Origin: Oscillospiraceae bacterium
Lineage (GTDB): Bacteria; Bacillota; Clostridia; Oscillospirales; Oscillospiraceae
Direction: 5' to 3'
Length of the DNA: 35,272 nucleotides
NCBI GenBank assembly: GCA_902761635.1
Contig: CACWLG010000020.1
Coordinates: forward strand, 1 to 35,272
A model generated the notes under the pieces. The model had not been told where the DNA came from, ran no database searches, and was given only the letters and a program-made list of their open reading frames with translations. The translations under genes and the position numbers were made by a program. Positions 1-35,272 of this stretch are shown here, piece by piece. The stretch's first letter is position 1; each line of letters begins with the position of its first letter.

Positions 1-1790
1 TGCGGGCGCGCCGTCCAGCACGACCCGCTGATACCCGCACAGCGTAAGCAGGAGGATGATGAGTGAGGTGATTGCGGTACAGAGCGTTATCCACAGCGAA
101 ACCTTGAGATTGTCCAGCGTAGCCGTGCGCCGCACGATGGGCACCAGATAGAGCTCCGCGGTCTCGCTGACGCCGGCATAGTAGGTCTGGCCGTTGATCT
201 TCAAAAAGCCGCTGAAATCCTCGGTGAGGTTTTCCTTCCTGATTCCCAGCTCTTCAACGGAGGCGCCCTTGAAGCCGATGCCTGTTGTGGCGATGATATT
301 GAGCGTCGCCTTATCGACGGCGATGGCGTGCTCCGGAAGCCCGATAATCAGGTTGGACAGCACCGTCTCAACCGTGAGCGGGCTGATGAGGTCATTCCGC
401 AGCGCAGGATCTACCGCGATCCAGGATCTACCGCGATCATCACAAAACCGTCGCACAGATCCTCCTCGTTTCGCAGGCTCATGCCGATATACTGAACATC
501 TTCATCAAAGCGCTTGTCGAGAGCCGGGTCCTGTATGACGCCGTACACGCCGTCCAGCAGGGCACGAAACTCATAGGATGGATCGGCCGGATCTTCGCTG
601 AGGCTGTAATGGTCATACGGGGAATTGGTCACAACGACCCTGCCCCGCTGGTCGAAGGCATAGATGTATTTCACGTTGAGGTCGTCGGCGTAATGCTGCA
701 TGTCCTTCCGGGTCAGCGTGTTCCTGTCTGTTTTCGTTACGACCTGGCCCGCGAGCCAGCATTGGGTCATATAGTATTCATCCAGGAACTGGTTGAGATT
801 GTCGCGCTGCTCCCGATAGGTGTTCAGCGTCTCCACCGCGGCGTCGGCATGCTTGTCCATGGTTTTGAGATCGTTGGTCACGTCCGCGAGGACCAGGGTA
901 TACCAGCACACGCCGAACATCACGACGCAGGCGAGCGATGCGTAGCAGATCAGCTTCAGACGCAGGCTCTTGACGGTTTCCCGACGACTGTCCGTCACGA
1001 GGGAAATCCATTTGATGAGCAGCCACATCAGGATCACAAAGACGAGGGTGAAGGCCAGCGCGTTTCCGATGATGTACGACGCCCACTCCAGAACGGGAAC
1101 CCCGCAGACAATGTAGGCGTCCCCGTAGTCCATCACGCAGCCGATCAGCGACATCCGCAGATAGTCGATGAAGCCCTGGAAGGTATGGACTCTGTTGACG
1201 GCGAGCTTGTAGGGCTCCATAATTCCGAGGGACAGCTCCAGATCTTCCGGCTTCGTCCAGCGATTGATGGAGCTGATGGCGACGACCTCGTCCTCCGCGA
1301 TCTGATCAAAGGGCTGAAAGAGACGGCCCACATAATTTTCATCCGGGTGGGCGAGAATGCGGCTTGTCTCCTTATCGACGACAAGCATGAACCCGTCGCG
1401 TCCGACCTTCAGCTTCGTGACCCTATTCATCCAGGAGAGGGTATCGCCGGCGATCTCCTCCAGCGCTGCCTCATCCGGCAGCGTAAAGTCAGCCTCGGAG
1501 AAGACATCGTGGCTCAAAAGCTCTTCCCAGCTCTCTGTCATCTGTGCGTAGGCTTCCCGCAGGGCCTCCTCGTTTTGTTCCAGCTGAGGCAGGAGCTTGG
1601 CCACCTGGATCACAGCCCGGTCGATCTGAGGCTCCAGACGGGTGGTGTAATTCTTGTCGAGCAGCGCTATGGACAGGATGAGCACCAGAACGGAAGCGAG
1701 CAGCAGCACCGCATAAAGGCGGAGCTTTCGCCGAAGGATTTGTCGTTTGTATCTTTTCTCCGCGTCGTTTTTTTGCGGATTTCTTTTCAT
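1..1790 (-). pseudogene. Double-sensor membrane receptor, frameshifted by a 17-bp duplication; 3' end outside window
   Basis: From the ATG at 1790 the frame encodes a basic N-terminus, a membrane segment (about residues 24-44), an extracytoplasmic region with coiled-coil character and a PAS/Cache-like stretch (GRDGFMLVVDKETSRILAHP), two membrane segments (about 236-266 and 277-305), and a second extracytoplasmic region (YIYAFDQRGRVVVTNSP). The frame stops at 411 just after a 17-bp exact tandem repeat (405-421 and 422-438). Removing one copy joins the frame to LRNDLISPLTVETVLSNLII and leaves exactly 591 open codons to base 1, ending in another membrane segment. The intact protein would be a dCache-type receptor; its output domain (kinase, phosphatase or GGDEF) lies outside the window. 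It sits 27 bp after the small membrane gene, so it is probably co-transcribed. The break may be a real mutation, a reversible switch or an assembly error. Confidence 0.8.
405..438. repeat. 17-bp exact tandem duplication
   Basis: The 17-base unit CAGGATCTACCGCGATC occurs twice with no spacer (405-421, 422-438). Because 17 is not a multiple of three, it shifts the sensor gene into a TAG stop at 411-413. Confidence 0.95.
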
Positions 1791-1817
1791 GAAATGATCA
1801 CGTCCTCTGTCGTGAAC

Positions 1818-2231
1818 TCAGGGCCGGCCGATGTATCTGCTGTCGCCGAGACCCAGGAACAGACGGGCCAGAGGTCCGAACAGGATGAGGAGAATGCCGT
1901 AGCCCACGCCCTTGCCAAAGGACTTGGCAAGCTTGATGCTCTGGACGATGTGGAGCACAAGAGCCGCGACGGAGGCCACGCCGGAAAGCGTGGTGAGGGT
2001 CGAGCTCGGCTCCTGCACGCCGCTGACATAGCTCGTAATGCCGACGCACACGAGATAGATAAGGCCCATGAATTTTGACCAGCAGATGCCGTATTCAACA
2101 TAGATGTTCACGATGGGGATGAAAGCGAGAATGCCGGGTCTGCCGGCCTTGCTGAAGATCTTCCAGTCCGCGACGGCCTGGAGAATGTGCCAGACGACAT
2201 AGCCGATGATGATCGTAGAGATAACTTTCAT
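1818..2231 (-). CDS. Small multi-pass membrane protein, DUF5684-like
   Basis: A 137-residue protein with about four hydrophobic segments. It contains the pattern W-K-I-F-x-K-A-G-R-P-G followed by a hydrophobic PIVNIY segment near residues 23-45, which I associate with DUF5684 membrane proteins. That family is often found beside secreted-protein or signal-peptidase genes and has no defined biochemical role. The ATG at 2231 is preceded by AAGGAG with a 9-base gap. The gene lies between the S41-like gene at 2336-4093 (104 bp upstream, with a GC hairpin in the gap) and the broken sensor (27 bp downstream). Family assignment is from memory of the motif; function is unknown. Confidence 0.6.
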   Translation of the reverse strand: MKVISTIIIGYVVWHILQAVADWKIFSKAGRPGILAFIPIVNIYVEYGICWSKFMGLIYLVCVGITSYVSGVQEPSSTLTTLSGVASVAALVLHIVQSIKLAKSFGKGVGYGILLILFGPLARLFLGLGDSRYIGRP

Positions 2232-2296
2232 GCTGTTTTGCTCCTTGTTCTTTTTTGCTTGTTCTATCGGATGGTTTGAGATGCGCCCCTTATAAT

Positions 2297-2325
2297 CCGG
2301 GGGACGGGTGTCTCCCGCCCCCCGG
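2297..2325 (-). terminator. GC-rich hairpin after S41-like gene, no strong U-run
   Basis: Arms 297-308 and 314-325 pair in 11 of 12 positions (CCGGGGGACGGG / CCCGCCCCCCGG) with a 5-base loop, about 10 bases past the stop codon at 2336. On the minus strand the stem is followed by ATTATAAGG rather than a U-tract. It may therefore be a weak terminator or an mRNA 3'-end stabiliser rather than a full stop. Confidence 0.45.
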
Positions 2326-2335
2326 GAGATAAGGT

Positions 2336-4093
2336 TTACTTGAGGGCGTTGATGTAGTCGGTCAGCGCTGCGCGGTCATAGAAGGTGGAGAGCCTGGCGA
2401 GGCTGAAATCCGGCTCCGCGCCGCGGTCGATGTCGTAGAAGGAGCCGTTCTTGGAGAAGGCCAGACGGTAGGGGCTGGAGATGCGGAAGTCGGTGCCGTA
2501 GGCGGTGGACAGGGGCAGCACAGAGCAGCTTCCGCCGCCGGAGGTGCGGCCCAGCAGCATGACCTTGCCGGTATTCTTAAACACGTTCGGCACGAGGTTT
2601 CCGCAGGAGAAGCTGTTCGGGGAGATCAGACAGAAGAGATTCTTGCCAGTCAGGCCCAGATCCTGCTCGTCAAACTGGCGGTCGAGGTTCATGTCCACCT
2701 TATACAGGCCAGTGGCGACCGCGCCGCTCATGGTGTTCTCCACCGTGACGGAGCCCTGGCCGAGGAAGGCTGAGACAACGAAGATCGCCATGTCCGAGCT
2801 GCCGCCGCCGTTGTTGGAGAGATCCAGCACCACGTTCTCAACGGGGCTTCCGTCGCGCATGATCTGCGAGTAGACGTAGAGCATAACGCCGATGGTATCC
2901 GTGACCTCTGCCGTGGGGGCGGTCGCGTAATAATCCGTGCCCTCCTCAGGATCCTTGAACTCATCGAAGGTGATATAGGCGGTGTTGCCGACCTCCTCAT
3001 AGACGGGCGCCCCATTGGGATAGAATTCGGCGCGGGCTGCAGCGAACGGGTCGTTGAACGTATTCTTCAAGGCGTTCCCAATCCCGAGTTCCTGCAGCAT
3101 CTTGAAATATGCGTCCCTGCTGGGCGCGTCGGTGGCCAGTGGAGAGCAGTTGACGAAGTTGCTGTGGCCGTCATCCAGGTGGATGTTAATCATCTTGTAA
3201 AGGGCTTCATCCGCGGCGTAGGTATCGGTGCCCTTGAGCGCGGCGTCGCAGCCCGCCTGCCTGCACAGCAGATCGAAGCTCTCAAAGCCGTGAACCGCTT
3301 TCAGGCCGTAGAGATAATCCATTACCGCGCACAGCTCTCCATAGCTGAACGCAGCCATGGCGGCGCTGCGCTCTTTCGGAGCGGCGGTATGAAACTTCTC
3401 GCCGATGGGAGAGTAATCAGCAACAAACCCGCCCATACCGCCGAACTGCACAACATAGAAGGCCTCGCCGTTGTAGAACACGTTCATGTACTGGATGGCC
3501 AGCAGGAAGTCGCTGAGGGTCTGGATGGGGACATAGCAGTTTCCGCCGTCGGCCACCATGTCGATGCCGTAGGAGGCGAGATTCAGCGTCACGTCCTTGC
3601 CGTAGCGCTCATAGGAGCCCGGGCAGCGCTGGAAGTACATGACCTCTTCCTCGGAGCCGGGGTTGCCCACGCCCAGGATGTCGATGAGCACTCTGTCCTC
3701 GTCGGGGCGCTGGAAGGCGTCGTAGTCCCAGAAGTAGACGCTGTCCGCGTCGCAGTCGAAGTAGGCGGGGTAGCCGTCCTCGCGCGTCAGGACGCCGGTG
3801 TTGTTCTCCATGGAGAAGCTGAGCTCAAAGCTGATGTCCTGATCTTTTTTGACATAGGTGTGCATCAGATAGGTCATCAGCTCCGCCCAGTCCGCCAGGG
3901 AGAAGTAGGGCACATCGGAATCGCCCATGAAGTAAACAGGATAGGTCTTCACGTCGTCAAGGTCGTTGAGATAGAAGCTCATGTCCTCTTTGCTGATTGC
4001 CGGGGTCTCGTTTTTTGCCTCCTCGGCGAAGGCCGGGACCCAGAGGGACAGCACCATCGTGAGTGCAAGAAGAATACTGAGGATTCTTTTCAT
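2336..4093 (-). CDS. Secreted S41/tricorn-like peptidase paralog 1
   Basis: 585 residues. A Sec signal peptide (residues 1-23, ending V-P-A-F-A) is followed by an N-terminal beta-rich region and a C-terminal S41-type catalytic region. Visible motifs are DDGHS with His310, the strand NTAYITFDEF (about 370-379), LDLSNNGGG (about 423-431), SFSCGN with predicted nucleophile Ser496, GRTSGGG (515-521) and DRGAEPD (556-562). The usual CtpA general-base lysine in the T-x-G-K-G motif is glycine here, so catalysis, if any, would be tricorn-like (Ser plus His). A 12-residue EF-hand-like loop, DMNLDRQFDEQD (467-478), lies between the NGGG and Ser motifs. AGGAAG precedes the start with about 9 bases. It follows paralog 2 by 58 bp, so it is likely in the same operon. 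S41-like fold is well supported; activity is not proven. Confidence 0.85.
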   Translation of the reverse strand: MKRILSILLALTMVLSLWVPAFAEEAKNETPAISKEDMSFYLNDLDDVKTYPVYFMGDSDVPYFSLADWAELMTYLMHTYVKKDQDISFELSFSMENNTGVLTREDGYPAYFDCDADSVYFWDYDAFQRPDEDRVLIDILGVGNPGSEEEVMYFQRCPGSYERYGKDVTLNLASYGIDMVADGGNCYVPIQTLSDFLLAIQYMNVFYNGEAFYVVQFGGMGGFVADYSPIGEKFHTAAPKERSAAMAAFSYGELCAVMDYLYGLKAVHGFESFDLLCRQAGCDAALKGTDTYAADEALYKMINIHLDDGHSNFVNCSPLATDAPSRDAYFKMLQELGIGNALKNTFNDPFAAARAEFYPNGAPVYEEVGNTAYITFDEFKDPEEGTDYYATAPTAEVTDTIGVMLYVYSQIMRDGSPVENVVLDLSNNGGGSSDMAIFVVSAFLGQGSVTVENTMSGAVATGLYKVDMNLDRQFDEQDLGLTGKNLFCLISPNSFSCGNLVPNVFKNTGKVMLLGRTSGGGSCSVLPLSTAYGTDFRISSPYRLAFSKNGSFYDIDRGAEPDFSLARLSTFYDRAALTDYINALK

Positions 4094-4151
4094 AGCTGCA
4101 TGCTTCCTTCTTATAAAATTTCAGAATGTAACCGGGTTCGGTGCCTGCAAA

Positions 4152-6056
4152 TCAGTAAATGCTGTTGATGAAGTCGGTCAGGGCTGCGCGGTCGTAGTAC
4201 TTCTCCGGGGTGGAGATGACGGCGTCCGGCTCCGCGCCGCGGTCCACGTCGTAGAAGGAACCGTTCTTCAGGAAGGACACGCGGGTGTTGGCGGAAATCT
4301 GGAAGGAAGTGCCCCAGGGAGAGTTGGCAACCAGAACGTTGCAGCTGCCGCCGCCGGAGGTGCGGCCCAGCAGCGTAACCTTGCCGGACTCCTTGAAGGC
4401 GCAGGGGACATAGTTGCCGTTGGAGAAGCTGAACGGGGACTCCAGGCAGAACAGGCGCCGGCCGCCCAGATTGTCCTTCTCGTCGAACACGCGGTCGAGG
4501 TTCACGTCCGCCTTGTAAACGCCGGTGCTCATCGCGCCGGTCATCTGGTCGACATTGCTGATGCAGCACTCGCCCAGGAACCAGGCGGTGACATAAGCCG
4601 CGACGTTGTCCGCGCCGCCGCCGTTGCAGCTGAGGTCAAGAACCACGTTCTCAATGGGGCTTCCTTCGCGGGTGATCTGCTCGTGGGCTTTGATCAGGAG
4701 GGCGAAGACGTCGTTTTTATCAATGTCCTTGTGCTCGTCAAGATGATAGTAGTCCTCAGGCTGGAGGCTGAGATCGCTTATGAACTGGTCAAAGGTGATG
4801 TAGGCCGTGTTGCCGATTTCCTCGTAGCCGGGGACGCCGTCGGGATAGAACTTCGCGCGGGCTTCCATCTGGCGGTCCATATGATCGCCGAGGCGGCCTC
4901 TGGACAAGCCGACAGCCTTGTAGTCGACAGGACCGGTCAGGTAGGAGAAGGCGTGCCAGGCGGAGTGGCCGTCGTCAAGGAAGTCGCTGATCATGCGGTA
5001 GATCGCAGCGTCCGCCTGCTTCACCTCCGGGCCCTTGAGAATCTGGTCAAAGCCGACGTTGTGGAAGAGCTGGCCAAAGCTCTCGATGCCGTGAACATCC
5101 TTCAGACCGTAGAAGTAGTCCAGCATCAGGCAAAGCTCATTGTAGCCGTACTCCGTCAGGGCCTCGCTGCGCTCGCCGGTGGGCACGTCATAGTAGACAT
5201 CGGCGCATCCTTCCGTGTTGCCGGACAGGAACACGTATTTGCCGTTGAAGTAGAGGTTGCCAAACATCGTATTGGGCATAAAGATGTCGGAGAGCGTCGC
5301 CATCGGGATCAGGTACAGCCCGTCCTGCTGGATCAGGTCGATGTCGTAGGCCGCGAGGTCGAACCTGAGCGCGTCGCCGTAGCGGTAGAAGGAGCCGGTG
5401 TCGACCTTCTGCAGCAGCGTGGGCTCGCCCGCCTCATTGAAGGTGGACATCGTCACGGTATCCAGGGGCGTAGCGGATGTGGCGCGCAGCGTGAAGAGGT
5501 TATAGTCCATGAACTCGATGTAGTTCTCGTCAAAGTCGAAGGTCACGGGGGAGAGGTTGTCGTCGGCCTCCGGATTTGTGTTGTGGCGGGTGCAGGTCAC
5601 GATGGGGCCCTCCGCTTTCAGATCAAAGCTGATCGAGGCGTCCGCTGTCTCATAGAAGCTGCCGAATAACGCCATCCAGTCGTTGATCTCGATGTAGGGC
5701 AGATCCGTCACGCCGTCCAGGAAGTAGAGCGTCAGTTCCGTCCCCGTCGGGTCGGATTCAAGGTACAGGGGATAGGATGCGCTGGTAATTTCATGCGCCT
5801 TTGCGGTCTTTTCCGCCGCGTCCGCGCCGAAGAGATTGCCCAGCGAGTTCAGGAACTCCGCCACGTCCTCTTCCTTGACGCTATCCGTGCCGAAGAGCTC
5901 GTTGAGCATGGCGGCGGTCTGGGCTTCCGTTGTCTGTGCTTCCGCTGCCGGGGCTTCCGCTGCCGGGGCTTCCGTCGTTTCGCCTTCGGCGAAGGCCGCA
6001 GCGCTCAGGGACAGGAGCATCGAGAGCGCCAGAAGAATGCTGAGAATTTTTTTCAT
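4152..6056 (-). CDS. Secreted S41/tricorn-like peptidase paralog 2
   Basis: 634 residues from the ATG at 6056, chosen because the signal peptide (MKKILSILLA...AAAFA, about 23 residues) starts there; a 12-codon upstream extension runs back through the ribosome binding site. After the signal peptide comes a low-complexity T/A/P/E spacer (about 26-49) built from repeated EAPAAEA units. This is the longest of the paralogs. Catalytic-region motifs are DDGHS (His364), LDLSCNGGG, an EF-hand-like loop DVNLDRVFDEKD (517-528), SFSNGN (Ser545), GRTSGGG and DRGAEPD. The residue after Ser is N where the other paralogs have C. The 5' leader has a CTCCC/GGGAG hairpin shared with two other genes of the array. 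It lies 93 bp downstream of the GDPD gene. Confidence 0.85.
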   Translation of the reverse strand: MKKILSILLALSMLLSLSAAAFAEGETTEAPAAEAPAAEAQTTEAQTAAMLNELFGTDSVKEEDVAEFLNSLGNLFGADAAEKTAKAHEITSASYPLYLESDPTGTELTLYFLDGVTDLPYIEINDWMALFGSFYETADASISFDLKAEGPIVTCTRHNTNPEADDNLSPVTFDFDENYIEFMDYNLFTLRATSATPLDTVTMSTFNEAGEPTLLQKVDTGSFYRYGDALRFDLAAYDIDLIQQDGLYLIPMATLSDIFMPNTMFGNLYFNGKYVFLSGNTEGCADVYYDVPTGERSEALTEYGYNELCLMLDYFYGLKDVHGIESFGQLFHNVGFDQILKGPEVKQADAAIYRMISDFLDDGHSAWHAFSYLTGPVDYKAVGLSRGRLGDHMDRQMEARAKFYPDGVPGYEEIGNTAYITFDQFISDLSLQPEDYYHLDEHKDIDKNDVFALLIKAHEQITREGSPIENVVLDLSCNGGGADNVAAYVTAWFLGECCISNVDQMTGAMSTGVYKADVNLDRVFDEKDNLGGRRLFCLESPFSFSNGNYVPCAFKESGKVTLLGRTSGGGSCNVLVANSPWGTSFQISANTRVSFLKNGSFYDVDRGAEPDAVISTPEKYYDRAALTDFINSIY

Positions 6057-6074
6057 ACTGTCATCGTCCTTTCT

Positions 6075-6087
6075 CTCCCTGTGGGAG
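6075..6087 (-). promoter_or_regulatory. Leader hairpin upstream of ribosome binding site (copy 1)
   Basis: Read on the minus strand, CTCCC-ACA-GGGAG is followed directly by AGAAAGGA, which serves the start at 6056. The same hairpin plus AGAAAGGA occurs before the genes starting at 18795 and 23611, with only the loop differing. Confidence 0.55.
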
Positions 6088-6149
6088 AACACAATGGGTT
6101 TACGGGTTTTCTGCTGTTTATGGATGTGTTTTTGCTTCCGGTAAATTCA

Positions 6150-8018
6150 TTACTCCCACAGATCCTCCAGCTTGTCCTGGAGAAGCTGCAGGTCTGTGCG
6201 ATTGGCAAGCTCGGCCTTTACGCGCTCCGCCATCTCGATCTGGTCGGTGATGATGCCGTCGCAATGGCTGTCGAGGAATTTGTGCATGCCTTGCTCGGTG
6301 TTGATGGTCCAGACATACACCTCTTTGCCGCTTTCGTGGATGGAGTCGATGCGGCTGTCGGTGGACATCTCCTCCTCCAGGATCAGCAGATCGCAGTTGA
6401 TGCGGGCCACATCGCCGAGGCCGCCGAACATCAGCACGCCCGTGTTAAACTCCGGGTACTTGGTCTCAGCGTAGTCAATGATGTCATATTTCAGGGAGAT
6501 GAGCGTCACGTTCTCGACGCAGTCCTTCTCCCGGATGAGCTTCACCACGTCGTCCACCATCTGCTTGTCGGCGGAGGCACCCTTGAGCTCCAGGAAGAGC
6601 GTGATGCGGCCCTTGACCAGATCCAGCATCTCGTCGAGCTTCGGCACCGGGGCTGTCGCACCGGTGACGGGATCGGTGATCGTGAGGGCCATGGTCTCCT
6701 CCAGCGTCAGATCGCCGGGCTTTTTGGCAACGCCGGTCAGGCGCTTGTAGTCGTCATCGTGGTTGATGATGTAATAGCCGTCCTTCGTCCGCTGTGTGTC
6801 GGTCTCGGCGGCAAAGCAGTTATGCTCGATGGCAAGCTCCAGACCCTCCAGCGAGTTCTCCGGCGCCATGACGCCGCCGGTGCGGTGGGCCACGATGCGC
6901 ACAGGCTCTGCCCGGTGCACCACATCGTCAAAGCCGAGGCCGATGAGCGCCGCGAGCAGCAGGAGCAGCACCAGTGTGAGGATCATCAGCAGCACATGCC
7001 GTCCATAGCCCCGGCGCTTGGAGCGGGAGGGCCACTTGACCGCGAGGTCCCTGGTGTACTCCAGGTAGCAGCGGGTGAAGCGCAGCATAAAGCAGGAGCT
7101 GGCAAGCAGACTCAGCAGATAGAGCAGGAAGCCGCCGTCCAGGACGACAAGGGCGCAGACCGCGCGATAAACGATGACGTCGAGATCCGTGTCGGTGTAG
7201 TTTCCGCTCAGCACCGCCTCGGAGTCCACCCGGTAATTCCGGGGCAGCGCGGCGCCCTCAGCCTCCAGGCTGTTCATGGGGAGCTCCTGCAGGAAGACTG
7301 CGGTGATGAGGATCAGCACCAGCACCGCAAAAGTGAGCGCCATGGCCGGGACAAAGTTTTTCCAGTTCTTTTTCCAGAGCCGCCAGGACGCCGCAAAGGC
7401 CGCCTTCGGTTTCAGCCCGTCGAGCAGGACGCCGTGCAGCGTGAAGACGCCGCCGAGACCCACGGCCAGCAGCGCCAGCATCACGATCCAGTAGAGTGCG
7501 TTGTACAGGGGCGTGGAGCGTACGACCTCCATGATGAAGTTGGGGATGTAGAAGTTCTCGGTCAGGCTGATGGAGAAGCCGATCCCACACAGCGGCACCG
7601 CAATGAAAATATACAGCAGCACCAGAAATCCGCCGGGGCAGAGAAAGCGGCGCAGGGCGCGGAAGCCCTGGGCGATTTCGGCAAAGATGCGCACGGTGCG
7701 CCCGTTCAGAATGTCGTCATAGAGATAGATGCTGGCGAAGATCTCGAACGCGGCAAAGACCGCAACCAGCACCACGCCCAGCAGCAGGATCACAAGACCG
7801 CGCCAGCTCAGCAGCAGATCCGTGAGATTTGCCGTGGTGAGGGCCGCGCCGCCGGATTCGGCCACAAGGTTTATAAGCTTATACAGCCCCCATGTCGCAG
7901 CGGCCAGCAGGATGCTCGAAATCATCTGATAGCTGAACAGCTCCGGAATAGCCTGAAAGACCAGACGCCCGTAGCTGATCGGCCCCGAGGGCTCTTTTAA
8001 ATCATTATTTCTCTTCAT
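6150..8018 (-). CDS. Membrane-anchored glycerophosphodiester phosphodiesterase (GDPD)
   Basis: 622 residues from the ATG at 8018 (GAGGAG 3 bases upstream; an earlier in-frame ATG lacks a site). Residues about 1-360 hold several membrane segments and resemble the GPDPase membrane domain. Residues about 373-600 form a GDPD TIM barrel: IVAHRTGG (His378, Arg379), PENS, AETD (Glu405, Asp407), INHDDD (His420), and LFLELKG (Glu477). The family hydrolyses glycerophosphodiesters, such as deacylated phospholipids or teichoic-acid units, to glycerol-3-phosphate and an alcohol. The membrane/GDPD fusion is a known Firmicute architecture. It lies inside the minus-strand protease run, 73 bp after the DUF4428 gene, with a symmetric hairpin in that gap. 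Confidence 0.9.
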   Translation of the reverse strand: MKRNNDLKEPSGPISYGRLVFQAIPELFSYQMISSILLAAATWGLYKLINLVAESGGAALTTANLTDLLLSWRGLVILLLGVVLVAVFAAFEIFASIYLYDDILNGRTVRIFAEIAQGFRALRRFLCPGGFLVLLYIFIAVPLCGIGFSISLTENFYIPNFIMEVVRSTPLYNALYWIVMLALLAVGLGGVFTLHGVLLDGLKPKAAFAASWRLWKKNWKNFVPAMALTFAVLVLILITAVFLQELPMNSLEAEGAALPRNYRVDSEAVLSGNYTDTDLDVIVYRAVCALVVLDGGFLLYLLSLLASSCFMLRFTRCYLEYTRDLAVKWPSRSKRRGYGRHVLLMILTLVLLLLLAALIGLGFDDVVHRAEPVRIVAHRTGGVMAPENSLEGLELAIEHNCFAAETDTQRTKDGYYIINHDDDYKRLTGVAKKPGDLTLEETMALTITDPVTGATAPVPKLDEMLDLVKGRITLFLELKGASADKQMVDDVVKLIREKDCVENVTLISLKYDIIDYAETKYPEFNTGVLMFGGLGDVARINCDLLILEEEMSTDSRIDSIHESGKEVYVWTINTEQGMHKFLDSHCDGIITDQIEMAERVKAELANRTDLQLLQDKLEDLWE

Positions 8019-8042
8019 TTGCTCCTCATTATTAATACGGCT

Positions 8043-8074
8043 AAACGATGGACCCGGAAATGGGCCCATCGTTT
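8043..8074. terminator. Symmetric intergenic hairpin between DUF4428 and GDPD genes
   Basis: AAACGATGG (8043-8051) pairs with CCATCGTTT (8066-8074), extended inwards by CCC/GGG across one mismatch. There is no clear U-run on the minus strand, so it may attenuate or stabilise the transcript rather than end it. Confidence 0.4.
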
Positions 8075-8091
8075 GCTTGAAATTCCCGTGT

Positions 8092-8739
8092 TTATCTGCC
8101 GCTGCGCTGCTTTTGAGCCATGCGCCAGGATTTCATGAAGCTGTAGAAATCCTGGGCGCAGGCATAGGCGCTCTGAACATGCTCCTCGCTGGGGGCAAAG
8201 GCGGGGATCAGACTGATCTCAAGCATGTCAACACCCAGCTCGTTGTCCAGCAGCCAGAGCTTCAGCCTGGCGTCGATGACCTTCTGTCCGCTGGGGCAGA
8301 CAGGGAGCTGCGGGTAGGGATACAAGTTCAGGGAGTAATTCTCTCCCTCCGCGAGCGGCGCGGTGGTCACATCCAGGCAGAAGCTGTAGATATCGTCCAG
8401 CGCATAAACCCAGCCGTCCTTTTTTGCGGCGTTCATGAACCAGCCGTGGCCCTCGTCCACATCGAGCGCGGGCATGTCGGCATACATGCCGGCAGTAAAC
8501 TGGCGGGTGGCGTGAAATTCCGCTGTGCCTTTTTTCTTGTTGGCCTCCGCGACAGCAATGAGGGCTTTCGCAGCGTCCACGGTCAAGGCATTGAAATCCA
8601 GGGCCTTATCGGGGATGCATTTTTTGCGGCAGTCGCCGCACATGTATGCGTCGCCTGCAAGGTTTTCGCCGAGCATTCCGCCCAGAAGTCCCACGGACGC
8701 GCCGCAGAGGGCGCAGGTTTTCTTGTCAAAAAGTCCCAT
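8092..8739 (-). CDS. DUF4428-type zinc-ribbon protein
   Basis: 215 residues. The N-terminus carries a two-pair cysteine motif (Cys9, Cys12, Cys34, Cys37, plus Cys41) around K-T-C-A-L-C-G and M-C-G-D-C-R-K-K-C, typical of the DUF4428 zinc ribbon. The rest is a soluble alpha/beta region with no signal peptide or membrane segment, so it is probably cytoplasmic. AAAGGAG lies 8 bases before the ATG at 8739. The gene is 35 bp downstream of S41-like paralog 3 and appears to be part of the same transcript. The family has no established function that I can name; its place among secreted hydrolases does not reveal one. Confidence 0.65.
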   Translation of the reverse strand: MGLFDKKTCALCGASVGLLGGMLGENLAGDAYMCGDCRKKCIPDKALDFNALTVDAAKALIAVAEANKKKGTAEFHATRQFTAGMYADMPALDVDEGHGWFMNAAKKDGWVYALDDIYSFCLDVTTAPLAEGENYSLNLYPYPQLPVCPSGQKVIDARLKLWLLDNELGVDMLEISLIPAFAPSEEHVQSAYACAQDFYSFMKSWRMAQKQRSGR

Positions 8740-8774
8740 TTTTCTTCTCCTTTAATTCATGAAACCTTACACAA

Positions 8775-10496
8775 TCAGTACAGACTGTTGATGTAGTCGG
8801 TCAGGGCTGCGCGGTCATAGAACTTCTCGGGGCTGGTGATGATGATATCGGGCTCCGCGCCGCGGTCGACGTCATAGTAGGCGCCGTTTTTGATGAAGGA
8901 GATGCGGTGGCTGCCGGAGATCTGGAAGGAGGTGCCCCAGGCGGAGGAGATTTTCTGCACCACGCAGGAGCCGCCGCCGGAGGTGCGGCCCATGACCGTC
9001 ACCATGCCGGAATCCTTGAGGGCGCAGGGGACAAGGTTGCCGCAGGAGAAGCCGACGGGAGAGGTCAGCACGAAGAGGTTCTTGTCCTGCACGGTGTCGC
9101 GCTCGTCAAACTCGCGGTCGCGGTTTGCGTCGCAGCGGTAGGTGGAGGCGCAGACCGCGCCGGTCATGGTGTCCTTCATGCCGATGTTGGCCTCGCCCAG
9201 GAACCAGGCAATGACGAACACGGCGGTGTCTGCCGCGCCGCCCTGGTTGACGCTCAGGTCGAGGACGACGTTTTCAATGGGGCTTCCTTCGCGGGTGATC
9301 ATCGAGTGGGCTTTTATGATGAGGCCGATGGTGTCGTTGTCGGGAAGATCCGCCGGATCCTCGACGCTGTAGATGTATTCCGCGGTGTTCATCATTTGGG
9401 GAAGCTCAAACTTGTCGAAGGTGACATACGCGGTGTTGCCGACCTCCTCATAGCCGGGGATACCGTCGGGGTAGAACTTCTCCCGCGCGCTTGCGTACAA
9501 ATCATGCTGCTGAGACCACTTGCTTTCGGAGGGACCCTTCGGCGCGGTATAGTCGAGGTCGCCGGTCAGGTAGGAAAAGCCGTGCCAGGAGGAGTGACCG
9601 TCGTCCAGGTAGTCGGCGATCAGGCGGTAGATCGCGGCGTCCGCCTGCTTGACCTCATTACCCTTGAGGAACTGGTCGAAGCCGACCTCGTGGAAGAGCT
9701 GAGCAAAGCGGTCGATGTCATGGACCTCTTTCAGGCCGTACAGGTAATCCAGCATCATGCAAAGCTCGCCGTAGCCGTATTTTGTCAGGGCTTCGCTGCG
9801 CTCACCGGTGGGGGCGGCGTAGTAGAGCTCGTCGCCCGGATTGATTTCCGCACTCAGATTTACGCACTGGCCGTTATAGAAGAAGGAAACTCCGTTGGGC
9901 GCAAAGAAGAAATCGTTCAGGGTCTGCAGGGGGATCAGGTACAGGCCGTTTTCGACAGGCTGATAGATCAGCTCAATGTCATAATCCGCCAGGGGGAGCA
10001 CCAGTTCGTCGCCGTAGCGGTCGAAGGTGCCCTTGTCCACCTTTTGAATGAGCGCGGGCTTTCCATCGCTGGTGAAGAACGGGATGCTGGTCACGTCCAG
10101 GATCGTGGAGGCATCGGGCTTCACGGTGAAAATGTTATAGTCTACAAAGCGAATCTCGCTTTTGTCGAAATCGAAGACAGCGCGGCAGCCGTCGTCTCTG
10201 CCGCCCTCGTGATTGCGGGTAATGGTCACGACAGGGCCCTGAACGTCCTTCGTGAAGGTGACAATACCGTCTCCGATCAATCCGGTAAGCAGATCACACA
10301 GATCGCTGATCTCCATGTAGGGCAGATCCTTCACACCGTCCAGAAAATAGAGCTTCATGGTCTCGCCGGTTTCCAGGCCGACGGTATACAGGGGGATATC
10401 TTCGCCGGTGATGGTGTGCGACTCCTCCGCAAAGGCCGGGGCGCAGAGGAACAGCAGCATGGTCAGTGCCAGAAGCATGCAGAGCAGTTTTTTCAT
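8775..10496 (-). CDS. Secreted S41/tricorn-like peptidase paralog 3
   Basis: 573 residues. The signal peptide is MKKLLCMLLALTMLL...AFA (1-23). The N-terminal region includes D-L-P-Y-M-E-I-S-D (about 57-65) and GLYLIPLQTLNDF (about 184-196), repeated strand motifs that loosely resemble copper-amine-oxidase N-terminal (stalk) domains. Catalytic-region motifs are DDGHS (His301), VTFDKF, LDLSVNQGG (the usual NGGG is NQGG), an EF-hand-like loop DANRDREFDERD (456-467), GFSCGN (Ser484), GRTSGGG and DRGAEPD. It is 46 bp from paralog 4 upstream and 35 bp from the DUF4428 gene downstream, so an operon is likely. The altered oxyanion-region glycine run is a possible sign of changed activity. Confidence 0.85.
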   Translation of the reverse strand: MKKLLCMLLALTMLLFLCAPAFAEESHTITGEDIPLYTVGLETGETMKLYFLDGVKDLPYMEISDLCDLLTGLIGDGIVTFTKDVQGPVVTITRNHEGGRDDGCRAVFDFDKSEIRFVDYNIFTVKPDASTILDVTSIPFFTSDGKPALIQKVDKGTFDRYGDELVLPLADYDIELIYQPVENGLYLIPLQTLNDFFFAPNGVSFFYNGQCVNLSAEINPGDELYYAAPTGERSEALTKYGYGELCMMLDYLYGLKEVHDIDRFAQLFHEVGFDQFLKGNEVKQADAAIYRLIADYLDDGHSSWHGFSYLTGDLDYTAPKGPSESKWSQQHDLYASAREKFYPDGIPGYEEVGNTAYVTFDKFELPQMMNTAEYIYSVEDPADLPDNDTIGLIIKAHSMITREGSPIENVVLDLSVNQGGAADTAVFVIAWFLGEANIGMKDTMTGAVCASTYRCDANRDREFDERDTVQDKNLFVLTSPVGFSCGNLVPCALKDSGMVTVMGRTSGGGSCVVQKISSAWGTSFQISGSHRISFIKNGAYYDVDRGAEPDIIITSPEKFYDRAALTDYINSLY

Positions 10497-10542
10497 CTTG
10501 CCAGTTCCTTTCCTAATAGAATCAGCCGGTTCGCTTTTCGGC

Positions 10543-12246
10543 TCAGTACAGGGTGTTGATGTAGTCGGTCAGCGCCGCGCGGTCGTAGAACTTTTCGGGC
10601 TTGCTAATGGTGTAATCGGGATCGGCGCCGCGGTCGATGTCATAGAGGGAGCCGTTTTTGAGGAAGGACATGCGCAGGGCTGCCGAGATGGTAAAGGAAG
10701 TACCCCAGGCGGAGGAGATGGGCTGCACTGTGCAGGAGCCGCCGCCCGAGGTCCGGCCCATCAGGGTGACCCTGCCGGACTGCTTGAAGACGTTCGGCAC
10801 GAGGTTGCCGCAGGAGAAGCTCACCGGGGAGATGAGGCAGTAGATGTTCTTGTCCGCGATGGTGTCCCGCTCGTCAAATTCGCGGTCAAGGTTCACGTCG
10901 GCCCAGTAATCCGTGTTGGCCATGGCGCCGGTGAAGTTATCCTTGAGGCTGATGGAGGCCTTGCCCAGGCACCAGGCGATCAGGAAAGCGGCCGTGTCCA
11001 CCGAGCCGCCCGCGTTGCAGCTCAGGTCGATGACCACATTCTCGATGGGGCTTCCCTCACGGGTGATCTGCTCGTGGGCACGGATGATCATGGCGAAGGT
11101 GTCGGTGTCGTCGTAGGGGATCTCCTGCGCGCTCTTGTAGCCGTAGTAGTCCTCATATTTTTCCGACTTGATTTCAAAATGGTCAAAGGTGATGTAGGCC
11201 GTGTTGCCCACTTCCTCGTAGGCGGGCACGCCGTCGGGATATTTTTCGGCACGGGCCGCCAGATTCGTTTCACGGTGATCGAACAGGCTTTGGAACGAGG
11301 GGCCTTTCTCTGCCCTGTAGTCGATGGGGCCGGTCAGATAGGAATAGGCCACGAAGCCGGAGTGGAGATCGTCGAGGTACTTGTTGATCATGTAATAGAT
11401 CGCCTTGTCGGCCTGCGCCGGGTCCGTTCCGGTCAGCGGCTCCACGAAGCCGATCTGATCAAACATGTTGGCAAAGCTGTCGATCTCGTGGATTTCCTTC
11501 AGCCCGTAGAGGCTGTCCAGCATGAGGCACAGCTCGTTATAGCCGTATTCGGCCAGCTCTGCGCTGCGCGCGCCGGTGGGGGCCGCGTAGTAACGCTCGT
11601 CATTGGGCGAGAGCTTGTCGATCACGATCACACACTGGCCGTTATAGAAGCAGTTGAGTCCCCTGCTGGACGCCAGGGTGAAGTCGTTCATGGTCTGCAT
11701 CGGAACCAGATACAGCCCGTCCTGGCAGATGAGGTCTATGCCGTAGTCCCCCAGGCGCAGTACCAGCTCGTCGCCGTAGCGGTCATAGCTGTAATCCTCG
11801 CTTTTCTTCATCAGGGAGGGCTGCCCCTCGGCGTTGAAGCAGGAGCCGGAGGTGAAATCCAGGAGCGTGGACATGGTGGGGAGCTTCATGAACAGGTTGT
11901 AGTCCATGAATTTGAAGGTGTCCTCGTCGAAGTCAATGATCATGGTGAAGCCGTTTTCGCGGGTGTAGCAGGCGATGGGGCCGGCGGTTTCGAGCGAGAG
12001 CCTGTAGCCTGTCCCGTCCTCTTCCCCGTTGATCGCATTGAGAAGCTCCATCCAGTCCTTGAGCTCCACGTAGGGGAGGTCGTTTACGCCGTCGAGGAAG
12101 TAGAGCGTCAGTTCCATGCCCATATCCATGCCCATCGGATAGAGGGGAAAGCTGTTCTTCGTGATTTCATGCCCCGCCGCGAAGGCCGGGACGCCAAGGG
12201 ACAGGAGCATGGTCAGTGCCAGGAGCATGCAGAGCAGTTTTTTCAT
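10543..12246 (-). CDS. Secreted S41/tricorn-like peptidase paralog 4
   Basis: 567 residues, the shortest paralog. The signal peptide (1-23) is followed almost directly by the N-terminal beta region. Motifs are LDDLHS (His295), YITFDHF, IDLSCNAGG (NGGG replaced by NAGG), an EF-hand-like loop DVNLDREFDERD (450-461), SFSCGN (Ser478), GRTSGGG and DRGADPD. The start is supported by the shared leader ...GGAAAGGAACTGAC before the ATG at 12246. The 175-bp gap to the M13 gene upstream holds an 82-bp hairpin repeat, so the gene may be read from its own promoter or from upstream through the repeat. Confidence 0.85.
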   Translation of the reverse strand: MKKLLCMLLALTMLLSLGVPAFAAGHEITKNSFPLYPMGMDMGMELTLYFLDGVNDLPYVELKDWMELLNAINGEEDGTGYRLSLETAGPIACYTRENGFTMIIDFDEDTFKFMDYNLFMKLPTMSTLLDFTSGSCFNAEGQPSLMKKSEDYSYDRYGDELVLRLGDYGIDLICQDGLYLVPMQTMNDFTLASSRGLNCFYNGQCVIVIDKLSPNDERYYAAPTGARSAELAEYGYNELCLMLDSLYGLKEIHEIDSFANMFDQIGFVEPLTGTDPAQADKAIYYMINKYLDDLHSGFVAYSYLTGPIDYRAEKGPSFQSLFDHRETNLAARAEKYPDGVPAYEEVGNTAYITFDHFEIKSEKYEDYYGYKSAQEIPYDDTDTFAMIIRAHEQITREGSPIENVVIDLSCNAGGSVDTAAFLIAWCLGKASISLKDNFTGAMANTDYWADVNLDREFDERDTIADKNIYCLISPVSFSCGNLVPNVFKQSGRVTLMGRTSGGGSCTVQPISSAWGTSFTISAALRMSFLKNGSLYDIDRGADPDYTISKPEKFYDRAALTDYINTLY

Positions 12247-12321
12247 CTTGTCAGTTCCTTTCCGTATGGGTTTGGGTTTTGCTGTGAGGGAACAATTTTT
12301 GCAGAAAAAGTAAACCAGCGC

Positions 12322-12403
12322 GTAGGGGCTGATGCCCTCATCAGCCCGAAGCCCTGTGGGTTATGGCCTGTTCGACGGGGCGATCCGGGGATCGCCCCCT
12401 ACG
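12322..12403. repeat. Hairpin-ended short repeat element, 82 bp
   Basis: It begins CGTAGGGGC and ends with the complement GCCCCCTACG. Each end is itself a hairpin: GGGCTGATG/CATCAGCCC and GGGGCGATC/GATCGCCCC. A related element lies at 14579-14690. There is no coding capacity, which fits a non-autonomous MITE-like or bacterial interspersed repeat common in Oscillospirales. Confidence 0.75.
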
Positions 12404-12421
12404 ACATTCTTACTCTCCCGC

Positions 12422-14485
12422 TTACCAGACCGTGATCCTGTCGGCCGGGGCGGTGTACATGCCGTCGCCCTCCTGCACGCCGAAGGTCTCATGGAACTTC
12501 TCGAAGTTCGACAGGGGGACGTTGCAGCGGGAGTATTCCACCGGGTGCGTCTCATTGGCGAGAGTGGGCAGCTCCGCGGCGGCGTAGCGCGCGTTCTTCT
12601 GAATAATGGCAAGCTGGGTGAAGAACATCTCATAATCGAAGTTCTCCTGCTTGGCCGCGATGGAGAGCAGGCACTTGAGCGAGCCGAGGTCGGAGATGGC
12701 CTCGCCGCTGACGCGATTTGCGCCTTCCTCGCCGTAGGGCTCGTCGGAGAGCTCGGGCGCGGGAACGAAGTCCCTGTACCAGGCCTTGAGCTTCTCTACG
12801 CGCTCATGGAACTCGGCCGTGTCCTCTTCCGCCCACCAGTCCTTGTAATTGCCGTCCTTGTCAAAGGTGGCGCCGAGATCGTCAAAGGCATGGGTGATCT
12901 CATGACCCACGACCATGCACACGCCGCCGAGCTTCTTCTCCAGCGGCCAATCCGCCTGGTAGTAGTCGCCGCCGCAGATACCGGCGAAGACGTTGATGGA
13001 GTTCTCGGTCGGGACGTAGCAGGCGGCGAGGGTGCTGTAGTAGTTGTCAAACTTCCAGTAGGTGCCGTCGTTGCGGCGCTGAACGACCTCCGCCGCGATG
13101 CTGCGCCCGAAGATCCGCGCCGCCTTGATAGCGTCGAACAGGGTGCCGCCCTCCTCGGCGGACTTGATCGTGAGACTGCCGACGTCCGGCAGATTATCGG
13201 GGTAGCAGACATTGATCTTGATGTTGTCAAGCTTCTCGATGGCAGCCGTCTTGGTCGCGTCGGAGAGCCAGTCCTCTTCCCGCAGCATCTCGCGGAAGGC
13301 GTCGATCATCATGACGGTGAGATCGTAAATCTGGGGCTTGATGCTCTTATCGAAGCAGTACTCCACATAGACCTCGTCGACCAGGGAGGGGACGAGAGCG
13401 GTGATGGTCTTCATGGCGTAGACCTCGTCCGGGGGCAGGGTGTCGACGCCGGTCATCGGGGCCTGGAGCAGAGTCGTCTCCGCAAAGGTCTCTCTGTCGC
13501 AGTAATTGGTAAACTCCGCTATCGTGTGCGTCAGTACCCAGGCCTTGAGCTTGTCCAGGTTTTCGTCGGTGTACTGCGCGTCGATGCAGCCTATGACATC
13601 GGGCATCATGATCCCGACCAGATGGCCGTCCAGATCAAAGCCCAGCGCCTTGTAAATATCACAAAGCGGGTAATTCTTATACATGTCGCGGATCTCGTCG
13701 GTGGTAAAGCGCTGGGAGAAGACATCCACAGTCCCCTTGCCTTCCATCTTCTTTTCCATAGCCTCCATGCCGGGCAGGAAACCGCGCTCAAAGTCCATGG
13801 CCTTGTCAAAGAGCTCCTTTGCCTCACTCTCGCTGCAGCCGAGCTTGCGCAGCATGTATTCGCAGAGCTGTCTGTTGACCGCGATGGCGGGGTTTTCTTC
13901 GTCGCCCGCCTCATAAGCGGACGGATCGTCGCTGAACATGGCGGGCGTCATGATGTACAGGATATTGGTAAAGGCATCCTCGGTATTGCCCAAGACCATA
14001 TCCGTGACCATCGGTGTGCCGAAGAGGTTGCGCTGGGGGTCAGAGAGGAACGCGGTCATCTCCTCGACGGAGCTGAGGCCCATCAGATCCTCGACAAAGG
14101 GCTTCAGGCCGTCAAGGCCCGCCGCGTTGCGCGCGTCCCAGTCCAGCAGGAGGGCATAGAGGTTCTGCAGGCTCGTCAGCTTCGCGTCGTCCTTTTTTTC
14201 GCCGCTGATGAGCGCGATCTTCTCACGGTTGATCTCGTCCGTATGTTCCGTTCTCGCCGAGACGTTGGCTTCGCCGTCGTTGATTTTGGCGCTCTCCGCC
14301 CATTCGCGGTTCACAGCGGCCGCAAAGTCGTCCTGCGGGCGGATCTCGCCCTTGCCCTCATAGACGCCGTAGATGCCGGAATCGATCCAGGCGGCGCCGG
14401 GGCGCTCGCCCTCGGCCGCAAAGGCCGGGACGCCCAGGGACAGCACCATGGTAAGCGCGAGGAGGATGCAGAGCAGTTTTTTCAT
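12422..14485 (-). CDS. Secreted M13-family zinc metallopeptidase (neprilysin/PepO type)
   Basis: 687 residues from the ATG at 14485, which has GGAAAGGAAC upstream and opens a signal peptide (MKKLLCILLALTMVL...AFA). An upstream extension would run through a hairpin repeat and is rejected. The N-terminal M13 domain (about 30-480) is followed by the catalytic core: NSINVFAG (the family's N-A-Y/F-Y region), GHEITHAFDD with zinc ligands His528 and His532 and catalytic Glu529, and GEAISDLGSL with third ligand Glu595 and Asp599. The length fits bacterial M13 oligopeptidases, which cleave short peptides. The protein should be exported. It is flanked by S41-like genes; its first 23 codons match theirs although the enzymes are unrelated. 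Confidence 0.93.
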   Translation of the reverse strand: MKKLLCILLALTMVLSLGVPAFAAEGERPGAAWIDSGIYGVYEGKGEIRPQDDFAAAVNREWAESAKINDGEANVSARTEHTDEINREKIALISGEKKDDAKLTSLQNLYALLLDWDARNAAGLDGLKPFVEDLMGLSSVEEMTAFLSDPQRNLFGTPMVTDMVLGNTEDAFTNILYIMTPAMFSDDPSAYEAGDEENPAIAVNRQLCEYMLRKLGCSESEAKELFDKAMDFERGFLPGMEAMEKKMEGKGTVDVFSQRFTTDEIRDMYKNYPLCDIYKALGFDLDGHLVGIMMPDVIGCIDAQYTDENLDKLKAWVLTHTIAEFTNYCDRETFAETTLLQAPMTGVDTLPPDEVYAMKTITALVPSLVDEVYVEYCFDKSIKPQIYDLTVMMIDAFREMLREEDWLSDATKTAAIEKLDNIKINVCYPDNLPDVGSLTIKSAEEGGTLFDAIKAARIFGRSIAAEVVQRRNDGTYWKFDNYYSTLAACYVPTENSINVFAGICGGDYYQADWPLEKKLGGVCMVVGHEITHAFDDLGATFDKDGNYKDWWAEEDTAEFHERVEKLKAWYRDFVPAPELSDEPYGEEGANRVSGEAISDLGSLKCLLSIAAKQENFDYEMFFTQLAIIQKNARYAAAELPTLANETHPVEYSRCNVPLSNFEKFHETFGVQEGDGMYTAPADRITVW

Positions 14486-14578
14486 TTGGTCAGTTCCTTT
14501 CCTTACTACTAAAATATGAAATTTAAAAAACAGAATTTGGGTCTCGGGTTTATTCAGCAAACAACCAACACGCACACC

Positions 14579-14690
14579 GTAGGGGCCGTTCACGAACGGC
14601 CCGGCAGTACACGATCGGTTTTTCGGATTCGCCTGGGCGCATTCGCCGGACGCGGCCTCTGCCGTCGGGCGATTCGTGAATCGCCCCTAC
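14579..14690. repeat. Hairpin-ended short repeat element, 112 bp
   Basis: It begins GTAGGGGC and ends GCCCCTAC as a perfect inverted pair. Internal end hairpins are GGGCCGTTC/GAACGGCCC and GGGCGATTC/GAATCGCCC. It has the same architecture as 12322-12403. It fills most of the 292-bp gap between the M13 gene and S41-like paralog 5; I see no gene in that gap. Confidence 0.78.
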
Positions 14691-14777
14691 AGTCATACAG
14701 AGAAGCTTGCTGTGTCAGGCCGATACCCATAAAACAGAATACAGAATTTGCTTTATCAAAGGAAACGCCCGTTTCAA

Positions 14778-16577
14778 TCACGCGGCCTGTGCCAGGGATT
14801 CGCCGAAGAACTCGTTCATCAGCTCGCTGAGTGCGGCGAGATCATAGAAGCCGACGGTGGGATTCTCGCCGTCGCCCAGGAGATTGGCGTCCACGGGGCA
14901 GCCGTTGTCGATGCTGCCGCCCTCATCGTTGACGCCGATGCTGGACGCGGCGGAGTTGCGCATATCCATGCCGCCGACAGAGGAGTAGCGGATGGCGCAG
15001 GCGCCGCCGCCGCTCTGTTCGCCGAGGATCATGGCCCCGTGCTCATGCATGAACCAGGGGAAGTTGTTGCCGCAGGAGAAAGAGGCTTTGCTGGTCAGAA
15101 CGCCGTAGTTGTAGCCGGTATAGGGGCTCACGTCCTTGTCGTCAAAGACGCCGTCAAAGTTCATGTCGAAGTCCTGGTACTTGGTGTTGTACTGAGAGGT
15201 CAGCTCGTCCCTGTCGCGGACATAGCCGACGCCGGTCAGCAGCCACTCGACCGCGAGCAGCGCGGTGTCGTCGCCGCCGCCGTTGCAGGTGTCGTCGATG
15301 ATGATGTTCTTGATCGCCGGATTCTGCGCGGCGCGCTCCAGGCCGGAGAGGACGGTGCCGATGGTCTCCCAGGTTTCGCCGTCCTCATCGTCCTCGGTGA
15401 TCAGGGGACGCTCGCCCGTGCCGGCATAGAAGGCCTTCCAGCCGTCGTTGTCCACGGTGAAATGGTCAAAGCGGATGATGGCGGTGTCGCCCTGCTCAGC
15501 GTAGTAATCGCCGTTGTAGAGGGATTCGCGGGCCTCTTTGCACTGCGCCTTGCGCCCGTTCATGCCGTAGCTGAACTCGTAGTAGGATCCGCCGTACTCC
15601 TTGTCCATTACGTCATACATGATGCTGCGCGACAGCTCCAGATCGTCAAGCTGTACCACATAGGCGCCGATGCCGGTATGGCCGCCGTCAAAGAGCAGGC
15701 CGTTGTAAAGATGGCTCAGGCCCGTGTAGAAGTTCAGGAAATCGGTGGCGAGCAGCATCGCCTTGATCTCGGGGTACTTGGCAGAGAGGACCTCGTCCAG
15801 CGTCCCGTTCTCCAGATCGTCATGGATGTACTCCTGACCGGGATTGCCATGCCACAGATCCAGGCTGAAGCAGAGCTCGTTATAGGTGAATTTCGCCAGA
15901 TCCTCGGCGCGATCCGCCTTCACGGCGGGGAGGTAATCCGGGTCGTCCTCCATGGCGTAGTCCGGCTGGATTAGTCCCAGATAATCCTTGATGTAAATTT
16001 TCTCGCCCACATAGATGACCCAGTATCCGCCGGCGCTGGCGAAGATGTCGGCCAGGGTGGGCAGCGGCGCGTAAACGCCGGTGTCGTCGCCGCGCAGATG
16101 GATGTCGTAACCCGCAAGCTCAATGGTCTTCGGCGTCACCTCTTCGGGCTCGGTGACGTGGCGCGTTTTGGCAAAGGGGTAGTCCGGGTCGTAGCCGCCG
16201 GACTCCGTGAGCAGGAGGTCGTGGGCGGGCTCGATAAAGCGCTTCATGTCGTAGATCACGACGGTGTCGGTGTCTACGTCAAACACCGCCTTGTCGCCGA
16301 GGAAGTTCGTGACCGTGTAAACGCCGCCGTCACGCTTGAAGCTCATGCCCTCGGTCATGTCGGTGCCCGCCAGATAAAACCGGTTGTAGAAGTCCGTGAC
16401 GCTCATGTAGGGCACGTTGGGGAGATCCTCATAGAAGCGGACGGTCGCGGTCTCGGTGGTGTCCACTTTGTCCCGCACGACGGGCAGGGCTTTTTCCGTA
16501 TAGCTCTCCGCGAAGGCCGGGACGCCGAGCGTCAGCACCATCGTGAGCGCGAGAATCATGCAAAGCAGTTTTTTCAT
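14778..16577 (-). CDS. Secreted S41/tricorn-like protein, divergent paralog 5
   Basis: 599 residues, the most divergent of the set. Signal peptide MKKLLCMILALTMVL...AFA (1-23). It keeps the family order: DLPNVPYMSVTDF near residue 51, F-D-G-G-H-T (His300), AIIRFDHF, IIDDTCNGGG (about 426-435), an EF-hand-like loop DMNFDGVFDDKD (471-482), SFSCGNNFPW (Ser501) and GEQSGGGAC. The C-terminus differs: the FYDIDRGAEPD block is replaced by a region ending YDLAALSELMNEFFG. The DGGHT and SFSCGNNFPW forms resemble standalone clostridial S41 proteins more than its neighbours do, so it may be an older branch. A 14-bp-stem hairpin lies between it and the S15 gene 91 bp upstream. Confidence 0.82.
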   Translation of the reverse strand: MKKLLCMILALTMVLTLGVPAFAESYTEKALPVVRDKVDTTETATVRFYEDLPNVPYMSVTDFYNRFYLAGTDMTEGMSFKRDGGVYTVTNFLGDKAVFDVDTDTVVIYDMKRFIEPAHDLLLTESGGYDPDYPFAKTRHVTEPEEVTPKTIELAGYDIHLRGDDTGVYAPLPTLADIFASAGGYWVIYVGEKIYIKDYLGLIQPDYAMEDDPDYLPAVKADRAEDLAKFTYNELCFSLDLWHGNPGQEYIHDDLENGTLDEVLSAKYPEIKAMLLATDFLNFYTGLSHLYNGLLFDGGHTGIGAYVVQLDDLELSRSIMYDVMDKEYGGSYYEFSYGMNGRKAQCKEARESLYNGDYYAEQGDTAIIRFDHFTVDNDGWKAFYAGTGERPLITEDDEDGETWETIGTVLSGLERAAQNPAIKNIIIDDTCNGGGDDTALLAVEWLLTGVGYVRDRDELTSQYNTKYQDFDMNFDGVFDDKDVSPYTGYNYGVLTSKASFSCGNNFPWFMHEHGAMILGEQSGGGACAIRYSSVGGMDMRNSAASSIGVNDEGGSIDNGCPVDANLLGDGENPTVGFYDLAALSELMNEFFGESLAQAA

Positions 16578-16606
16578 GTACTTATGTCCTTTCCTGTTTT
16601 TGGCTC

Positions 16607-16642
16607 CCTGTCATGGCTTCGTATCAGAGAAGCCATGACAGG
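16607..16642. promoter_or_regulatory. 14-bp perfect intergenic hairpin
   Basis: CCTGTCATGGCTTC (16607-16620) is perfectly complementary to 16629-16642, with an 8-base loop. It lies between the stop of the S15 gene and the ribosome binding site of paralog 5, with no U-run on the minus strand. It could be an mRNA processing or stability element. Confidence 0.5.
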
Positions 16643-16668
16643 CGGGCTGAATTGTGGGATTTCTCCTG

Positions 16669-18795
16669 TTACTGCGCGGTCTGGGGGAAGCGGAGCTCAA
16701 AGGCGGAGTTGTCGATGTTGAAGGAGTAAGTATCGCCGGACTGGGACGAGTCGGAGACGGCACCGCTGAAATAGTCCTCGTCGAGGAGGGCCCTGTAGGG
16801 GTCCCAGCCGGTCACGACCAGCACCGCCTTGTGTCCGGGCTGGAAGGTGTAGGAGCTGGGCTGGAGATAGATGGTGTAGTCGTAGTATTCGCCCGGCTTC
16901 ATCTCCTCCGTCTTTTTGGTGTAATCCCTGCCCTCATAGCCGCCGCCGTAGTCGGCCAGGTCGCTGTGGCCGAAGGTGATGAGCTTGGCGGTGGTGTTGC
17001 TCTGCACGAACTCGATCACCTTGGTTCTGCTGAGGCCGCCGCCGGTTTCCGTCACGCCGAGGGTGTGCTTCGGGAGGGTGTTGTTCATCCGCTCCTTGGT
17101 CATGTAGGCCTTGAAGGGTGTCTGGCCGTCGATGGTGTCGATGAGCAGGGCCGAGATCACCATGCCGTTCCCGCCCGCGTTTCGGGTGGAGAGTCTGAGA
17201 TGCACCTCGGGCACGCCGCAGAAGCTGTAATTCTCGGGAAGCTCAAATACATAGGTGCTGCACGCGCTCTGCGGCAGAGTAAGATAGTAATTGTCGCGGG
17301 AATTGGGTTTGCCCAGTTCGTCGGTCCCATCCTTATACTGGGCATAAAACGGGCCGATGGCGGTCGTGTCCACATGGGAGACGTCTTCGGGGTTCACGGT
17401 CTTGTCGTAGTCAAAGGTATCGTATGTAAAGTCGTCCCAGGTATCGTAGGTTTTGAACGAGCCGTCGAGGTTGCTCTGGACGCTGACCGTCGGCATGTTC
17501 TCGATGCCGTTGTCCACGCCGTAGAGATAGTGGCTGAGCCACTTGTTCATGATCTCCTGCCACAGCTCGCCGTTGACGACGACGCCGTTGAGGATGTTAT
17601 GTCCGTCCTGGTGCAGGACGAGCTTGAAGTTCTGCCCGGCCCTGGCAAAGGAGCGCGCCATCAGGTCGGACTGCTTGGTGCAGACGTTGAAGTCGTTCAT
17701 GCCGTGGACGATCAGCGCCGAGCAGTTGATCTTGCTTGCGTCTACCGAGTAGTCAAGCCGCGCCCAGATATCGTCATAATCGCCGTTGGTCGCCCGCTGA
17801 TCCTCCGAGAGCTGCCAGAGGAAGGAGGCGTAGTCGTCGTTGATGACCGTCCAGTCGTCGTCCAGGAAGGCCGCGCCGCTGTTGTAGAAGGCCAGGGTAT
17901 GCGCGTAGTCCGCCTCGTTATAGAGCGGCGCGCCCTGGGAGTTGGTGTACTCGTACCAGGAGGCGATGCCCGCGAAGGGGATGATGGTCTTGAGGCCCTC
18001 AACGCCGGAGGTGGCCACCTCAAAGGGCAGGGTGCCGCCGTAGGAGCAGCCCGTCATGGCGACATTGCCGTTGGACCAGTCGGCCGCGATTTCTATATTA
18101 TTATAAGGATCGGTGTAGGCTGTGCGCTTGCCCGCCAGCCACTCCACCACGCAGGCGTGGGCGTCCCGCTCCAGGTCGAAGCCGCAGAGCTCATAGCCTT
18201 CGGAGCCGTAGGTGCCGATGCCGCCCGCCTCCACCACGGCAAAGCCCCTGACAAGATAGTAGTCATAGGCCTGGGCGTAAATGTATCCGGGCATATTGGA
18301 GTAGGGCACCTTGTAATTCCAGACCGCCGGGTCAGCGATCGCCGCCGCCTCGAGAGTGGTCATGCTCCCGGCGGGGGTGCGCTTTTCACCGGGCTCATAG
18401 AGCCTGTTGTAATCAAAGGGGGCGGGATTGAGAAGCTGCGTGGGATCCATGCCGTACTCCTCCACGGTGCCCGCGCCGTAGGGGGTCGGGTCGTAGATCG
18501 TGCCGGCCTTATACACGCCCTCGGCCGCAGCACGGGGAACCTGAACCAGCGCCTCCACCAGATCGGCCTTGCCGTCGCCGTCGGTGTCATGATCGGTTTC
18601 GACATAAACGCAGAAGCGGAGGATGTCGCTGTCCTCATTTGTGTAGTTTTCGTCTCTCAGATTGCTGTACTGCAGGATGGGCTGGGCCGCGCCGTCCTTG
18701 AATACCGGCGCTTTCGCGGCTTCGTCCGCGAAGGCCGGAGCACCCAGGGCCAGCAGCATGGTCAGCGTCAGCAGGATGCAGAGCAGTTTTTTCAT
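16669..18795 (-). CDS. Secreted S15-family hydrolase (X-Pro dipeptidyl-peptidase type)
   Basis: 708 residues. Signal peptide 1-23 (MKKLLCILLTLTMLL...AFA). The alpha/beta-hydrolase core has the nucleophile elbow G-C-S-Y-G-G (Ser251), the acid in IVHGMNDFN (Asp368) and His399 in HQDGHN. The C-terminal beta region (about 440-708) is like the galactose-binding-type domain of S15/CocE enzymes. A canonical calcium loop DTDGDGKADLVE lies at residues 70-81. The family releases X-Pro dipeptides from peptide N-termini or hydrolyses related esters; an exported form would act on extracellular peptides. The leader has the CTCCC/GGGAG hairpin and the promoter has the shared direct-repeat site at 18961-18980, so this may be the first gene of the long downstream run. 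Confidence 0.9.
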   Translation of the reverse strand: MKKLLCILLTLTMLLALGAPAFADEAAKAPVFKDGAAQPILQYSNLRDENYTNEDSDILRFCVYVETDHDTDGDGKADLVEALVQVPRAAAEGVYKAGTIYDPTPYGAGTVEEYGMDPTQLLNPAPFDYNRLYEPGEKRTPAGSMTTLEAAAIADPAVWNYKVPYSNMPGYIYAQAYDYYLVRGFAVVEAGGIGTYGSEGYELCGFDLERDAHACVVEWLAGKRTAYTDPYNNIEIAADWSNGNVAMTGCSYGGTLPFEVATSGVEGLKTIIPFAGIASWYEYTNSQGAPLYNEADYAHTLAFYNSGAAFLDDDWTVINDDYASFLWQLSEDQRATNGDYDDIWARLDYSVDASKINCSALIVHGMNDFNVCTKQSDLMARSFARAGQNFKLVLHQDGHNILNGVVVNGELWQEIMNKWLSHYLYGVDNGIENMPTVSVQSNLDGSFKTYDTWDDFTYDTFDYDKTVNPEDVSHVDTTAIGPFYAQYKDGTDELGKPNSRDNYYLTLPQSACSTYVFELPENYSFCGVPEVHLRLSTRNAGGNGMVISALLIDTIDGQTPFKAYMTKERMNNTLPKHTLGVTETGGGLSRTKVIEFVQSNTTAKLITFGHSDLADYGGGYEGRDYTKKTEEMKPGEYYDYTIYLQPSSYTFQPGHKAVLVVTGWDPYRALLDEDYFSGAVSDSSQSGDTYSFNIDNSAFELRFPQTAQ

Positions 18796-18811
18796 GTGCC
18801 TTTTCCTTTCT

Positions 18812-18824
18812 CTCCCTGCGGGAG
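18812..18824 (-). promoter_or_regulatory. Leader hairpin upstream of ribosome binding site (copy 2)
   Basis: On the minus strand, CTCCC-GCA-GGGAG followed by AGAAAGGA, 16 bases before the ATG at 18795. It matches copy 3 (23627-23639) exactly. Confidence 0.55.
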
Positions 18825-18945
18825 TACGTGGATGGATTTGCGGCGGTCTGTTTTGGTGTGTTCCGGCTCAGGGGTATGCATATAAATAAAAATTATCCGC
18901 CAACATTCTGTCAACATCTTGCGGTCTGTCCGCATAGATAGAAGT

Positions 18946-18980
18946 ACTTTATCACAAGAAGCGCTCAAAACCGTCTCAAA
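18946..18980 (-). promoter_or_regulatory. Direct-repeat operator plus -10 box, site 1 (S15 gene)
   Basis: On the minus strand, TTTGAGACGGTTTTGAGCGC (18980-18961) gives two TTTGAG half-sites at 11-bp period. The second half-site, TTTTGAG, is followed after exactly 12 bp by TAAAGT (18951-18946), a plausible -10 box. No good -35 is present, which fits an activator-dependent promoter. The leader to the S15 start would be about 145 bases. Sites 2 and 3 share the layout. Confidence 0.65.
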
Positions 18981-19013
18981 TATTCCCAGCTTTTCCTAAA
19001 AAATGAAAAAAAG

Positions 19014-19036
19014 CCGGGGCGCAGGGCGCGTCCCGG
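19014..19036 (-). terminator. Rho-independent terminator of orphan response regulator
   Basis: CCGGGGCGC (19014-19022) pairs with GCGTCCCGG (19028-19036) around a 5-base loop. On the minus strand it is followed by CTTTTTTTCATTTTTT. It starts just after the stop at 19044 and is nearly the same as the terminator at 23723-23745. Confidence 0.85.
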
Positions 19037-19043
19037 ATAAAAT

Positions 19044-19841
19044 TTAAGAAATATTATGAAAATACAGCGTTCCCGCCGTCAGCTCCGCCCAGCTGTAGTT
19101 GGTCATATATTCGCCCCGATAGGTGTTGACCGAAGCCATATCGTCCTCCAGCATCCGGTAATAATCACAGTCCAGCATCTCCGGACGGATCGCGAGGTGC
19201 GCCCCGCGCCGGATCAGCACGTCCTCCATCCCGATCTGCCGCAGCGTCTCCCGCAGGTCGCCGACGAAGTTGCGGACGCGGTGCTTCGCGTTTTTCATGT
19301 CCGCGACGTCGCCCCACAGCGCGGAGATAATCTCCTCCGCCGTGCAGGACGCTCCCTTCCGGTCGACGAGATAGGCCAGCAGCTCTTTTGTCTGCCGCCG
19401 TGAGAATTTCAGCGGCTCTCCCTGCCAGAACACCTCGAAGCTGCCGAAGCACTGGACCCGCAGCCTCTTTGGCCGGTTGCCCGCCGTCGGCAGCGCTTCC
19501 AGCTCCGTGCGCACCTCATACGGCGTCAGCGGCTTCATGATGTAGCCCTGTGCTCGTACCCGGAAGGCGTCCAAGGCGTATTTGGGAATGTCCGTGACGA
19601 ATACCACCCGCGTGTCCGGTGAGGCCGTTTTGAGCGCGACGGCAAATTCCAGCCCGGACAGCCCCGGCATTTCGATATCGCTGAACACAATGTCCGGGCG
19701 CAGGCGTTTATCCCGGATGGCGGCCAGCGCATCGGCAGCCAGCGCAAAGCACATGAGCTTCGCCTCCGGCACAGCCTCCCGAATGGCCTGTTCCGTGTCC
19801 CGCAAGATCTTCGGTTCGTCGTCTATGGCAAAGATCAGCAT
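19044..19841 (-). CDS. Orphan response regulator with SARP/OmpR-like winged-helix output
   Basis: 265 residues from the ATG at 19841 (GAGAGAGGAAA upstream; earlier in-frame codons overlap the promoter). Receiver domain 1-115: acidic pair Asp7/Asp8, phosphoacceptor Asp55 in F-S-D-I-E-M-P-G, and Lys103 in I-M-K-P-L. The output domain (about 126-222) starts RLRVQCFGSFEVFWQGEPL and includes RRQTKELLAYL, the winged-helix layout of SARP/AfsR-type and OmpR-type regulators. The C-terminal tail (DCDYYRMLEDD...) recalls a start of a BTAD-like helical region. It is very similar throughout to the regulator at 23752-24552 but has no kinase beside it. Its own promoter carries direct-repeat site 2, suggesting auto- or cross-regulation. 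Confidence 0.88.
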   Translation of the reverse strand: MLIFAIDDEPKILRDTEQAIREAVPEAKLMCFALAADALAAIRDKRLRPDIVFSDIEMPGLSGLEFAVALKTASPDTRVVFVTDIPKYALDAFRVRAQGYIMKPLTPYEVRTELEALPTAGNRPKRLRVQCFGSFEVFWQGEPLKFSRRQTKELLAYLVDRKGASCTAEEIISALWGDVADMKNAKHRVRNFVGDLRETLRQIGMEDVLIRRGAHLAIRPEMLDCDYYRMLEDDMASVNTYRGEYMTNYSWAELTAGTLYFHNIS

Positions 19842-19887
19842 GGTGTTTCCTCTCTCTTCAGCAAGGGATGATCTGCTTTTCGCCATC

Positions 19888-19922
19888 ATCATAACACCCG
19901 GGGCGCTCAAAATAGTCTCAAA
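19888..19922 (-). promoter_or_regulatory. Direct-repeat operator plus -10 box, site 2 (orphan regulator)
   Basis: On the minus strand, TTTGAGACTATTTTGAGCGC (19922-19903), then 12 bp after the second TTTTGAG, TATGAT (19893-19888). The predicted transcript start is about 40 bases before the ATG at 19841. Spacing is the same as at sites 1 and 3. Confidence 0.68.
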
Positions 19923-19955
19923 TTCCCTGTTCTGGGCGAATTTTGTAAAAAAAAA

Positions 19956-19978
19956 CCGGGGCGTGGTTCACGCCCCGG
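19956..19978 (-). terminator. Rho-independent terminator of the 23.6-20.0 kb unit
   Basis: A perfect 10-bp stem, CCGGGGCGTG (19956-19965) with CACGCCCCGG (19969-19978), loop of 3, followed on the minus strand by a run of nine T. It lies about 75 bases past the stop at 20053 of S41-like paralog 6. Confidence 0.9.
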
Positions 19979-20052
19979 CAGGACACACTCGCATGGCCTG
20001 GTATTTTGTTCTGCGTTGACGTGCCGGGTCAGCGCAGGGCGCTCAGGGGGAA

Positions 20053-21831
20053 TCACTTTCCCAAAAGGCCGTTGATGTAATCCGTCATATATGCCCTGTC
20101 GTACAGCTGAGCGGGATTGGGAATGACATAATCCGGGGTCGCGCCTTGGTCGATGTCATAGAAAGAACCGTTCTTCATATAGGCCAGCTTTTTGAATCCC
20201 GAGATCTGGTACACGCATCCGTCAGCGGTGGTCTGACGGAAAACAACGCAGGCGCCTCCGGAAGAGGGCCGTCCGAGAAGCGTAACCCTGTCGGAATTCT
20301 TGAGAGCACAGGGCACCAGATTACCGCAGGAGAAGCTGACAGGCGATTCGATGCAGAACAGATTATAATCTTTCAGAGAATCCTTTTCATCAAACTGGCG
20401 GTCCAGGTTCAGATCCACCTTATAGTTTTCACATACAAGGGCACCGGACGCGGGATTCATCATGCTGATGGATGCGTCGCCAAGGAAAGCACCGATCACG
20501 AAAGCTGCCGCGTCCGCTTGGCCGCCTCCGTTGTTGGAAAGATCAAGCACGACATTCTCAATGGGACTGTTCTCCCGCGTGATCTGCTGATAGGCGTAGA
20601 GCGTCAGCGCAACCGTATCATCCAGATTGTCCTCCGCTTTCACGGTGTAATAATCCAGGTCATTAAACACAAAATCGTCAAAAGTGATGTATGCGGTATT
20701 GCCCACCTCTTCATAGGGCACAGCTCCGTCCGGGTAAACCGCATCTCTAATCTCTTTGTACCTGGCCGCCTCATCAAATCTATGCATGCACGAGGGACCC
20801 CAGTTGCGTTTCACGGCGTCCTTCATCATGTAAGACGCTCTGACCCCACCGCTGTGTCCATCGTCGAAATACTTGCAGCAAAGATCTGCGAGAGCCTGTC
20901 CCGCTTCCTGCGGGTCCTTGCTCAGCAGCGGCACAGCCAGGCCCGTCGACTGGAACAGATTGTTGAAATCCGTAATATTGTGCTGCGCCTTCAGGCCGTA
21001 GAGGGCATCAAGCGCCAGGCAAAGTTCCTTATAGTTGAAGGCGATCAGGTCGTCGCTTCTCTCTTCTGGCACAACAGAGGGATAAAAGGCATCTTCCAGA
21101 TAATCCGGTCTCCCGATATACACAAGGCATACCGCTTCCGTGTTATACACGACATTGCCGCCGTAGTTCGTCAGGATGAAATCGCTGATCAACTGCAAGG
21201 GTACATAATACTCATCATCCTGATAAACAAGATCGATGCCGTAATCACCGGGCTTCAGTGTGAGCGGATCTCCATAGCGTTCAAAGGAAGTATCGCTCTT
21301 CTGGAACAGGGCCGGTTCACCGTTTGCATCGTAACCGCTGGATGCGATGACGTCCATGAGAGGCGCATCCGGGGAAATCTTGATAAACGCGTCATAGTCG
21401 TAGAATTCAATGGTATTCTCGGCAAAATTGATCCTGACGGGATAGCGGTTCTCTCTGGTCAGAATGACGATGTCACCTTTTTTTTCGATCTCAAGATCAT
21501 AGCTTTTCCCGCCTTCGGAGGCTTTCGCCAGAGAAATCCAGCGATAGAGCATTTCCTTCATGGTCTCCAGGGAGACATATGGCACGTTCGTCTCCCCGTC
21601 CAGAAAGGCGAGTTCGATTTCAAAGGTGGAATCCGCATCCGAAAAGCCCTGGTACAGGGGCACCGTCTTTGTTTCGATCTGATAGGTATGCTCGTCTACG
21701 GTAAACAACTCGCCGCTTCCCAGCTTTTCGAGCAGCGACTTGTTCTCATCGTTCGTTTCGTCTGCAAACGCAGCTGCGGACAAAGTGAAGAGCAGAAGCG
21801 CAGCCAGCAGAATGCTCAGGATTCTTTTCAT
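20053..21831 (-). CDS. Secreted S41/tricorn-like peptidase paralog 6
   Basis: 592 residues from the ATG at 21831, where the signal peptide MKRILSILLAALLLF...AFA begins and AAGGAGG stands 10 bases upstream. An extended N-terminal region (about 24-60) is not found in paralogs 3-5. Motifs are F-D-D-G-H-S (His326), YITFDDF, LDLSNNGGG, an EF-hand-like loop DLNLDRQFDEKD (473-484), SFSCGN (Ser501), GRPSSGGAC and DQGATPD. The last two differ from the GRTSGGG and DRGAEPD of the others. Codon and base use look slightly less GC-rich than in paralogs 2-5. It follows paralog 7 by 34 bp and ends at a strong terminator, giving a two-gene unit driven from site 3. Confidence 0.85.
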   Translation of the reverse strand: MKRILSILLAALLLFTLSAAAFADETNDENKSLLEKLGSGELFTVDEHTYQIETKTVPLYQGFSDADSTFEIELAFLDGETNVPYVSLETMKEMLYRWISLAKASEGGKSYDLEIEKKGDIVILTRENRYPVRINFAENTIEFYDYDAFIKISPDAPLMDVIASSGYDANGEPALFQKSDTSFERYGDPLTLKPGDYGIDLVYQDDEYYVPLQLISDFILTNYGGNVVYNTEAVCLVYIGRPDYLEDAFYPSVVPEERSDDLIAFNYKELCLALDALYGLKAQHNITDFNNLFQSTGLAVPLLSKDPQEAGQALADLCCKYFDDGHSGGVRASYMMKDAVKRNWGPSCMHRFDEAARYKEIRDAVYPDGAVPYEEVGNTAYITFDDFVFNDLDYYTVKAEDNLDDTVALTLYAYQQITRENSPIENVVLDLSNNGGGQADAAAFVIGAFLGDASISMMNPASGALVCENYKVDLNLDRQFDEKDSLKDYNLFCIESPVSFSCGNLVPCALKNSDRVTLLGRPSSGGACVVFRQTTADGCVYQISGFKKLAYMKNGSFYDIDQGATPDYVIPNPAQLYDRAYMTDYINGLLGK

Positions 21832-21865
21832 CAGAAATCTGCCTCCTTCATTGGAATGATATCGA

Positions 21866-23611
21866 TTAATCATTGGCATTCGAGGCCCAGTAAAGGCTGT
21901 TGATATAATCGGTCAGCGCCGCGCGGTCATAATACTCGTTCAAATCTGCGAGGACATAATCCGGATCAGCGCCGCGATCAACATTGTATAAAGATCCGTT
22001 CTTGAGGAAGGACAGCTGCCGGGGAGCGGAGATTTGGAAAGAGGTACCCCAGGCCGAGCAGCTGGGCAGGACATTGCAGGCACCGCCTCCGGAAGTACGC
22101 CCAATCAGGGTTACCTTTCCGGACTCTTTAAACATGCAGGGCACCAGGTTGCCGCAGGAGAAGCTGACGGGAGAGATCAGGCAGAACAGGTTCTTATCTT
22201 TAACGGTGTCGCTGTCGTCGAACTTGCGGTCACGGTTGGCGTCGCACCGGTAGGTAGAGGAGCACATGGCATGGGTCATAGTGTCCTTCATGCCGATGGA
22301 GGCCTCGCCCAGGAACCAGGCCATGGCAAAAATCGCAGTGTCGGCGTGGCCGCCGCCGTTGCAGCTCAGGTCGATGACCACATTCTCGATGGGGCTGTTC
22401 TCGCGGTTGATAAGGGCATGGGCCTTCATGATCAGACCGATGGTATCGGTGTCTTCAAAGTCCATCGGGTCTTCCACATGATAGAACTGATCGCCGTCCT
22501 GACCCTCGATATAGAATCTGTCAAAGGTGATATAGGCGGTGTTGCCGACTTCTTCATAACCGGGAACGCCGTCAGGATAATACTTCTCACGGGCTGCGAG
22601 CTGTTCTCTCTTTGCTTCGACCCACCGTGTTACCGAAGGTCCGTCAGGCACTTTTACATCGACTGGGCCGGCCAGATAGGAATAGGCATTCCAGTCGGAA
22701 TGGAGGTCGTCAAAGAAATCGGTGATCAGATGCCAGAGCGCTCTGTCCGCATATTCCGCGTTTGATCCTTTCAGCAGGCTCTGCAAACCGACATCATGGA
22801 AGAGCTGGTCAAAGCTCTCAATATCATGGGTGTCCTTCATACCGTACAAGTAGTCCAGCATCAGGCAAAGTTCGTTATAACCGTATTCCGCCAGGGCTTC
22901 GCTGCGCTCGCCGGTGGGGGCAGAATAGTAAAAGTCTGAGCAGAGCGTAGTGTTTGCAGAGAACATCAGGTCCTTTCCGTTGAAATATATGCCGGAACCG
23001 GGACCGGGCGCTACGATAAAGTCGGACATTGTCTGCAGCGGGATCAGGTAAAGGCCGTCTTGCCAAACCAGATCGATGCCGTAGTCTCCCAGAGGGAGCA
23101 CCACCTCATGACCGTACCGGGTGAGGGTGCCTTGGTCAAGCTTCTGCAAAGCAGCCGGCTCTCCCTCCGCATTAAACACGTCTATTCTGGTCAGATCCAG
23201 CATCGTAGAGCTGGAAGCCATCTTGCAAAACAGATTGTAGTCCACAAACGCAATGGTGTCCCTGTCAAAGTCAAGAACCATGGTTGCGCCGTTATCGTCG
23301 GCATTTTCTGCTGGGTTCTGACGGATATAGGTTACGACGGGGCCGTCCGCCTCCAGCGTAAAGCAGAGGCCTTTTTCAGAACTGCCGAGTATGAAGTCAT
23401 TGAGCAGGGACAGGAAGTCATTGGCCTCGATATAGGGCAGGTCCGCTGCACCGTCCAGGAAGTAGAGTTTCACATCCCTCCCGAGGCTGACGCTGTTGTG
23501 ATAGATGGGAAACGCGGCGCTGGTGATCTCATGCGCGTCCGCCGCAAAGGCCGGGACGCCGAGAGACAAAACCATCGTCAGCGCCAGGAGAATGCTGAGT
23601 ATTTTCTTCAT
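21866..23611 (-). CDS. Secreted S41/tricorn-like peptidase paralog 7
   Basis: 581 residues. Signal peptide MKKILSILLALTMVL...AFA (1-23). Motifs are DLPYIEANDF near 57, GLYLIPLQTMSDF near 186, FDDLHS (His304), YITFDRF, IDLSCNGGG, an EF-hand-like loop DANRDRKFDDSD (457-468), SFSCGN (Ser485), GRTSGGG and DRGADPD. It ends with a short extension, YWASNAND, after the NSLY terminus shared with paralogs 2 and 3. It is the first gene after the regulator/kinase terminator. Its promoter has direct-repeat site 3 and its leader has hairpin copy 3, so it is the clearest candidate target of the adjacent two-component system. Confidence 0.86.
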   Translation of the reverse strand: MKKILSILLALTMVLSLGVPAFAADAHEITSAAFPIYHNSVSLGRDVKLYFLDGAADLPYIEANDFLSLLNDFILGSSEKGLCFTLEADGPVVTYIRQNPAENADDNGATMVLDFDRDTIAFVDYNLFCKMASSSTMLDLTRIDVFNAEGEPAALQKLDQGTLTRYGHEVVLPLGDYGIDLVWQDGLYLIPLQTMSDFIVAPGPGSGIYFNGKDLMFSANTTLCSDFYYSAPTGERSEALAEYGYNELCLMLDYLYGMKDTHDIESFDQLFHDVGLQSLLKGSNAEYADRALWHLITDFFDDLHSDWNAYSYLAGPVDVKVPDGPSVTRWVEAKREQLAAREKYYPDGVPGYEEVGNTAYITFDRFYIEGQDGDQFYHVEDPMDFEDTDTIGLIMKAHALINRENSPIENVVIDLSCNGGGHADTAIFAMAWFLGEASIGMKDTMTHAMCSSTYRCDANRDRKFDDSDTVKDKNLFCLISPVSFSCGNLVPCMFKESGKVTLIGRTSGGGACNVLPSCSAWGTSFQISAPRQLSFLKNGSLYNVDRGADPDYVLADLNEYYDRAALTDYINSLYWASNAND

Positions 23612-23626
23612 ATCGTTTTCCTTTCT

Positions 23627-23639
23627 CTCCCTGCGGGAG
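23627..23639 (-). promoter_or_regulatory. Leader hairpin upstream of ribosome binding site (copy 3)
   Basis: On the minus strand, CTCCC-GCA-GGGAG followed by AGAAAGGAAAA before the ATG at 23611. From the predicted -10 box, the transcript would start only a few bases before this hairpin. Confidence 0.55.
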
Positions 23640-23653
23640 TATGAATTTTATTG

Positions 23654-23688
23654 ACTATAACACGCAGAGCGCTCAAAACCGACTCAAA
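23654..23688 (-). promoter_or_regulatory. Direct-repeat operator plus -10 box, site 3 (S41-like paralogs 7 and 6)
   Basis: On the minus strand, TTTGAGTCGGTTTTGAGCGC (23688-23669), then 12 bp after the second TTTTGAG, TATAGT (23659-23654). This -10 box is the best of the three. The half-site period is 11 bp, one helical turn, as expected for two winged-helix subunits bound head to tail. Confidence 0.7.
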
Positions 23689-23722
23689 AACCCCCGGTTT
23701 TTGCCTGTGCCGGTAAAAAAAT

Positions 23723-23745
23723 CCGGGACGCAGGCCGCGCCCCGG
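23723..23745 (-). terminator. Rho-independent terminator of the kinase/regulator operon
   Basis: CCGGGACGC (23723-23731) pairs with GCGCCCCGG (23737-23745), one G-U pair in the RNA, followed on the minus strand by ATTTTTTTACC. It begins 6 bases after the stop at 23752. Confidence 0.87.
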
Positions 23746-23751
23746 AAAATC

Positions 23752-24552
23752 TTATGTCAGCTCGTGAAAATACAGCGCCCCCGCCGTCAGCTCCGCCCAG
23801 CTGTAATTGCTCATGTACTCGCCCCGGAAGGCGTTGACCGCCGCCATATCGCCCGCCAGCATCCGGTAATAATCGCAGTCCAGCAACTCCGGGCGGATCG
23901 CGATATGCGCCCCGCGGCGGATCAGCACATCCTCCATCCCGATCTGCTTCAAAGTCTCCCGCAGATCGCCGATAAGATTGCGAATGCCGTGCTTGGCGTC
24001 CTTTCTGCCGCTGCTGTCGCCCCACAGCGCTGAGACCAGCTCCTCCGACGTGCAGGCCGCGCCCTTGCGGTCAATGAGATAGGCCAGCAGCTCCTTCGTC
24101 TGCCGCCGCGCAAATTTCAGCGGCTCCCCCTGCCAGAACACCTCAAAGCTGCCGAAGCACTGCACCCGCAGTCTGTTCGTCTGCGGCTTCGGCGCCGTCG
24201 GCAGCGCGTCCAGCTCCTCCCGGACAAGCTCCGGCGTCAGGGGCTTCATGATATAGCCCTGGGCCCGCACCCGAAAGGCGTCCAGCGCATATTGGGAAAA
24301 GGCCGTGACGAAGACCACCCGCGTGTCCGGAGAGGCCGTCTTGAGCGCGACAGCAAACTCCAGCCCGGAGGCGCCGGGCATCTCAATATCGCTGAACACA
24401 ATGTCCGGGGACAGGCCACCGGTTCGAATGGCGTCCAGCGCGTCGGCGGCCTTGTCGAAGGCTCTCAGCTCTGCGCCCGGCGCGGCTTCCTCGACGCAGC
24501 GGCAGAGTACCCGCAGGGCCTTGGGTTCGTCGTCTATGGCAAAAATCATCAT
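23752..24552 (-). CDS. Response regulator with SARP/OmpR-like winged-helix output
   Basis: 266 residues. Two adjacent ATGs are possible; 24552 gives the classic ATGA overlap with the kinase stop, with GGGAGG 10 bases upstream. Receiver: Asp7/Asp8, phosphoacceptor Asp55 (FSDIEMPG), Lys in YIMKPLTP. Output: RLRVQCFGSFEVFWQGEPL, RRQTKELLAYLIDRKG and SALWGD, then DCDYYRMLAGD as in the orphan copy. Partner of the LytS-type kinase, which usually pairs with LytTR regulators instead; the winged-helix output is therefore a notable variation. Likely DNA target: the TTTGAG direct repeats upstream of 23611, 19841 and 18795 (inference from the SARP/OmpR habit of binding repeats about 11 bp apart). Confidence 0.9.
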   Translation of the reverse strand: MMIFAIDDEPKALRVLCRCVEEAAPGAELRAFDKAADALDAIRTGGLSPDIVFSDIEMPGASGLEFAVALKTASPDTRVVFVTAFSQYALDAFRVRAQGYIMKPLTPELVREELDALPTAPKPQTNRLRVQCFGSFEVFWQGEPLKFARRQTKELLAYLIDRKGAACTSEELVSALWGDSSGRKDAKHGIRNLIGDLRETLKQIGMEDVLIRRGAHIAIRPELLDCDYYRMLAGDMAAVNAFRGEYMSNYSWAELTAGALYFHELT

Positions 24553-25943
24553 CGCTTGTTCGCCTCCCTGGGCAGTGTGATGGTCACGGCGGTCCCCGCG
24601 CCCGGCGCGGATTCGACGCGCAGGCTGCCGCCGCACATCTGTGCAAGCCGCTCCCGCACGTTCTGGAGACCCACGTGGGATTTCCCCGGGTCCTTCTGCT
24701 GCTTTTCCGGATCAAAGCCGGGGCCGTTGTCGGTCACGGTGATCTCATAGCGGTCGACGTATTCCCTGGTGGAAATGACTACCTCGCCCCGGCCGTCGGC
24801 ATTGCCGCGCACGCCGTGACGCACGGCGTTCTCCACGATGGGCTGCAGGGTCAGGATCGGCAACGTAAAGGACTGGCACGGAATGTCATAGCGCACGCTC
24901 AGCTTGTCCTCGAAGCGCATCTGCTCCAGCGCGAGATACTCCCTGGTATGCTCCAGCTCTCTTGCGAAGGGGATGGGGGCGTTCGTCTGCAGGGCGTCCA
25001 TGTTCCCGCGCAGGTAATTGGCAAACTGCACCGTGGCCTCTTCCGCCTGAGCCGGGTCGGAGCGGCAGAGCGACTGGATCACCGTGAGGGCGTTATACAG
25101 AAAATGGGGCTGGATCTGGGTCATCATGATCTGAATGCGCTGCTCGGCCTGCAGCGCCCGCTCGTGCTCCCGCACGAACTGGAGATGCAGCCAGATATAA
25201 TTGATCACGCAGTCAATGACGGCGGCGAGGATAAAATAGGACACGGGCTGGTCGAAGTCATAGGTGTTGAAGTCCAGCGCCAGCGCCCCGATAATGAGCT
25301 CGAACATCAGTACCGGCAGCCAGGTTTCCCGGCGCGTCTCCGGCTCGAACACGCGCACCGTCAGCAGGAGCCAGTAGCTGAGGAGAAGCGCGCCGACATA
25401 GAAGCTCGTGTCAGACAGGGGGCCCCCGATGTAATGGTTTTCCCAGTTGATTCGAAAGCAGACGGGCGAAAACAGCGCCGTGGCGTATATTGCGGCATTT
25501 ATGCCCACGAGTGCCCAGACCCACCCGAATTTCTTCTCCGGCACCATGATGCGCAGAAAAAGCGCCAGCACCACCGGGCGCATGGCATAGCCGTAGATCG
25601 CCGTCAGCGTCCGCGCAAACAGCCGCGCCTGTCCGATCATCAGGCGGTATTCCAGATGATCCTGGAGCAAAAGGCTGAACACCACGGCGACAATGATCCG
25701 CATGATACGCTTGAGGTCGGGGCGGATATAGGCGTCGATGTTCACGATCACCGCCAGCAGGCCCAGCAGCGTCAGCGCGGGCAGCAGCGCAAGGGTCGCT
25801 ACATAGTTCTCGACTATGAAAACACACAGCTCGTGATGGTGAAAAACAAGCGCCCACACCGCGAACAGGATGGTCGCTGCGACCAGCACCGCAACGGCCG
25901 TTAACCTGCCGCGATTCTCTATCTCTTTCCGCTTAAAATCCAT
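24549..25943 (-). CDS. LytS/YehU-type sensor histidine kinase
   Basis: 464 residues from the ATG at 25943 (GAGGAGA 8 bases upstream). Residues about 14-250 carry several membrane segments. A short linker helix leads to the His_kinase (PF06580-type) domain with phosphoacceptor His280 in QIQPHFLYN, then the ATPase domain with N-box QPIVENAVRHG (Asn372), DNGPGF (Asp405, about 405-410) and the glycine-rich GLQNVRERL. No separate extracellular domain is obvious, so the signal is probably sensed in or near the membrane. It overlaps the regulator by 4 bp and has its own sigma-70 promoter, without the TTTGAG site, consistent with constitutive low-level expression of the sensor pair. Confidence 0.92.
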   Translation of the reverse strand: MDFKRKEIENRGRLTAVAVLVAATILFAVWALVFHHHELCVFIVENYVATLALLPALTLLGLLAVIVNIDAYIRPDLKRIMRIIVAVVFSLLLQDHLEYRLMIGQARLFARTLTAIYGYAMRPVVLALFLRIMVPEKKFGWVWALVGINAAIYATALFSPVCFRINWENHYIGGPLSDTSFYVGALLLSYWLLLTVRVFEPETRRETWLPVLMFELIIGALALDFNTYDFDQPVSYFILAAVIDCVINYIWLHLQFVREHERALQAEQRIQIMMTQIQPHFLYNALTVIQSLCRSDPAQAEEATVQFANYLRGNMDALQTNAPIPFARELEHTREYLALEQMRFEDKLSVRYDIPCQSFTLPILTLQPIVENAVRHGVRGNADGRGEVVISTREYVDRYEITVTDNGPGFDPEKQQKDPGKSHVGLQNVRERLAQMCGGSLRVESAPGAGTAVTITLPREANKR

Positions 25944-26005
25944 AGATCCGTCTCCTCGCTGCTGAGTTGCGCCCGCGCCGGGCACGGTCATGCTTCCCGC
26001 TTCTG

Positions 26006-26034
26006 AGTTTAGCAAGCTTCCGCATTTCTGTCAA
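26006..26034 (-). promoter_or_regulatory. Sigma-70 promoter of the kinase/regulator operon
   Basis: On the minus strand, TTGACA (26034-26029), 17-bp spacer, TAAACT (26011-26006). It gives a leader of about 55 bases to the ATG at 25943. Confidence 0.75.
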
Positions 26035-26194
26035 ATCCATAAACTGCAGCTTACACAGGAACGGGATACGGCCTTTTTCGCTCCAAAACCAGTGTTCTCA
26101 TCGTCAATATCTCCAAATCATTTTGATTTCTTCTTCAGGCCTCGCGGTTTGGAGTCGGGTCGGCAGGGCATACCGTTGGGAAAGAACTGTTTCC

Positions 26195-26252
26195 TGTAGA
26201 AAACACAAAATCCGAACCCGTCTCCCATAGGGAAGATCTTGTTCGGATTTTG
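26195..26252 (-). terminator. Terminator of the tRNA-Leu locus
   Basis: CAAAATCCGAAC (26206-26217) is perfectly complementary to GTTCGGATTTTG (26241-26252). On the minus strand the stem is followed by TGTTTTC. It lies immediately downstream of the tRNA 3' end and probably belonged to the original tRNA gene. Confidence 0.7.
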
Positions 26253-26258
26253 TTGGTT

Positions 26259-26314
26259 TGGTGCGCGAGGCGGGACTTGAACCCGCACGTCCGGAGTGGA
26301 CACTAGAACCTGAA
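26259..26314 (-). other. attachment site: 3' half of tRNA-Leu(CAG)
   Basis: Read on the minus strand: anticodon loop TTCAGGT (26314-26308), 3' anticodon stem, long variable arm (GTCC...GGAC), T-arm GCGGG-TTCAAGT-CCCGC, acceptor strand CTCGCGC, discriminator A and encoded CCA (26261-26259). The 5' half is absent: the bases to the right of the loop neither pair with the anticodon stem nor give a D-arm. This is the displaced 3' copy left when an element integrates into a tRNA gene. The orientation places the element to the right and the intact tRNA beyond the window. Confidence 0.85.
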
Positions 26315-26337
26315 TTAGATTTGGACCGTTACGGCAT

Positions 26338-26469
26338 GTGTCGCATAGTGTCGCCAAGTACCCCTCAAACCGTTGAAAATACTAGCTTTTTTGAACTTTT
26401 CGCCCGTAAATCCAGCACCCGCGCCAGATGCAAAAAATCAACAGTTCGTTGGATGTTTGTTGGATGTTT
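26338..26469. repeat. Direct repeats beside the attachment site (possible integrase arm sites)
   Basis: GTTGGATGTTT occurs twice without a spacer (26448-26458, 26459-26469), and GTGTCGC twice at 10-bp period (26338-26344, 26348-26354). Short direct repeats next to a tRNA attachment site are typical of tyrosine-recombinase arm or accessory sites. The rest of the 25,944-26,582 gap shows no gene. Confidence 0.5.
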
Positions 26470-26582
26470 TTACCGCAGGCATCCTAGAAAAGAGTTCTAG
26501 TAAACATTGAATTTTTAACCGGCGCTTATCTGCTTCAAACCCGAGATATAAAAATGAAAGTCAAAAAATGGAGGTTTGAATC

Positions 26583-26957
26583 ATGCAGAAATCTATCTTT
26601 GAACAGTGCGGCGGCACCTATACACAGGTCGGAGACTATCTTCTTCCTGATCTGATAATCGACGAGGCTGAGCAGCAGCCTGTCGACAAATATGGCCGGA
26701 TGCGAAAACGCTATCTGAAGGAGCATAGACCAATCCTGTTTTCCAATCTGCTGCTGTCCGGCAAATTGGATCATCACCTGTCGGAAACCGACCGCGCCTG
26801 TGCTGATCAAGTGAACTTGCTCACCCGGCAGATGGCCGACCGAGAGGGAGTGACCGAAGCTCTCAAAGCTGCCGATCAATTTGAGTGGGTCAGACGGATG
26901 AACAGCATCCGGAACCGCGCCGAAGAGATCGTGCTGAACGAGCTCGTCTACGACTGA
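26583..26957 (+). CDS. tnpV: TnpV-family transposon-encoded protein
   Basis: 124 residues, close to the usual TnpV length. It matches the family pattern from end to end: I-F-E-Q-C-G-G-T-Y-T-Q-V-G-D-Y near the start, R-Y-L-K-E-H-R-P-I-L-F-S-N-L-L-L-S-G-K-L in the middle, and W-V-R-R-M-N-S-I-R-N-R-A-E-E-I-V at the end. TnpV is carried by clostridial mobilisable transposons such as the Tn4451 group; its function is not established. GGAGG stands 8 bases before the ATG. It is the first gene inside the element, with no recombinase next to it, so it is probably a remnant or cargo gene. Confidence 0.88.
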   Translation: MQKSIFEQCGGTYTQVGDYLLPDLIIDEAEQQPVDKYGRMRKRYLKEHRPILFSNLLLSGKLDHHLSETDRACADQVNLLTRQMADREGVTEALKAADQFEWVRRMNSIRNRAEEIVLNELVYD

Positions 26958-27081
26958 GCGGAGGACATCGGAATGGGAATCAGATAATAGTCGCTCAAAA
27001 GAATATTTGACTCCGAAGAACTTGTCGGATTGAAATATAGAAAATCGTCGGAACAAAATTCTAAAAACTCTCGGGTCGGAG

Positions 27082-27110
27082 TTGTAAAATCAATCGGATT
27101 GTGGTATGCT
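27082..27110 (+). promoter_or_regulatory. Promoter of the DUF4143 ATPase gene
   Basis: TTGTAA (27082-27087), 17-bp spacer, TATGCT (27105-27110), followed by an AGAGGTG ribosome binding site and the ATG at 27133. Confidence 0.55.
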
Positions 27111-27132
27111 GTCTGCATAAGAGGTGATGTAG

Positions 27133-28419
27133 ATGGATAAGATCATGAACAAGGAGAAATACATTCCCCGTATTGTTGACGCCGCGGTGGAACGGTATCT
27201 TGCCACAATGGGTGCTGTTTGTATAGAGGGTCCGAAGTGGTGCGGGAAGACGTGGACTTCTTCCTATCACAGCAACAGTGAGTTTTTGGTCGGCAACCCG
27301 GACAACAACTTTCAAAACCGAGCGCTAGCGGAAATGTCCCCTGCCCTGGTGCTGGAGGGCGAGACGCCGCGCCTGATCGACGAATGGCAGGAAGTTCCCC
27401 CTCTTTGGGATGCGGTGCGCTATACTGTGGATCAGCGGGGCAAAAAAGGCCAGTTTATTCTGACCGGCTCTGCCACACCGAAGCGAAAAGGCGTGCTCCA
27501 CAGCGGAGCCGGGCGGATCGGTAAGCTGCGGATGCGCCCCATGTCTCTTTATGAGTCCGGGGATTCCAGCGGCAAGGTCAGCCTGCATGAGCTCTGCGAA
27601 GGAAAGCTTATTCCGGCCATCACGGGTGAAGTCGATCTTCGCACGCTCGCCCGTTTGACAGTGCGCGGCGGCTGGCCCGGAAATCTGGATATCGACGACG
27701 CGGATATCTCGCTGCTGCCCAGTGAGTATTTGGATGCCGTTATCGACGACGATGTGAACCGTGTCGATGAGACCAGACGCGACAGCCGGAAGGTTCGTCT
27801 GCTGCTGCGGTCCCTTGCCCGCAACGAGAGCACGACCGCGACCAATCGGACGCTGAAAAACGACATCAAAGAAATCGACGATGAGGATATCGACGTGGAG
27901 ACGGTCGCAACCTATCTGGATATCTTCAACCGTCTGTTTCTCACGGATAACCAGCAGCCATACTCTACAAAGCTGCGTTCCTCCGTCCGGGTGAAGCAGG
28001 CAGAGAAGCGGCACTTCTGCGATCCCTCCCTGGCCTGCGCGCTGCTGAAGGTGACGCCGGAGAGGCTGATCGGCGATCTGGCGACCTTCGGTTTCCTCTT
28101 TGAAGCCTTATGTGAGCGTGATCTCAAAATCTACGCGGAATCCTTCGGCGCGACGCTCTACCATTATCAGGATTATGCTGGCAATGAGATTGATGCTATT
28201 ATCGAGCTGCCGGACGGCAGTTGGTGCGGCATTGAGATCAAGCTCGGTGCAAATAAAATAGAGGAAGCCGCAAAAAACCTGATCCACATCCGGGATGAGA
28301 TCGTCAAGGACGAAGGAAAAGCACCTTCGGCATTGATTGTCCTTTGCGGTCTGTCCAATGCAGCTTACCAACGGCCGGATGGCGTCTATGTTGTGCCGCT
28401 GACGGCTCTGAGAAACTAA
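27133..28419 (+). CDS. AAA_14/DUF4143 ATPase with nuclease-like C-terminus
   Basis: 428 residues. The N-terminal AAA domain has a Walker A-like GPKWCGKTWT (33-42), a Walker B-like RLIDEWQEV (about 80-88) and sensor-region FILTGSATP (about 108-116). The C-terminal DUF4143 region contains N-E-I-D-A-I-I-E (Glu352, Asp354) and G-I-E-I-K (Glu368, Lys370), the E-x-D...E-x-K layout of PD-(D/E)XK nucleases that I associate with DUF4143. Such proteins are abundant on mobile and accessory islands of anaerobes; no firm role is known, and defence or DNA-processing functions have only been suggested. It has its own promoter and lies on its own, 490 bp before the Fic gene. Confidence 0.85.
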   Translation: MDKIMNKEKYIPRIVDAAVERYLATMGAVCIEGPKWCGKTWTSSYHSNSEFLVGNPDNNFQNRALAEMSPALVLEGETPRLIDEWQEVPPLWDAVRYTVDQRGKKGQFILTGSATPKRKGVLHSGAGRIGKLRMRPMSLYESGDSSGKVSLHELCEGKLIPAITGEVDLRTLARLTVRGGWPGNLDIDDADISLLPSEYLDAVIDDDVNRVDETRRDSRKVRLLLRSLARNESTTATNRTLKNDIKEIDDEDIDVETVATYLDIFNRLFLTDNQQPYSTKLRSSVRVKQAEKRHFCDPSLACALLKVTPERLIGDLATFGFLFEALCERDLKIYAESFGATLYHYQDYAGNEIDAIIELPDGSWCGIEIKLGANKIEEAAKNLIHIRDEIVKDEGKAPSALIVLCGLSNAAYQRPDGVYVVPLTALRN

Positions 28420-28545
28420 TTATTATATTCATACTGCAAAAGATGCTAACTGATGTGTCGATTGATAGAAAGTTGAAAGAAATCTGAATCGCGCTTTTAC
28501 TCGACCGGAGGACACGATATACCACCCCCTACCGTGCGGGTGCTC

Positions 28546-28572
28546 GGAAGCCGCTGCAATCAGCGGCTTTCC
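28546..28572. terminator. Hairpin downstream of the DUF4143 ATPase gene
   Basis: AAGCCGCTG (28548-28556) pairs with CAGCGGCTT (28561-28569) around CAAT, flanked by further GGAA/TTCC bases. There is no strong U-run on either strand, so termination is uncertain. Confidence 0.4.
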
Positions 28573-28726
28573 GGGCGCCTAAATGCGTAGGATGGGCTTT
28601 GCGAGTGAACATCCAAACATTCTGCAAATCTGCGGTAAAACGCGTTATAGAAATCTGCAATTTTGTGGTATGATTCATGAAGGAGCCATATAGAAACACG
28701 CCGGGAGAAACCGACACCAGCACAGG

Positions 28727-28773
28727 CACCCGAGGAGACGATCAAGCGTCGCTTTCCCGGGTGTTTTTATTTC
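28727..28773 (+). terminator. Rho-independent terminator in the 28.4-28.9 kb gap
   Basis: CACCCG (28727-28732) pairs with CGGGTG (28758-28763), with inner GACG/CGTC (28737-28740, 28747-28750), followed by TTTTTATTT. It lies more than 300 bases after the ATPase stop, so it may end a small unrecognised transcript. Confidence 0.6.
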
Positions 28774-28795
28774 AATCAGTATAGTTGCAGCAGTT

Positions 28796-28830
28796 CAATT
28801 TAATCATAAACTCCTGGTTTGATTAAATTG
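28796..28830. promoter_or_regulatory. Perfect 11-bp-arm palindrome before the Fic/hsd operon (candidate operator)
   Basis: CAATTTAATCA (28796-28806) and TGATTAAATTG (28820-28830) are exact reverse complements, with 13 bases between. The right arm ends 2 bases before the -35 box at 28833. A dimeric repressor bound here would cover the promoter. Confidence 0.65.
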
Positions 28831-28832
28831 AC

Positions 28833-28861
28833 TTGACGTTTAAAACGATGGATAATATAAT
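28833..28861 (+). promoter_or_regulatory. Strong sigma-70 promoter of the Fic/hsd operon
   Basis: TTGACG (28833-28838), 17-bp spacer, consensus TATAAT (28856-28861). Expected leader of about 43 bases to the ATG at 28911. Confidence 0.85.
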
Positions 28862-28910
28862 AGAATCGTATTTGTATAGACACAATCGGCCTGCCGAATG
28901 AGGAATGAAC

Positions 28911-29969
28911 ATGCGGAGTTTTAACTATAAAAATGAATATCAAAAGCTGCTGACGCCGGAGATTGTTTCCTATCTCACACAGATCCACGAGCAGAAAGGA
29001 AAGCAGAGCAGATTTTCCGATGCTCAGAAGGACGTGCTTGAGGAACTGCTGGAGATCGCAAAGATCCAGAGCACAGAGGCATCGAACCGGATCGAAGGAA
29101 TCATCACAACCGATGACCGGCTGAAACTGATCGTTCGCAACAAGACGACCCCGCGCAGCCGCAGCGAGCGCGAGATCGCCGGATACCGGGACGTGCTGAA
29201 CACGATCCATGAAAACTATAAGTTTATCCCGATTCGCCCCGGCATGATCCTCCAGCTTCACCGGGATCTTTACAAATTCAGCGGCATGTCCATCGGCGGG
29301 AGCTTCAAGAATTCAGACAACGTGATTGCCGAGACACTCCCGGACGGCGCAAAGCGCGTGCGCTTCCAGCCGGTCCCGGCCTGGGAGACACCGGAGGCCA
29401 TGGATTCTCTCTGCACGGCGATCAATGAAGCCATCACCGATCCGGAGCTGGACGATCTGCTGCTGATCCCCATGTTCATTCTGGACTTTCTCTGCATCCA
29501 CCCGTTCAACGACGGCAACGGACGCATGAGCCGCCTGCTGACCCTGCTGCTCTTGTACCGCACGGGCTACCCGATCGGAAAGTATATCAGTATTGAACGC
29601 CTGATCGCCGACAGCAAGGACAGCTATTATGAGGCTATGCGGGAAAGCTCCGAGAACTGGCGTGAGAGCGGCAATGATTATCTGCCCTTTGTGCGGTATC
29701 TGCTCGGCGTCATCATTGCCGCCTATCGGGAATTTGCGGAGCGGGCGGAGATTCTGCTCGAAACCGGAAACTCCAAAACCGGCCGCATCCGAAGGCTCAT
29801 CCGCAGCACGACCGGGAAGATCACAAAGTCGGAGCTGATGGCGCAGTGCCCGGACATCAGCCAGGTTACCATACAGCGCGCGCTGAAGGAACTGACCGAC
29901 AGTGGCGACATTCTGAAAATCGGCGGCGGCCGCTACACTTCATACGTTTGGAATTGGGATAAGGAATAA
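28911..29969 (+). CDS. Fic-domain protein (probable AMP-transferase), class II type
   Basis: 352 residues from the ATG at 28911, which has GAGG 7 bases upstream; the ATG at 28905 is only 1 base from that site. The N-terminal helical region carries S-N-R-I-E-G (Ser58 to Gly63), the [ST]xxxE[GN] inhibitory motif of class II Fic proteins. The catalytic motif HPFNDGNGR (197-205) is complete, with His197. The C-terminal region (about 285-352) looks like a winged helix (TKSELMAQCPDISQVTIQRALKELTDSGDI), a common Fic tail that can bind DNA. Fic enzymes transfer AMP to target proteins. It is 12 bp upstream of hsdM, so it is co-transcribed with the type I system, and its helix-turn-helix makes it a candidate for binding the palindrome upstream. 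Confidence 0.92.
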   Translation: MRSFNYKNEYQKLLTPEIVSYLTQIHEQKGKQSRFSDAQKDVLEELLEIAKIQSTEASNRIEGIITTDDRLKLIVRNKTTPRSRSEREIAGYRDVLNTIHENYKFIPIRPGMILQLHRDLYKFSGMSIGGSFKNSDNVIAETLPDGAKRVRFQPVPAWETPEAMDSLCTAINEAITDPELDDLLLIPMFILDFLCIHPFNDGNGRMSRLLTLLLLYRTGYPIGKYISIERLIADSKDSYYEAMRESSENWRESGNDYLPFVRYLLGVIIAAYREFAERAEILLETGNSKTGRIRRLIRSTTGKITKSELMAQCPDISQVTIQRALKELTDSGDILKIGGGRYTSYVWNWDKE

Positions 29970-29981
29970 AGGAGAAGAAAC

Positions 29982-31652
29982 ATGGTTACAGGCGAACTGA
30001 AAAGCAGAATCGACAGCCTTTGGGAAATCTTCTGGACAGGCGGTTTGACCAATCCCCTGGATGTGATCGAGCAGATGACCTATCTGATGTTTATACACGA
30101 TCTGGACGACGCGGACAATCTCCGCGCCCGCGAGTCCGCGATGCTGGGCCTGTCGTATGAGAGCATCTTTGCCAAAGAGGTGCGGATCGGTGAGCGCACG
30201 GTTGACGGCAGCCAGCTCAAGTGGAGCGTGTTCCATGACTTCCCTGCCGGCAAGATGTACAGCACCGTGCAGGAGTGGGTCTTCCCTTTTATCAAGAACC
30301 TGCACGGCGACAAGGAGAGCGCCTATTCCAAATACATGGGCGACGCCATTTTCAAGATCCCCACGCCCCTGATGCTGGACAAGATCGTCACCGCCATGGA
30401 CGGTATCTATGAACAGATGGCCCAGCTCAAAGCCGCCGACACCCGCGGCGATGTGTACGAATACCTGCTCTCCAAGATCGCCACGGCGGGCGTCAACGGC
30501 CAGTTCCGCACGCCGCGACACATCATCCGCATGATGGTGGAGCTGATGGAGCCGAAGGCGGACGATATCGTCTGCGATCCGGCCTGCGGCACCTCGGGCT
30601 TCCTCGTGGCGGTCAGCGACTATCTCAAGGAAAACCGCAAGCAGGAGGTTTTCTTCAACCGTCAGAACAAAGACCACTATATGAACCACATGTTCCACGG
30701 CTACGACATGGACCGCACCATGGACCGCACCATGCTGCGCATCGGGGCCATGAACATGATGACCCACGGGGTGGACAACCCCTTTATCGAGTACCGCGAC
30801 AGCCTCTCCGACCAGAACCCGGACCGGGAGAAGTACAGCCTCATCCTGGCCAATCCCCCCTTTAAGGGAAGCCTGGACGCGGATATCGTGTCCACAGATC
30901 TCTTGAAGGTCTGCAAGACCAAGAAGACGGAGCTGCTGTTTCTCGCGCTGTTCCTGCGGATGCTCAAGGTCGGCGGCCGCTGCGCCTGCATCGTGCCGGA
31001 CGGCGTGCTTTTCGGCTCCTCCACTGCGCACAAGGCCATCCGCAAGGAGCTCATTGATGGCAATCGGCTTGAAGCCGTGATCTCCATGCCCTCGGGCGTG
31101 TTCAAGCCCTACGCGGGCGTGTCCACCGCCATCCTGATCTTCACCAAGACCGGCCACGGCGGCACGGATAAGGTCTGGTTCTACGACATGAAGGCCGACG
31201 GCTTCTCTCTTGATGACAAGCGCAGCGAGACCAAGGAGAACGACATCCCGGATATTATTGCGCGGTTTAGAACCCTCTCAGTCACGGCTGCAAGCAGCCG
31301 CGACAGCTCCCCCAAAGGGGGAGCCAAGGAGCCCTCTCAGTCAGCTTCGCTGACAGCTCCCTCAGAGAGGGAGCCAAGTCTTGCCTCCCCCTCTGGGGGA
31401 GGTGCCCCAGTGCGCACATCTGGGGCGGAGAGGGCCTTCGACGAAGCTGCCCGCACCCGCACGGAGCAGAGCTTCTTTGTGCCAAAGGACGAGATCGTGG
31501 CAAACGACTATGACCTCTCCATCAACAAGTACAAGCAGACGGAATACAAGCCCGTAGAGTATCCGCCCACCAGCGAGATCCTTGCAAACATCAAGACGCT
31601 GGAGGCGGAGATCGGCAAGGAACTGGCCGAATTGGAGGAGATGCTGAAATGA
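29982..31652 (+). CDS. hsdM: Type I restriction-modification DNA methyltransferase subunit (HsdM)
   Basis: 556 residues. An N-terminal helical HsdM domain (about 1-150) precedes the N6-adenine methyltransferase domain: SAM-binding motif I D-P-A-C-G-T-S-G-F (199-207) and catalytic N-P-P-F (291-294). AAAGGAG precedes the start. Two oddities are visible. The segment MDRTMDRTM (nucleotides 30708-30731) is a 12-bp tandem duplication giving four extra residues. About residues 431-485 (nucleotides 31273-31434) are a hairpin-repeat insertion that stays in frame between ARFRTL and RTRTEQSFFV, in the linker before the C-terminal helical region. With HsdS it should form the M2S methylase; hsdR is not in the window. 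Confidence 0.95.
   Translation: MVTGELKSRIDSLWEIFWTGGLTNPLDVIEQMTYLMFIHDLDDADNLRARESAMLGLSYESIFAKEVRIGERTVDGSQLKWSVFHDFPAGKMYSTVQEWVFPFIKNLHGDKESAYSKYMGDAIFKIPTPLMLDKIVTAMDGIYEQMAQLKAADTRGDVYEYLLSKIATAGVNGQFRTPRHIIRMMVELMEPKADDIVCDPACGTSGFLVAVSDYLKENRKQEVFFNRQNKDHYMNHMFHGYDMDRTMDRTMLRIGAMNMMTHGVDNPFIEYRDSLSDQNPDREKYSLILANPPFKGSLDADIVSTDLLKVCKTKKTELLFLALFLRMLKVGGRCACIVPDGVLFGSSTAHKAIRKELIDGNRLEAVISMPSGVFKPYAGVSTAILIFTKTGHGGTDKVWFYDMKADGFSLDDKRSETKENDIPDIIARFRTLSVTAASSRDSSPKGGAKEPSQSASLTAPSEREPSLASPSGGGAPVRTSGAERAFDEAARTRTEQSFFVPKDEIVANDYDLSINKYKQTEYKPVEYPPTSEILANIKTLEAEIGKELAELEEMLK
31273..31434. repeat. Hairpin repeat element inserted in frame in hsdM
   Basis: Three related modules: CCCTCTCAGTC...GGGGGAGCCAAG (31273-31328), CCCTCTCAGTC...GAGGGAGCCAAG (31332-31378), and a more diverged unit with CCTCCCCCT/GGGGGAGG (31381-31434). 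The outer ends are inverted (CCCTCTC and GAGAGGG). Such repeats are usually intergenic in Faecalibacterium and relatives (from memory). Confidence 0.8.
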
Positions 31653-32821
31653 GCATTCAGATCAATAACAACGTGCTTTCCAAGGGCTGGAAGCGCTTTA
31701 CGATCATGCATAAAGATCGCAAAGTTGCCTCTGTCCGTGAGGACGGCACCTGCACTATCTACAGTCAAAGATTCATGCCTTATAACCTCTATCTGGAAAC
31801 AACAGAAGCGAACGATCTGGACACGCGCCTGAACAATCGGGAAAACTTCTATCATTGGTGCGCTTCCCGCATTCTGACCTTGGATAGAAAATATGCAAAA
31901 GAGATCCTCAACAGCATTGGTGCAAAGCAAGCTGTCACCGACAAAGAACGTGCCAAGATTGCTATTTCCTACCACGGCTTGAGTTTGACAGATGTGTACT
32001 GGATCAAGCTGGATCACGAGAAAGTGTTCTTCTCAGATCTTAGCCTTTTCCGGCATTCGCTGTCCGGGGCTTTTGCCGATGTCAGCCTAAGCGGCAAATC
32101 CCTCACGGTTCAGAACACGGAACTTCTGGCACCAAACGATGCCGCGGGAGATATCGGCACACAGGGCGTTGCCCCAAAGGCTTGGATTCGGAAAGACGAC
32201 ACCTTTTACCTCTTGAAGGACGGCGAAGAGAGAGACGTAAAAGCTGAGCTTCTCACTTCAAAGATCGCTCGTTGCTTCGATGTCGAAAGTGTCGCCTATG
32301 AGCCGGATACTTTTGAAGGAAAGGCGGTTTCCCGGAGCCGCATCATCACGTCTGAGGAGAAGAGTTTGGTCTCTGCGGAAGCGGTGGATGTGTACTGTGT
32401 CAACCATGGGCTGGATCGGGATACCTTTGTGCTGAAAAAAGACGCCTACGCCTACCACATGATGAACCTGATTGACTACCTGGTAGGCAACACCGACCGG
32501 CATTGGGGCAACTGGGGCTTTCTGGTCGACAATGACACCAACAAGTTGGAAAAACTTTATCCTTTAATGGATTTTAACAAGTCCTTCCTGGCCTATGATA
32601 CGATCGACGGCAGCCGCTGCCAGACAAGCAGCCGGAAGCTCTCCCAGCGTGAGGCGGCCATTGAGGCTGTCCGCGCTGTGGGACTGAATCAGATCGCGGA
32701 GGTTGAGCGGGAGTGGTTTGAGGACGCGGAGATGTGGGAGATGTTCCGCAACCGTCTGAGTTTAGTAATGGATGTCTGTAAAGGAGACCGAAAAAGAAAA
32801 GGAAAGTGCTTGAATATATAG
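31649..32821 (+). CDS. HipA-like protein kinase inside the type I RM operon
   Basis: 390 residues. The ATG overlaps the hsdM stop (ATGA), with GGAGGAG upstream, so translation is coupled to hsdM. The kinase-type C-terminal half has L-V-G-N-T-D-R-H-W-G-N-W-G (catalytic Asp283, Asn288) and the metal-binding L-M-D-F-N-K-S (Asp308), as in HipA/CtkA-like kinases. A Lys in QGVAPKAWIRK (about 172-182) may lie in the nucleotide pocket. The N-terminal half (about 1-150) does not resemble HipA and I do not recognise it. HipA kinases phosphorylate targets such as glutamyl-tRNA synthetase; the target here is unknown. No HipB-like antitoxin is visible beside it. Its place between hsdM and hsdS suggests a regulatory or back-up defence role (inference). 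Confidence 0.82.
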   Translation: MSIQINNNVLSKGWKRFTIMHKDRKVASVREDGTCTIYSQRFMPYNLYLETTEANDLDTRLNNRENFYHWCASRILTLDRKYAKEILNSIGAKQAVTDKERAKIAISYHGLSLTDVYWIKLDHEKVFFSDLSLFRHSLSGAFADVSLSGKSLTVQNTELLAPNDAAGDIGTQGVAPKAWIRKDDTFYLLKDGEERDVKAELLTSKIARCFDVESVAYEPDTFEGKAVSRSRIITSEEKSLVSAEAVDVYCVNHGLDRDTFVLKKDAYAYHMMNLIDYLVGNTDRHWGNWGFLVDNDTNKLEKLYPLMDFNKSFLAYDTIDGSRCQTSSRKLSQREAAIEAVRAVGLNQIAEVEREWFEDAEMWEMFRNRLSLVMDVCKGDRKRKGKCLNI

Positions 32822-32945
32822 AAGCCTGCCTCTTTCTCCCGATAATAAATGCAGCAATTATTACTCCGTAACAGGAAAGCTTTTTCCAAAGAATGAGATT
32901 GACAGTTGACAAGGAGAACAAATTGATATTTATGGGGGTGATGGG

Positions 32946-34043
32946 ATGAGAATAGAAGAACTATGCACATATGCACCAAAATCCGGAATAAAAGCGGGAG
33001 ACGCCACGCAAGATGGAGATTATATGTTCTTCACATCTAGCGAAGACGAAAGTAAGCGATTCTCCGATTATCAGTTTGACGGTGAGGGCATCATCATGGG
33101 AACAGGTGGAAATGCCACACTGCATTATTATAGTGGGAAATATGCAGTTTCAACTGACTGTGTTGTACTGCTTCCGGATGGTCGAGTAAAATGCAAATAT
33201 CTGTATTATTTCTTCTTGGCAAATATGCCGCTACTTGAAGCTGGCTTCAAGGGCGCTGGACTAAAACATACTAACAAAAAATACATAGGCAATATTGAGC
33301 TCGAAGAAATCCCACCGCAGCATGAACAGGACAATATAATTAATGTGCTTGATAGAATTGACAGAATTATTCAGCGAAGAAATCGTGAGCTAGCCGCATT
33401 TGCCGACCTGATCAAAGCCCGATTTGTCGAGATGTTTGGAGATCCGGATACTAACCCAATGGGATGGACAGAACGTCCCCTCTCAGAAATGCTTAATGTT
33501 TTGGGTGGATATGCATTCAAAAGCGAAGGTTTTAGTGAAGTGGATGGCATACCAGTTCTAAGGATTGGTAATATCAATGCGGGGTTCTTTAAGCCTGTAA
33601 ATATGGTGTTCTGGGAAGAAGATGAAATCTTGGAACGATATATCATGTATCCTGGTGATCTCGTAATGTCTTTAACGGGCACGGTTGGTAAAGATGATTA
33701 CGGTAACGTGTGCATTCTTGGAAATGATTATGATAGGTATTACCTTAATCAGCGCAATGCAAAACTTGAGTTGAAAGAAGGCTTGGATAAATATTTTCTG
33801 TCTCAACTGCTTAGATTTGAGAAAATAAAAAAGAGACTTACTGGGATAAGCCGGGGAGTTCGACAAGCAAATATCTCGAACAAGGATATTCTTAACTTGA
33901 AAATTCCTGTTCCACCTATTGAGCTTCAACAGCAATTCGCTTCTTTCGTCGCGCAAATCGTCAAATCCAAAGCTGCCATACAAAAGTCCCTTGACGAAAC
34001 ACAGCTTTTGTTTGACAGCTTGATGCAGAAATACTTTGGGTGA
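32946..34043 (+). CDS. hsdS: Type I restriction-modification specificity subunit (HsdS)
   Basis: 365 residues with two target-recognition domains (about 1-115 and 165-320) and two helical conserved regions. The central one includes IPPQHEQDNIINVLDRID and KARFVEMFGDPDTNPMGW. The C-terminal one includes IPVPPIELQQQFASFVAQI and ends LLFDSLMQKYFG. The second recognition domain shows RIGNIN and GDLVMSLTGTVG, typical of HsdS. The first domain is on the short side. GGGGTG precedes the ATG. The gap of 124 bp after the kinase gene holds two overlapping TTGACA hexamers (32902-32915 region), so a weak internal promoter is possible. Base composition is clearly more AT-rich than in hsdM, suggesting exchange of the specificity gene. 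Confidence 0.93.
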   Translation: MRIEELCTYAPKSGIKAGDATQDGDYMFFTSSEDESKRFSDYQFDGEGIIMGTGGNATLHYYSGKYAVSTDCVVLLPDGRVKCKYLYYFFLANMPLLEAGFKGAGLKHTNKKYIGNIELEEIPPQHEQDNIINVLDRIDRIIQRRNRELAAFADLIKARFVEMFGDPDTNPMGWTERPLSEMLNVLGGYAFKSEGFSEVDGIPVLRIGNINAGFFKPVNMVFWEEDEILERYIMYPGDLVMSLTGTVGKDDYGNVCILGNDYDRYYLNQRNAKLELKEGLDKYFLSQLLRFEKIKKRLTGISRGVRQANISNKDILNLKIPVPPIELQQQFASFVAQIVKSKAAIQKSLDETQLLFDSLMQKYFG

Positions 34044-34053
34044 GGTGAAAGAA

Positions 34054-35214
34054 GTGGACATTGCTAAGTTATATGAACAAAAGAATTACCCTGCTGTACT
34101 TGATCAATACTTAGAGAAAGCATTGACCCAATCATATAAGGGGAACAAGAAAGACATAAACCAGCGAATTGATGAATTAGTCAAAACAACATATGCCTGT
34201 TTCCAATGCTGTGCGTATAAAGAGCTTCTTGAACTGCTCGAGATTATAAGAACGATCTCCTTTGTTACGTGGAATGGACATGAGGCGGATTTTCTGTTCT
34301 TTGAATTTGAGGCGCTTCTCTACTATTTGTTTAATTCCGTAGAATATGTGGGAGATGCGTCAATAGTTCAGGATCGAATTGAAACCCTGATTCCTAAAAT
34401 GCTGGAGGCTTTTTCTGAAGCAGGAATTGAGATAAATGAAAGGACACAGGAAAAAATAGCGGCATATAACGAATACAAGACTGGCATCATGCCGTATTAT
34501 ATTATTTCCTTTCTTTACCCATATTCGCCTCCATTTGGAGAGGGAGAATTAAACCTTGAGAGGTGCGGTCCTGTATCTTTTTTGAAAATTAAAGAAGAAA
34601 AACTCGGGCAAGATAGTTTTACACAATTTACCTTTAAGGTTAATGGCTATACAAATGCAGATGTTCTGTGGAGCGGACACTCTTGGAAGACACAAGAGCG
34701 GCTTCCTGTCGTGAAAAAGGTGTTGCCGCTACTAAATCTTATCCTCTTACGATCCCTCCAAGCAATGCCGAACAGGTTTATTCCTCTATACAATGTTGAG
34801 CAAATCAGTAGTGTTACGATATCCACTTATAGGAATGATGGGACACCCATCCATGTGACAGTATCAGGTTCTTTATTTGATGCACATTGGACGGGTGGAA
34901 ATATACCGGTTTGCAAATTCTCGGCTGAGGATTTTATCGCTTTAGGCAAAGACATTGATAATCACTATCAGTGCAGTGATTTTTTCATTCAATTCCATCA
35001 AGCAAAGAACAGTATGAACGCCGGCCTATATGTCGAGAGCTTCATGTTATTCAGCATAGCTGCGGAATCGATGTTCTATTATTGGTGCGGAGAAGTTGCT
35101 AACTGTGCGGGAAAAGCGCAAGAGTATTCTGACTTTTCCAACACGAAAACAAGCAGCTGTGATAAGTGCCCACTTTACATAGGGTTTACTGAAAAACGTG
35201 AACGAAGCGGTTGA
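34054..35214 (+). CDS. Protein of unknown function downstream of hsdS
   Basis: 386 residues from the GTG at 34054, which has GAGGTGA 5 bases upstream; an upstream TTG at 34036 would overlap hsdS and lacks a site. I do not recognise the family. The N-terminal third is helical. The middle has beta-rich sequence. The C-terminal part (about 320-370) has a helical stretch AKNSMNAGLYVESFMLFSIAAESMFYYWC followed by a paired-cysteine motif (C-D-K-C), reminiscent of HEPN-like or Apea-type proteins, but weakly so. The stop at 35212 comes abruptly after the CxxC motif; an adjacent frame stays open from about 35187 to the window end, so a frameshift or a truncated tail is possible. AT-rich like hsdS and probably in the same operon. 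Confidence 0.6.
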   Translation: MDIAKLYEQKNYPAVLDQYLEKALTQSYKGNKKDINQRIDELVKTTYACFQCCAYKELLELLEIIRTISFVTWNGHEADFLFFEFEALLYYLFNSVEYVGDASIVQDRIETLIPKMLEAFSEAGIEINERTQEKIAAYNEYKTGIMPYYIISFLYPYSPPFGEGELNLERCGPVSFLKIKEEKLGQDSFTQFTFKVNGYTNADVLWSGHSWKTQERLPVVKKVLPLLNLILLRSLQAMPNRFIPLYNVEQISSVTISTYRNDGTPIHVTVSGSLFDAHWTGGNIPVCKFSAEDFIALGKDIDNHYQCSDFFIQFHQAKNSMNAGLYVESFMLFSIAAESMFYYWCGEVANCAGKAQEYSDFSNTKTSSCDKCPLYIGFTEKRERSG

Positions 35215-35272
35215 AGGCAAAGAAGCGCAAGAGCCAGAGCGCCAGGCGATGAGCGACGTTCATGGCTATGAT

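Follow-up and report, generated by a model that had tools for sequence, protein, structure and literature searches.

A candidate 11-bp direct-repeat operator before peptidase and response-regulator genes in an Oscillospiraceae bacterium

Genes and operator copies at the locus

The window, by which we mean the entire stretch of 35,272 nucleotides that was analysed, carries kinase, response-regulator and peptidase genes on its minus strand. A sensor histidine kinase gene (HK, 24549..25943; PF06580, PF02518) overlaps the gene for the response regulator RR2 (23752..24552), and a second response regulator, RR1 (19044..19841), has no adjoining kinase gene; both regulators consist of a receiver (REC) and a SARP-like winged helix (PF00072, PF00486). 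Between the two regulator genes lies a pair of S41 peptidase genes, the first at 21866..23611 (PF03572, 6.5e-11) and the second at 20053..21879 (PF03572, 4.2e-13), while beyond RR1 is an S15, X-Pro dipeptidyl-peptidase-like gene (16669..18795; PF02129, 3.5e-40; PF08530, 1.2e-9) whose product has a signal peptide as judged by eye. The Pfam assignments of S15, REC with Trans_reg_C, and S41 agree with the first-pass annotation, which had named an S15 hydrolase, a response regulator and an S41-like pair. Judging by eye from the signal peptide, the true start of the second S41 gene is probably an internal ATG near 21831, and for HK we infer a start at 25943, an ATG with a ribosome-binding-site-like stretch, in place of the 26015 given in the list of open reading frames. 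Terminator-like hairpins lie between the S41 pair and copy 2 of the operator described below (19955..19979, minus strand), and between RR2 and copy 3 (23722..23746, minus strand).

Three copies of a 20-mer precede these genes: copy 1 (TTTGAGACGGTTTTGAGCGC, 18961..18980) lies 5' of the S15 gene, copy 2 (TTTGAGACTATTTTGAGCGC, 19903..19922) 5' of RR1, and copy 3 (TTTGAGTCGGTTTTGAGCGC, 23669..23688) 5' of the S41 pair. The first-pass annotation had described these as copies in the gene direction with half-sites repeating at 11 bp, a -10-like hexamer at a fixed 12 bp and no -35 box, and each element of this description was recovered. All three copies match with no mismatch and are on the minus strand, as are the genes behind them; TTTGAG recurs at 11 bp; and the hexamers TAAAGT (18946..18951), TATGAT (19888..19893) and TATAGT (23654..23659), likewise on the minus strand, begin 12 bp past the TTTTGAG of copies 1, 2 and 3, respectively, a gap that shrinks to 9 bp if the count starts where the 20-mer ends. 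Across the genome's five sites, no hexamer lying 15-19 bp ahead of the -10 agrees with TTGACA at more than three of six positions. A sigma-70 consensus scan of 18600-26400 gave eight hits (4.0 expected in shuffles), and none of the three operator promoters was among them. The sequence evidence for the predicted dependence of transcription on a bound regulator is the absent -35.

The HK-RR2 operon is differently arranged. No operator copy stands in front of it, which leaves RR1 as the only one of the two regulators to be preceded by the operator; instead, HK-RR2 has an ordinary promoter-like site, TTGACA-17-TAAACT (26006..26034, minus strand), which came joint first in the same sigma-70 scan with 10/12 positions.

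Within the window, four matches to the 20-mer were seen at up to three mismatches, against a mean of 0.12 in shuffles, and the operator-with--10 pattern had no match in 100 window shuffles. A fourth match to the 20-mer, with two mismatches, lies on the plus strand at 19618-19637, within the RR1 coding sequence.

Specificity in the genome and conservation in the genus

When the 3.59-Mb draft genome was scanned with the pattern TTGAGN5TTTGAGN12TANNNT, five sites were found at zero mismatches, none at one and 12 at two. At up to three mismatches there were 129 matches, compared with 101 for the reversed control, so that the weaker matches look like chance. A stricter version of the pattern recovers the same five sites. 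Each of the five has a -10 and a gene behind it, in keeping with the small regulon that had been proposed, and the scan at zero or one mismatch showed none of the many promoter-unrelated matches that would have spoken against one. The two sites outside the window are on other contigs and have the same 12-bp gap; one precedes an Rce1/CPBP-type membrane peptidase gene (PF02517, 1.8e-19), and the other a short secreted open reading frame for which a Pfam search gave no match. Peptidase-type genes thus make up three of the five operator targets. A one-mismatch site at C2:33356 was set aside, as it lies inside an open frame and has no -10. Together, these observations support the operator being real and very specific in this genome.

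Among 102 genomes of the genus, the site is present in all 10 that encode a protein at least 75% identical to RR2 and in 4 of the 92 others (Fisher p = 5e-11, a statistic that ignores phylogeny). Because the motif itself served to gather the genus sites, part of their mutual similarity is by construction. In the 10 regulator-bearing genomes, TANNNT stands at exactly 12 bp at 21 of 25 sites; of the exceptions, two have TATTAT or TATTGT at 11 bp, one has GATAAT at 11 bp and one has no such hexamer. Operator copy 1 is found behind RR1 in all five relatives whose RR1 is 75-77% identical to RR2, copy 3 also has counterparts before S41 genes in two genomes (G037 and G084), and the -10 of the RR1 promoter is identical in the six species compared, our own included. 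The exact motif is absent from 7 of the 18 genomes with a regulator at E 1e-70, and those seven carry diverged regulators. Three genomes with the motif and no regulator at that threshold (G100, G027 and G005; loci L103, L107 and L109) were considered as counter-evidence and dismissed, none of them having TANNNT at 12 bp. For the 14-base pattern, about two chance matches are expected in the 102 genomes, and the reversed control gave one.

A search for this operator alone was extended to 400 genomes of the family, 10 from the same genus and 390 from 105 other genera. The exact operator with its -10 occurred in our own genome and once in one other (G398), with none among the reversed-control matches listed; the single match in G398 is taken as chance.

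The regulators and their relatives

RR1 and RR2 are 76-77% identical and have similar recognition helices (KHRVRNF and KHGIRNL, respectively), which makes it plausible that they share one operator. The phospho-acceptor Asp of the receiver is present in both, and the phosphorylation residues are lost in the RR1 orthologues of two relatives (G015 and G097). In a search of the PDB, the DNA-binding half of RR2 matched AfsR best (8hvr, E 1e-4), ahead of EmbR (0.039) and KdpE (0.073), and the AfsR model matches residues 122-220 of RR1 (E 2e-8) and RR2 (6e-8), scoring about 32 bits where the cut-off is 1430. A fold search returned OmpR/PhoB-type regulators and does not separate SARP from OmpR. The BTAD domain was not among the Pfam families listed for 21 family members at E-values up to 1, and in the structural model the winged helix is followed by only a short helical tail (residues 227-265). 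With no BTAD listed for these 21 members, the regulators are best called SARP-like: to judge by sequence, they may work like a SARP, though they are not filed as one.

In the excerpts consulted of two reports (PMC10936776, PMC4393881), operators of the AfsR class are built from repeats whose spacing is 11 or 22 bp, and 8 bp separate the 3' repeat from the -10; Streptomyces SARP sites, such as the afs box of AfsR and the sites of OtcR, place the 5' repeat over a poor or missing -35. As far as those excerpts describe them, the present operators are alike in their 11-bp direct repeats, with the 5' repeat over the -35 and the 3' repeat close to the -10, at 12 or 9 bp here, depending on the end point assigned to the repeat, versus about 8 bp. 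The SARP/OmpR-like geometry first proposed for the site is thereby upheld, in that 11-bp direct repeats occupy the -35 position. In contrast to the Streptomyces SARPs, whose targets are antibiotic clusters, the regulator here is a receiver protein of about 266 amino acids with no detectable BTAD, its relatives are mostly clostridial, and most of its putative targets are of peptidase type. TTTGAGCG resembles the TCGAGC-type SARP half-site.

A receiver joined to a winged helix is also the layout of the OmpR/PhoB family, including Clostridioides difficile RR_1586, which, according to an excerpt of its report (PMC6222199), binds an 11-nt motif present as a direct repeat; the likeness is one of general description. 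Unlike that family, the DNA-binding half here matches AfsR better than KdpE. The C-terminal helices that follow the winged helix in our model are not known from classical OmpR proteins. Two response regulators in one proposed circuit recall C. difficile CmrR/CmrT, which an excerpt (PMC12548384) describes as a circuit with a pair of OmpR-type regulators, the receiver of one being atypical. CmrR itself does not fit as a precedent, since the same excerpt gives an inverted repeat as its recognition site and describes autoregulation of its operon.

The regulator belongs to a large set of relatives, of which at least 570 stretches, mostly clostridial, were found and 80 kept. In a scan that had no control of its own, a -10 followed a diverged site at a distance of 12 bp in 7 of 11 more distant regulator loci; the scan gave no such site at L083, L085, L086 and L095, and up to five of 15 letters were changed. 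The half-site letters vary among relatives, while the 11-bp period stays.

This period was examined irrespective of letters. A scan of 76 whole loci was rejected, as period 11 was in excess in the reversed control too (17 loci, versus 22 in the real strings, for 9-mers; 27 versus 32 for 8-mers), and the region just behind the regulator gene was therefore used instead. In 75 such regions, exact 7-mer repeats of period 11 before a -10 were found in eight, compared with a shuffle mean of 0.05 and with zero or one at other periods between 7 and 30; for 8-mers with one mismatch the count was 12, compared with a mean of 0.29 and with zero to two at other periods. The remaining 63 regions had no period-11 pair before a -10 at this looser setting, and once the -10 requirement was lifted, period 11 gave 19 regions, but periods 15 and 12 also gave 13 and 12, respectively. 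Control regions at +900 gave none in 72; these are presumably mostly coding, which makes comparison with other periods and with shuffles the more reliable. This test and the co-occurrence within the genus bear out the suggested link between the operator and the winged-helix regulator family.

A proposed circuit and its alternatives

We predict with considerable confidence that the 20-mer serves as operator in a small, positively controlled regulon under receiver and SARP-like regulators, with a feed-forward through RR1. The observed sites, their spacing, the missing -35, the specificity in the genome, the conservation, the co-occurrence with the regulator and the period-11 repeats behind part of the family's regulator genes could be explained as follows. 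A response-regulator dimer would bind the two TTTGAG half-sites in head-to-tail fashion, their 11-bp spacing placing both on one helix face; it would occupy the -35 position and, as an activator, recruit RNA polymerase to an otherwise weak -10. In the proposed division of labour, HK and RR2 would be made from their ordinary promoter, the kinase would phosphorylate RR2, and RR2 would then turn on the RR1 and peptidase units, whose promoters RR1, as a paralogue with a similar recognition helix, would reinforce. The presence of the operator before RR1 but not RR2 suggests a cascade or feed-forward loop from RR2 to RR1, and the probable role of HK-RR2 is to activate RR1 together with the peptidase genes.

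A tentative alternative, with a limited but real likelihood, is that the operator is bound by RR1 only, by RR2 only or by another SARP-like regulator, the paralogue having other targets. The genome does encode three further full-length relatives (30-41% identity), and the RR1 orthologue without phosphorylation residues is not equivalent to RR2 in the two relatives concerned. Yet the recognition helices of RR1 and RR2 are similar, the site co-occurs with RR2-like proteins, and no site within two mismatches occurs in the 3.4-3.8 kb surrounding each of the three remote paralogues.

It is unlikely that the regulator acts as a repressor by occupying the promoter core and keeping polymerase out: although the site overlaps the core promoter, where repressors bind too, there is no -35 to block. 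PhoB at such a position activates. SARPs so placed do likewise, according to an excerpt of PMC10936776.

Still less probable is an alternative sigma factor promoter class, in which TTTGAG would be the -35 and TATRGT the -10, with no activator site. A constant distance to the -10 and a constant orientation are equally expected of a sigma promoter, but the motif is a tandem 11-bp repeat, its letters change in relatives with the period kept, it tracks a DNA-binding regulator, and a -35/-10 spacer of only 12 bp would be short.

That the copies are alike merely through recent duplication of blocks of regulator, terminator, promoter and peptidase is likewise very improbable: RR1 and RR2 are paralogous, and a regulator gene precedes site 1 as well as site 3, but two sites are on other contigs, sites persist in other species with diverged flanks, and the five promoters of the genome are alike in operator, spacer and -10 only (identity 0.58 in the spacer and 0.73 at the -10, versus 0.23-0.34 in the flanks).

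The predicted regulon may be one instance of a wider scheme, which we regard as evenly poised between right and wrong. On this broader reading, a large, mostly clostridial family of receiver and SARP-like regulators would use one operator grammar, an 11-bp tandem repeat replacing the -35, with letters that co-vary with the recognition helix: R-N helices would go with TTTGAG/TGTGAC, and R-L/Q/V helices with TGTAA. In our own clade, the kinase would act through RR2 and an RR1 feed-forward on peptidase genes, and in two relatives RR1 would be a receiver-dead amplifier.

In the open-licence PMC literature, no description of this family's operators and no known target of such regulators was found. 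Should the grammar prove right, a period-11 repeat directly ahead of a -10 in the vicinity of a regulator gene would suffice to start reading a regulon, and changes in the recognition helix could be paired with those in the operator. It would also provide a candidate, directly testable circuit for peptidase genes in rumen and gut Clostridia.

Predicted operator copies and gene order

The three 20-mers claimed in the first-pass annotation, operators 1, 2 and 3 (18961-18980, 19903-19922 and 23669-23688), match exactly and lie on the minus strand, as do the genes behind them, and each consists of TTTGAG-N4-TTTTGAG followed after 12 bp by a -10-like hexamer. The -35 box said to be missing is indeed absent, as hexamers 15-19 bp before the -10 match TTGACA at 3/6 positions at best. 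A consensus promoter scan recovered none of the three operator promoters and ranked joint first the promoter-like site before the sensor histidine kinase gene HK (26034-26006, minus, TTGACA-17-TAAACT). From this site the locus runs through HK, the response-regulator gene RR2 (23752..24552), a terminator-like hairpin, operator 3, the S41 pair, another such hairpin, operator 2, the paralogous RR1 (19044..19841) and operator 1 to S15, past which S41, M13, S41, S41, 215-aa protein, GDPD, S41 and S41 genes follow on the same strand. The minus-strand row at 2336-18795, encoding S15, S41 (five), M13 and GDPD proteins, holds no further operator copy, and the row might be one long operon under operator 1.

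A separate leader element, CTCCC(G/A)CAGGGAGAGAAAGGA, forms a small hairpin leading into a ribosome-binding-site-like stretch directly upstream of three peptidase genes (23619-23639, 18804-18824 and 6067-6087, all minus), two of which also stand behind operators; in the relative G037 its loop is altered and its stem retained. By eye, strong palindromes such as GGGGCGATTCACGAATCGCCC occupy gaps of the peptidase row (16578-16668, 14481-14777, 12247-12421) and resemble scattered repeat elements.

Specificity and conservation within the genus

Shuffles of the window gave no match to the operator pattern with its -10. The genome-wide scan proposed earlier, with the 12-bp gap to a -10, found the site to be rare at 0 or 1 mismatch: TTGAGN5TTTGAGN12TANNNT is matched perfectly at five places of the draft assembly (3.59 Mb, 86% complete), nowhere at 1 mismatch and twelve times at 2 mismatches, the total at up to 3 mismatches being 129 versus 101 for the reversed control pattern. 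Two new sites keep the 12-bp gap. Approximately 60 bp past the -10 at C5:10372 starts a 93-aa ORF with a signal-peptide-like beginning and no match in a Pfam search, while about 77 bp past that at C8:106278 starts the gene of a 304-aa member of the Rce1/CPBP peptidase family (PF02517, 1.8e-19). The five promoters share the operator and the -10 and not the flanks, with mean identities of 0.86 in the operator (partly due to selection), 0.73 in the -10, 0.58 in the spacer and 0.23-0.34 outside.

TTGAGN4TTTTGAGCG occurs 29 times in 14 of 102 genus genomes, and its reverse once. RR2 relatives at E 1e-70 are present in 18 of the 102. The site is found in 10/10 genomes with an RR2 relative of at least 75% identity (two being partial genes) versus 4/92 others (Fisher p 5e-11), and in 11/18 versus 3/84 for the wider E 1e-70 set (p 5e-8); these p values ignore kinship, and many genomes are incomplete. 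TANNNT lies exactly 12 bp off in 22/29 sites. Among the exceptions, L098 (TATTAT), L105 (TATTGT) and L120 (GATAAT) have a hexamer at 11 bp, L103, L107 and L109 lie in genomes lacking an RR2 relative at E 1e-70, and L104 has no such -10. This last copy (G069:C70:7360-7377), by eye before an amidohydrolase-like gene, is possibly a promoter falling out of use.

Genes recurring behind the genus sites are RR1, S15, S41, the Rce1/CPBP-type gene and the short secreted ORF. In G071 (regulator identity 57%) the site precedes a membrane protein resembling the kinase, and in G061 the Rce1/CPBP unit and its operator stand behind RR2, the place taken by the S41 pair in the window.

Promoter-like repeats in distant relatives

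At regulator loci of 45-60% identity, a scan allowing up to 5/15 changed letters, run without a control, found in 7/11 that a repeat of diverged sequence, with a -10 following at 12 bp, lies behind the regulator gene, examples being TCTGTGACGTTTTTGGG-12-TATAAT (G030) and TTTGTAACAGTTGTGAA-12-TATAAT (G039). A family-wide scan found at least 570 relatives, 80 of which were kept; to judge by titles, many of these come from ruminant gut genomes, and Faecalicatena orotica, Eubacterium, Treponema and Clostridioides difficile are also represented. For a letter-blind test, the four closest relatives and one region of insufficient length were dropped, and the remaining 75 regions, each taken from behind the regulator gene and at most 260 bp long, were examined; they are incompletely independent because some stem from related species. 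Exact 7-mer repeats of period 11 occur in 11/75 regions, versus 0-5 for other periods from 7 to 30, 1.19 in shuffles (largest 5) and 0/72 in the control region; with a -10 the count is 8/75 (other periods 0-1; shuffles 0.05, largest 2). For 8-mers with one mismatch the count is 19/75, against 1-13 at other periods, 5.96 in shuffles (largest 11) and 4/72 in the control region, and with a -10 it is 12/75 (other periods 0-2; shuffles 0.29, largest 3); the pair with its -10 is absent from 63/75 regions at this looser setting. Three distant loci, L195, L203 and L188, each have an 11-bp repeat promoter of their own, present in several copies.

The regulators and their predicted operator

By Pfam the regulator comprises REC and Trans_reg_C domains, and its DNA-binding half is nearest to AfsR, then EmbR, with KdpE third. 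The predicted structure (mean pLDDT 86.5, pTM 0.58) shows a receiver together with a winged helix and a short tail of helices, and no BTAD, the activator domain typical of SARPs, was found in 21 family members. Two RR1 orthologues, those from G015 and G097 (L092, L093), have receivers that no longer carry the phospho-acceptor Asp, nor the conserved Thr or Lys (VAND/IDDE, FSGIEMP/FSDIEMP, VFVAD/VFVTA and IISP/IMKP, relative to RR2); judged from these residues, both therefore probably function without phosphorylation.

Recognition helices may vary with the operator letters. Among rows in which both are visible, chosen by eye, with part of the loci placed and kinship disregarded, TTTGAG or TGTGAC sites accompany R-N helices (KHGIRN, KHRVRN, KHAIRN, KHQLRN), TGTAA sites accompany R-L/Q/V helices (KSRIRL, KARIRQ, NRIRV, KSHIRV), and TTTGCG-type sites accompany other helices (R-T, R-D).

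The site is, with high probability, an operator for these regulators, which combine a receiver with a SARP-like winged helix, and it most likely acts as an activator site. On sequence grounds, it is plausible that RR1 and RR2 share this operator.
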